Assembly (NCBI GenBank): GCA_022865215.1
Contig: JALIDP010000003.1
Span: 1 to 50,501, forward strand
Origin: Candidatus Nanohalarchaeota archaeon QJJ-7
GTDB lineage: Archaea; Nanohalarchaeota; Nanosalinia; Nanosalinales; Nanohalalkaliarchaeaceae
Length of the DNA stretch: 50,501 bases
Direction of reading: 5' to 3'
Each line of letters begins with the position of its first letter. Position 1 is the first letter of the stretch. This document shows, piece by piece, positions 1 to 50,501 of the stretch. A model generated the notes under the pieces. It worked only from the letters and a program-made list of their open reading frames with translations. It had not been told where the DNA came from and did not search any database. Made by a program: the position numbers and the translations under genes.

Positions 1-2
1 AG

Positions 3-1028
3 GATAGTACGAAAGATCAGGGGAACGGTATCCGTGAGGCGGAAAACGGTTCCAGGTTCCTCCTTACTACAGAAGTAGAGGACAAAAACCGCGTTCACCT
101 CCTCCTGTTCCCTTCTTCAGGGGCTGCGGAAGATGTATACCAGGAATTCCAGCAGTTCTCCTCCGATATAGACAGGGAAGGGAGACCGAGACCGGATATT
201 ACGGGAGAAGAAATAGATCAGGTGTGCAAGAGAAATGGCGTCCTGATCGGCCCTTGCCATGCATTCACCCCTTGGACCGCATTATACAGTAAGTTTGATT
301 CTTTACAGGGTTGCTGCGGGAACAGCACTGATGTGTTGTCGTTCCTGGAGCTCGGGCCCTCCTCTGACACCTCTCTGGCCGATTCTATAAGCGAACACCA
401 CGACATGACTTTCGTCAGATTCTCGGACGCTCACTGCCCATGGCCGCACCGACTCGGACGCGAGTTCACACGTTTTGAGTTGAACGAACTCTCGTTCAGT
501 GAACTGGAGAAAGCTTTCGAGAGGAAAGGAGGGAGAAAGACGACACTCAACGTGGGTTTCGACCCGCGGGAAGGCAAATATCACTGTACTGCATGCAACG
601 ACTGCTACCAGAAGTACAGCCTAGAACAGGCGGAGAGGTTCGGATGGGTCTGCCAGGAATGCGGTCGAACGATCAAGAAAGGGGTGAGGGACAGGATCCA
701 GGAGCTGGCGGACACAGATGTAGGAGATTCTCCGGATTTCAGGCCGAGATATGTCCATCTTTTCCCATTGGCAGGGATTATACAGGAGGTAGTCGGGCAT
801 TCTTCCCCCACGACAAAGACTGTTCAGAAGATCTATGACGATTTCCAGGAAAGGTTCAGTTCCGAGATAGACATACTTACTGAAAAGGCTATAGAAGAAC
901 TGGAGGGAATAAACCAGGAATTCACGGATGCTGTGAAGAAGTTCAGGAGCGACAGTATCGTTATCGTTCCCGGCGGGGGAGGATCTTACGGGGAACTAGT
1001 AATCCCTAGTGACAGTGAAGAGAAGTAG
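3..1028 (+). CDS. EndoQ-like / PHP-domain DNA repair endonuclease, 5'-truncated at window edge
   Basis: Frame 3 is open from the window edge through the called GTG at 222. It contains 'GPCHAFTPWTALY', 'SDAHCPWPHRLGREFTRFE' and a four-Cys zinc site (CTAC/CQEC), the pattern of the archaeal PHP/EndoQ (COG1379-type) family. Confidence 0.85.
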   Translation, partial: DSTKDQGNGIREAENGSRFLLTTEVEDKNRVHLLLFPSSGAAEDVYQEFQQFSSDIDREGRPRPDITGEEIDQVCKRNGVLIGPCHAFTPWTALYSKFDSLQGCCGNSTDVLSFLELGPSSDTSLADSISEHHDMTFVRFSDAHCPWPHRLGREFTRFELNELSFSELEKAFERKGGRKTTLNVGFDPREGKYHCTACNDCYQKYSLEQAERFGWVCQECGRTIKKGVRDRIQELADTDVGDSPDFRPRYVHLFPLAGIIQEVVGHSSPTTKTVQKIYDDFQERFSSEIDILTEKAIEELEGINQEFTDAVKKFRSDSIVIVPGGGGSYGELVIPSDSEEK

Positions 1029-1105
1029 AGAATCGAAGAGAGACGTAAAGACGAGCTGGAATGTCTGTATTCACCGAGCCAGAAAAAGCTCCAGGAATTC
1101 TAACC

Positions 1106-1951
1106 TTAAGTCTGGTCCCCAGAAAGACCTTTAAGGATGAAAGAGGTTCCAAGCTCCTCCTGGTAATCATATGAGAGAGTCAGGCGAGGACGGTAGTTCG
1201 TCTTGGCGGATACAGGGGGGACATCGAAAGTCTTCGTAACAGTCCTACTACCGTCTACCAGTCTCTTGTCCCCGGATTCCTGATCCCCGAAAAGCGTCAG
1301 TTCGTAATGCACCTTACCATCCACCTCACCATCACCTGTGTCTCGTATGACGAACGGTACCGATATCTCCTGATCGCCGACCGCTCTGGGAGATGATAAC
1401 TGTATATCGGCTGATACTGGTGCAGCGGTGTTATCCGTGCTCACAGATGAAGGGTTACCAACATCGTCTTCAGGAGGTACCACGCTGAACTCTGCCTCCG
1501 CAGAGGTTTCGTAGTCATAAGTTACTTCCACGCCGGCCTGGAACGGAGAGGTCTCTCCCTCCCTTAGATTCATGGAACCTGGATAACTGCAGGTCCAGAC
1601 AAGCGAGGTCTTGCCACCGGGCTGGTTGACTGATTTCAGGACACCGGACAGATCATTTGCCTCCTTATCGACACCGCCACAATTACTGCTGTCAAGGAAG
1701 CTAGCGCCGTGGAGACTGGCTTTGGCGGTATCTACTGTTTCCTGCCCCGTATTCTCTACATCCAGTTCAAATATTATCTGCTCTCCTTCCGAGTAAGGAC
1801 TTCCAGGAGCATCTAAAGATAGGGAAAGACCGTCGTTAGGGGTCAAACGGAAATCGCGGTCTGGACCGGTATCCGCTGTATTTAGGGGCGATGTACAACC
1901 AGCTAACAGAACAACCAAGATCAATGAAAAGAGAGTTAGACTGGTTCTCAT
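1106..1951 (-). CDS. Lipoprotein, paralog family A (two Ig/CARDB-like domains)
   Basis: Signal peptide with lipobox 'VVLLAGC'. Motifs 'FRLTPNDGLSLSL', 'ASLHGASFL' and 'GVEVTYDYETSAEAEFSVVP' are shared with the two upstream genes. Confidence 0.8.
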   Translation of the reverse strand: MRTSLTLFSLILVVLLAGCTSPLNTADTGPDRDFRLTPNDGLSLSLDAPGSPYSEGEQIIFELDVENTGQETVDTAKASLHGASFLDSSNCGGVDKEANDLSGVLKSVNQPGGKTSLVWTCSYPGSMNLREGETSPFQAGVEVTYDYETSAEAEFSVVPPEDDVGNPSSVSTDNTAAPVSADIQLSSPRAVGDQEISVPFVIRDTGDGEVDGKVHYELTLFGDQESGDKRLVDGSRTVTKTFDVPPVSAKTNYRPRLTLSYDYQEELGTSFILKGLSGDQT

Positions 1952-2121
1952 GCTTTCCCTGTACTTTGAGAGGGACGGGCAGCAATTTATATTTTGGGTC
2001 TGAAAAGGTTCAATACCTCCAGTCTGACTTTATTCCTCTTGGATCATTGCATGCGGCCCTTAATCGTTGTGATAATCTGATTACTGGAAAATGAACATCT
2101 AGAGAATCGCTCGGAACCATT

Positions 2122-2994
2122 TCAGCCGCCAGGAAGTTCCTCAACCTTGAAAGTCGTGGCAGTGGTCTCTGTGTAAGTGTAGCCCAGCTCCATTTTGAGG
2201 TTAAGAGTGGTCTCCGGGACTACAAGATCGGAGGGGAGAGATACATGGCAAATCACCTCGCGTCTGTCATCGTAAAGAGGCACATCTCCTCCACATCTGC
2301 TTACAGAAGCATCAGAGTTCGGCAGAGAGGCATCGATGTTGACACTATCTACCTCACCTTCACCGATGTTCTGTATCGTTACAGGTACTGATATCTCCAC
2401 ACCCCCATCACCTATGACCGGCTTGGGAGTCGTCATATCGACTGATGCATGGACCGGTGAAGCAGAGTTATCAGCAGATACCTCACTGTTACCTCCATTA
2501 AAGTCTTCCCTCGGAACTATCGTGAAAGGTGCCGCGACTGTCGTACTGTACTTATAGGAAACTTCCACCCCTGCATCAAAACTCCTCTCCCCCCCGCTCA
2601 CTAGTGAAGCATCTGCAGTCGGAGTCCATTCCGGAAGCGCTCTCTCTCCAGGCTGTTCTGCAGCCCTGTCAACTCCCTGAAGCGTCCCTACATACTCATT
2701 TCCTGAGATAAAGCTGGCTCCGAAAAGTTGGGCTTCGATATTCTCGGCTGTTGCCTGCCCCGTATTCTCGATCTCCGCCTCCAGGATCATCTGCTCCCCG
2801 TTCTGGTACCGGGACTTGAGGGAACTGAAGGATACTGTCAAGCCATCTTTAGGGGTGAATTCAAAACTTCTCTGCGGTTCCTCAGAAGTATCGTCCTGTC
2901 CGGGGATCGACGTGCATCCAGCAAGAGAGATCGAAATGATGATAAGAGCTATACTGTAATATCTCATCCTTCGCTCTAACCCCTTTAACGGCAT
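2122..2994 (-). CDS. Lipoprotein, paralog family A
   Basis: Lipobox 'SISLAGC'. Motifs 'FTPKDGLTVSFSS', 'AQLFGASFI' and 'GVEVSYKYSTTVAAPFTIVP'. Confidence 0.8.
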   Translation of the reverse strand: MPLKGLERRMRYYSIALIIISISLAGCTSIPGQDDTSEEPQRSFEFTPKDGLTVSFSSLKSRYQNGEQMILEAEIENTGQATAENIEAQLFGASFISGNEYVGTLQGVDRAAEQPGERALPEWTPTADASLVSGGERSFDAGVEVSYKYSTTVAAPFTIVPREDFNGGNSEVSADNSASPVHASVDMTTPKPVIGDGGVEISVPVTIQNIGEGEVDSVNIDASLPNSDASVSRCGGDVPLYDDRREVICHVSLPSDLVVPETTLNLKMELGYTYTETTATTFKVEELPGG

Positions 2995-2997
2995 TAT

Positions 2998-3921
2998 TCA
3001 GCCTTCCAGCCCTTCCACAGTGAACGTTGTTTCCTGGGTCTCGAAGTAAGGGTATTCAAGAGTGGCTTCAAGGTTGAGCTGGGTCTCAAAGACGTCCGGA
3101 CTCACCGAGGCCGTACATATCACGCGCCGAGAACCGTCATAAAGTTGCACATCCTCTCTCCCGGTTTCCTCATTTTCTTCATTTCCGTCTTCTTCTCCAC
3201 AGGTATCGATTGCGAAGTCCTCGCCGGAGTTCGCGAACCCGACTTCCAGAGCCACGTTACCTTCATCCCCCTCAAGGTTGTTAGCTACCTTGCCATCCCC
3301 AACGTTCCGGATCTGGACCGGGATGCTAACACTCACAGAATCTTCTTCTGTATCGGAAACAGGCTTGGGAGAAACTACATCGAACTCCGCCTTAAGAGGG
3401 CCTGCCGTGTTCTGTGTTGTGACGGTGGTGCTCTGCTCATCGAAGTCTGCACGAGGAACGACCGTCATATCGGCAGTGGAGGTCGTGGAATATCTATACA
3501 GCACCCTGACACCTGCAGGATAGTCCTGTGTAGCCCCTACATCCAGATTGACCGGGTTGGATATCCGCCATTCTTCCGATGTCTGGCCTCCTGGTTGCTG
3601 GGCCGCCTTGTCTGCTCCGCTCAGAGTACCTAACTCCTTATTTTCCCCTGTCAGAAAACTGGCGCCGTAGAGACTGGCCTGGATAGCTTCAGCCTCCTTC
3701 TGACCTGTGTTCTGGAGGTTCAGACGTAATGCTATAGGTTCTCCCTCATCGTAACTATTCGAAAGAGACTGGAACGAAATCGATAGACCATCGTTCTGTG
3801 TTATTCTGAAACTCGTATCAGGACCGTCCTCGTCTCCCCCATCATCTCCAGGTAGGGCGGTACAACCTGCAAGAAGGATCGATAAACCGAGAAAAGCCAC
3901 CATAAAATATTTGCTCTTCAT
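2998..3921 (-). CDS. Lipoprotein, paralog family A
   Basis: Lipobox 'SILLAGC'. Motifs 'FRITQNDGLSISFQS', 'ASLYGASFL' and 'GVRVLYRYSTTSTADMTVVP'. Confidence 0.8.
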   Translation of the reverse strand: MKSKYFMVAFLGLSILLAGCTALPGDDGGDEDGPDTSFRITQNDGLSISFQSLSNSYDEGEPIALRLNLQNTGQKEAEAIQASLYGASFLTGENKELGTLSGADKAAQQPGGQTSEEWRISNPVNLDVGATQDYPAGVRVLYRYSTTSTADMTVVPRADFDEQSTTVTTQNTAGPLKAEFDVVSPKPVSDTEEDSVSVSIPVQIRNVGDGKVANNLEGDEGNVALEVGFANSGEDFAIDTCGEEDGNEENEETGREDVQLYDGSRRVICTASVSPDVFETQLNLEATLEYPYFETQETTFTVEGLEG

Positions 3922-3970
3922 GGGTATCTACTAGGAAGTTATCAACTAGGTATTTATAACTTACGACTAT

Positions 3971-4008
3971 CTTCCATATCTAAATAAATCTTCCATATCT
4001 AAATAAAA
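3971..4008. repeat. Perfect-or-near-perfect 19-nt tandem duplication (cttccatatctaaataaa t/a) in a divergent intergenic promoter region
   Basis: Read directly: cttccatatctaaataaat followed by cttccatatctaaataaaa. Confidence 0.9.
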
Positions 4009-4029
4009 ATAGAGGGAATAGAGCGGTAT

Positions 4030-4980
4030 ATGGAGCGGGCTCTTCTGTTCAGGGCGTCGAGCGTGATCATCGGATTGATAGCAGGGATCATAGCTTTTCC
4101 GCAGATATTCTATGACCGGTTCATCTGGAAATATTTCTGGGGGCCTATAGTAGCTGACGCTTCAGGTAACGCGACAGTGGTTTACAACGGTGTAGTGGCC
4201 CAAAGTGGATACACCCTGGTGAACGAGATCGGGTATGCGCTCCTACTCATCGCCAGCATATTTATCCTTGTAAGACTGCTGAAAAGGCTCGATAAAGGCG
4301 GAGAAAGGCGTTTCGTGCTTTCTTTTACCCCTTTCGTTATAGGGGGAGGACTCCTCAGGGTCGTAGAGGATTCTGGCACTGTTTCGGGTCCTCTCGAGTA
4401 CCTCCTCATCTCTCCGCTGATATATTTCACCATGTTCTTCATAGCCGTTTCCGGCCTCTTAATCGCTTTTTACGTAGAAAGACGTACATCTGTTGACTAT
4501 CGCAAGATAGTGTTCGGCCTGGGAACGGTTTTCTCGACCTTTATCGGGATCTTCCTTTTCTTCTCTCTACCGGTCATGAACCTTTGGATGATTCCTGCGG
4601 CCCTCGGCATCACTGGTATACTGACCTTCACAGTCTTCGGTTTCAACCGCATCACGGGAAACCTCGAGGAGCTGGTCTCGGCAGAGAACCTTGTCGTTCT
4701 TTCAGGGCATCTCCTTGACGGCAGTGCAACTTCCCTATCAATCGAGATTCTAGGGTACGGGGAGAAACACCCGGTTGTCAGGTTGTTCATAGAACTCACA
4801 GGCAGCGCCTATATGTTTATCCTCCTGAAACTGTTCGTGATAGGTGGAATAATCTACTACCTTGGGAAGGAAAGGGACCCCGACTCACCTCGGTTCTACA
4901 ACCTTATCCTGCTCGGCATCCTCGCGGTCGGTCTAGGACCTGGAACGAGGAACCTGGTAAGAGCCTTATTCGGTATCTGA
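4030..4980 (+). CDS. DUF63-family archaeal integral membrane protein
   Basis: Multi-TM protein with 'FIWKYFWGPIVADA' and 'GYTLVNEIGYALLLI' near the N-terminus, the usual DUF63 pattern. Confidence 0.8.
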   Translation: MERALLFRASSVIIGLIAGIIAFPQIFYDRFIWKYFWGPIVADASGNATVVYNGVVAQSGYTLVNEIGYALLLIASIFILVRLLKRLDKGGERRFVLSFTPFVIGGGLLRVVEDSGTVSGPLEYLLISPLIYFTMFFIAVSGLLIAFYVERRTSVDYRKIVFGLGTVFSTFIGIFLFFSLPVMNLWMIPAALGITGILTFTVFGFNRITGNLEELVSAENLVVLSGHLLDGSATSLSIEILGYGEKHPVVRLFIELTGSAYMFILLKLFVIGGIIYYLGKERDPDSPRFYNLILLGILAVGLGPGTRNLVRALFGI

Positions 4981-5850
4981 AACGACTGAAAGACCGGTAT
5001 CAGATAATCTGGAGTAGGAGTACTGAACGTTCATATCGAGACTGTAAGAGGTGGCCTCCTGTATGCTGGAAGAGTCTTTCTCTTCGAACCTACACGTTAT
5101 ATGTGTAGTCTTTTCGGATTCGAAGAACTCCACTTCCCGGCAATTCACTGGTTCGAATATATCGGTGAAAGATCCTGAATAGAATAGGTCGACACTCTTC
5201 ATGCCATTTTCCTTCTTTATACTCCCTGGACCAACGTTGGAAATAGTGATATCTGCAGTAATAGTTCTTTTCTCAGAGTCAGCCCGGACCCCCTCAGGTA
5301 ATGAAAGCGATACATCCATAATCCCGTTGGTGAAACTATAGGTCTTGACCAGTTCAGATTTCGGTGCGACCTCCTCGCGGCCAACGACCTTTATCGGGTC
5401 CCGCGTGGTCAGGTTCGTCATATACTCCATATTGACAGTTACAGGGTAACTTGTCTGGCTTACCCCCGAAGGTAGGTCTCCTACAGAGATATCCCACTGA
5501 CACAGCTTTACAGGGGAGACGTCCCTCGGTTCTATGAGAGAATATTCGCAGGCACAACGATCACTGCAGGCCCCCTCCCCTATAACCCTGGCGCTGACGG
5601 AGTTTCGGGGCCCGGTATTGGATAACCACGCCTCGAAATCTTTCAGTGGGACAGTATTACTGTTAGAAACACGGAGGATGAACGATGTTTCAGAATTCTC
5701 GTAGATCTGTTGCTCGGTAAATGAGGACTGGAGGACTTCGAGTTCCCCCGCTGACTCTTTCGTGCCAGTATTATCGCCGTTTTGAGAGGGGAGACTTGTA
5801 CATCCAGAAACAATGATTACAGCTACCATCATTATGATTATCTTTCTCAT
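4966..5850 (-). CDS. Lipoprotein, divergent member of the two-domain family
   Basis: Lipobox 'IIVSGC'. Two repeated beta-domain signatures: 'YPVTVNMEYMTNLTT...IKVV' and 'YSLDMNVQYSYSRLSDTGLSVV'. Confidence 0.7.
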   Translation of the reverse strand: MRKIIIMMVAVIIVSGCTSLPSQNGDNTGTKESAGELEVLQSSFTEQQIYENSETSFILRVSNSNTVPLKDFEAWLSNTGPRNSVSARVIGEGACSDRCACEYSLIEPRDVSPVKLCQWDISVGDLPSGVSQTSYPVTVNMEYMTNLTTRDPIKVVGREEVAPKSELVKTYSFTNGIMDVSLSLPEGVRADSEKRTITADITISNVGPGSIKKENGMKSVDLFYSGSFTDIFEPVNCREVEFFESEKTTHITCRFEEKDSSSIQEATSYSLDMNVQYSYSRLSDTGLSVVSDTE

Positions 5851-6809
5851 CAGCCTTCCACCGGGTTCACGGCTATGGTCCGGGTACCCAGATCCACCTC
5901 ATACCTTAGTTTGGACGTATAACCCACCCAGTTTACAACTGATGACTCTTTCAACGATAAAGTCTCGTTCCTGCACACTCTTCTGTAACTCTGTCCTTCC
6001 CTCTCCCCCCCTCCGTACATCCGTAGATTATCGTTCGAAGGTTCACAACTTTCAGAACTCAGCAGCTCAGAGTCCGGGTTTATAGAGAAGATATCCATAA
6101 TCTCCCCTCTACCAACGTTCTCGATGTATGCTTTCGTTACAAGCGTCCTGTCACCTGATGCCACGAAGCTTTCAGGTGATTCGACAACTAGTCTAACCGG
6201 TTTCTTAGAAGTCGTAGAGGTGGAAAGCTGCCTCACCTCCGAGACCCCTTCCGAATCCTTCAACTGGATCTGGTTCCTAGACTCTATAGTCTGATTGAAA
6301 CCTATCTCGAACTCCATAGGACATTTCCATCCGAGGCTAGGGACATCCTCGTTACCAGGGACGACTGCAAGCTCCCATTCCAGCATCAGCTCCTCCTCCC
6401 CCTCCAGATGGACCTTCTCCCAGGGTTTATCCCCATCCCAGGCCTCACGAGTATCAAGGTTCCCGCTGGAACCGTTCCTTACAGTATAACCTGTTATATT
6501 AGCTATTTTCTCGTTGCACTTCGATACCATTACCTCCCTGCCTAGACGTCCCAGACTCACTTTCATCCCAGAATCCCCGTTGTTCTCCACGTTAAGTCTT
6601 ACCCTTGCCGGGGAGTCATATTTGGTGAAAGGCCCGGAAGAACAGGTCTGGTCTGCTAACTGACAACCTGGACCTTCTATCTGGACTATGTCCGGCTTGT
6701 CTTCAGTCTCCCGTTCCTGAAGCACTGTACATCCTGCCAGGAAAACTGTCAGAGCCAGGAAAAAGACCATGATATACGTTTTATCAGTCTTCATTTGAAC
6801 CTTCTGCAT
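5850..6809 (-). CDS. Lipoprotein, divergent member of the two-domain family
   Basis: Lipobox 'VFLAGC'; 'MEFEIGFNQTIESRNQIQL' and C-terminal 'KLRYEVDLGTRTIAVNPVEG'. Its 3' end overlaps the next gene by 1 nt. Confidence 0.7.
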   Translation of the reverse strand: MQKVQMKTDKTYIMVFFLALTVFLAGCTVLQERETEDKPDIVQIEGPGCQLADQTCSSGPFTKYDSPARVRLNVENNGDSGMKVSLGRLGREVMVSKCNEKIANITGYTVRNGSSGNLDTREAWDGDKPWEKVHLEGEEELMLEWELAVVPGNEDVPSLGWKCPMEFEIGFNQTIESRNQIQLKDSEGVSEVRQLSTSTTSKKPVRLVVESPESFVASGDRTLVTKAYIENVGRGEIMDIFSINPDSELLSSESCEPSNDNLRMYGGGEREGQSYRRVCRNETLSLKESSVVNWVGYTSKLRYEVDLGTRTIAVNPVEG

Positions 6810-8724
6810 ACTTTACTGTGTTTTCCAGGTTTACACGGATCGACATGTTCATGCTGCAACCTATCGTCTTTTTATCACCTTCTACCGTGACTTCTCTCTC
6901 GAAGTCCTCCGGCTGGATCTGCGCCTCTCCTCCCTCGACATCGTATGTTCCCTCCAGATCGGTCAGATGTTTCGTGCCTTCACCCGTACAATCTGTCTGG
7001 GCCTCGAATATCCTGAAGCTTTCGGCCCGGTCACTGAGGTCAGGATTCAGGTTAGCCCCAGCACTTATTGTTATATCTTTCCGATATTGGTCTCCCTGTC
7101 TCGCCAGCTCATCGAACCCGGTAAATAGAGATCCGCCACAGTCTGCATACATCACCGGAACTACAGGCGTGGTCAACGCCGAAGTTCTCTGCTTCTGGAA
7201 GTCTATACCCTGTTTCTTCACAGTTCCACAGTTCTCCTTGCGCCACGACTCTCTCTCACCTGGATCAAGTTCTCCCCAAGAGGGTTCAGTCCACACTTTC
7301 AGAAGATTGTTACCACTAGACCATCTGCTCGAGTCCGTGAAAGCCGCCTCCACACTGTAGTTGTAAGAGACATCCACGTTCACATCGTGGTTCCTTTTAA
7401 CGCGGACACGATTATCTCCAAGAGAATCACTGAAGTGAACTGCAAGTGAGTCTGGCATAGCATCTGCGACCGGAGTATCCAGCGTTTCTGCGATCATCGC
7501 AAGACGTTCGGGCTGGAGGTTTCCTCCCTCAGATTCAAGATCCTTCTCTATCGTGCCTACAGCGTTCACACATTCGGAAGAGTACGCCGCCTCAGACCCA
7601 TTATCCACATCATCGCCATCTTCAGGTTCTATATCGAAATCACTGTCTAGTTCGTCTCCCGCACAGTTCTTCTTCACTTCCTGCAGCTTTTCTCTTATCT
7701 CTTGGTCAGTCATGGTGGATTCTGCATTGACAGCAGGGAACAGGAAGTTCCCCTCATCATTCTCCTCGAACTCCACGTAACGCGTCTCACTGTTAGGGAT
7801 ATAGGAGACATTATCCCATGCTGAAGCCACCTCCTTGTCAAGATACTGGAAACCAACGCTCACGTTAACGTCTTCAGCCGGGACATCCAGGGGACGTCCC
7901 TGCAGGTCGTTCACCATAGTGTTAGTCAGGGGGATAAAGACCCTGAGATGGCTGTCATCAGTGTCGATATTGAAGGGTTCTATGATAGTATTCCCGAGTT
8001 CGACCACAACAGGATCAGTTACCTTCTCGCTCTTAGCCGCAGCATCACATTCTGCAATCTTATCCTTCACACACTGCGATACAGAGGCGGAACCTGTAGC
8101 TGCAGAGTATACATTTCCACCTAGATAGAGGTCGGCGGCACATTGAATCTCAGCCATCCTCTTGTTATGACACGGGTCAAACTGGTTCTTGACAGACTGG
8201 GGTACACCCCCCACAACTCCGGAAACAGCGCTTATAGGCTCGCTTATAGCATTGTAACCGGCCTCTCCCACGAGACCTCCTATATTCGCCCATTTTCCGC
8301 CGAATACGGTGAAAAACACCAATAGTATACCAATCAAAGCTAGTATAACCACTACGACGATTTTCTGTTTTCCACTGAAACTTCCTCCGCCCAAAACCTC
8401 CTCGAGGAGGTTAAAAACGGCGTAAAGGAGGAATACCACTCCCAGTATTAGTAGCAAAGATAGAGGATTGGACCCGGCAAATTTGTACTGGGTCAGGACA
8501 ATGGCCACAAGATAAATAACCAGTGCAACCCCCGTAGTTATCACAGCCGCCGATTTATGGTCTCCAAGGTGTAAGTACACTCCTCTCCAGATAGCGACCA
8601 CATAGAGTATCAGAACTATAACGGCCAGAAAAGCATTTCTCGGCATCAAGAAAATGACGGCAATTATCGAAATGACGACAAGGATGCCGGTTGCTACCAC
8701 CGTGGCAAGTTCTTTCTTGTTCAT
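6784..8724 (-). CDS. Polytopic membrane protein with a large extracytoplasmic C-terminal domain
   Basis: About four N-terminal TM segments, then a Cys-containing domain and beta-domain motifs such as 'DVNVSVGFQYLDK' and 'VNVDVSYNYSVEAAF'. Confidence 0.7.
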   Translation of the reverse strand: MNKKELATVVATGILVVISIIAVIFLMPRNAFLAVIVLILYVVAIWRGVYLHLGDHKSAAVITTGVALVIYLVAIVLTQYKFAGSNPLSLLLILGVVFLLYAVFNLLEEVLGGGSFSGKQKIVVVVILALIGILLVFFTVFGGKWANIGGLVGEAGYNAISEPISAVSGVVGGVPQSVKNQFDPCHNKRMAEIQCAADLYLGGNVYSAATGSASVSQCVKDKIAECDAAAKSEKVTDPVVVELGNTIIEPFNIDTDDSHLRVFIPLTNTMVNDLQGRPLDVPAEDVNVSVGFQYLDKEVASAWDNVSYIPNSETRYVEFEENDEGNFLFPAVNAESTMTDQEIREKLQEVKKNCAGDELDSDFDIEPEDGDDVDNGSEAAYSSECVNAVGTIEKDLESEGGNLQPERLAMIAETLDTPVADAMPDSLAVHFSDSLGDNRVRVKRNHDVNVDVSYNYSVEAAFTDSSRWSSGNNLLKVWTEPSWGELDPGERESWRKENCGTVKKQGIDFQKQRTSALTTPVVPVMYADCGGSLFTGFDELARQGDQYRKDITISAGANLNPDLSDRAESFRIFEAQTDCTGEGTKHLTDLEGTYDVEGGEAQIQPEDFEREVTVEGDKKTIGCSMNMSIRVNLENTVKYAEGSNED

Positions 8725-8727
8725 TCT

Positions 8728-10182
8728 CTATCCAAACAAATTAATATCATCCTCATTACCCGAGTTTTCATTCTCTTCTCCACTGGGACCTTCACGCTCT
8801 GAATCTTCATCCTCTTCTTCCTTCGCCACCGCATCTCTTGCACGTTCTCTAAATCTCCCTGCAGATCTTTTAGCCCTCATAGCGCTTCCACGAGCGAAAG
8901 CGTGCTCGTGTTCCAGATGGAACAGGTCAAAAAGCGCTATAGGCCCTATGATAGCTGTTAAAACGAGTGTCCATGTGAGGAAGGTTTCCGCCAGAGATGG
9001 AAGAAAAGCATACATAACAACCGTCGAAACCCCTGAAAGGATAGCCAATAGGAACAATAATTCGATAGAAGCAGATAAAAAAGCTCCTTCCTTGGCCATT
9101 CCACGACCTATACGCATAAATGAATGGAAGAACGCGCTCCATCCTCCCCCACCCCCGTAGGATTCGGGTAGAACGTAGAAAGTTGTCAATACAGAGGTTA
9201 AAAACATCGCTCCCATTCCTAGAGTCAACCTTCCTGCCAAGAGAGACAGTATCCAGTTCGCCGATGTTAAGGCCCACAGTGGGATGAAGATTAGGGAAAG
9301 AAAGTCGTTATCGACTTTTGAGACCGCGACCGCTGCCGCTGCCAGTCCACCTCCTATGGCTATAATATCCAGAGGTGCCCCGCCTACATAAATCATAGCG
9401 ACCATCGCCAATATCGCAACAGCCCCCAGGAGTTCCTTAACAGTCGTGAGTCCTCTTCCCCGATTATCCACATCTCTCCAATCACTTTCGATGGGAAACA
9501 TCCCTCTCTCTTTAGATTCTTCGGCATCTCTCCTGGCGGCCTCTCTCTCGGCGGCCTCCTCAACAGACTGCCGGGCAGCCCCTGAATAGCTCATCTTACC
9601 TGCTTCGGGACGGTAATCTCCTTCATGTTCTCCCTTGTAATATCCCTCTGAACCGACCTCTTTATCCGGTTTTTCTGGCTTTCTCTCCTCGGTACGTTCG
9701 AATCCTTCCCCTCCACCTACCTCCGTTTCAACAACCTCTTCACTTTCCACCGAACCCATGAAAGCTCCTTTGGCATGCCAAGCGCCTCTGGACTGGCTGT
9801 AATGCTCCACTTCTTCCACTTCTACCCTTACGGTCTCTCCAGTGTGATAACTTATATCTTCACGCGGGTTCTTGAGAGTGAGCAGAATCCCGAAACCATG
9901 AAGCTCAGAGGGATGAATCAGGATGACTGTAGGCTTATTCCCTTCCTTTCCCTGAATACTGGTAAACTCACCCTTCCAAACTCCGGAACTGGGACGAGGA
10001 ACCCCTTCACCTCCAGAACCTCCTCCGCCTGAAGGTGAAACCTCTCCCTCTCCACCTCCATCCGAACCAAACGGCTCATCAAATAAATCTTCCGGATTTT
10101 TATCTTGAGCGTTATCCCAACTTTCCGAAGCATCCTCCGCTATCTTCTCGGCTTCCTGACTCTCTTCTATAGCATCTTGCAT
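8728..10182 (-). CDS. Polytopic membrane protein with a long acidic/Gly-rich N-terminal cytoplasmic region and an acidic C-tail
   Basis: Predicted N-terminal OB-like segment 'GVWKGEFTSIQGKEGNKPTVILIHPSELHGFGILLTL', about five to six hydrophobic helices, then an acidic tail. Confidence 0.65.
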   Translation of the reverse strand: MQDAIEESQEAEKIAEDASESWDNAQDKNPEDLFDEPFGSDGGGEGEVSPSGGGGSGGEGVPRPSSGVWKGEFTSIQGKEGNKPTVILIHPSELHGFGILLTLKNPREDISYHTGETVRVEVEEVEHYSQSRGAWHAKGAFMGSVESEEVVETEVGGGEGFERTEERKPEKPDKEVGSEGYYKGEHEGDYRPEAGKMSYSGAARQSVEEAAEREAARRDAEESKERGMFPIESDWRDVDNRGRGLTTVKELLGAVAILAMVAMIYVGGAPLDIIAIGGGLAAAAVAVSKVDNDFLSLIFIPLWALTSANWILSLLAGRLTLGMGAMFLTSVLTTFYVLPESYGGGGGWSAFFHSFMRIGRGMAKEGAFLSASIELLFLLAILSGVSTVVMYAFLPSLAETFLTWTLVLTAIIGPIALFDLFHLEHEHAFARGSAMRAKRSAGRFRERARDAVAKEEEDEDSEREGPSGEENENSGNEDDINLFG

Positions 10183-10230
10183 CTCCTCAAGCTTATCTTC
10201 ACCATTATCGTTATCTGCGATCTAGACCAC

Positions 10231-10995
10231 CTACGTGTTCCTCAGTTGTCTCAATTCTTCGATCTCCTGTCTTAGATCTTCTATACGCTGTTTGTAGTCC
10301 CGGTATTTCTCCACTGCCCTCCTGTAACGTTCCTCCTGACCCTCCGCCTGCGCCTCTTTCATCTCCTTCGCGGCCTCTTTCTTTTTCTGGGCCAGAGTCT
10401 TGAAACGAGAGTTGTACTTCTGGAAAAGGAGTTCTTGTTGCTTCTCTTCCACATCCTCCTCAGTTAGACCTCCTCTATCCAACCTCTCCACCCACTTCTT
10501 AGCCTCCTCCTTAGATGGCGCTCCTATTCCAAAGTAAGCTGGAGGTGGGCCTACAGGAGGGAACTTGACAAGTAAAGCGAATTTCGTTCTCTCCCATACC
10601 ATCGGATATATGAAGCCGTCATCTATAGCCTTCACTATAGCTTTCCTGGCCATATCGAACTTGTTCTTAATAGGGAAATGCCGATTAGCGGAACGTTCCC
10701 AACCCATGACTCTGCTACGTTTTAGAAACCTCTTCTGATACTCCTTCTCTATAACGTAGGGTACTATCCTCCAAAGTTCTACCAGCCCTATATAGGAACC
10801 CCGGTCTGCATCAGGATCTGCATCTCTCTTATTTCGACCGTAGTAAGTCCGGGCTGCGACCTCCATCTCCTCTATTACCTGCTCTTTTGTGAAGTAACGG
10901 GTCTCCCGGCCTTCCGCCCTCCGATCTATCTCTTCCTGGACTGTCTCCTGTATCTTCTTTTTCTCTACCCTATCTCTTTTATCATCTTCAGCCAA
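10231..10995 (-). CDS. Hypothetical cytoplasmic protein with C-terminal coiled coil
   Basis: Intact ORF in a same-strand cluster. The C-terminal ~80 aa are helical and rich in E/K/R. Confidence 0.65.
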   Translation of the reverse strand: MAEDDKRDRVEKKKIQETVQEEIDRRAEGRETRYFTKEQVIEEMEVAARTYYGRNKRDADPDADRGSYIGLVELWRIVPYVIEKEYQKRFLKRSRVMGWERSANRHFPIKNKFDMARKAIVKAIDDGFIYPMVWERTKFALLVKFPPVGPPPAYFGIGAPSKEEAKKWVERLDRGGLTEEDVEEKQQELLFQKYNSRFKTLAQKKKEAAKEMKEAQAEGQEERYRRAVEKYRDYKQRIEDLRQEIEELRQLRNT

Positions 10996-11053
10996 TACAG
11001 GAACCCCTTCTACGAAGAAAGTTGTGTTGCTTTCCTTAAGTAGTTTGAGGCGT

Positions 11054-12190
11054 CTACTCTTCCGGTACGAAAGAAATATTCATGTTCGAAACTCGGTAAG
11101 ATCCATCCGTGGAGATCTTGAGAGTGTTCTCACCCTCTTCCACAGCATCCTGACCGAAACTGAAGGTGTTCGTCCCCGCATCGAGGGCCTGTGTGAACTC
11201 CTTACCGGGAAGATCGATCGTTACAGGACTCTGGAGCGTGGTCCTGTCAACTTCCAGGGAAATCCGGGCTTTTTCCCCCTCCAGACGCTTGTACTCAGAA
11301 CTTGAGAGATTGAACTCTCTTAAAACCGTTCTTCTCTGGTCTCCGGCCATATGGTAGAAGGTCAGCTGCAGGTTCTCAAGCACGTAAGATGACTCTCCAG
11401 AGGTGGAGAGCGAGAGCACGTTCTCTCCCGCTGTGATCCCTGTAGTGTTGGCATGGAATGTTCTGACATAGGGTAAGGCGCGTTTAATCGGTGTGCCTTC
11501 AAAGATTTTATCGGCGTTTATCTTCATATCCAGGGGCTCATCCCGGATAATATCTTCTGTTATAGAGAACCTCAGCTCCCCACGGTCGAAACCTTCTACT
11601 TCATAGTCGAACACCCTGAAAGGTCTCACTTCCCTCGGATGGAAGGCCGAAACAGAAACGTCCTCCAGGACGTAAGAAGGTCTCTTCCAGAATGCCTTCC
11701 CGGGTCTATCCGCCAAGAACGTGACAGTGTTTTCCCCCGATTCCAGAGTCGAAGACTGTAGTGATACCTGTTCTCCCACCGTATATTCTGGCACATCTAC
11801 TTTCTCACCGTTCACCTTTATAATTAGATTATCGGGATCAGAAGATTCAGAGAGGGTAAAAGTGATGTGCATCCTTCCCGACTGTGGAGACTCGAAGCTC
11901 AGGGTCTCTCTCGAGACTCCGAAAACACTGCTCCCGATCTCGACAATATCTCTCCGGGCTACTTCCGACTCACTAGTCTCTGCTTCAACGGTTATATCGT
12001 CGAAATCGACAGTTCTGGACGTGGAATGTATCTGGCCGATAGTTCCCAGTTTCTCCGATAATATAGCTTCCTCTGCTTCTTCTCCATCTCCAAAGCCGGC
12101 GTCCTCTGCGAAACCTGCAAGCACCCCTCCTATGACCAGGATCGCGACTCCGGCCACCACCACGTAGATAAAGTCCGAAGCCATGCCCAA
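11054..12190 (-). CDS. Membrane-anchored protein with repeated beta-sandwich-like domains
   Basis: N-terminal TM 'FIYVVVAGVAILVIGGVLAG', then repeated 'GENVLSLST' / 'GENTVTFLAD' / 'GENTLKIST' units. Confidence 0.7.
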   Translation of the reverse strand: MGMASDFIYVVVAGVAILVIGGVLAGFAEDAGFGDGEEAEEAILSEKLGTIGQIHSTSRTVDFDDITVEAETSESEVARRDIVEIGSSVFGVSRETLSFESPQSGRMHITFTLSESSDPDNLIIKVNGEKVDVPEYTVGEQVSLQSSTLESGENTVTFLADRPGKAFWKRPSYVLEDVSVSAFHPREVRPFRVFDYEVEGFDRGELRFSITEDIIRDEPLDMKINADKIFEGTPIKRALPYVRTFHANTTGITAGENVLSLSTSGESSYVLENLQLTFYHMAGDQRRTVLREFNLSSSEYKRLEGEKARISLEVDRTTLQSPVTIDLPGKEFTQALDAGTNTFSFGQDAVEEGENTLKISTDGSYRVSNMNISFVPEE

Positions 12191-12248
12191 AGATTTGTCA
12201 CGTTATAATAAAAAGGTGCCGGAAGGAGTGTTTTAAACAGGCTTTACA

Positions 12249-13247
12249 ATGAAAGTGCTCAGTCGCGAGGAAGGAGAAGGTTACATGGAACTGGAAGTGG
12301 AGTCAGATTCAGATCTCTGGCACCTCAGGCACGTTGTGGATGAGGGAGACGTTCTCCGTTCCGAGGACCAGAGGACTACCATAGAGGGAGGAGAGAAGAA
12401 GTATACAGAGCTGGAGCTCCAGGTCGAGAAGACCTCCTACGAGGGCGACAGGTTACGGGCGACAGGAGAAATCACTGAGGCGCCTGAGGATGTCGAACAC
12501 GGCTACCACACCTTCAACCTTGAGAAAGGCATAACCTTCGAGATCTGGAAGAGGGACTGGAAGGACTACCAGCTCGACAGGATTGAGAAGGCTTCAGAAA
12601 CTGATGACTACGAAGTTATGGTCTGCATGATAGACTCTGAAGGAGCTAACTTCGCTATAATAACAGAGACCGGGATAAGAGAGCTTTCAGACGTTGAGAG
12701 CGGTATCTCAGGAAAGATGTACCAGGACGATTCGGAGAGCGAGGAAGAGTTCTACAGGCAGGTGATATCGGTACTGGAGACCTACACCGACGTGGACAGG
12801 ATCATAGTTTCGGGTCCGGGTTTCGAGAAAGAGAACCTTGTGGAGAGGATAGAGGATGAAAGACTGGAAGAACAGGTCGTGCTGGAGGACGCCAGCACCA
12901 CAGGTAAGGCAGGGGTACAGGAGGTCATAAAGCGGGGTGCTGTGAAGCGCGTCCTGGAGGAATCGCGGATCTCAGAGGAGTCAGAAGCAGTGGAGAGCTT
13001 CCTCGACGAGGTAAACAGCGGTGGAGACGTAACGTACGGTAAGGATGAAGTGAGTGAGGCGGTAGAGATGGGAGCAGTGGAGAAACTGTTGATCACGGAA
13101 CCTCTAGTACCTGAGAACGAGAATCTGATGGAAGAGGTGGAGCAGAAGAACGGTAAGGTCCAGATAGTGCACGAGGATCACGATGCGGGCAAGAAGCTCT
13201 CTTCTCTCGGAAGTATCGCCGCGGAGCTCAGGTACAGTATAGAATAG
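12249..13247 (+). CDS. pelA: mRNA surveillance protein pelota
   Basis: Full-length Pelota/Dom34-type sequence: 'EDLWHL'-like 'SDLWHLRHVVDEGD', 'VEDVEHGYHTFNLEKG', 'VVLEDASTTGKAGVQEVIKRGAV', and C-terminal 'LSSLGSIAAELRYSI'. Confidence 0.93.
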   Translation: MKVLSREEGEGYMELEVESDSDLWHLRHVVDEGDVLRSEDQRTTIEGGEKKYTELELQVEKTSYEGDRLRATGEITEAPEDVEHGYHTFNLEKGITFEIWKRDWKDYQLDRIEKASETDDYEVMVCMIDSEGANFAIITETGIRELSDVESGISGKMYQDDSESEEEFYRQVISVLETYTDVDRIIVSGPGFEKENLVERIEDERLEEQVVLEDASTTGKAGVQEVIKRGAVKRVLEESRISEESEAVESFLDEVNSGGDVTYGKDEVSEAVEMGAVEKLLITEPLVPENENLMEEVEQKNGKVQIVHEDHDAGKKLSSLGSIAAELRYSIE

Positions 13248-13297
13248 TTTATTCTCCCCCCCAGCAGTTCTTAAATGCTCAGAGAAAAAGTACCAGT

Positions 13298-13468
13298 ATG
13301 ACCGGTCAACCCTCTTTCACTTTCCGCGGAACCGAAGAGAACCCCGAATGCCGCAGCTGCGACCAGGAGATGGTCTTTCTGGAAGAGAGACAGGGCGTGT
13401 TCAACGAGAAAGACGTCTACGCCTGTAGAGAGTGCGGTACAACGTTCGAGGACCTCTGGAGATTCTAG
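13298..13468 (+). CDS. Small zinc-ribbon protein (56 aa), not in the supplied ORF track
   Basis: Translates MTGQPSFTFRGTEENPECRSCDQEMVFLEERQGVFNEKDVYACRECGTTFEDLWRF, with two CxxC knuckles. Confidence 0.75.
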   Translation: MTGQPSFTFRGTEENPECRSCDQEMVFLEERQGVFNEKDVYACRECGTTFEDLWRF

Positions 13469-13971
13469 AGCAGGAAACCGAAAACTCCTGAAAAGAAGGT
13501 TACCAGAGCCATCTTGATCCGGGTGCCGAGCTCATCTGTCCGGTAACGGATTTCCCCTGCATTATAAGCGTCCAGAGCGGTCTGTGAAACGTTCGACGAT
13601 CCCAATATCTTCTCGGTGGTATTGATACCGGTATATATCTCGAGGCTCGGGCTTTCCAGACCCCCCTCCTCCAGTCTATCCACCTTCGCGTCGTCCATAA
13701 CAGCTCCCAGGGAACGGTTACCTTCATCGGTCTCTATGTATAGGTTGATCCTCTCACCGGATACAAGGCGCTTCAGGGGGGATGGAACGCTCTCAATATT
13801 TTTGTTGTAGACCTCCGAGTACTCCTCGATATTCTGAACTACTTCCTGCGTTGTGCTGTTATCATAGCTCACCGCCCCTACAAAAGCGGATAATATAACA
13901 ACAGCAGTCAAAAGAGCCAAAATCCTCGATCTCATATGACAATATATTCCGGTAGAGTTTATATTACTCAC
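13465..13971 (-). CDS. Secreted/membrane protein with N-terminal signal and C-terminal TM
   Basis: 'ILALLTAVVILSAFVGAVSYD' at the N-terminus, hydrophobic C-terminus 'MALVTFFSGVFGFLL'. Convergent with and overlapping the zinc-ribbon ORF by a few nt. Confidence 0.6.
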   Translation of the reverse strand: MSNINSTGIYCHMRSRILALLTAVVILSAFVGAVSYDNSTTQEVVQNIEEYSEVYNKNIESVPSPLKRLVSGERINLYIETDEGNRSLGAVMDDAKVDRLEEGGLESPSLEIYTGINTTEKILGSSNVSQTALDAYNAGEIRYRTDELGTRIKMALVTFFSGVFGFLL

Positions 13972-14028
13972 CCCTGGGATCCCTTCAAAAGGGATAGGAC
14001 TTAAATCTCACTGGAACAATCAAGTAAT

Positions 14029-14349
14029 ATGCATCCGGTCAAGAAACTGGTGGCGGGAGCTATCTTCATCGGTGCAAGTAAAGCCATTGAATATATCGGT
14101 AATGCGATATTCTCGGCTACAGGATCTACTGAAGGCCCTCTCGTGAGCTACAAGGCACTTTTAAGCTCTTCTAAAACTGTTTTGATGGCTCTAGGAGTAT
14201 TATTCGCCGTCTACGGCGTCCTTGAAGGAACATACAAGCTCTGGAAAAAAAGAGGTTCAGGAGAAGAAAAAGATGAAGATGGCTCTTCTAGAAGTTCTGA
14301 ACCTCCTTCCAGACAGAGAGACCGGCCTCGTAATCCTTCACGCCAGTGA
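14029..14349 (+). CDS. Small membrane protein with basic C-terminal tail
   Basis: Two hydrophobic segments, then a K/R/S-rich tail. Confidence 0.55.
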   Translation: MHPVKKLVAGAIFIGASKAIEYIGNAIFSATGSTEGPLVSYKALLSSSKTVLMALGVLFAVYGVLEGTYKLWKKRGSGEEKDEDGSSRSSEPPSRQRDRPRNPSRQ

Positions 14350-14404
14350 ATCATGGACTCTCGCTCGTCTCATCGGAATCTTTCGGCTCACCAGATCACA
14401 GGAA

Positions 14405-14542
14405 TTAACTGTAGGGGAACCCTTCTTGGGATCTGAAATCAGAGTAGAAGTCTGCCAGTAAGTGGGCAGGTTCCAGGCCAAAGTATAATCCTGCAAGATA
14501 TACTGCGATACCTGAGACCATAAGATGCTCTCGGGGATGCAT
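14405..14542 (-). CDS. Small 45-aa membrane ORF, not in the supplied track
   Basis: Minus-strand translation MHPREHLMVSGIAVYLAGLYFGLEPAHLLADFYSDFRSQEGFPYS with a TATA-like 'ctatataact' about 25-35 nt upstream. Confidence 0.5.
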   Translation of the reverse strand: MHPREHLMVSGIAVYLAGLYFGLEPAHLLADFYSDFRSQEGFPYS

Positions 14543-14565
14543 GATACCAGTTCAGTCCTCTAGGA

Positions 14566-14580
14566 GTTATATAGCTAGCG
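14566..14580. promoter_or_regulatory. Shared, near-palindromic TATA element (gttatatagctagc) for divergent small genes
   Basis: Lies about 25-35 nt upstream of both the 14542(-) and 14597(+) start codons. Confidence 0.45.
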
Positions 14581-14596
14581 AAGAATAAATCGATCC

Positions 14597-14830
14597 ATGG
14601 ATAGGAACAGTGTCGAGCGTTTCCTGGAGTTCCTTGTCATCGGAGTGGTAGCAGGCGTACTGGAAGATCTCATCGCCGTAAAGCTGGCGACAGGCGCAAC
14701 AATAGATGCACAGGTCATCTGGGTAGTGTTCCTGATCGCGATACCCTTCGCGGCCCTCTCCGAACTCGTGGTCGACAGGGAAGAAATCAGACCCTTCCAG
14801 GAAGTTGCTGACAGGATTCACAGAGTCTAG
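14597..14830 (+). CDS. Small membrane protein
   Basis: MDRNSVERFLEFLVIGVVAGVLEDLIAVKL..., two hydrophobic segments. Confidence 0.6.
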   Translation: MDRNSVERFLEFLVIGVVAGVLEDLIAVKLATGATIDAQVIWVVFLIAIPFAALSELVVDREEIRPFQEVADRIHRV

Positions 14831-15144
14831 CCACGACGGAAACCGAGGTAGAACCCGGCAGCGAACCCTCCTCCCAGGCCCAGAGTGGAAACGATCTTGT
14901 CCGCGAGAGAAGGAGCAGTTGAAGCCGCCTGGCCTCCTATATCCACCATACCGCTCCCGACTGAACTCCAGTCTATACTAACGATTCCCTGTGACTCCAT
15001 CCACTTCACGAACAGTATGGAAAGACCGGCCACGACCGCAATTATCTTTGTCACGATCTTCGCAGCGTAACCGGACAGGAATCCCAGAACTGCACCCGAT
15101 CCCATCTCCATCACAACCTCGCTCCCCAGAAGTTCTTCGGGCAT
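14827..15144 (-). CDS. Small membrane protein
   Basis: Two hydrophobic/Gly-rich segments and C-terminal 'GFYLGFRRG'. Short convergent overlap with the preceding gene. Confidence 0.6.
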   Translation of the reverse strand: MPEELLGSEVVMEMGSGAVLGFLSGYAAKIVTKIIAVVAGLSILFVKWMESQGIVSIDWSSVGSGMVDIGGQAASTAPSLADKIVSTLGLGGGFAAGFYLGFRRG

Positions 15145-15201
15145 GTGCGGAAATTCTCTCTAAAGGTATAAATTGGTTCGGGTTATCAGGAGAAGATCAG
15201 C

Positions 15202-15289
15202 GTCGGGGGCGGGATTTGAACCCGCGTCGGCGCATACACGCCGAGTGGCTTAGCAAGCCACCGCAATGGCCAGGCTATGCGACCCCGAC
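15202..15289 (-). tRNA. tRNA-Ser (anticodon GCT)
   Basis: The reverse complement folds as gtcgggg...cccccgac acceptor, anticodon arm 'ggcttGCTaagcc', long class II variable arm 'ctcggcgtgtatgcgccgac' and T arm 'cgggttcaaatcccg'. Confidence 0.95.
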
Positions 15290-15378
15290 ACAGCCAAAAC
15301 TTCTATATGAGAGCTATTTAAGTCCCTCGGCCTGTTAAGGTATTTAAATATGCAGTCCTCAGACAGCTTTGTGATAGG

Positions 15379-15714
15379 ATGGCCACGGAAGTAGAGAACA
15401 TGACCGACGTGGTTGACAAAGACGTCTTCACTTCTAACGGTTCATACTGCGGGCAGGTAAGGGACATCGAACTGGATCTTCCAAAGTTCAAGGTGCGCGC
15501 ACTTGTCGTTGATGCGGCACAGGGATCCTACCTGGCCCAGAAGGTGGGTGGCAAGAAAGGGGTTATAGTGCCCTTCTCCATGGTGAACGCCATCGACGAT
15601 GTCGTTATGATAGACCATTTCGAGGGAGACGTCCGAGCCACTGAAGAAGAGGTCGAAGAAGAGGAGGGGGAAGAAAGGTACGAGAAGGAACAGGTTGAGG
15701 AAACTCAGCTCTAG
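15379..15714 (+). CDS. PRC-barrel domain protein
   Basis: 'VVDKDVFTSNGSYCGQVRDIELDLPKFKVRALVVDA...GVIVPFSMVNAIDDVVMID' is a typical PRC-barrel pattern; acidic C-tail. Confidence 0.8.
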   Translation: MATEVENMTDVVDKDVFTSNGSYCGQVRDIELDLPKFKVRALVVDAAQGSYLAQKVGGKKGVIVPFSMVNAIDDVVMIDHFEGDVRATEEEVEEEEGEERYEKEQVEETQL

Positions 15715-15754
15715 TTCGGCACGTTTTTAAGCCAGTTCCTCCCTCTATCTATCT

Positions 15755-16222
15755 ATGACCACACTAACATCTGTAGTTATGGCTCTCCTGGAATCTACAT
15801 GGAGCCTCACGATAGAGTTCATACCGTTACTGTATCTCGGCTTCCTCGGTTACGCTCTAGCACTGGACCGGGAGAGAGGGATCCTGGAGGATTCTATAAG
15901 AAGTCAACGTGATTACACGCTCTATTATGGTCTATATATCCTTGCCGGACTTGTATTTGGAGGGGTGGTAGTGATGTATGTCGAAGGCCTTCCTGGCATG
16001 GTGACCGGAGGGTTTGTAGCTCTATCGGCCTGTATATACAGCTACTTCGAGAAAGGAGAACCTGATAAAAGAGGTCTGGAACTGGAAGGTCTGAAGGGGG
16101 CTATCAGCGTTCTATGGCTAGCGGCCCCTGTTTTAGCCGTCGCTGGCATCGTATCTGGGAACTCTCTCATGAAAAGCCTGGTAGCCCTGATATTCCTATC
16201 AGCTATCTTCTGGGAGGTGTAA
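15755..16222 (+). CDS. Small polytopic membrane protein
   Basis: Four to five hydrophobic segments; directly upstream of threonine synthase. Confidence 0.6.
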   Translation: MTTLTSVVMALLESTWSLTIEFIPLLYLGFLGYALALDRERGILEDSIRSQRDYTLYYGLYILAGLVFGGVVVMYVEGLPGMVTGGFVALSACIYSYFEKGEPDKRGLELEGLKGAISVLWLAAPVLAVAGIVSGNSLMKSLVALIFLSAIFWEV

Positions 16223-16224
16223 AA

Positions 16225-17343
16225 ATGCACGTGGAATCGCTGGAGTGCGTTGATTGCGGTAAAGAATATCCTCCGGAAGAGGTCCGTTACCGCTGTTCTG
16301 GATGCGGGTCCTCTCTCGATGTTTCTTACGACTATTCGGAGATCTCTGGCATCTCATGGAGAGAACTTAAAGACAGAGATTTCTCCCATTTCAGGTACCG
16401 CGAGTTCCTCCCGGTTGTGGGGGAGAAGAACATGCTCCACATGGGAGGGGGTGGTACACCGGTTGTGGAATCCAGAGTCATGGGAGACGAACTGGGGATC
16501 GATCTCTGGTTCAAGATGGAGAGCCTGAACCCCACAGGGAGTTTCAAAGACCGGGGGACCTCGGTCGAGCTGGGTAAGGCCCTGGACCATGGAGAAGAGG
16601 AGGTCGTTGTCGCGTCAACAGGCAACATGGGTGCATCGATTGCGGCTTACAGCGCGAGGGCAGGCATAGAAGCCCGGATATACGTACCCGAGGACACAGG
16701 CGGTCCGAAGCTGGAACAGATGAGTTCTCACGGAGCTGAACTGAGAGAAGTGGAAGGAGGGTATTCCAAAGCTGCACAGAAGGCCTGGAAGGACTGGGAT
16801 GAGCGCAGTATCTACCTCATGGGAGACTACCCCTACCGTGGCGAAGGGGAGAAGACAGTCGGTTTCGAGATAGCGGACCAGATAGACGCGGATACAGTTG
16901 TCCTTCCAGTAGGGAACGGCACCCTTATCCACGCGGTCTGGAAGGCGTTCGAAGAGCTGGAGAAAGTAGGGTTGAATGAACAGCTTCCTAGGATGGTAGG
17001 CGTCCAGGCTGAGGGGTGCAACACTGTTGTGAAAGCCCTGGAAAAGGGTTACGAGGACGTCCGAGCGATAGAGGGGGCGGAAACGGTTGCAGGAGCTATC
17101 GCATGTGCAGACCCTCTGGACGGTGAACAGGCACGCGAAGCTATAGAAGATAGCGGCGGATTCGGGACCGCGGTATCGGACAGGGAGATAATGAACGCCA
17201 AAGAGCTCCTGGCTGAAAAAGAAGGGATCTACGCCGAGGAGGCAGGTGCGGCAGGTCTAGCCGGCATCCTGAAGAGAGAAGATAAGTTCGATAAGAGAGA
17301 GACCGTGGTCTGCCCCATCACAGGTCATGGACTGAAGACGTAA
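16225..17343 (+). CDS. thrC: Threonine synthase (PLP-dependent, zinc-ribbon N-terminus)
   Basis: ATG at 16225, internal to the listed ORF 16114..17343. 'CVDCGKEYPPEEVRYRCSGCGSSLDV', 'NPTGSFKDRGTSVELGKAL', 'ASTGNMGASIAAYSARAG', 'EEAGAAGLAGI...CPITGHGLK'. Confidence 0.92.
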   Translation: MHVESLECVDCGKEYPPEEVRYRCSGCGSSLDVSYDYSEISGISWRELKDRDFSHFRYREFLPVVGEKNMLHMGGGGTPVVESRVMGDELGIDLWFKMESLNPTGSFKDRGTSVELGKALDHGEEEVVVASTGNMGASIAAYSARAGIEARIYVPEDTGGPKLEQMSSHGAELREVEGGYSKAAQKAWKDWDERSIYLMGDYPYRGEGEKTVGFEIADQIDADTVVLPVGNGTLIHAVWKAFEELEKVGLNEQLPRMVGVQAEGCNTVVKALEKGYEDVRAIEGAETVAGAIACADPLDGEQAREAIEDSGGFGTAVSDREIMNAKELLAEKEGIYAEEAGAAGLAGILKREDKFDKRETVVCPITGHGLKT

Positions 17344-18081
17344 CTACCGGTACATCCCTTCCGGGAAAGCCTGGCCCTTCTCATGGTGCTCCGCATCCTG
17401 GATCATCTGGGAAAGCTTCTGCTTCTGTTCCCTTATATCCTCTGCCTGCTCTTCCATGACCTCTGTCTCCACCTCGAAACCGGCTATCTTCTCTATACCT
17501 TTATCTATCATCACCTTGGCTGCTATCGGGTCAGGGAACTGTGGATCAGCCTCCACAACCAGACATAGCCCGGTCATCTCTCGTCTCTCCATCTCGTGGA
17601 GCATCGCTCCTGTCGGGCCTCCAACCAGACCTGTCTGGTCTGGAACCTCTATACCGGCATCCTCTAGAATCTCTTCCTTTCCCACCTCTACACCGTAAAG
17701 CTCCTTTCCCTCATCGCCTGAGGGAAGACCGCTGAGCAGGAGGGGGGTTATAGAGTTCTCCTCCATCCAGTCGACCATCGGGGCAGCGAACTCTCCTATC
17801 TCTTCGGGAGAGATCAGAACGTCGCTCGTCAGTGCGTAGATCCCGGCCTCCTCGTCAGCGAATATCCTCACCGGCGGCCTCAGTTCTCTGTCGCCCTCCT
17901 CGAATATCATGACTTCAGGCAGACCCTCAGCCTCTACTGTCGCATGTAACTCCATATCCAACTTTTCGATCAGATGGTCTGTAGCTATCTTGCTGGCTAG
18001 CCCTGCACCAGGAACCCCTTCTATGAAGAAACCATCCTCTATATCGACCTCGTCCCGCACATTAAGGATGGGCATAACCAC
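17344..18081 (-). CDS. PAC2 family (proteasome assembly chaperone-like) protein
   Basis: 'FFIEGVPGAGLASKIATDHLIEKL', 'DVLISPEEIGEFAAPMVDWM', 'TGLVGGPTGAMLHEMERREMTGLCLVVEADPQFPDPIAA'. Confidence 0.88.
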   Translation of the reverse strand: MVMPILNVRDEVDIEDGFFIEGVPGAGLASKIATDHLIEKLDMELHATVEAEGLPEVMIFEEGDRELRPPVRIFADEEAGIYALTSDVLISPEEIGEFAAPMVDWMEENSITPLLLSGLPSGDEGKELYGVEVGKEEILEDAGIEVPDQTGLVGGPTGAMLHEMERREMTGLCLVVEADPQFPDPIAAKVMIDKGIEKIAGFEVETEVMEEQAEDIREQKQKLSQMIQDAEHHEKGQAFPEGMYR

Positions 18082-18154
18082 CTATCCGATCCGCTCCTTT
18101 AACTGGGTTTCGGTCTGAAGAAGTTTTATATGGAATTAATGGTCTTCTATAACC

Positions 18155-18796
18155 ATGGAAACGCTGAGCGAGCACGAGGCGATGCAGCTCTTCCAGAACG
18201 AGGGGATCCCTGTAGCCGAACACCGCCTGGCAACGGACGAGGACGAGGCCGTAGAAGCTGCAGGAGATATAGGATACCCTGTATTCCTCAAGATCGATTC
18301 AGGAGAAGTCCAGCACAAGACGGATATCGGAGCAGTCATGACAGCGCACGATGAGGAGGAGGTAAGGAAACGTTTCTCACTGGTAAGAGGAAACGTGGAG
18401 AAGGCTATACCGGGAGCGGATGTAGAAGGTATACTGGTGGAAGAGAAGCTGGAAGGTCACGAGATGATAGTCGGTGTTAACAGGGACGCGGAGTTCGGTC
18501 CTGTGATAATGTTCGGACTCGGCGGTATCTTCGTCGAGATATTGAGAGATGTGAACTTCCGGGCGGTACCTATAGAGGAGCGAGACGCAAGAGAACTGGT
18601 AGAAGATATGGAATCCAAGAAACTTCTAGAGGGTGTGAGGGGTCAGGAACCTGTCGATAAGGATGCGATAGTTGACGTGCTGCTGAAAGTTTCGGACCTC
18701 GTGGAATCACATCCTATCGAGGAACTGGATATAAACCCGCTATTCGTGAACTCTGAAGGAGCGTATGCAGCGGACGCGCTGGTGAAGATGCGATGA
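18155..18796 (+). CDS. ADP-forming acetyl-CoA synthetase beta subunit (ATP-grasp)
   Basis: 'GYPVFLKIDSGEVQHKTDIGAV', 'GADVEGILVEEKLEGHEMIVGVNRDAEFGPVIMFGLGGIFVEILRDV', 'ELDINPLFV'. Confidence 0.9.
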   Translation: METLSEHEAMQLFQNEGIPVAEHRLATDEDEAVEAAGDIGYPVFLKIDSGEVQHKTDIGAVMTAHDEEEVRKRFSLVRGNVEKAIPGADVEGILVEEKLEGHEMIVGVNRDAEFGPVIMFGLGGIFVEILRDVNFRAVPIEERDARELVEDMESKKLLEGVRGQEPVDKDAIVDVLLKVSDLVESHPIEELDINPLFVNSEGAYAADALVKMR

Positions 18797-20163
18797 GCCT
18801 GGACAGCCTTTTCGAACCCGATAACGTTGCGATAATCGGTGCATCGAGGGAAGGGGGAAAGGTCGGTCACTCGATCCTCAGGAACTTCATGGAGGAAGAT
18901 TTCGGGGGCGAGATATACCCTGTGAACCCGGAAGCCGATAGTATCCTGGGCCTGAGATCTTACGAGTCGGTTCTGGATATCCCTGGAGAAGTGGATCTAG
19001 GAGTGGTGACCGTTCCTCCCACCGCAGCTAACTCTGTTATAGAGGAAGCAGTCGAGAAAGGAGTGAATAACCTTATAGTCATCACCTCAGGGTACGGAGA
19101 GATAGGTGGGGAAGGGGTAGAGAGGGAAGAAGAGCTGGAAGATATCCTAGAGGGTTCCGACACCCGCCTGGTAGGTCCGAACTGCCTCGGTGTATATGAC
19201 TCTTTCTCGGGAGTTGATACACTCTTCCTGCCCTCCTACAAGCTGAAGCGTCCACCAGAAGGAGATATCGCGATAGTTACGCAGAGCGGGGCCTTCGGCT
19301 CCGCAGTCATGGATCTCCTGGCGGACATGGAGGTCGGCATATCCCGCTTCGTTAGCTACGGTAACCAGGCGGATGTCACCGAGACAGAGCTCCTTGAATG
19401 GCTGGACCAGGACGATGAGACAGAGGCTATAGCTGTATACATGGAAGGGGTTTCAGACGGTGAAAAATTCCTGGAAAAGGCAAGGAAAGTTACTGAAGAC
19501 AAACCAATAGTGGCACTGAAAGGTGGGAAATACGGATCCGGTAGAGAAGCGGTGAGTTCCCATACAGGATCTCTTGCCGGCAGCTATGAAGTCTACAGGG
19601 GCGTCTTCAGCCAGGCCCGCATCCTGGAGGCTGATAACATCGAACAGCTTTTCGATTACTCCCGGGCACTCGCCTACAACAAACCTCTGGACGGGAGGAA
19701 CATCGCGGTCGTTACGAACGGGGGAGGGTTCGGGGTTCTGACAGCGGATGCACTAGAGGAACAGGGACTGAAGCTGGCGGAATATTCTACATCAACAGAA
19801 GAGCAGCTTCGAGAGGCCGTCCCAGACTATGGTAATGTCGAGAACCCGCTTGACCTGGTGGGGGACGCAGATTCCAAGAGATATGAGAGATCTCTCGAGG
19901 TCCTGGAGAAAGACCCGAACATCGACGGTATCATAGTAATCCCGCTTCTACAGCCACTGCCGCTGGAATCGGATGTTATAGATGCGATAGTGAACTTCAA
20001 TGAGGGGTACACTGAGCCTCTAGTAGTCTGTATGACCGGAGGGGAATACACGGGAGTTCATGCAAAGAACCTGGAGAAGAACGAAGTAGCGGCTTACTCC
20101 TCACCTAAGAGAGCTGTAGACGCTATGGAGGCTCTTTACAGGTACGGTGACTGGAGAAGCTAG
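18793..20163 (+). CDS. ADP-forming acetyl-CoA synthetase alpha subunit
   Basis: CoA-binding N-terminus 'FEPDNVAIIGASREGGKVGHSILRNF', 'LVGPNCLGVYD', 'AIVTQSGAFGSAVMD', catalytic 'SSHTGSLAGSYEVY'. Overlaps the beta-subunit stop by 4 nt. Confidence 0.92.
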   Translation: MSLDSLFEPDNVAIIGASREGGKVGHSILRNFMEEDFGGEIYPVNPEADSILGLRSYESVLDIPGEVDLGVVTVPPTAANSVIEEAVEKGVNNLIVITSGYGEIGGEGVEREEELEDILEGSDTRLVGPNCLGVYDSFSGVDTLFLPSYKLKRPPEGDIAIVTQSGAFGSAVMDLLADMEVGISRFVSYGNQADVTETELLEWLDQDDETEAIAVYMEGVSDGEKFLEKARKVTEDKPIVALKGGKYGSGREAVSSHTGSLAGSYEVYRGVFSQARILEADNIEQLFDYSRALAYNKPLDGRNIAVVTNGGGFGVLTADALEEQGLKLAEYSTSTEEQLREAVPDYGNVENPLDLVGDADSKRYERSLEVLEKDPNIDGIIVIPLLQPLPLESDVIDAIVNFNEGYTEPLVVCMTGGEYTGVHAKNLEKNEVAAYSSPKRAVDAMEALYRYGDWRS

Positions 20164-21002
20164 TTAAGCTCGTTCTCTATGGCATCGGATACAGAACCGT
20201 AAGAAGATTTCTGGATCTGTATCCCGTTCACGAACACTGTCGGAGTCCCCTCCACTCCCACGTTCCGCCCCTCGTTGAAGTCGGAACGGACCTCGGACTC
20301 CGCATCTGAGTCCTGCATACATGTTTCGATATCACTTCCGGCGACTCCTTCTTCTCCTGCCCAGGAGACTATCCTGTCCTGGACGTTCGATTCAGAAAGA
20401 TCGTCCTGGTTCGCGAACACCTTATCCTTCACGTTCCAGAACGCATCATTACCGCCCTCACGGAACACGCACTCCATGGCTACCGCGGCCTCGTCCGACC
20501 ACGGATGCATATCCCCTGCATAGGTCAGCGGGAAGTCCTTCCATACAATTTTTACCTCTCCAGAATCCACATACTCGCTTTTCAGCCTGGAGGTGACTGA
20601 CTGATCGAACGATCGGCAAGCAGGACACTCGAAATCCTCGAAAAGAGTTACCCTTACTGGCGCGGAACTGTTCCCGAGTACAGGTTCTCCTCCGTTCGAC
20701 ATATTCACAGCATCGACAGTCCTGCCTGTCGGCTCGGAACCAGAATTGAACTTGATAACACTAGAGGATGAAGATATATAGACGAGAGCCGCCAGTATCC
20801 CTACAGCGAGTACAAGAGTTGCTATGGTCTCTGATGACAGGGAAAATCCCTTCTCAGACGAATCAAGCTGGTTCAGCTCCCTCTTCAGTTCGTCTCTCTC
20901 GTGTGAAGAGATCTTGTCATCGTGCTGATCCAGGATGTGATCTATCTCCTCCTCTCTGGAATCGACTTCCCGACCACACTTGTCACACTTCATACCTCTC
21001 AC
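20160..21002 (-). CDS. N-terminal zinc-finger / TM / extracytoplasmic DsbA-like thioredoxin-fold protein
   Basis: 'MKCDKCGREVDSREEEIDHILDQHDDKISSHERDELKREL', one TM, then 'VTLFEDFECPACRSFDQSV...WKDFPLTYAGDMHPWSDEAAVAMECVF...GTPTVFVNG'. Confidence 0.88.
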   Translation of the reverse strand: MRGMKCDKCGREVDSREEEIDHILDQHDDKISSHERDELKRELNQLDSSEKGFSLSSETIATLVLAVGILAALVYISSSSSVIKFNSGSEPTGRTVDAVNMSNGGEPVLGNSSAPVRVTLFEDFECPACRSFDQSVTSRLKSEYVDSGEVKIVWKDFPLTYAGDMHPWSDEAAVAMECVFREGGNDAFWNVKDKVFANQDDLSESNVQDRIVSWAGEEGVAGSDIETCMQDSDAESEVRSDFNEGRNVGVEGTPTVFVNGIQIQKSSYGSVSDAIENELN

Positions 21003-21047
21003 CTCTCATCCATCTTTTTAATTCGAAGCCGGAAAACTCTGAAGATT

Positions 21048-21686
21048 CTATACGGATTCGCCATAGACTATCTCGATAACATCATTGTCACGGAGGACAT
21101 GGGACAACGGATCTTCTATCTCTTCCCCGTTAACGGTCAATGAAAGAGTGGTGGCGTCGTCCTCGCAGTAAGTATCATCTTCGACAGTCATACAGGTCTC
21201 GTTCACACTTATACCGTGCTGTTCAAGAGCGTATCCTATAGTGACTCCGGTCGCGTGCTTGTGGAGCGTGGAACCATCACCTCCCTCGAAGTGGATACGC
21301 GGGTTCTGGGTCTGGGAATGCTGATATTTTGGCTTTGAGAATTCGATTGGATCGCCGTTCACGGTTACAGATAACTGGGCGTGTTCATGCGCCGATCCTG
21401 GAGGTCCTAGGGATACCTCTACAGGTCCCGAATCTCCTCCTGTAGAGAAAGATATGATCCCTGTGGAGGCCAGTCCGTACCCCAGCACGAGCAGCGATAG
21501 CAACACCACACCTACCCCTAGCTTCCGTACAGGTAGCGACATCCCACCGCTTCCGTCAATATCGTTCAATTCTCTCTTCATTTCGTCTCTCTCGTGTGAA
21601 GAGATCTTGTCCTCGTGCTGATCCAGGATGTGCTCTATCTCCTCCTCCCTGGAACCGACCTCCCGACCACACTTGTCACATTTCAT
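21048..21686 (-). CDS. N-terminal zinc-finger / TM / extracytoplasmic His-rich domain protein (putative metal-binding)
   Basis: Same N-terminal module as 20160..21002. The C-terminal domain has 'SAHEHAQLSVTVNG', 'RIHFEGGDGSTLHKHATGVTIGYAL' and a Cys pair (CMTVEDDTYC). Confidence 0.75.
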   Translation of the reverse strand: MKCDKCGREVGSREEEIEHILDQHEDKISSHERDEMKRELNDIDGSGGMSLPVRKLGVGVVLLSLLVLGYGLASTGIISFSTGGDSGPVEVSLGPPGSAHEHAQLSVTVNGDPIEFSKPKYQHSQTQNPRIHFEGGDGSTLHKHATGVTIGYALEQHGISVNETCMTVEDDTYCEDDATTLSLTVNGEEIEDPLSHVLRDNDVIEIVYGESV

Positions 21687-21714
21687 ATCATTTCACCCTT
21701 GTCCATCTTTTAAT

Positions 21715-22263
21715 TCAATCCAGGTTGCAGGTCCTCGGGTCTCCGTAGTAGCCGAGAAAACCTATCAGGAAAAGCGACCCCAGTACTCTCACCCCGTTCC
21801 CCTGGAACGGCAAGATGCCTATAGCACCTGCGGCACCAAGAAGACCTATCAGTCCTGCTCCACATCCCGCACACCCCCCTATGAAGAATACCGGCACCAT
21901 CCCGCCTATACCTCCAAGACTGAAGTATACACCGCCACTACTGACCTGGATCACGATGTGTAAAAGTACTACAGCGGTAAGTACTGAATAAACTATCATC
22001 AGGGACGTCCCTATAGCTCCTACCGATGCAAAGAGATTGGAGTTGAGCGCTACAAGAGCCTCCCCCAGGTATGCGATATCCGAGGATAGGAGCTGCCAGG
22101 AGTATTCAGGGAAGGTGCTGAGTACGAAAAGAGAGTATACTAGTAACGACATCGCCACTCCTGTCACTACCTTTCCCGGGGTATGGAGAGTACCTCTGAT
22201 AGCGTTCTCCAGATCCTTCAGAAACGTCTTTGGTCGAGGTATAGTGACTCGCATCGTCCCCAT
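21715..22263 (-). CDS. Integral membrane protein with CAGC motif within a TM
   Basis: About four to five hydrophobic segments; 'FFIGGCAGCGAGLIGLLGAAGAI' and C-terminal 'TCNLD'. Confidence 0.65.
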   Translation of the reverse strand: MGTMRVTIPRPKTFLKDLENAIRGTLHTPGKVVTGVAMSLLVYSLFVLSTFPEYSWQLLSSDIAYLGEALVALNSNLFASVGAIGTSLMIVYSVLTAVVLLHIVIQVSSGGVYFSLGGIGGMVPVFFIGGCAGCGAGLIGLLGAAGAIGILPFQGNGVRVLGSLFLIGFLGYYGDPRTCNLD

Positions 22264-22288
22264 AGATAGATTTGAGAGGAGTTAAAAC

Positions 22289-23173
22289 TTACCCGTTCAG
22301 CTCTGAATCGATGACCGATTCGAAAACGCTGTACGGCTGGGCTCCAACGATCTTCTTCCCGTTAATGAAGACCGTAGGTGTCCCGGTAGCTCCTACTGAA
22401 TCCGCTCCCTGCTTATCTGCGTTGACCTCGTCCATCGGATTATCATTGTCTAGACACTGCTGGATAGCTGATTCGCTCACTCCTTCTTCAGAGGCGTACT
22501 GCTTTATATTATCATAGACGTTGCTCTCGGTTATCTGGTCCTGGTTCGCGAACACCTCATCCTTCACGTTCCAGAACGCATCATCACCGCCTTCACGGAA
22601 CACGCACTCCATAGCGGCAGCACCATCATCTGCCCAGGGGTGAACCCTTTCCGGAAGGGGGAGATCTTTCCATACAAATTTCACGTCTCCTGTATCCACA
22701 TAATTAGATACTATCTGGGGAACGGCGTTCTCCTCGAACCTCTTGCAGAAAGGACATTCAAAGTCTTCATAGATCACCATCGTAACAGGTGCATCTGACT
22801 GTCCGAGTACTGGTTCTCCCTCGAGAGATATCTCGCTCGGGTCTATCGTGTCCTCTACCGCCTCGTTCTGGGTCGGCGAGGGATCATCGTTATTCTGAGT
22901 ATCCTGCTGCGAGGGCTGGTTCTCAGCCTGGACGGTATCCCCTGTCACTCCTGTGAAAGAGTCGATTGTCGACATGAAGAATCCTCCTGCGAAAACTCCG
23001 ATGAGGAAAGCCAGCAGAATCGCGTGGGCCGCCTTCAGCTCGAAGCTGAAGTAGCCTTCAGATCCAGACGGAGAATCACTTCCTGAAGATGAATCTCCGT
23101 GAACCTGCGCCTCGTGGACATGAAGCCCTCTTTCGGAGTCAAAATCTTCTCCACACTCGTTGCAGGTAGGCAT
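22289..23173 (-). CDS. N-terminal C2H2-type zinc-finger / TM / DsbA-like protein
   Basis: 'PTCNECGEDFDSERGLHVHEAQVHG', TM, then 'VTMVIYEDFECPFCKRFEENAV...HPWADDGAAAMECVFREGG...GTPTVFINGKKI'. Confidence 0.9.
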   Translation of the reverse strand: MPTCNECGEDFDSERGLHVHEAQVHGDSSSGSDSPSGSEGYFSFELKAAHAILLAFLIGVFAGGFFMSTIDSFTGVTGDTVQAENQPSQQDTQNNDDPSPTQNEAVEDTIDPSEISLEGEPVLGQSDAPVTMVIYEDFECPFCKRFEENAVPQIVSNYVDTGDVKFVWKDLPLPERVHPWADDGAAAMECVFREGGDDAFWNVKDEVFANQDQITESNVYDNIKQYASEEGVSESAIQQCLDNDNPMDEVNADKQGADSVGATGTPTVFINGKKIVGAQPYSVFESVIDSELNG

Positions 23174-23270
23174 CGTCCCCCGTTATTTGTAGAACCTTTA
23201 AATATAACACGGTTCTAAAGAACAGACCTCAGAAAATTTATCGGTCTTTCTGATAGAAAGGGATCTTTCC

Positions 23271-23798
23271 TCACCCGAGTAGATACCTGATCCATGGGTT
23301 CTCTTCCACGATATCTGTCCTTTCCAGGTATGAATCTAATCCGAATAACCTCCCTGCACCGAACGTCCCGAGACCGAACAGCAGGAAGATGTATACCACA
23401 TGGTAATCCACTACCATCGCATGGGATAGAGGGAACGAGGATATCCAGTAGAAAGCCATCAATACACTCCCCCAGAATGCGTTCCACCGGACAAGAGCTC
23501 CAGCCATCAGGCCGAGACCGACCAATGTGAGGCCCCAGGCGTTGAGCGGGTCTACCAGCCAGAGCCACTCGTTCGCCAGGACAGTCCATATGGTCTGGAA
23601 AGGATTGGAAGCTGCAACACCTGAAAGATAGCCCGCGGCCGACCAACCCGGGTCCATGAGCTTGGTCACCCCTCCATAAAAGAGCGTCCACCCCATAACA
23701 AGTCTGAGAGCTAGAATCGAATATCCGACCCAGCGCTCGGAATATTCGAAAATTTTCCTCCGACCGAAAATTTCGGTCCTGACATCAGCGGAAGACAT
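23271..23798 (-). CDS. DoxX/DoxD-like family membrane protein
   Basis: 'YSILALRLVMGWTLFYGGVTKLMDPGWSAAGYL...GLMAGALVRWNAFWGSVLMAFYWIS' is DoxX-like. Confidence 0.75.
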   Translation of the reverse strand: MSSADVRTEIFGRRKIFEYSERWVGYSILALRLVMGWTLFYGGVTKLMDPGWSAAGYLSGVAASNPFQTIWTVLANEWLWLVDPLNAWGLTLVGLGLMAGALVRWNAFWGSVLMAFYWISSFPLSHAMVVDYHVVYIFLLFGLGTFGAGRLFGLDSYLERTDIVEENPWIRYLLG

Positions 23799-23937
23799 GT
23801 TATCAGTATCAGGAGGAGCGATTGTTAAACTTTCCTCCGACCTGGAGTGATCAACCTCCTATAGAGGGGCTATCAAAGATTCGGACAGTAATCAACAGCA
23901 TCTAGCAGTTCGCCACAGGATGAAAGAACTGCATGAC

Positions 23938-24507
23938 CTACTGGGCGCCAGCAGAGTTCTGCTCCGAGAACGGCTTCGACGTATCAATCGGCGGAGTAGA
24001 GAATATGTACCTCCCATCCGAGGTCACTGTTAATGGCGCTGTCTGGTTCCTCCCACCGGCCGAAATCACAAGATCGGCCTGGTAAAGATTGCTCCCTGAC
24101 ATCTTCTCCACCTCCTCAACTTCTACCGTCACATTTTGAGGGAACATAGAGTCAGAGTTCTCAGAGAAGTAAGTCTCTATCTTATCAGCCGAGGGGGCAG
24201 ATGAAGTCCCGGGAAGACCCGCACCTGAAGATACAAGCATACCCGCCACCAATAGTCCTATCACGAGACCTAATGCGAACACACCAAGAGTCTCAGTCCT
24301 CATCGAGACAGATACATTCTCTTCCCCTCCCTCGCCCCCAGCCTGCTCCTCTGCGCTCTCCTCGAGCCAGTCTATCAAGGTAACCCGGTCCTTGTTGTTC
24401 TTCTCAGCTTCGAGAACTTTCCCTATATCGAGATCCTCCGCCTCCACTCTATCCTTGACATCATCTACGGTGCCCTCGACCACTTCATCGTAATCTGCTT
24501 CTTCCAT
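23938..24507 (-). CDS. Membrane protein with N-terminal cytoplasmic adaptor-like domain and extracytoplasmic C-terminal domain
   Basis: 'DDVKDRVEAEDLDIGKVLEAEKNNKDRVTLIDWLEE', then one TM 'TLGVFALGLVIGLLVAGMLVSSG'. Confidence 0.65.
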   Translation of the reverse strand: MEEADYDEVVEGTVDDVKDRVEAEDLDIGKVLEAEKNNKDRVTLIDWLEESAEEQAGGEGGEENVSVSMRTETLGVFALGLVIGLLVAGMLVSSGAGLPGTSSAPSADKIETYFSENSDSMFPQNVTVEVEEVEKMSGSNLYQADLVISAGGRNQTAPLTVTSDGRYIFSTPPIDTSKPFSEQNSAGAQ

Positions 24508-24558
24508 CAGTTCCCCATTTCTCGCACTACTTTTTAAAATACCCCCTTCCGGAGAAAC

Positions 24559-25752
24559 TCACCCTAAGTCGAGTTCGTCACGGAGCTCCTTTATCTCTTC
24601 CTGTATCTGTTCCGACTCCATATCCTCTCCCGACTCCTCTGTTTCTCTTCCACCAGACTCCTGGTCTTCACCTATCCTGTCCTGTAACCATGACAGGAGT
24701 TCTTCCCTTCCCTGACCTTCCCTCTCTGCTGCTATCAGTGCAGCCACATCCAGATCCTGTTCCCTGACCATCTCCTTGACCTTCTCGATATCCTTCTCCA
24801 CTACATGATGGTAGTTCAGATCCTCCTCTTCCACAACCTCCTCTCCACCTCCTTCTTCGACATCTTCCTCCTCTTCCTCTACATCCTCAACCCCCTCTCC
24901 ATCCTCTTCTTCTACCGCCCCAACCTCTTCTTCATCCTCCTCTTCGACATCTTCCTCCTCTTCCTCAGCCCCTTCCTCCTCTTCCTCTTCACTTTCTCCT
25001 AGTTCTTCCTCTTCTCTATCGACAGCCTCAACCTCTTCTACCGCCTCCCCTCCGGATCCTTCCTCTTCAAACTCTTCTTCACCCGTTCCTCCACTTTCTG
25101 ATTCAGTTGTATCTCCAGCATCATCGGACTCTTCCCCGCCGCCCTCCACCGGTTCCTCGGCCCCAGTTTCACCTGTACCCTCCACCGGTTTTTCGGCCTC
25201 CTCTTCCTCACCCACGCCTTCAGGTCTAGGTGTATCACTCTCACCTGTACCTGAGCCCTCCTCGACCAGTTCCTCGTCTTCGAGCTCTTCCCCACTATCT
25301 TCCTCCCGCTTTTCCCTGACCTCCTCCTGGAGCTTCTTCCCGGCATGGTCTGAAAGGAGTTTCCTCAGGTCAGAACGCCGGGAATGCATCTCCTCTTTCA
25401 GATCAGCTATCTCCTCCTTTATCTCGAAATATTCATCGCTAACATCCTCAAACTGGTCCAGGAGCGCCCCTCCTATATCCGTCAGCTCGTAATCGATCTT
25501 GGCCCTCCCCCCTTCATCGTCGATGGTCCTCTCTATAAGGCCTATATCCTGCGCCTCAGATATCCTTGCCGAGATCGTGTTCGGACTTATGAGTACTGTC
25601 GGGCTCTCCTTGAGCTCGTTGAAAGATTTGTTATCCTTTCCCAGCTCGAAGATTATACTGAGAGCGCCTTTCCTCAGTATGAAGTCGCTTATATCTATAT
25701 CCTCCGACATCATCCCTGCCTCCAGAGTTGATACATCAATACCATCCCTCAC
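24559..25752 (-). CDS. HxlR/ArsR-like winged-helix protein with long poly-acidic linker and C-terminal adaptor-like domain
   Basis: N-terminal wHTH 'FILRKGALSIIFELGKDNKSFNELKES..ISPNTISARISEAQDIGLIERT', Glu-rich low-complexity region, C-terminal 'KVKEMVREQDLDVAALIAAEREGQGREELLSWLQ'. Confidence 0.75.
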   Translation of the reverse strand: MRDGIDVSTLEAGMMSEDIDISDFILRKGALSIIFELGKDNKSFNELKESPTVLISPNTISARISEAQDIGLIERTIDDEGGRAKIDYELTDIGGALLDQFEDVSDEYFEIKEEIADLKEEMHSRRSDLRKLLSDHAGKKLQEEVREKREEDSGEELEDEELVEEGSGTGESDTPRPEGVGEEEEAEKPVEGTGETGAEEPVEGGGEESDDAGDTTESESGGTGEEEFEEEGSGGEAVEEVEAVDREEEELGESEEEEEEGAEEEEEDVEEEDEEEVGAVEEEDGEGVEDVEEEEEDVEEGGGEEVVEEEDLNYHHVVEKDIEKVKEMVREQDLDVAALIAAEREGQGREELLSWLQDRIGEDQESGGRETEESGEDMESEQIQEEIKELRDELDLG

Positions 25753-25854
25753 CTGAACAATACTCGAGCTGCTATTTAAAAGTGAAAAGGGGCACCCGAT
25801 CTGAAGTGTTCTGACATACAGGTCATCTCTGGTCTCGATGTACCATACTACTCT

Positions 25855-25870
25855 CTCGATATATAAGGGA
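25855..25870 (+). promoter_or_regulatory. TATA-like promoter element (cgatatataaggg)
   Basis: Strong archaeal TATA-like sequence in the intergenic region, facing the + strand gene at ~26.1 kb. Confidence 0.4.
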
Positions 25871-26193
25871 CAGCGAGATTTGTCCGATATTTACACCCGC
25901 AATTGAACATCATTCTACCTGTACCCGGTGCAAGAAAACCGGCATCGATCCATACAACTTTGCCTCTGAAGAGGTCGAAAATCGGCGTTATAGATGCTTT
26001 AATTTCGCTATGTTCTTAATGACAAAGTAAATGGGCGGTTTTGGGGAAAAGCAGAAAATCGGCGCGCTTCTTGTTTTCTCCATATTTTGCGGGTTTTATC
26101 GGTGGAAACACCTCGAATGAATACATCAGAAATTTGCGCCGGCAAAGATACGAATCGGCAAAGATTAAAAATTCCGGAATTCCTCAACCATCC

Positions 26194-27201
26194 ATGGAAG
26201 ATCTCATCCGCTTCTACCTCCTGGAGCAACCGCGCAGCGTCAGCGATATGATAGAAGAGCTGACCAGCAAGGAGTTGAGCGATGATGCAGGTAAACGTAG
26301 CGATGAGATACCACACATCGCAGGGAACTGGTTCAGGGAGGATAGCGGCTACCTGTGGCGCCTCCAGGATAAAGACCTCATCAAGGATCAGGGGCGCCAG
26401 TACGCTGTGGACCGAGATACGCTGGTCGAAGGTCTCCTAAGCAGTATAAATGCCCAGCAGTGTTTCTCTGCAACAGAAGTCCGGGGAGAAGATGCGGAAC
26501 TCGATGACGCGTACTCGCACATCCTGCCCGACATGACACTGAGGGACCTGAAAAGCGATCTGAAAGAAGAAGTGTTCACAGGACCTTTTATGAAGGAGCT
26601 GTTCGATTTCCAGCGCTGGAAGGATTCTCTCCTGTCTCCTGAAACCGCAGAAGGTCGCATCGCATCATACCGTCTGGAACTGGGATTCTGGCCCTCGGTA
26701 CACTTCATACTCCTTTCAACTATACTCGCCTCCCGTAAGAGACATATAACGGAGACTCTGGAGAAGGACGAGGAGCATTACTTCGAGTGGCGCAGTCGCA
26801 GACAGGCCCTGGAAGATTCACAGGAGGCACTCCAGGAGAGACTGGTCCATGAACATGTTCCCGGAACAGAGAAAGAGGAAGACGGAACTTTTGTACCCGA
26901 AAGAGCCCAGAAACTTGTTGAAGGGTTTCAAGACGGGCCGGAAAAACTGAAGGAAGATTCCACCGAGATACTTGCCAACCTGTACCTCCTGTCCCTGAAC
27001 GATGGTGTCGAGCTCTTCAACCAGTACTCACGTTACGACCACGATATCAACCTCTTCTTCAACCTCATGGAGAGAGGGTGGATGGTTAGAGAAAACAGTG
27101 TAAAGCGGGATGAAAGGACCGGTAATATAGTTGTACCCCTGGGCGAGGTACGGTCCTACCTCCATGATCTGGCCGCCCTTCCCCACCACCGGTCATCGTA
27201 A
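26194..27201 (+). CDS. Hypothetical cytoplasmic protein (possible wHTH N-terminus); listed ORF starts at 26041
   Basis: The internal ATG at 26194 begins normal-looking acidic protein 'MEDLIRFYLLEQPRSVSDMIEEL'. The first 51 codons of the listed ORF are AT-rich and atypical. Confidence 0.6.
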   Translation: MEDLIRFYLLEQPRSVSDMIEELTSKELSDDAGKRSDEIPHIAGNWFREDSGYLWRLQDKDLIKDQGRQYAVDRDTLVEGLLSSINAQQCFSATEVRGEDAELDDAYSHILPDMTLRDLKSDLKEEVFTGPFMKELFDFQRWKDSLLSPETAEGRIASYRLELGFWPSVHFILLSTILASRKRHITETLEKDEEHYFEWRSRRQALEDSQEALQERLVHEHVPGTEKEEDGTFVPERAQKLVEGFQDGPEKLKEDSTEILANLYLLSLNDGVELFNQYSRYDHDINLFFNLMERGWMVRENSVKRDERTGNIVVPLGEVRSYLHDLAALPHHRSS

Positions 27202-27233
27202 GTATTATTACCCGTCTATGACAATCAGGAGAC

Positions 27234-28490
27234 ATGGATCGCGGAGATGTCCTCGTCGGGACGGGCCTGATCGCAATAATGCTGTTCATACTCCTCTCAT
27301 CTCCAGGCCCCCTTACCGGTTTTCTTACGTTTCAACCCTCTACAACTGTATCTGTAGAGAACGACACTAGCATCAAAATCAGCTATTTCCAGTTCGACCA
27401 GATAATTAACCGGGGAAACTCGACGGATATTGACGTGGAGATTACCAACTCGGGAAGCAACACTATAGAGAACGTGAACTTCACAGTAAATATCTTCAAG
27501 AACGGTACAGCCCTCTGGAGCTACCCCTCCCGCCAAAAGACACTTGAGCCGGGCTCGTTCCTCTCTCAAAGCTTCATGCACACCCCACAGGACACAGGTC
27601 TTTACCGTATCAGACTCCGTATAGATGTAGAGAACAGCATCATAGTCACAGGGGCGCCGCTCCAGGTGAACGAGAGGCCGACGGACGAAGCCACCAACCG
27701 CACAGTCACCTTAACACGGAAGAAAATAGAATACATCTATCCGGAAGCGCCTGAAGAAGAGGCGCCGTCCCGTAGCTGGGATCTCCACGTTCCGGAGAAC
27801 ATAACCCTGGAGGACGGGAAGACGAGTACCTCCACCATAGGCGTTGAAAACACAGGAGAAGCTCCCCTGGAGAACGTTCGACTCCTGCTACAGGCTCCTG
27901 TGAACATAACAACCGATTACAGCCCCGAGATACTGTTCAGCGTCTCGCCTAATACCACGAAGAACTTTATGATAGAGTTCACCCCTGATGAAGGTTTGCA
28001 TGGAGAATATGACATCGGATCCACACTCCATTCCAAACGTTTCAGCCAGAAGAGCACTATCGATGCCGATGTCAGACCGGCATCCACCCTCAAAAATCTC
28101 CAGCAGGAGATAAAGAACCTTCGACTCGTCCTAGCGGATGCGAGGACCCGGACCGAGGTAGCCTCAGATAGAGGATCTGACGTTGAAAAAATCGAGAAAC
28201 TGCTGGACCAGGCCAATGAAAGCCTTGAAACAGCAAGTGACTCGGTAGATGAAACGGATATTGAAGGGGCTCGGGCGGCGATAGACACAGCACGAGAATC
28301 CCTGGACCGGGTCTACACGTTACTATTCCAGTTGCAGGGACACCAGATATCGGTAAGAGCACCCCTGATAAACCCGTTCTACATCTTCGTTGCGGTACTA
28401 TTGATAGGGATAGCTCTCCTACTGGTCATAGGGTATTATTACCTGCACGAAAAACATAAACAGAGGCCGGAACTCCTGAGAGGAGAATAG
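27234..28490 (+). CDS. Membrane-anchored surface protein with CARDB-like domains and extracellular helical hairpin
   Basis: N-terminal TM, 'VEITNSGSNTIENVNFTVNIF', 'IGVENTGEAPLENVRLLLQAP', helical segment 'DVEKIEKLLDQANESLETASDSV', C-terminal TM. Confidence 0.75.
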   Translation: MDRGDVLVGTGLIAIMLFILLSSPGPLTGFLTFQPSTTVSVENDTSIKISYFQFDQIINRGNSTDIDVEITNSGSNTIENVNFTVNIFKNGTALWSYPSRQKTLEPGSFLSQSFMHTPQDTGLYRIRLRIDVENSIIVTGAPLQVNERPTDEATNRTVTLTRKKIEYIYPEAPEEEAPSRSWDLHVPENITLEDGKTSTSTIGVENTGEAPLENVRLLLQAPVNITTDYSPEILFSVSPNTTKNFMIEFTPDEGLHGEYDIGSTLHSKRFSQKSTIDADVRPASTLKNLQQEIKNLRLVLADARTRTEVASDRGSDVEKIEKLLDQANESLETASDSVDETDIEGARAAIDTARESLDRVYTLLFQLQGHQISVRAPLINPFYIFVAVLLIGIALLLVIGYYYLHEKHKQRPELLRGE

Positions 28491-28493
28491 GAT

Positions 28494-28745
28494 ATGGGAC
28501 TGATAAGACCGTTCAAATACACGAACTCAGAGGGGGAGACCTACTTCCTCCACAAGTCGGAGAAAGGTGACAGAACCAACTACTACTTCTCCAAGAATCC
28601 AGAAGGATCGCTGCGCTCCCGTCCAAGCGGGTTCAAGGTGAAGGAGAACCCTCACTCCCACATGCCTTACCTCAAACGTGGCAGGGGAGGTATCCTGGGA
28701 AGTATAATGGAGCTTCTGGGGATGTCCACAGAATCCGGGACCTAG
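28494..28745 (+). CDS. Small conserved-looking basic protein
   Basis: 'NSEGETYFLHKSEKGDRTNYYFSKNPEGSLRSRPSGFKVKENPHSHMPYLKR'; starts 4 nt after the upstream stop. Confidence 0.6.
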   Translation: MGLIRPFKYTNSEGETYFLHKSEKGDRTNYYFSKNPEGSLRSRPSGFKVKENPHSHMPYLKRGRGGILGSIMELLGMSTESGT

Positions 28746-31213
28746 TCTGCACCTATCTGGTTCCTGATATGGGAAAAAGTCCTGATAATTCTTTCTCTCT
28801 CCACATCATCGATATCAGTAGATGTAGTAGTTACCTCCACAGGATTCTGCTGACTCTCCCCCCCTATCTCCTCCTTTATGTATGATACCGTCTGGGTGAG
28901 GTCCTCTCTTTCCTCTGGAGCCCTGCGACGGAACACAACAGCCACTACCGCTGCCGCCTGTACAACCAGGATCAGGAATATAATTTTGTTCAAGAGATTA
29001 TCTCCTATAAGAACCTCTCCAGAAGGGATATCTATGCTGGGTAACGCTCCTTTGAGGGGGTCGCCTCGCGAAGCCACCATCCCTGTGGGGGAAACCGTGC
29101 TGTTCTCCACCGGATCTACCGTTATACCGAAAGCGTACGACTTCCTGTTACCGTCGTGAACGAACACCGGTTCTGCAGTATATGTGTCCTCAGATACGTT
29201 AGGAGATATCTCAAGCTCCAACAGGACCTCTCGGCTCTGGTTCATCTCGATCGGTGACGTGTCGTATTCCAGGTCCTTTATGAAAGGGACATCATCCTCG
29301 ATGACCTCGAAATCCCGGATAGTGGTGAAACCGGTGTTACTTACATACATAGAGATATTCCGTTCTTCTCCCGCATTAGCGCTTACTTTATCCGGGGCTG
29401 TTATGCTTATACTGCTCGGGCGTTCCACCTCGATATCAAAAGATACATCCCCACGGCTGTATGGTTCTTTCGACGCCTCCAGAGTCAGCGAGTGGCTTCC
29501 CTCAGTGTCTGGAGAGGGAACACTCAGGTTGAAGATGCCCTGATCATCCGTTCTCATCTGGTCGACCACACTTCCAGAACGTATTAGGCTTACTGAGGCA
29601 TTGAATACAGAGTTCTCATCCTCATCCCGGACCGTGCCCTGCACCTGAACTGTATCATCGGGATCGTATACCTCTTCCCCAACAGAATACCGGACATCCA
29701 GATTTTCCCGAACTCCTATCGCGTAAGCCCCTTCCCCTTCATCAACGAACAATGCCTCACTTCCCACGTAATTGAACTCAGCTTCCACATTATCCCATGA
29801 ACCCCAGCATTCACCGCTCTCCATATTCCATCCCGTGCATTGGAGGACTTCCATATCCCTCGGATTATCTATATTCTCGGTGCTGTAGCCGAGCGAGAAA
29901 CTCCTGGATTCTGAATCGAGGGCGCTCATATATGCGTAAAGACCTGCCAGCTTCATCCCCGGAACTTCCTCAAGGGACGAGTAGAACTGGTACCTGATAG
30001 GGCCGTCCCAACTATCCACATCCACATCCTCCAGGGAGATACTTGCCGGGAAAGTTTCATGCGGGAATTCCAGTTCCACGTTATACGTTCCTGGGACGAT
30101 AGAAGATGTGTAATCCCCTTTCGAATCTATCTTCCTGACCTCCTTTCCATCGTCCAGAAACCGGAGCACAAAAGGTAACGCATCATCATCCTCTCCACGG
30201 AACTCGCCCTCCAAACGGGCAGGATACTTTATCTTTACCGTCTCAGAGGCCTGGAAATCCTCCCGGGAGAACTCTATATCGAGATCGTAGTTCCCCCTCG
30301 ACATGTTCGGGAGGAAAACGGAGAATGTTGATGCCCCGTCCCTGGAAGTCTCCTTCACAGAGACGTTGTCCAGATCGTCCCCATCGAGCGAGAAATCAAT
30401 ATCGTCTTCAACGACTTCGATACTCTTCCCCCTGTTTGCAGCCTCTACATCAACCTCTACCGCTTTTCCGTCGAAAATTGTCGTATCGGATACAGTTGCA
30501 TCGAACTGAAGACGCTCTTCAACTTTAATCTCTCTCGATAATGACTCTGTAGTTCCATTATGATACGCCTTTAAAGTCGGTTCGTAGTTCCCCGGCTCAG
30601 AAGGCATCTTCATAGACATCTTCCATTCGTTATCATTGCTATTGTAGCCTTCAATCAAATCTCTGGTCTCTCCACCGATCGATACAGTAAAATTAACATC
30701 TTCACCTATATCGATATCCGAATCTCCTACACCCTTTAAGACGCTAAAATACAGTTCCTCTTCCTGCTCTGTATAATAAACATCCTTCTCCAATCCCTGT
30801 ATCAAATCTGTCTTCAGGACTTCAACACTGAATTTCGATGATTTGAAATCAGTGGTTTCGTTAGTGCAACCTACGAAGAATGAGTAGTCCCCTGCAGAGA
30901 AATCATCCAATTCTTCCCAAAAATCTCGTACATTTTCCCCGTCTATGAAGTATTCCGCATTGGTTTCATCCTCAGCAATAAGTGAGAGAGAATCCTTGCT
31001 ATCTCTAGAAAAACCATCATGTGATATGTTCTGGACATAAACCTCATATGTCCCGGAAGTTGGCCCGCAGGTAGTTTCTATACGGAAATCCTGATCATTC
31101 CAGATTGTTTGAGAAGGTTCCACTGATACATCTGATACTGTCACAGCTGCTCCTAAAGTAGAGAAAAAAATACATATCCCCATAAAAAGGGCTGCACGCT
31201 TCATGGAAGCCAA
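28742..31213 (-). CDS. Surface protein, multi-domain Ig/CARDB/carboxypeptidase-regulatory-like, C-terminal TM and short cytoplasmic tail
   Basis: Signal peptide 'AALFMGICIFFSTLGAAV', 'VQVQGTVRDEDENSVFNASVSLIRSG', 'NISMYVSNTGFTTIRDFEV', TM 'IIFLILVVQAAAVVAVVFRRR'. Confidence 0.75.
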   Translation of the reverse strand: MASMKRAALFMGICIFFSTLGAAVTVSDVSVEPSQTIWNDQDFRIETTCGPTSGTYEVYVQNISHDGFSRDSKDSLSLIAEDETNAEYFIDGENVRDFWEELDDFSAGDYSFFVGCTNETTDFKSSKFSVEVLKTDLIQGLEKDVYYTEQEEELYFSVLKGVGDSDIDIGEDVNFTVSIGGETRDLIEGYNSNDNEWKMSMKMPSEPGNYEPTLKAYHNGTTESLSREIKVEERLQFDATVSDTTIFDGKAVEVDVEAANRGKSIEVVEDDIDFSLDGDDLDNVSVKETSRDGASTFSVFLPNMSRGNYDLDIEFSREDFQASETVKIKYPARLEGEFRGEDDDALPFVLRFLDDGKEVRKIDSKGDYTSSIVPGTYNVELEFPHETFPASISLEDVDVDSWDGPIRYQFYSSLEEVPGMKLAGLYAYMSALDSESRSFSLGYSTENIDNPRDMEVLQCTGWNMESGECWGSWDNVEAEFNYVGSEALFVDEGEGAYAIGVRENLDVRYSVGEEVYDPDDTVQVQGTVRDEDENSVFNASVSLIRSGSVVDQMRTDDQGIFNLSVPSPDTEGSHSLTLEASKEPYSRGDVSFDIEVERPSSISITAPDKVSANAGEERNISMYVSNTGFTTIRDFEVIEDDVPFIKDLEYDTSPIEMNQSREVLLELEISPNVSEDTYTAEPVFVHDGNRKSYAFGITVDPVENSTVSPTGMVASRGDPLKGALPSIDIPSGEVLIGDNLLNKIIFLILVVQAAAVVAVVFRRRAPEEREDLTQTVSYIKEEIGGESQQNPVEVTTTSTDIDDVERERIIRTFSHIRNQIGAD

Positions 31214-32229
31214 CCCTTGATCTTCTCCGCAAGCGTCTCCTCGTAGGGATAACCTGTAATATCGGACGCTATGTTCTTGAACTCCCGCGAGGGCTTGATG
31301 TATGGTTTGCGAGAGACAAGGGGCTCGTTCTCAAGTATGCTGCGCTGTACATGGTTATGTTTTGGGATCACCCCTATTACAGGTATATCAAGCACTTTCT
31401 CCACCTCCTGGATCGAAAGGTGGTCCTTGGGGGAATCGTACATGTTTACAACCACCCCGATGACTGACTTCCCTTTCTCCCTAGCCTCACGGTACAGGCG
31501 GTAGGTATCCGAAAGCGATGGAATCTCTGGGGTAGTGACGAAAAGGAGTTCATCACAGTTCTCAACCACCCTTTCCACCGGCCTCTCGTATCCCGGAGGA
31601 GAATCGATAAGCACCGTGTATTCTGCAGGAATCTTGCCTAGTGCCTCTTGTATATCGCCGTCGAACTTCTCCGTAGCGAGTGATGTCGGGATAACTCTAA
31701 GTCCCGAATCCTTGTCGATCTGCATCGCCGACATAATATGGACATCCTGTTCGACCACTTGCTGGAGGGACGTAGGAGTAGTGTGTATACCCAGATGTAT
31801 CCCCAGGTTGGGCATCTCTGCATCCGCGTCCATCACTATGACTTTCTCACCGAACTCCATCAACGCCACACCGAGATTGAGCGTCACAACAGTCTTCCCT
31901 ACTCCGCCTTTACCGGAGACTATCCCGATGGTCCGGGGTTTGCTCAGTTCCTTGACTTCTTCCTCCACAGAGCTATCCACATCTTCCCTGGAAACCTCAC
32001 CCGATACATCCTCTCCCGATATCGCCTTTTCACCGCGTTCCCGTCCCTCTGCAAGTATACAAACACTGGACCTTCCAACCTTATGGGTATTTATAGCGCC
32101 CTGCTCGTCCATCCTCTCTATCTCCTTCGATATCTGGTACTCCTCCTCATCCAGCTGCCTCGCTATCTCCGATATGGACCTCGGCTTCTCCTCCAGAGAA
32201 TCAAGAATACGCTCCTGGATGTCACTCAT
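31201..32229 (-). CDS. MinD/ParA-type ATPase with N-terminal winged-helix domain
   Basis: N-terminal wHTH 'RILDSLEEKPRSISEIARQLDEEEYQISKEIERM', deviant Walker A 'SGKGGVGKTVVTLNLG', 'VLIDSPPGY', and C-terminal 'LAEKIKGWLP'. Confidence 0.88.
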   Translation of the reverse strand: MSDIQERILDSLEEKPRSISEIARQLDEEEYQISKEIERMDEQGAINTHKVGRSSVCILAEGRERGEKAISGEDVSGEVSREDVDSSVEEEVKELSKPRTIGIVSGKGGVGKTVVTLNLGVALMEFGEKVIVMDADAEMPNLGIHLGIHTTPTSLQQVVEQDVHIMSAMQIDKDSGLRVIPTSLATEKFDGDIQEALGKIPAEYTVLIDSPPGYERPVERVVENCDELLFVTTPEIPSLSDTYRLYREAREKGKSVIGVVVNMYDSPKDHLSIQEVEKVLDIPVIGVIPKHNHVQRSILENEPLVSRKPYIKPSREFKNIASDITGYPYEETLAEKIKGWLP

Positions 32230-32276
32230 GTGCTAAAGTACGTTCTGCCCTTATTTATGTTTTTTTACATGTAAAA

Positions 32277-33029
32277 TCAGATTCCGCGCGTCATAATCAC
32301 ATGAAGAACTCCCCTGAGGTAGTCTATAGAACTATCAAATACCGGGACAAGGGGATGGAACCTATCAAACTCGTGTTCTCCAGTATAATAATACCTGCCC
32401 TCCGAATCAAACATTTCAACCGCCGCATCCTCGGATTTATCTATCTCGGGGCTGTAAGGTACTGCCACCTGTTCGTACCTCCCTGGGCTTTTGACCTGGA
32501 CCTGGCTGAACCTGCGGTCCGCCCGGCCCTCCACCGATAGGAAGAAAGACCCGACCCCTTCAGGTACAGCTATACCAAGGATCAGATCTTTCCCGTTCGC
32601 CCGGGACGAGACAACTTCGAAACCCTCCTCCCTCCCCACTGTAGATGTTCTGAACCGGTCCCTTACCACCTCTGAGGATTCAGGGCCGTATCGAAGAGTT
32701 ACGGACGCGTTCAGACTGCCATTATCTGGAGGACTGTAGAAGGCCAACTCCCGGGTAGCCCCTGACCCTGGTTCGAGTACGAATTCGTCCGACCACTTGC
32801 CGGCCCGGAGCTCGTCACCCACCACTTCAAGATGGAACCTCCCTACAAAGCTCTGGCTCCCTGTATTCATCGCTTCAACCAGCCAGACTTTCGGGCTCTC
32901 ATCACCCCCTGACTGGTTCAAGATATCTAGACTGGCGTTGAGAGAAGGCTGGACCTGAACGCCCACCTCGAATGCGACAGCAGAACTCGCCAGGAGGATA
33001 AACAGGGACAGGAGTACAATCCGTTTCAT
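32277..33029 (-). CDS. Secreted CARDB-like protein
   Basis: Signal peptide 'IVLLSLFILLASSAVA' and beta-domain repeats. Confidence 0.6.
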   Translation of the reverse strand: MKRIVLLSLFILLASSAVAFEVGVQVQPSLNASLDILNQSGGDESPKVWLVEAMNTGSQSFVGRFHLEVVGDELRAGKWSDEFVLEPGSGATRELAFYSPPDNGSLNASVTLRYGPESSEVVRDRFRTSTVGREEGFEVVSSRANGKDLILGIAVPEGVGSFFLSVEGRADRRFSQVQVKSPGRYEQVAVPYSPEIDKSEDAAVEMFDSEGRYYYTGEHEFDRFHPLVPVFDSSIDYLRGVLHVIMTRGI

Positions 33030-33033
33030 CCTA

Positions 33034-33459
33034 TCACGTTAATCCATGTCTCTCGATGAACAGGTCTCCCCTGTAGTAGCCCTGGGAAGCGTTTTCAGGT
33101 TCGAACACCAGGGAAATGTTCCTAGCACCTCCTGATTCTATCCGGACGCTTTCATCAGGATCAATCGAGATATACTTGCTTATATTCCCCTCCACACTGA
33201 ACCGCATCTCCACAGGACCATCACCAGGATTCTCGAGCTCCAGCTGGCGTTCCGAACTCATCGCACCTCCTGGAAGAGTCCCGAAACCTATAGGCCTTTC
33301 ATCGGCAGCGAGCCCAACAGTAAGGTCTCCTCCAGAACCGTTTACCGTGCCTTCAAGGACGTAACTCTCCTCCATACGATAGCTTTCCCCTGCAATAAAC
33401 ATCCCCGCCGCAACCAGAGCTATCAGAACGGGGATCGCCACCAGTATACGTTTATCCAT
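33034..33459 (-). CDS. Small membrane-anchored beta-sandwich-like protein
   Basis: N-terminal TM, 'LENPGDGPVEMRFSVEGNISKYISIDPDESVRIESGGARNISLVFEP' (NEW3/CARDB-like). Confidence 0.6.
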   Translation of the reverse strand: MDKRILVAIPVLIALVAAGMFIAGESYRMEESYVLEGTVNGSGGDLTVGLAADERPIGFGTLPGGAMSSERQLELENPGDGPVEMRFSVEGNISKYISIDPDESVRIESGGARNISLVFEPENASQGYYRGDLFIERHGLT

Positions 33460-34372
33460 CCTGAACCACCTTCCACACCACGAAGCTCATAACGGCCAGA
33501 AGGAATAAGAGGATTACGGTGGAAATCGGCATCCCTTTCTCCTCTCTATCACGGCGCTCCACCGCCCTTACAGATTCTTTCAACGAGATATCGGCTGTTT
33601 CACTGACTTCCCCCGTACCGTAGTCCGCAGCCACCCGGGCCTTGAACTCCTCCCTCCCTGCCGGGACCGACGTGGAGAACTTTCGGGTCTCACCCGGCGG
33701 GACCACCTTTTCATCCCTGCCGATATCCTCGGTACTGTTCTCTCCTTCAATCTTGAACCGTGTCTCTACCTCCATCGTAGCAGTCCCATTGTTGTAGAAA
33801 GAGGCCACCAGCTTCTCATCAGCCAACCTGGTCGACCCCGGTCTTAAACCTATAATTTTCCCTGATCTTGTAACCTCCCCTGGAACCCTGAATATCACGG
33901 GGAAGGAAGACGTTGATAGAAGGCTTAAACTACCACTGCCCTCTATATCAGGATCAGGGGTTATCAGGAGGACATGGTACCCCGGCTCCATATCGCCAGG
34001 GATATTGACAAGGAACTTGACATCCTTCCATCGAACGAATTCAGAACCTGCAGCACTCAGTTCCTGGTCCTGTTCTTCTATAGCCCCCTCACCTCTCAGC
34101 ATCTCCACACATTCAGCACACGACTGTGCGGAGAAGCTCCCTGACTTGGATGATTTGAACCGGTTGAAATCTCTTAATGAACCTCTCTCAGTCCTTATAT
34201 CTATCTCAACTTTCTCGGAGGAGAGCACACGGAAATCACCATAGAACGTTGATCCCGGATCCTGAACCCCTTCTTCAAGATGGGTAGGAGAAACAGCGAA
34301 CTGCAACGAGGCCCCTGCAGGCACCACCAAACCCAGTGCAGCGATTAACATAGCCAGGCGGACATCGAACAT
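33452..34372 (-). CDS. Secreted single-TM protein, COG1470/CARDB-like
   Basis: Signal peptide, 'FAVSPTHLEEGVQDPGSTFYGDFRV', C-terminal TM 'VILLFLLAVMSFVVWKVV'. Confidence 0.65.
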   Translation of the reverse strand: MFDVRLAMLIAALGLVVPAGASLQFAVSPTHLEEGVQDPGSTFYGDFRVLSSEKVEIDIRTERGSLRDFNRFKSSKSGSFSAQSCAECVEMLRGEGAIEEQDQELSAAGSEFVRWKDVKFLVNIPGDMEPGYHVLLITPDPDIEGSGSLSLLSTSSFPVIFRVPGEVTRSGKIIGLRPGSTRLADEKLVASFYNNGTATMEVETRFKIEGENSTEDIGRDEKVVPPGETRKFSTSVPAGREEFKARVAADYGTGEVSETADISLKESVRAVERRDREEKGMPISTVILLFLLAVMSFVVWKVVQDG

Positions 34373-37300
34373 CTAGCTCTCCTCCAGCTGGCTATTGATA
34401 CGCCTGAGTTTATCTTCTGCCGAAGATTTGAGCTCTTCGTAGGTAGCGTCTTCCATTATCTCTTCCTCGTGTTGGGCATCGAGCAGCTCTATCAGCCTCT
34501 TTGTCTTCCTTTTCTCCTCTTTCAGCTCTTCCTGTTCCTTGATACGGCGCTTGTGCATCTCACGGAAGACGTCCCGGAAGCGATGCTGGGCGCCCTCGAG
34601 AGGGCTCACCCCCCGGAATCTGAAGGCATAAACCAGTAAAAGGATGATAACCGCGAAGACAATCGCTCCCACCGCCAGGGGCAGGATATCAAACGGTTTC
34701 CTTGTTTCGGGAACCTCTATCCTCTCTATAGCTGTCTCCGCCTCACCGATAAGGCCCTCGGCCTCGGATATAGACTGCATCGCTTTCTCGAACTCCTCAT
34801 CCTGCAAGCTCTCGTTGGCGTTCTGGATAGTGACCTCGATCTCCTGCACCATCGTCTCGACCCCTGAAACATCGGCCCCCTCCTCCTGGAGCGCTTCCAT
34901 CCGTACCTTTACCTCCTCAAGTCTCTCCCCGAGCCTCTGGATATCTTCCCGGATCTTGGCCTCCATGGACCGGAAAACACTTATATCGACAGGTTGCTGT
35001 CCGGAGGCCAGGTTGGATGTCGCCAGGATAGTACCGTTATAATCTCTGCGCTCCGCGTCCTTCGAGGGCTCGAAACTTACAGTGAACGTAGTGGTCTCCT
35101 GGACAGGAAGTGAAACAGGGTCGGCAGGATCTACAGATACCCATCCCGACGGCACTCCTACCACGTTCGTGGTAAGGTTCTCCAGTTCTGTTTCACCCGT
35201 GTTTGCGATAGTGATCGAGTTATATGTCGAGACACCTCTCGCCAGGTTCAGTTCTTCCGGTGCATCTATGATAGAGAGGTTAGTCTGCAGTGGTTCAGGT
35301 TCAGGTTCTTCGGGAGGAACCTCTTTCTCTACCGTCTCGGTCTCCTCTTCAACCGTCACTTCATCCTCTTCCTCTACTGCTTCCTCCACTTTGAAGGTTG
35401 AAGATGCGGTTGCGGGCTCTATAGAAGAGTCCAGGGGCTCCACCTTCGCGTTCAGTTTATAAGTTCCGGGCGGCTGGTCCCCGAATATGAAAACGTTCCT
35501 TGGAATGGTGAGGTTCTTCCCTGCCTCCGTGTAGACAGTTTCCGAGACGTAAGAATACTCCGTGCCGTTCTTTGTCACCCAGTAGGTGAGCTTGGAGTCC
35601 CCTGACTCCGTACCCATATTTATGATAGTAACGTTGAAATCCAGGAACTCGCCCTGCTTCTCGGTAAATTCAAGAGGGCTGAGCCGTATGTCGAACGGGC
35701 CAGTAGCTACTTCATCTGTCGCCATCCGGAACGACTGGAACCGGACAGCTTTATCGCCATCGTTCTCCACCACCAGCTTGGTCCAGTAGATACCCTTCTC
35801 CGGATCTTCAGGTAACTCCCAGAACGTTGAATAGAGTCCTTTCCCTCTTTTCTGGACATCCGTCTGGTTGAAATTCTTGAAAACCTCTCCTGAAGACTCG
35901 TAAACAGTTATATTCATCATATCCGCGTTTACCCGGTTCTCGCCCTTGTAAAGCGATACATAGGTGGTGAAGTTCGCTCCCCCGTACCACACACTTCCCG
36001 CGTCCCATCTCACCTTGAAGTCTCCTGCCTCACCGACAGCGAATGTCGAAGAGGCGTTCTCCTCCTCGGTCCTGTTCGTTACAGGATCGTACCATTCAGC
36101 CTCGGCTTCGAGGTCATAGATCCCTAGAGGGGCATCGTCAGCGAGATCGAACGTGGGCCTCGGATCGATATAACCCTCGTTTACCTCTGGAGACGTTGTG
36201 AACGGGTTCGACTGCTCCAGCGGCAGCTGGAAGTTATCGGACTTCCATATCGTCAGGTTGACAGACGCTCCTCCGATACCGTCACCGAAGAAGTCCTCCA
36301 GCCGGTAGCTTATCGAGCCCTCATCTCCTCTATCATAGTTCTCAAAGAGCGTCTCCAGTTCCGTGGACAGCTTCGCAGCGATTTTGAAAGAATCTGTAGA
36401 AAACCCGTCGTTCCCGAGAGTATCGTTTGCCGTCACGTTTACTGTGTAATTCCCTCGGAAGGTGGTGTTGGCGAGAGGGTCGGAAGTACCGTTAGGGTAA
36501 TAGAGCCCCCATTTCGAACTTTCAGAGGAGACGTTCGTGAGGTTCTCCACCCGTCTCATATTGGACATCACAGATACGTTACCGGGCTGCGTTACGTTGG
36601 CGCGCACCTGGTCGAGAGGGAAACCGGAAGTGGCGGTAACATTCGCGAGAATCTCCAAAGTGTCGTTCTGCCTTGCCAGGTAGGGGTCCATCGTGATATT
36701 GATCTTTGGAGCAACCGCCGGCAATACAGTAACATCCAGCTCCCTCCACCGCACAGCAGACTCTTTGAGGGTCGATATGTTGTAATTGGCGTTGTGCACC
36801 TCTTCCTCTACCCCTGTAACATTGTAGGTCATATTGAACCTTTCAGAGGAACCGAACGGCACAGAGAAGTTCCGGGGTTCGGGAGCTGTATTGTTCGCCT
36901 CTTCAGGAGATATCGTTATGTTAAGACCGGTGTTACCGGTATTGTTTACCGTCGGTCGACAGGCGACCCCTACCGCAGGGTCGCTGCTGGTCTCACAGCT
37001 CAGGGGATCGAGAGACCAGCTCCGTGTCTCAGGAACTGTTACATCCAATGTTAGAAGGTCATGGCTTCCGCTCGATGATGCGTTCAGAGTTCCAGTATAT
37101 TCTCCTGCAGGGAATCTGGAGGGCACTGAAACGTTCACGGTAACGCTCCGGTTCTCTCCCGGCTCTATCGCGGATATGTTCGATGGTGAGAATTCTGTGG
37201 TAAAGTTGTCGCATACCGCTCCCGAACCTTCGATACAGGAGAAATCGGTGTTCGAAACATTGACATTTCCAAGAGACTCCAGAGTAAAGTTCCCGAGGTT

Positions 37301-40300
37301 ATCCTCAGAGTTCACCGGCACACTACCGTTTACAACGTCCTCTATCACTTTGAGGACAGGATTCTCCTCTACCACGGCAGTTAATGTGTCCGAGGAGTTC
37401 TCCAGGCCCCCGTCAGGGTTGATCCACTCACTGCTCGCCGTCAACGAGTAGTTCCCGGGCTCAGTGGCGTTCGGTACCTCCGGGAAGAACGTACGGGTAC
37501 AGGACTCTGAGATGTTCAGGTCTCCACACTGCCTGGCAGATACATTAGCCCCCCATCCCGGCGGAAGGGAGACACTTGCGTTCGTTGAGAAGGCGAACGC
37601 CTGGTCTGGGTATGATGGGTCTATGTTGGTGGAATTGGATTTGAAATCCAGAGTTTCCCCATGAGCCAGTGTGACGTTTTCCGCGGTTATATTCCCTGGA
37701 GGTATAGTACTGGTAGAAACATCTGTCTCACCTATAACATCCACAGATACGTTTAGATTATCGAACCTCCTGTCGGACGAGACGTTCAGTGTCCCGTTGT
37801 ACAGCCCGGGATCGTATCTCTTGGGAACGTGCACTGAAACGCTCACAGACCGGTTTTCCCCAGGTCGAATGGTGGAGATGTTCTCGGGTGAGAACCTGGT
37901 CGAAAAGTTCTCACACACCTGTCCGGATTCCGGAGAACAGGTGAAGTTCACGTTCGACAGGTTTGTGTTACCCAGCGAACGGACGGTGAACTCTCCCACC
38001 GTCTCCGACCTACCACCACCGAAATCCGCCGATATAGAATCCTTCGAGACGTTTATCACAGGGTTTTCCAGCACCTCTACAGGGAACGAATCGTTGGTCT
38101 CGTTCGAAGAATCATCGGGGTTCACCCATTCTGCAGAAGTGTTCACCTTGAAGTTCCCGGGAGACGTGCTCTCAGGTATCTTGGCGGAAAGGTTCCTGCT
38201 GCAGAACTCTCCAGGTCTTAAATCCCCGCACTGTATCGTCGAGGTGTTCAGCGTCCAGTTCTCCGGATGGGTGAAACTGGCGTTAGTGCTGTAGGCGGTA
38301 CCGTTCTCCGGGTTGGAAAAGTTAGCCAGGAAGGTGAAGTTCTGGGAATCCCGAAGTGAGATGTTCCCTGCCTCGAACGATGAGGGGAAGAAAGAGGTGT
38401 CCAGGACTACCTTCGCCACCTCTGATGTTATAACACTCGTATCATTACCCAGATTGCCGGAACGTGTTCCGTTACATGCCAGAGTGTGGTCTCCAGATGG
38501 TGAAGGAGCTGTGAAGTTGATACTGTATATACCGTTCCCGAACTCCGAGACGTTCTCGATCTCTGATCCGTCGATGCTGCACCGGGCCTCGGCTCCTTCT
38601 ATCCTTTTGTCCTGCCGGAAGGTCTCCAGTGTAAGATTGGCCTTCACCACTTTACCTATTACCTCCACCGGGTCCGCCACCGTCAGGTTCGCGAAGTACT
38701 CGTCGGTCACAGTGAAACGCGAAGTGTGGTGATCGAGATCGATGGACTCGTTGGTCTCCGCGGAAACGTTGAGGGTCCATTCCCCGACGTTCGAATCGGT
38801 TCCCAACTGATATTGTCCGTCCCAGAGCGCCCATGAACCTGTACCGTCGTTCGACAGTATGCGCGTTACGTCATCTGTATCCGTCGAGGTGTTCATATCC
38901 AGGACCGCTGAGACGTTGGAGGTGACGTTGAAAGGGTCGCTCGTGATGTTCCCTAGGAGCCGAACATTCTCCCCGCGGTTGTAGACTGTCTCGTTCGTTG
39001 ACGCCTCTACAGTCGCGGAATAAGTATCAGTATCCTTCTGCACCACTGACGGCTGGTTCTGGAACATCCTGGTCAGTTCTACCGCAAACTGGTTTATACC
39101 GTCCCCTAAAACGGTTCCTCCTGGAGAGAAAAACGTGGTCTGGGAGAACGAATCTCCAGGCTGGAGGGTGACCGGAGACATGTTCATACCCGCCCTGAAA
39201 CGGTTATCCGGGAGATCGTGGGTTGTGGCCAGGAAGTCTCCTCCTTGCTCATTTAGGTTCATGAGACCCACGAAGATGTTCGGTCCATCGTCCCGCGGGT
39301 GCACCCATGAGAAAGGATCTGTAGAGTTCGTTACATCACTGATAGGTCTGTTCCCTGACAGGGTCCGGTTGACATCGACCGCCAGTCCTCCGCCGGGAGT
39401 GGATTCTATCGTTAGATCCGAATCGTCGACGTTCTCCACAGTCTGCTCTATCTTTGCGTACCCGACCTCGTCACTCCCGGTAGTGCCTGAGAGGTTGTAG
39501 AACCTGTACTTCTTTGTAACTTTCAGCCGTTGACTCTGATCCGGGATCCCGTAAAAGTCCTGGAAACCGCGCTGTGTGACCGTCAACCTTAGAGGTCCTG
39601 TAGTGAACGAAACGTTGTGCGACAGGTTGAATGTGAAGTCGTGGGTCCCGTTGGTGTACTCGATGTACTCTGCAGTTCTCGCTCCCTTATCTACAGACAT
39701 TATAGGGTCTCCGTAAAGTCCAGAGTACGACTGAGCACGTACTAGGCCAGACGTGTTATCTCCGCGTTCCGTGTCCACCGTATAGTTGAACTTGGAGGTG
39801 TTGACAGTGAACTGTTCCCCTCCCTCACTATACTCGATCGAAGTAGGGAAGGAAACCCCGGGTTTCTCCCCGTGGTCCTTGCTGTCGAAATAGACGAAGA
39901 AATAACGGGTGGTTCCTCCCGTTGTAGTGCCGTTGAGCATGAAGGTGAGGGTTCCGTGGGCGTTGGTAGAGACGTTGTATCCACTTCCCTCGTCGAACTG
40001 GTAGGGGACCTCGTGCATCTTATCTCCCTGAGGACCGTACTCGAACACGCGGACCGAAGACCTGTCGAAGTCCCCAGTGTTGTTCTCCCCCTCCAGAAGG
40101 GCTGTAAAGTTCATCTGACGTTCTATCGGCCAGTTCTCTGTATCCGTATCAGCGGTTATCTCGAACCCGACACGGTGCCTCCAAGTAGTGTTGTGCCACT
40201 CGAACTCGGTAGTTTCCGCCGCGCCCACGAAGATAGCGGTTATCACAGATAGAGACATCAAAAGCAGCAACGCGAGGAGTATCTTGAAGGTTCGGGCAGA

Positions 40301-40357
40301 GAGATCCAGTGACGGAAGCTCTCCTTCCAGATTGTGAAGATAGGTGTAGTTTCTCAC
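34373..40357 (-). CDS. Giant (1994 aa) surface protein with tandem NEW3/CARDB-like repeats, C-terminal helical hairpin, TM and cytoplasmic coiled-coil tail
   Basis: N-terminal TM, very many NxS/T sequons, 'SLGNTNLSNVNFTC', 'RPGENRSVSVSVHVPKRYDPGLYNGTLNVSS', TM 'LPLAVGAIVFAVIILLLVYAF', cytoplasmic 'KRRIKEQEELKEEKRKTKRLIELL'. GTG start. Confidence 0.85.
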   Translation of the reverse strand: MRNYTYLHNLEGELPSLDLSARTFKILLALLLLMSLSVITAIFVGAAETTEFEWHNTTWRHRVGFEITADTDTENWPIERQMNFTALLEGENNTGDFDRSSVRVFEYGPQGDKMHEVPYQFDEGSGYNVSTNAHGTLTFMLNGTTTGGTTRYFFVYFDSKDHGEKPGVSFPTSIEYSEGGEQFTVNTSKFNYTVDTERGDNTSGLVRAQSYSGLYGDPIMSVDKGARTAEYIEYTNGTHDFTFNLSHNVSFTTGPLRLTVTQRGFQDFYGIPDQSQRLKVTKKYRFYNLSGTTGSDEVGYAKIEQTVENVDDSDLTIESTPGGGLAVDVNRTLSGNRPISDVTNSTDPFSWVHPRDDGPNIFVGLMNLNEQGGDFLATTHDLPDNRFRAGMNMSPVTLQPGDSFSQTTFFSPGGTVLGDGINQFAVELTRMFQNQPSVVQKDTDTYSATVEASTNETVYNRGENVRLLGNITSDPFNVTSNVSAVLDMNTSTDTDDVTRILSNDGTGSWALWDGQYQLGTDSNVGEWTLNVSAETNESIDLDHHTSRFTVTDEYFANLTVADPVEVIGKVVKANLTLETFRQDKRIEGAEARCSIDGSEIENVSEFGNGIYSINFTAPSPSGDHTLACNGTRSGNLGNDTSVITSEVAKVVLDTSFFPSSFEAGNISLRDSQNFTFLANFSNPENGTAYSTNASFTHPENWTLNTSTIQCGDLRPGEFCSRNLSAKIPESTSPGNFKVNTSAEWVNPDDSSNETNDSFPVEVLENPVINVSKDSISADFGGGRSETVGEFTVRSLGNTNLSNVNFTCSPESGQVCENFSTRFSPENISTIRPGENRSVSVSVHVPKRYDPGLYNGTLNVSSDRRFDNLNVSVDVIGETDVSTSTIPPGNITAENVTLAHGETLDFKSNSTNIDPSYPDQAFAFSTNASVSLPPGWGANVSARQCGDLNISESCTRTFFPEVPNATEPGNYSLTASSEWINPDGGLENSSDTLTAVVEENPVLKVIEDVVNGSVPVNSEDNLGNFTLESLGNVNVSNTDFSCIEGSGAVCDNFTTEFSPSNISAIEPGENRSVTVNVSVPSRFPAGEYTGTLNASSSGSHDLLTLDVTVPETRSWSLDPLSCETSSDPAVGVACRPTVNNTGNTGLNITISPEEANNTAPEPRNFSVPFGSSERFNMTYNVTGVEEEVHNANYNISTLKESAVRWRELDVTVLPAVAPKINITMDPYLARQNDTLEILANVTATSGFPLDQVRANVTQPGNVSVMSNMRRVENLTNVSSESSKWGLYYPNGTSDPLANTTFRGNYTVNVTANDTLGNDGFSTDSFKIAAKLSTELETLFENYDRGDEGSISYRLEDFFGDGIGGASVNLTIWKSDNFQLPLEQSNPFTTSPEVNEGYIDPRPTFDLADDAPLGIYDLEAEAEWYDPVTNRTEEENASSTFAVGEAGDFKVRWDAGSVWYGGANFTTYVSLYKGENRVNADMMNITVYESSGEVFKNFNQTDVQKRGKGLYSTFWELPEDPEKGIYWTKLVVENDGDKAVRFQSFRMATDEVATGPFDIRLSPLEFTEKQGEFLDFNVTIINMGTESGDSKLTYWVTKNGTEYSYVSETVYTEAGKNLTIPRNVFIFGDQPPGTYKLNAKVEPLDSSIEPATASSTFKVEEAVEEEDEVTVEEETETVEKEVPPEEPEPEPLQTNLSIIDAPEELNLARGVSTYNSITIANTGETELENLTTNVVGVPSGWVSVDPADPVSLPVQETTTFTVSFEPSKDAERRDYNGTILATSNLASGQQPVDISVFRSMEAKIREDIQRLGERLEEVKVRMEALQEEGADVSGVETMVQEIEVTIQNANESLQDEEFEKAMQSISEAEGLIGEAETAIERIEVPETRKPFDILPLAVGAIVFAVIILLLVYAFRFRGVSPLEGAQHRFRDVFREMHKRRIKEQEELKEEKRKTKRLIELLDAQHEEEIMEDATYEELKSSAEDKLRRINSQLEES
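37030..38410 (-). repeat. Two tandem ~230-aa protein repeats within the giant surface protein
   Basis: Parallel motifs: 'STIQCGDLRPGEFCSRN' with 'SARQCGDLNISESCTRT'; 'FTCSPESGQVCENFSTRFSPENISTIRPGENRSV' with 'FSCIEGSGAVCDNFTTEFSPSNISAIEPGENRSV'. Confidence 0.8.
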
Positions 40358-40526
40358 GATTACCCTCCGGAATGGCGCAGCTGTTTGATATATCTCTCGC
40401 CTTGTATAAAAGGGTTCTGGACCTTTCTAAGCCGTTAATCGGCGGAAATTCTGATAGAACCCCTTCAACATCATCTCCACAACCTATTTAATTGGGAAGA
40501 AGTCTATATTCAGGATAGGAGTTACC

Positions 40527-41645
40527 ATGGACTTCGACAGCTTCCGGACCATATTCTCTGCCGAAGAAAGTAGTGGAGAGCAGGAAAATTCTGCTGAAAA
40601 TCGCGACCTGGCAACCGGCAGTGTTGACGCCCAGCTATCCAAGCTGGAGAACAGGCAGATAGAACTGGAGAAGAGACTGGAAGAGATCGCTGTCGACACG
40701 ACTTTCGACAGGGAATGGGTCAACAACCAGATCGAGCACGTGGAGGACAAGCTGAAGAACACCGCCATCGAGGAGAAGGTGGACAGGACCCGTCTCAGGG
40801 AGCAACTCGACGAGATCCAGGAGACAACAGCCCGTGAGGCGATGGTAGAGGAAGAGTTCGAGAGGATGAAAGATAATCTCGATGATCTTGCGACTTCTCT
40901 GAGGAACGACATAGAAGATATGAGAGAGATGTTAGGCAGACTCCAGGATGACAAGGTCGATGGAGAAGATTTCGAGAACCTTGAAGCACAGGTCTCGGAG
41001 GTGGAGAGGAGCCAGGAGGAGCTCTATGAAAAGATAGAACAGCAGTCCAAAAAGGAAGAACTGGAAGAGGTAAAAGACACCGTTTCTGGGCTGGAAGACA
41101 CCCAAAAGAGCCTCTCAGCCGATGTTGAAGGCCTGGATAGGTCTCTGGACAGGATTGAAAACCTTGAAGAAGAAGTCCAGGAACTCCGGGAAAAGGCATT
41201 AACCCCCGGACAACTGGAGGAAGAACTCCATAAGATCAAAGATGCAGTCATGGACGATATATCCTCTCGCCTGGAGCATTACGTTACTTCTGAAGAGCTT
41301 ACAGGTACTGTCGAGGATGAGCTGGAGGAATTCCGTCTCAGACTGGATGAGCAGACAGAGGCACTGAACTCCATGAACCAGGTCAGGAACCGGGTCAAGG
41401 GGCTGGAAGATAAGGTCGAGGAAGTCGGATCAAAACAGGAAGCTCTCGAGGAAGAGACATTCAAGGTCGGACGGGAAGTCGAGGATATAGACGAGGTCGA
41501 GGAAGACCTCCGGGAACTCGCGGGACAGGTAGAGGAAGTTCAGTCATCGATGGAAGGATACGCGCGCCAGGAGGAGATAGAGAAGTTGAGAGATAGTATA
41601 AAGGAACTATCCGATCTTACACTGAAGATTGCCGATCAGGTATAG
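40527..41645 (+). CDS. Long cytoplasmic coiled-coil protein
   Basis: 372 aa, almost entirely E/K/L-rich heptads; no signal or TM. Confidence 0.75.
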   Translation: MDFDSFRTIFSAEESSGEQENSAENRDLATGSVDAQLSKLENRQIELEKRLEEIAVDTTFDREWVNNQIEHVEDKLKNTAIEEKVDRTRLREQLDEIQETTAREAMVEEEFERMKDNLDDLATSLRNDIEDMREMLGRLQDDKVDGEDFENLEAQVSEVERSQEELYEKIEQQSKKEELEEVKDTVSGLEDTQKSLSADVEGLDRSLDRIENLEEEVQELREKALTPGQLEEELHKIKDAVMDDISSRLEHYVTSEELTGTVEDELEEFRLRLDEQTEALNSMNQVRNRVKGLEDKVEEVGSKQEALEEETFKVGREVEDIDEVEEDLRELAGQVEEVQSSMEGYARQEEIEKLRDSIKELSDLTLKIADQV

Positions 41646-41690
41646 CACAATCGTAAGACTATTTAATATCCAGCCCCTCTTAACCCTTGA

Positions 41691-42464
41691 ATGGCAGAAG
41701 AAACTATAGCCATCCTTTCAGGTAAGGGTGGGGTCGGCAAGACTTCTATAAGTGCCAACCTTGGGAGTATACTCTCCCATGTGTTCGACAAAGAGGTTGT
41801 GATAATAGATACCGATGTCACGACCTCCCATCTGGGAGTTCATATGGGTTTCCACTACAACCCGGCCACGATAACCTCTGTTCTCCAGGGAGAGCACGAC
41901 CCGGAAGAGAGCGTCTATGAACACGAGACAGGGGTAAAAGTCGTGCCTGGAGCGCTGAACTACGACGAGGTGAAAGAGGTGGACGTCTACAATATAGGCG
42001 AGATAATAGATACTGTCGCAGAAGGAGCCGATTACGCTATCCTCGACTGTAGCCCCGGTCTGGACCGGGAGGCGAGCGCAGCTCTCCGGGCTTCGGACCA
42101 GGCGCTCTACATCGCCCGCCCTTCCTTCACCTCGGTTATAGACGTTGTAAGGACAGATTCCCTGCTTGAGGATCTCGAAACCCCTGCCATGGGGGTGGTC
42201 CTCAACATGGTCCGGGGCAAGAAACACGAGATCGGTCACGATGAGGTGGAGAGCTTCACCGGGATAGATGTCATCGGTAGCATCCCCTACGACGATGCGA
42301 TGGAGGAGAGCGCTGCCCAGGGAACACCTCTGGCCATTTACGAACCTGATTCTCCTGCAAGCAGGGCTATAGAGGACCTTGCCGTGGAGATAATAGGGGG
42401 AGAATCCGAGAAGAAGAGGAGTGGACTTGTCCGTAAGATCCGGGAGTTATTCCCCCGTCTTTGA
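41691..42464 (+). CDS. MinD/ParA-type ATPase
   Basis: 'AILSGKGGVGKTSISANLGSIL', 'VVIIDTDVTTSHLGVHMG', 'YAILDCSPGL', C-terminal amphipathic-looking 'GLVRKIRELFPRL'. Confidence 0.92.
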   Translation: MAEETIAILSGKGGVGKTSISANLGSILSHVFDKEVVIIDTDVTTSHLGVHMGFHYNPATITSVLQGEHDPEESVYEHETGVKVVPGALNYDEVKEVDVYNIGEIIDTVAEGADYAILDCSPGLDREASAALRASDQALYIARPSFTSVIDVVRTDSLLEDLETPAMGVVLNMVRGKKHEIGHDEVESFTGIDVIGSIPYDDAMEESAAQGTPLAIYEPDSPASRAIEDLAVEIIGGESEKKRSGLVRKIRELFPRL

Positions 42465-43730
42465 TTCCAGCCAGTCTACGAGCGTCGTCCTGCCCTTTCC
42501 TTCCCTTTCAGCCTCCAGGAGCTCCTGCACATCCACGTTCTGCTCCTTGACCGCCTCCTTCACCTCCTCTACCGACTGGTCAAGGATATCATAGTTATCC
42601 TCATCATCTACTTCCTCATTTTCCTCTTCTGAACCATTAGTATCCTCCTCTTCTCCTTCATCTTCTCTGAGTTGCTCCTCTTCAATCTCCGCACCCGCGG
42701 CCTCTTCCAACTTCTGCCACTCCTCAACCAGCTGCTCTTTGATATCCTCCAGCTTCTCCTCGTTAGCCTCCTTTATCTTCTCGTACTCGCTGGTAGATAT
42801 CTGACCCTCCTCGTACTGCTCCTCAAGGTCCTCCAGGAAGCTTTCGATATCTTCTCTCTCCTTCCTCAACTCGTTTATCGGCTCGGGAAGACTCATATCT
42901 GCCAGGGGCGCGATCTCCTCGTACTCGCTCATCTGGCTCTCTATCTCGTGGATGCGCTCCCTCACCTTGTTCAGTTCTGACTCTTCGACCGCGTCATCGA
43001 CCTCTATGGAGAGATCATCCAGCTTCCTGAACATGTCCGAGGTCTTCTCCTGTATACTGTCCACCTGGGCCTTGTAGGTGCTGTACTCGTCCAGTTTCTT
43101 GTTTATCTTCACGTTTATCTTCTCGGACTTGTTCGCCAATCTCTCGATATACTCTTGAGCCTCGCGTATCTGGCTCAGCTTCTCCTCGAACTCGTTGTTC
43201 AGGTCTATAAGGTTCTCCATGCTTCCAAGATCGTTCAGTGTCTCCTGAACATCTTTGGATGTCTGTTCCACCCTCTGTAGTTTCTCCTCCACCTTCTGTA
43301 TGTCGGCCGAGTTCTCCTCTATAGAGGCCTGGAGACTGTCTATCTTCTTCTCGAACTCCTGGGGCTCTATCTCCTCCACCTGGTCCTTCAGCAGGTCCAC
43401 ATCGGATTCGATATCGTTCACCGTCGCCTCCTGACCATGGACCATCTCCCTTATCTCCCCTATGCTCTGGGACATGTTCTGCATCCTGTCCTCCACGGCA
43501 TTCTCCTCCTCCTTGAGCATATCGACCGTCGATTTGAGCCGCTCGAGATCTATCTCCACAGAACCTACATCTCCCGCACCGGATGAACCGCCGTCCGGCT
43601 CTGGATCGCTCTCCTCAGGAGAGGAATCCTCCTCTCCACCGTCATCCCCGCCACCCACCTGACTGGCCAGCTTCTTGATGTTCTCCTCGTTTATCTCCTC
43701 TACCTCTTCCGAACCATCTTCATCCGGCAT
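42447..43730 (-). CDS. Cytoplasmic coiled-coil protein with C-terminal adaptor-like domain
   Basis: Extended heptads, then C-terminal 'SVEEVKEAVKEQNVDVQELLEAEREGKGRTTLVDWLESKTGE'. 18-nt convergent overlap with the MinD gene. Confidence 0.75.
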   Translation of the reverse strand: MPDEDGSEEVEEINEENIKKLASQVGGGDDGGEEDSSPEESDPEPDGGSSGAGDVGSVEIDLERLKSTVDMLKEEENAVEDRMQNMSQSIGEIREMVHGQEATVNDIESDVDLLKDQVEEIEPQEFEKKIDSLQASIEENSADIQKVEEKLQRVEQTSKDVQETLNDLGSMENLIDLNNEFEEKLSQIREAQEYIERLANKSEKINVKINKKLDEYSTYKAQVDSIQEKTSDMFRKLDDLSIEVDDAVEESELNKVRERIHEIESQMSEYEEIAPLADMSLPEPINELRKEREDIESFLEDLEEQYEEGQISTSEYEKIKEANEEKLEDIKEQLVEEWQKLEEAAGAEIEEEQLREDEGEEEDTNGSEEENEEVDDEDNYDILDQSVEEVKEAVKEQNVDVQELLEAEREGKGRTTLVDWLESKTGE

Positions 43731-43732
43731 CG

Positions 43733-44080
43733 CTAGGACAACAGCTCCTTGTTGGTCTTCTTCGCTTCATGGTAAGAGTTTTCAGATATACTGGCGGTCC
43801 GGTAAGCCTCCTCCAGGTGAGAAAGCAGGCTCTCTACCCTCTCCTCATCGTTTATTATCTCCTGACGTCTCTTCTTCTCCGATAGCCACTCCAGCAGTTC
43901 CTCGCGTTCCCGGTTCTGTTTCTCAACCTCCATCATCATCTCTATAAGCTCAGGTTCCTCAATCTCAGCTTCCTGGATTTTCTCCATCTCGTTCTCCAGT
44001 ATCTTCTGGACGCGTTCTTCCATACGGATAGGTTCGCAGCCCTTGCTTAAGTTGTTTGTGCCCGGAGAGGCTGAATCCAT
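43733..44080 (-). CDS. Short helical protein related to the adaptor-like domain
   Basis: 'ELIEMMMEVEKQNREREELLEWLSEKKRRQ' resembles the C-terminus of 42447..43730. Confidence 0.6.
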   Translation of the reverse strand: MDSASPGTNNLSKGCEPIRMEERVQKILENEMEKIQEAEIEEPELIEMMMEVEKQNREREELLEWLSEKKRRQEIINDEERVESLLSHLEEAYRTASISENSYHEAKKTNKELLS

Positions 44081-44088
44081 CCCAAGAA

Positions 44089-47000
44089 TCAGGTCATGTT
44101 ATCGATCCGGGTCTCCAAGGACTCGACGTACGTCTCGGCCGACGTGTAGTTCGCCGTTTTCAGTTTGTCTTCCGCCAGATCGAGCTCGGTCTCGACATCG
44201 TAGGTATCAACACCCTCTTCCTTGAGATCCTCTATCTCCTCTCTCAGATCGTCTATCCTCTCCTTGATCTCCAGGTACCTGTCCAGCTCCTCGTCGTCAA
44301 GCGCGAACGGGCTGTGCAGGGGCGGTCTGAAGTCGATGAACCATGGACGGCCCTGGTTGTACTCCGGATTGTGGAACAGACCTGTACCGATCTCCAGTCC
44401 TGGAACTCTCTCCGCATACTTCTTACCGTGCTTGGAGCGTACACGTCTCACGTCTCCGCTGTACTTGGTCCTGAGCTGGATCTCGTTCGCGATGTTCGCC
44501 CTCAGCTCGCCCCGGAAGTCGGTCAGCACCTGCGAGATGAGGAACACTCCTATACCCCACTTCCTGAACTCCCGGGCCGCCTGCTCCAGCTTCACGTAAC
44601 CTCCCTTCCCGCCGTACTTCGGAAGAAGCCTGTGGACCTCGTCGTAAATGACCAGGCTCTGCAGTTCTGTGGTCTCGTCCAGCGGCCCCTCGAATATCTT
44701 GTCGATGGTGGAACGCACGAAGTCATCCAGTTCTCCACCTTCAAGGTCACCGATCTCGAAGACCGTTATCTCTCCATCCCTCTGCAGTGCTTCCCAGACA
44801 TCGATCTCCTGGTCAGGGTCGTCCACCTGTACGATAGTGGTCTTGAATCCTGTCGGGGCATCCTCCGGATCCAGATCGTAGTCAGGGAACATCGACGTAA
44901 GTTCATCGAGCTCGTTCGGCTTCAGCATCCCTGTCCACTGATCCGTCGGGTCGAACACTACTATCGATACATCTCCCCGCTTCAGAAGCTGCTCTGACAC
45001 TACCTGGGCAGATACCGACTTGCCGGAACCGGTACCTCCTGCCGCGATGCTGTGGACCTTGAGCTGTTCTATGTCCATGTAGGCAGGTACGTCTCTCTCG
45101 GCGATGTTTCCAACCCTTATAGTGTCCTCTCCCTCCTGGGGCAGCTTGCTCATGTCGAGCGGCGCCACGTACCGCTCCTGTGCCTTCTTCTTGGACCGGT
45201 AGTAGTTCACCCAGCGGACACCGAGTATCAGTAGCGGCAGCAGGACGAACAGTACTATGTAGGTTATCGGGTTGAAGGCCGCCATCCTTAGCATCACCAG
45301 GGGCAGGGGTAGAGAGCTTACCTCGAAGCTCTCCGCCGCAGACGCCTCCTTCTGGAAGTTAGCGTAAGAGGCGTTCGCTGAAACGACGTATCGGCCTTCA
45401 GGCACGTCTTCAGGGATCGACATCCTCTCCCGTTTTGTCTCTGTATCGTTGACCGCCACCGTCCTGGATATCTGGGTCACCACGTTATCCGGCTCGTTGA
45501 GCGGATGGACTTGGAAGTCCATGGTTATATCTCTTACAGAGACGGTCTGGCCCCTGTTCTTCAGGGTGTACTCGAAGGTGAAGTTTCCTCCAGGTTCTGT
45601 AGCTATGGACAGTGGATTGACAAGGACGTCCAGAAGTGCCTCCTCCTCAGGAACTACCTCCACGCTGACAGGAAGTCTGTGCGTTACGTCCTCCGAGTCC
45701 ACGAGTACGCTGCCGGTGTAGGTCCCGACACCGGTGTCCTCTGTCGCGGTACCACGGATCAGTATCGTCCTTGTCTCTAGGGGCGGAATCGTGATACTGT
45801 TCTGCTGGAGGGTCAGGACGTTGAACACCGACCCCTGCAGGGAGATGCTTGCGCTCTTCTCGGCATCCTCATTATTGCTTATAGACGCCGAGAATGTCTT
45901 TGTCTGTCCCGGATTGAGCTGTAGATTTACGAGCGAGGACCTTACCTGGAGTGGGACCTGACCTGAAACATCTGGACCAGGTTCTGTCGGCTCGGTGGGC
46001 TCGGTAGGTTCTACAGGAGGTATCTCGATCTCGTCCCCTGCTCCGCCTCCACCGCCTCCCGTACCTTCACCTTCACCTGTACCGCCGCCTCCACCATCGC
46101 CCCCACCACCTCCACCAGCTCCTCCTTCTCCACCTCCTATATCTCCTCCACCACCTACAACGTCTTCACAGTCGTTAGGTGATACGTCGTTGCTCTCCCC
46201 GAATTCGGAGTCGCAGGCTCCGTCTCCCACGAAGTAGGGTCCGATAGCATATGCCACACCATCTGATATATCCTCATCATAGCTGTATATCCAGCCCTTA
46301 TTGTCGGTCAGGGAAGCATCACTGACCTCTGTCCACGAGGAGTTGCACTGGGTGGTGCCCTCGCTCGCCGGCACCCATGAGTCACACCTGAACATTCGGG
46401 AGTTGTCGGTGTCGAAATCTGAATCTTCCGGTATCCGGACGAACACATGTGTATCGTTCCCAGAGAGGTTGGACTGCATGTAGACAGCGTTACTCGTCCC
46501 CGGTCCGCCAGCCTTCCCGACAGCTATATCTCCGACTCCCACCGGATCTATGATCTCTTCCGATACGGAGATATCTGTCTGCCGGAAGTAGCTGTTGAAG
46601 AACTGGTACTCGAAGTCATAGGTCCTCTGTCTCACTGTCGAGTTGTATTCCCCTGTGGAGGCGTTGGAACTGAAGTTCTGCAGGACCGTGCCTGTAGGAG
46701 GGTCCTTGAACAGGAACTGGCTATCTATAGGCTCAGGAGGATCGTTTTCCACATCCTCAAGGTCCCTCGCAACTCCGCTTATCCCTATCTTCCGGAATAT
46801 ACTGAAGTCTCCGTCTCCTGTCTGGCAGTTACTGGAGATATCGCAGGCTGTCAGGTTGATCTCATATGTACCTATATCGTCCGTGTCTGTGAAGTTGTGC
46901 TGGAAACTGTACCTATCCCTGTAGATATCCATAAGGGCCGGACTGAAGCTGGAAGTCCCGTTCGGTGTCAATATACTTCCCTCTACCGAGGAGGTATTCA

Positions 47001-50000
47001 ACACGCCTGTCTCTGTCACGTTGAACTCTGCGGTCACCTTTGAACCCTCAGAGACCTCTATAGGTAGCGATACATCGACAACAGGAGAGGAATTATCCGC
47101 CATAACCACTGAATCAGAGGTCACATCTGTCCTGACATGGTGCCTGGACCGGTCGTCCACTCCAGTGTGATCTGCTGTAACATTCAGGTCGTACGCGTAA
47201 GCCTCGGTCCCGTTGGCCTCCAGAGTAAGGTTCCATAGGTTCTCTGAATCGTTGAAAGCCTTCTCCACTACTTCCAGATTACGGGTCTCGGTCTCGTTCT
47301 GAAGGGCTGCATCGAAAGCGACGTTATCTCCGATATGCCTTAAATCGTCTCCTCTACCGAAGCTCACGTTCACTCTTGCCGAGAAGTTATCGCCTGTCTG
47401 GAGACCCGTCCTCCTATCACTAGCCCGGGGTTCGGTGATATCGGTGAAGAACGGTACCGCAAGGAGTTCCAGATCAGTTGTCTCTGTCCTGGTAGCGTTG
47501 GGATGGTCTGTGCTCAAAGTTCCAGTGAACGTTGTATAGTCATCCACCATTGGCACGCTCACAGTGACGTTCGTCCGGTTTACTCCGTTGAACGGTAGAT
47601 AGAAGGATGGATGCGGTATATCGATATACTGGGATATATTACCGGTCTGGGAGGCATCCACCCTTATACCATCGTTCCCGGTGTTCTCCATTTCTACGGT
47701 CTCCATAACTTTCTCCTCACCTGACAGCACAGCTTCCGAAACCGATCCCGGGCTCTGCACCCAGGATATGTTTATGGGTACGTTCACCGTCAGGGTATCT
47801 CTCCCAACTTCCTCTCCCTCCGATCTGAACGAGAGGTTGCCAGTGTAGATATCCTTCTTGATACCCTGAGGAACTTCTATCTCGAGATCTATTTCCCGGG
47901 TATCAGCAAGGGAAAGGTTGAACCCTTCAGGTTCCTCTGTCACAGTGAAGTTCTCGCATGGAACCCCTGAATCACATGTTACAGACACGTTCGAAACATT
48001 GACGTTCCCTGTCGATTCGATATCGAACGATACAGTGTCATTGGCGCCTTCTTCTATCTTTGCGGTCGGGGAGGAAACCGCATCCAGCCTCCTGTTCGGT
48101 TCCACCTCTACAGTGACCTCGGAGAGATTGTTCCCACGGGAGTCCAGCAGGTCGAGCCATTCAGTCGTCAGATTGAACGAATGGTTACCCGGGGATGTAC
48201 CGGATTCTACTGAAAGCTCGATGGAGGCTTCCTCAGAGGCGTGCCCCAGCATATCCCCTATACTGATATCGGTCACGTTGGTGTCGAGTACCGGGGATTC
48301 CTCCTCGACGGTCAGGTTAGTTGAATTGGTCCGGGAGGGCCCGGTGTTGTTGACCAGCGGCCTGATGGATATATTCTGGTCGGAGATAATCGTTACGTTG
48401 TCTGCACTGACCGTTCCCAGAACTGGTTCTATCTCGGTCGTTCCTTCGGCACTCAGGTTTATCGGGTCGGTACACCTATCTGATGTCAGTCCTGTAGTCG
48501 GGTTGGTACTGTTGGCGCATATCCTGAGGGCGTGTGTGCCGTTCACTGTGGCGCTGTAATCATCGGTGTAGGTTGAATTGACGGTGTTGTTCATCATCGA
48601 TACTGAGGTGCTGTTACCCCAGCTCCTGTTGACCGGCCGGGTGACGTTTATCCATGCCCTGTCTACATCGAAGTTATCCGTTATCTCAGCAGATATGTTG
48701 ACCTCTCCATGGAGCACCTCGAACCGCTGTGGATCCACCTCCACATCAGTGATGGATGGTCCGACATCCGTGATGTTCATCTTCAGCGAAGTAACCCTCT
48801 CCGGAGGTTCTCCGATAGTCACATTCCTCTTGATTATGTCCACAGAGTACAGCCCTTCTGTCACATCCTCCGGCACACTGTATTCGACCGTGACATTGCG
48901 GCTGGCTCCTGGAGCGAGGTCGTATGCGTCTGTACCTGGAGCACCGAACGGGTATGATTCTGTGAAGGCGGTACCGTTACCGTTCTCGAATATCTGCAGC
49001 GGTATCTTCACGTTACCGATGTTGCTGGTCGATATGTTCCCGATGAACCCTGATTCTCCGGGCTGGATCAGAAGTTTTCCGAACGTGGAGGGATCATGGT
49101 TCCAGGACCCGTTAACAGGCACTGTAGCGTTGAGGAGGATATCATCATCTCCTGCATTATCAGTTTCCACCCTCAGCTTTGTCCAGTAGTTCCCTGGATC
49201 CTGGTAGGATGGAACATCTATCTGCACGTCCGAGGAGAAGTTATCGCCTGGAGACAGTGTGCCCTGCTCGTCCGGGAACACTGTTAGAGAGCAGTTGGGA
49301 CAGTCAGAGAACAGGTTGCCTCCCACGGTGTCTATCTCGAGCTCCTGCAGGTCCTCATTACCGTAAGATACTGTGGTCGTAGTACCAAGAACGGTTTCGA
49401 GCCCGTGCGGGGCGGTAGCGTTTATCGGGTCATCCCACGGCACCTCTTCCTCGTTGACCTCTCTGGCCTCTATCCTCGGCTGGGGATTGGAAGATACTGT
49501 TATCTCGGAATCGTTCCTCTGAGTATCGACCGTCCTGTCCGGGTTCCTCCACACGGCATGTACAGATTTTTCTATTATCTGAGGTAATGTTGCTTCCGGC
49601 ACATTAACCGTGAAAGTCCAGTTACATGAATCTCCGGACTCTATCGAACCGCATTCCTTCCGTGTATCATTGTAATACACGGTATCTATCGGGCTCTCGG
49701 AATGGCTGAGGTTTAATACATAGGCAGTGGCGTTTCCGGTATTCGTAAATCTAGCTTGAGCGGTGAAGTTATAACCCGATTCCTGGGTTATACCTGTTGC
49801 AGTCTCCGCCTGCGGTTCCAGCCCCACGTCTATCGAGACCTGTCCGAATACTTCGAGGTAAGACGCGAACTGCCTGGCCGTGTTCTTCTCCGGTTTCTTG
49901 TCCTGGGCGTATACCTCTATAGAGTGGTTCCCACCGGTACTTGGAGTGTAATTGGCGGCGTAAACAGCTCTTTCACCGGAGCCGAAGTCCCTGACCGGCG

Positions 50001-50501
50001 TCATATTATCCATCTTCACTATGCGGTGGGTCCCGTTCTCCAGAGACACGTTGGCCCATACCTCTCTTATACCGTAGTTATCGGTCACGTTGGCCCGGAT
50101 CTCTGTTTCATCTGTGTTCGCCTCGAGGTCCCGGTCGGGCTCTGCGGTGGCGTTCCTTATGACCGGAGCCTCGATATCCTTCACCTGGTACCTGAAACGG
50201 GTGACCGGTTCCTCTGCAGTGTAGAACTGGGTATCATTGTCCGGTATCTCCAGCTCGAACGTGATATTTCCTTTCTGCTGTGGTTCGAACAGAGTGCTGT
50301 TCAGTCCGGATGAGTTGGTCATGAACGAGTCTATCAACGTGTAACTATCCTCGTCTTCCCACCGGGAGGAGAGGTTGAACCTGTATCCTGAGATACCTCC
50401 TCCTGAGTCAAGGTCCTCCACCTTCCCTACCACGGGAAACTCGCCCGGATAGGGTAGAACTGACTCGTTTTCAGGATTCACTATCCGGGCTCCTGAAAGA
50501 C
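44089..50501 (-). CDS. Giant surface protein / TM / C-terminal HerA-FtsK-like ATPase fusion; N-terminus beyond window
   Basis: The frame is open through the window end upstream of the GTG-called start at 50481. Extracellular CARDB/NEW3-like repeats, TM 'PITYIVLFVLLPLLILGVRWVNYYRSKKK', Walker A 'AGGTGSGKSVSAQ', Walker B 'LVIYDEVHRLLP', 'KWGIGVFLISQVLTDFRGEL'. Confidence 0.9.
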   Translation of the reverse strand, partial: LSGARIVNPENESVLPYPGEFPVVGKVEDLDSGGGISGYRFNLSSRWEDEDSYTLIDSFMTNSSGLNSTLFEPQQKGNITFELEIPDNDTQFYTAEEPVTRFRYQVKDIEAPVIRNATAEPDRDLEANTDETEIRANVTDNYGIREVWANVSLENGTHRIVKMDNMTPVRDFGSGERAVYAANYTPSTGGNHSIEVYAQDKKPEKNTARQFASYLEVFGQVSIDVGLEPQAETATGITQESGYNFTAQARFTNTGNATAYVLNLSHSESPIDTVYYNDTRKECGSIESGDSCNWTFTVNVPEATLPQIIEKSVHAVWRNPDRTVDTQRNDSEITVSSNPQPRIEAREVNEEEVPWDDPINATAPHGLETVLGTTTTVSYGNEDLQELEIDTVGGNLFSDCPNCSLTVFPDEQGTLSPGDNFSSDVQIDVPSYQDPGNYWTKLRVETDNAGDDDILLNATVPVNGSWNHDPSTFGKLLIQPGESGFIGNISTSNIGNVKIPLQIFENGNGTAFTESYPFGAPGTDAYDLAPGASRNVTVEYSVPEDVTEGLYSVDIIKRNVTIGEPPERVTSLKMNITDVGPSITDVEVDPQRFEVLHGEVNISAEITDNFDVDRAWINVTRPVNRSWGNSTSVSMMNNTVNSTYTDDYSATVNGTHALRICANSTNPTTGLTSDRCTDPINLSAEGTTEIEPVLGTVSADNVTIISDQNISIRPLVNNTGPSRTNSTNLTVEEESPVLDTNVTDISIGDMLGHASEEASIELSVESGTSPGNHSFNLTTEWLDLLDSRGNNLSEVTVEVEPNRRLDAVSSPTAKIEEGANDTVSFDIESTGNVNVSNVSVTCDSGVPCENFTVTEEPEGFNLSLADTREIDLEIEVPQGIKKDIYTGNLSFRSEGEEVGRDTLTVNVPINISWVQSPGSVSEAVLSGEEKVMETVEMENTGNDGIRVDASQTGNISQYIDIPHPSFYLPFNGVNRTNVTVSVPMVDDYTTFTGTLSTDHPNATRTETTDLELLAVPFFTDITEPRASDRRTGLQTGDNFSARVNVSFGRGDDLRHIGDNVAFDAALQNETETRNLEVVEKAFNDSENLWNLTLEANGTEAYAYDLNVTADHTGVDDRSRHHVRTDVTSDSVVMADNSSPVVDVSLPIEVSEGSKVTAEFNVTETGVLNTSSVEGSILTPNGTSSFSPALMDIYRDRYSFQHNFTDTDDIGTYEINLTACDISSNCQTGDGDFSIFRKIGISGVARDLEDVENDPPEPIDSQFLFKDPPTGTVLQNFSSNASTGEYNSTVRQRTYDFEYQFFNSYFRQTDISVSEEIIDPVGVGDIAVGKAGGPGTSNAVYMQSNLSGNDTHVFVRIPEDSDFDTDNSRMFRCDSWVPASEGTTQCNSSWTEVSDASLTDNKGWIYSYDEDISDGVAYAIGPYFVGDGACDSEFGESNDVSPNDCEDVVGGGGDIGGGEGGAGGGGGGDGGGGGTGEGEGTGGGGGGAGDEIEIPPVEPTEPTEPTEPGPDVSGQVPLQVRSSLVNLQLNPGQTKTFSASISNNEDAEKSASISLQGSVFNVLTLQQNSITIPPLETRTILIRGTATEDTGVGTYTGSVLVDSEDVTHRLPVSVEVVPEEEALLDVLVNPLSIATEPGGNFTFEYTLKNRGQTVSVRDITMDFQVHPLNEPDNVVTQISRTVAVNDTETKRERMSIPEDVPEGRYVVSANASYANFQKEASAAESFEVSSLPLPLVMLRMAAFNPITYIVLFVLLPLLILGVRWVNYYRSKKKAQERYVAPLDMSKLPQEGEDTIRVGNIAERDVPAYMDIEQLKVHSIAAGGTGSGKSVSAQVVSEQLLKRGDVSIVVFDPTDQWTGMLKPNELDELTSMFPDYDLDPEDAPTGFKTTIVQVDDPDQEIDVWEALQRDGEITVFEIGDLEGGELDDFVRSTIDKIFEGPLDETTELQSLVIYDEVHRLLPKYGGKGGYVKLEQAAREFRKWGIGVFLISQVLTDFRGELRANIANEIQLRTKYSGDVRRVRSKHGKKYAERVPGLEIGTGLFHNPEYNQGRPWFIDFRPPLHSPFALDDEELDRYLEIKERIDDLREEIEDLKEEGVDTYDVETELDLAEDKLKTANYTSAETYVESLETRIDNMT

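Follow-up and report, generated by a model that had tools for sequence, protein, structure and literature searches.

The giant gene at the end of the window, which is the entire contig C28 (50,501 bp), encodes a giant surface protein of the SPEARE family from a DPANN archaeon, an architecture that is already known. The fusion of surface protein and ATPase was at first taken to be unusual and undescribed; this was wrong, as DPANN proteins of this kind have already been published as SPEAREs or giant surface proteins (PMC6642349, PMC10266531). From its sequence, the protein consists of an adhesin-like ectodomain, two predicted membrane-adjacent β-sandwich domains, one transmembrane (TM) helix and a HerA-like ATPase with a complete catalytic set. 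The gene lies in a recurring neighborhood that includes a cytoplasmic coiled-coil protein, often a membrane-anchored surface protein of around 2,000 aa and, in some lineages, a MinD protein. The reading that is somewhat favored overall is that the ATPase would form the basal ring of a conserved symbiont–host contact machine.

The molecular means by which DPANN symbionts keep hold of their hosts and exploit them are a largely open question. Publications already point to the giant protein, though they discuss it mainly by itself and class it with type IV secretion. With its near-constant coiled-coil partner, the conserved second surface protein and the hairpin module common to them, there is now a defined set of proteins for study, including in the culturable nanohaloarchaea SVXNc and BNXNv.

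Read on the minus strand from the contig end (50499), the giant frame stays open for 2136 codons until it meets a stop at 44089; its N-terminus is cut off by the contig end (Table 1). The single frame of more than 2130 aa reported by the initial sequence-only reading was recovered, and the architecture and topology that it had proposed were borne out. The ectodomain of about 1735 aa is sequon-rich and made of β-domains, with a Pfam match to NEW3 (NPCBM_assoc, 3e-9). The predicted TM helix, followed by positively charged residues on the inner side as had been proposed, is the sole strong hydrophobic segment of the visible protein (mean Kyte–Doolittle 2.28). Of the N-glycosylation sequons, 80 lie on its N-terminal side and 2 on its C-terminal side, which fits an N-terminus on the outside. 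With most of its length extracytoplasmic, a TM segment toward the C-terminus and a cytoplasmic C-terminal region, the giant has the published SPEARE layout. The membrane-proximal β-sandwich pair has a mean column identity of 57% (alignment A3); the AF2 models of regions of the giant are of single chains only.

Table 1. Features of the giant gene and its neighborhood, in window coordinates.
Feature	Position	Strand	Remarks
Giant SPEARE-type surface ATPase	44089..50499	-	2136 aa visible, N-terminus beyond contig
Distal ectodomain, aa 1-1440	46180..50499	-	NEW3-like beta domains, 5.3 sequons/100 aa, variable among relatives
Gly-rich linker, aa ~1441-1510	45970..46179	-	44% Gly; joins distal to proximal ectodomain
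Membrane-proximal beta-sandwich domain pair, aa ~1505-1730	45310..45987	-	Conserved; alignment A3 and AF2 model m230420f5723b
Single TM helix, aa 1741-1759, then RSKKK	45223..45279	-	Hydrophobicity, AF2 model
HerA-like ATPase domain, aa ~1761-2068, cytoplasmic	44296..45219	-	Pfam, profile and fold searches, predicted structure
Walker A GGTGSGKS	45016..45039	-	Lys aligned with HerA K154
Walker B LVIYDE	44638..44655	-	Glu aligned with HerA E356
REFRKWG motif	44554..44574	-	Second Arg aligned with HerA arginine finger R381
C-terminal helical region of ATPase, aa ~2069-2136	44092..44295	-	Alignment, predicted structure
Small protein, 115 aa, ending in hairpin motif (aa 69-115)	43733..44080	-	Counterpart of 98 aa in L046
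Coiled-coil partner, 427 aa, hairpin motif aa 284-338	42447..43730	-	Homologues downstream of giants
MinD/ParA ATPase, 257 aa	41691..42464	+	Convergent with coiled-coil gene; same layout in sibling L046
Coiled-coil protein, 372 aa	40527..41645	+	Just upstream of MinD
Second surface protein, 1994 aa	34373..40357	-	N-terminal TM/signal, NEW3 domains, C-terminal TM aa 1891-1909, cytoplasmic tail
HTH-MinD/ParA protein, 342 aa	31201..32229	-	Possible further component

The assignment of the cytoplasmic part to the HerA class of P-loop ATPases was upheld. DUF87 scores 37.6 bits against a cut-off of 23.2 and is matched by all 21 aligned members; HerA_C is also matched. HerA is the best PDB profile match (1.6e-14, compared with 2.6e-4 for DotL) and fills ranks 1–35 of the fold search, followed by VirB4 at rank 36 and TcpA at rank 38, while FtsK falls below HerA in both searches. 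Both searches thus place the ATPase nearest to HerA, ahead of FtsK and VirB4. FtsK/SpoIIIE proteins are membrane-tethered hexameric motors, the class proposed for the giant, but FtsK matches its ATPase less well than HerA does and, to our knowledge, does not carry a giant ectodomain.

The motifs GGTGSGKS, LVIYDE and AREFRKWGIGVFLISQ are all present in the giant and are invariant or nearly so among its relatives, and the equivalents of HerA residues K154, D176, E356 and R381 are an invariant K, D, E and R in the alignment. The giant has the RecA-like core and the four catalytic residues, including the trans-acting arginine finger, in common with HerA (DUF87) of the HerA–NurA system. However, it has no Pfam match to the HAS-barrel, falls far under the cut-offs of the NCBIfam HerA equivalogs (29.5 against 800 and 20.1 against 970), carries a membrane-anchored ectodomain and has DPTDQW where the HerA of its own genome has DPHGEY. 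This canonical HerA is encoded separately (C11, 697 aa).

SPEAREs of nanohaloarchaea were described by Hamm et al. in 2019 (PMC6642349) and Reva et al. in 2023 (PMC10266531). A SPEARE protein is synthesized in culture (PMC6642349), and cytoplasmic bridges of up to 11 nm connect a SPEARE-bearing symbiont with its host (PMC11001535). The window giant is 42–44% identical over about 370 aa to SVXNc_0300, BNXNv_0298 and the SG9 protein, with 44% identity between the cytoplasmic parts in the case of SVXNc_0300, the frame of which was recovered at exactly 9,409 aa. These proteins (with SPEARE 1 representing Nanopetramus SG9) and the Nha. antarcticus SPEARE share with the window giant an Ig/NEW3-type giant ectodomain, a TM segment near the C-terminus, the conserved cytoplasmic ATPase, a C-terminal helical tip and a downstream coiled-coil gene. 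However, the window giant falls in a second deep clade of the tree, which it shares with Aenigmatarchaeota, and lacks a tandem short ATPase. At least one laminin-G domain was reported in the SPEARE ectodomain by Hamm et al. (PMC6642349), but Pfam finds no LamG in the 2136 aa that are visible here, with the N-terminus off the contig.

A second ATPase adjoins the giant in SVXNc and BNXNv. The SVXNc protein, SVXNc_0299, combines a hydrophobic segment at the N-terminus with an Ig-like ectodomain, a TM segment and the same ATPase as the giant. No second, short ATPase was found beside the window giant or elsewhere in its 78%-complete genome, and since most relatives in other lineages also lack the adjacent gene, it does not define the wider family. 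At four separate loci where a giant and a short ATPase occur in tandem, the two ATPase domains are sisters in the tree (support 98–100), which fits subunits of one common ring.

Of the 74 DPANN loci with room for it, 70 have the coiled-coil gene downstream of the giant, 69 of them on the same strand; in SVXNc and BNXNv, its homologue is found directly 3' of the tandem ATPase gene. The second surface protein (about 1,970 aa) follows in 29 of 54 loci. The suggested synteny with MinD is real in a subset of relatives, but this is a minority (8 of 54 loci). A short helical hairpin of the coiled-coil protein is found again in the second surface protein, in its cytoplasmic tail (aa 1941–1994), and in a MinD fusion; reversed decoys gave no match at E<0.01 in the hairpin search. 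In the sibling L046, a 98-aa protein with the same hairpin motif occupies the place of the 115-aa protein of the window. The recurrence of the giant gene with the coiled-coil gene, and often with the second surface protein, suggests a multi-part cell-contact machine. The partner proteins, the MinD link, the hairpin and the lack of type IV secretion markers described below were not found in published SPEARE accounts (PMC6642349, PMC10266531, PMC11001535).

The coiled-coil and hairpin regions are of low complexity; the decoys are clean, and synteny constitutes independent evidence. The coiled-coil partner may or may not be a homologue of FlaC/ArlC: FlaC_arch is matched by 4 of 17 members (best 4.9e-7), but unrelated coiled-coil families match as well or better. 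A frameshift that split the 115-aa and 427-aa genes is unlikely, the same layout being present in L046 (98 and 441 aa).

In the proposed contact machine, the ATPase domains would form a ring beneath the membrane, since the arginine finger on which HerA depends acts in trans and this residue is invariant in the giants. The ectodomains would bundle and bind another cell, the coiled-coil protein may link the ring to the second surface protein via the common helical hairpins, and MinD may position the assembly. ATP hydrolysis would then power the transfer of a substrate, DNA or protein, through the symbiont membrane at the contact site. Such a role in cell–cell contact and transfer agrees with published proposals. 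Counting against the model, the surroundings of the giant yielded no substrate gene, channel protein or nuclease. More tentatively, with chances that we put at a little under even, SPEARE could be the ATPase subunit of an unrecognized envelope machine that occurs throughout DPANN and has no relation to type IV secretion. In this machine, a HerA-like ring of giant and sometimes short-ectodomain subunits would move cargo between symbiont and host, and a coiled-coil adaptor bearing repeated hairpins would connect the ring to MinD and to a second surface protein of about 2,000 aa.

Hamm et al. proposed DNA uptake by the SPEARE protein; they noted that biosynthetic pathways are missing in Nanohaloarchaeota and speculated on incoming DNA (PMC6642349). 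Much in the same way, the candidate HerA-type motor might be a contact-dependent importer that draws in host DNA as a nucleotide source. The nearest relatives of the ATPase are dsDNA translocases, NCBIfam shows a weak resemblance to CedD, a DNA-translocating ATPase of archaea (3.6e-4), and the missing pathways point the same way. However, neither a nuclease nor a CedA-like channel was identified beside the giant, this genome carries its NurA on a different contig, and the restriction-enzyme domain proposed in 2019 corresponds to this ATPase and was withdrawn in 2023 (PMC10266531). DNA import is thus considered unlikely.

It is equally improbable that the ATPase transports no cargo and instead serves to assemble or position the giant adhesin or to put it under mechanical tension, while MinD and the coiled-coil protein provide a cytoplasmic scaffold. 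Proteins of the MinD type position surface structures, cytoplasmic tails are joined by the shared hairpin, and the most constant partner is the coiled-coil protein, which is neither a channel nor an effector. However, the full HerA catalytic set and arginine finger are kept across DPANN, which is more than an anchor needs.

Reva et al. viewed SPEAREs as part of type IV secretion, the ATPase being of the VirB4/TraG class and joined to an effector-injecting straw on the surface (PMC10266531). VirB4 and VirD4/TraG belong to the same P-loop superfamily as the giant, VirD4 is likewise a TM-anchored cytoplasmic motor, and the structural neighbors of the ATPase include VirB4 and, among conjugation coupling proteins, TcpA. 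DotL is found by profile, and there are weak Pfam matches to T4SS-DNA_transf and TrwB. However, HerA is closer by both profile and fold. SVXNc_0299 had been reported to carry the N-terminal domain of VirB4, PF03135 (PMC10266531), but this gave no match there at E≤1 and is absent from the tandem ATPases. Neither PF03135 nor TrbL/VirB6 (PF04610, which has limited sensitivity for divergent archaeal forms) turned up in a profile search of nine carrier genomes, SVXNc, BNXNv and SG9 among them, which weakens the published reading. The missing key markers rule against VirB4/T4SS membership, and a type IV secretion component is accordingly rated as very doubtful.

An artefact, by which a surface protein was joined to an unrelated HerA gene, is next to impossible: the giant gene does sit at a contig end, but the TM segment is found just upstream of Walker A in 102 of the 109 homologous frames at the loci examined, from many separate assemblies and including the closed genomes SG9 (CP012986), SVXNc and BNXNv, which excludes a chance join and the two-gene assembly error that had been a concern at the outset.

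A possible confinement to DPANN was judged on the best 80 of 300 relatives. Those with other labels (Halanaerobiaceae, Heimdallarchaeota) are on MAG contigs of 3–4 kb, nest among DPANN sequences and are probably mis-binned.

The giant is a member of an already known kind, the SPEARE family. SPEARE proteins of nanohaloarchaea were named by Hamm et al. 2019 (PMC6642349), and Reva et al. 2023 (PMC10266531) described their giant Ig arrays, TM, ATPase and coiled-coil tip and reinterpreted the cytoplasmic domain as a VirB4/TraG-like ATPase. The window ATPase is 42–44% identical to those of the SVXNc SPEARE, a frame of exactly 9,409 aa, and the BNXNv SPEARE.

The window is the entire contig C28 of an incomplete genome (753 kb in 34 contigs, 78% complete), and its copy of the gene is truncated. 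The single long frame of the sequence-only reading holds and its coordinates are correct; the gene is on the minus strand, with 2136 codons running from the contig end, beyond which the start is missing, to a stop at 44089. The Pfam hits are NEW3 for the ectodomain and, towards the C-terminus, DUF87 and HerA_C. The sole strong TM segment (aa 1741–1759) is followed by RSKKK, with 80 N-glycosylation sequons ahead of it and 2 beyond. Immediately outside the membrane lies a conserved pair of β-sandwich domains (mean column identity 57%, 16 relatives), and the AF2 model comprises two β-sandwiches, the TM helix and the ATPase.

Features of the window (lengths in aa)
Feature	Coordinates	Strand	Length
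Giant (truncated)	44089–50499	-	
115-aa protein	43733–44080	-	115
Coiled-coil partner	42447–43730	-	427
MinD/ParA ATPase	41691–42464	+	
Second coiled-coil protein	40527–41645	+	372
Second surface protein	34373–40357	-	1994
Further surface/envelope genes	28742–34372		823, 250, 141, 306
DsbA-like protein	22289–23173		
DsbA-like protein	20160–21002		

Giant genes repeatedly reach contig ends (position 50501 of the window; G113:C13, G102:C16, G086:C13 and G106:C45 in other genomes), and given such runs off the end MAGs probably understate both how long and how frequent they are. One family member (L025–L026, G073:C2) spans 11,259 aa in one frame and so exceeds the published record for cultivated archaea, a protein of 9,409 aa.

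A collection scan yielded 300 relatives; nearly all of the best 80 are labelled either as unclassified archaea or as members of DPANN lineages. The tree has two deep clades: a large one in which the window protein groups with Aenigmatarchaeota, and one that holds the published SPEAREs of nanohaloarchaea. Two genomes (G073, G113) each carry one member from both clades. Three SPEARE-type contigs of 3–4 kb (L045, L056, L109) come from MAGs labelled Halanaerobiaceae and Heimdallarchaeota, but their sequences group inside DPANN and they are probably mis-binned.

The ATPase is closest to HerA. Its alignment (21 relatives, 60 invariant columns), used as a profile against solved structures, matched HerA best (1.6e-14) and DotL and FtsK weakly, with VirB4 unmatched at E<=0.01. 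HerA entries are the top 35 fold matches of its AF2 model (pLDDT 88); VirB4 comes in at rank 36, and FtsK is lower still, at 47. Sulfolobus HerA requires each of K154, D176, E356 and R381 for full activity (PMC4351679), and all four pair with invariant residues in the giant's family. R381 works across subunits, in trans, and its conservation therefore points to a probable ring. The giant is distinct from the repair enzyme, since the genome also carries an ordinary HerA (C11) and NurA (C34); the giant's DPTDQW motif differs from DPHGEY in that HerA.

Markers do not support type IV secretion: Pfam searches, which very divergent parts could escape, found neither PF03135 nor PF04610 in nine carrier genomes, including the three cultured or closed nanohaloarchaea. 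T2SSE ATPases of the archaeal pilus type, a separate matter, are present in all nine. The tandem ATPases are mutual closest relatives in four separate loci. The short one of SVXNc is a reduced version, with a hydrophobic N-terminus, an Ig-like part, a TM and the ATPase, rather than a VirB4 that carries the N-terminal domain of that family.

The giant is followed by a coiled-coil gene. Of the 74 loci that extend 1 kb or more downstream, 70 have a homologue there, one per locus and on the same strand in 69; coiled-coil regions tend to false similarity, for which decoys and synteny served as controls. In SVXNc it comes immediately after the tandem ATPase gene. The SPEARE section of PMC10266531 names SVXNc_0299 (the tandem ATPase) and SVXNc_0296 (a proteasome activator) and leaves this gene unnamed; the neighbourhood may be described elsewhere, the literature search having covered open-licence papers.

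The second surface protein is also conserved; it carries a TM/signal at the N-terminal end and a TM at the C-terminal end, and its tail is cytoplasmic. Of the 54 loci that extend 3.5 kb or more downstream, 29 have a homologue after the giant, and 8 have MinD within the same stretch; in the window and the sibling locus L046, MinD is convergent with the coiled-coil gene. A helical hairpin of ~55 residues is shared between these proteins: one to three copies in the coiled-coil proteins, others at the extreme end of the second surface protein and in the 115-aa protein, and two in a MinD fusion at another locus, L062 (5378–6736, 452 aa, same operon). No reversed decoy matched the hairpin at E<0.01.

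These parts, their topology and conservation, the catalytic residues and the gene neighbourhood are established by the analysis. In the most likely mode of action, which is inferred, the ATPases would form a ring beneath the membrane and the ectodomains a contact bundle. The coiled-coil adaptor may link the ring to the second surface protein via hairpins, and MinD may position the assembly. ATP would power the passage of DNA or protein where the cells touch; HerA ancestry would tip the substrate slightly towards DNA. Detection of a SPEARE protein by proteomics (PMC6642349) and cytoplasmic bridges of up to 11 nm observed with SVXNc (PMC11001535) are taken as support for contact structures.

The 372-aa protein, directly upstream of MinD, is possibly its partner. 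Among the genes after the second surface protein, the 823-aa product has a CarboxypepD_reg domain, homologues of the 306- and 141-aa genes occupy the corresponding place in locus L031, and an HTH-MinD protein is also encoded. The two DsbA-like thioredoxin-fold proteins are possibly relevant to Cys-containing surface proteins.
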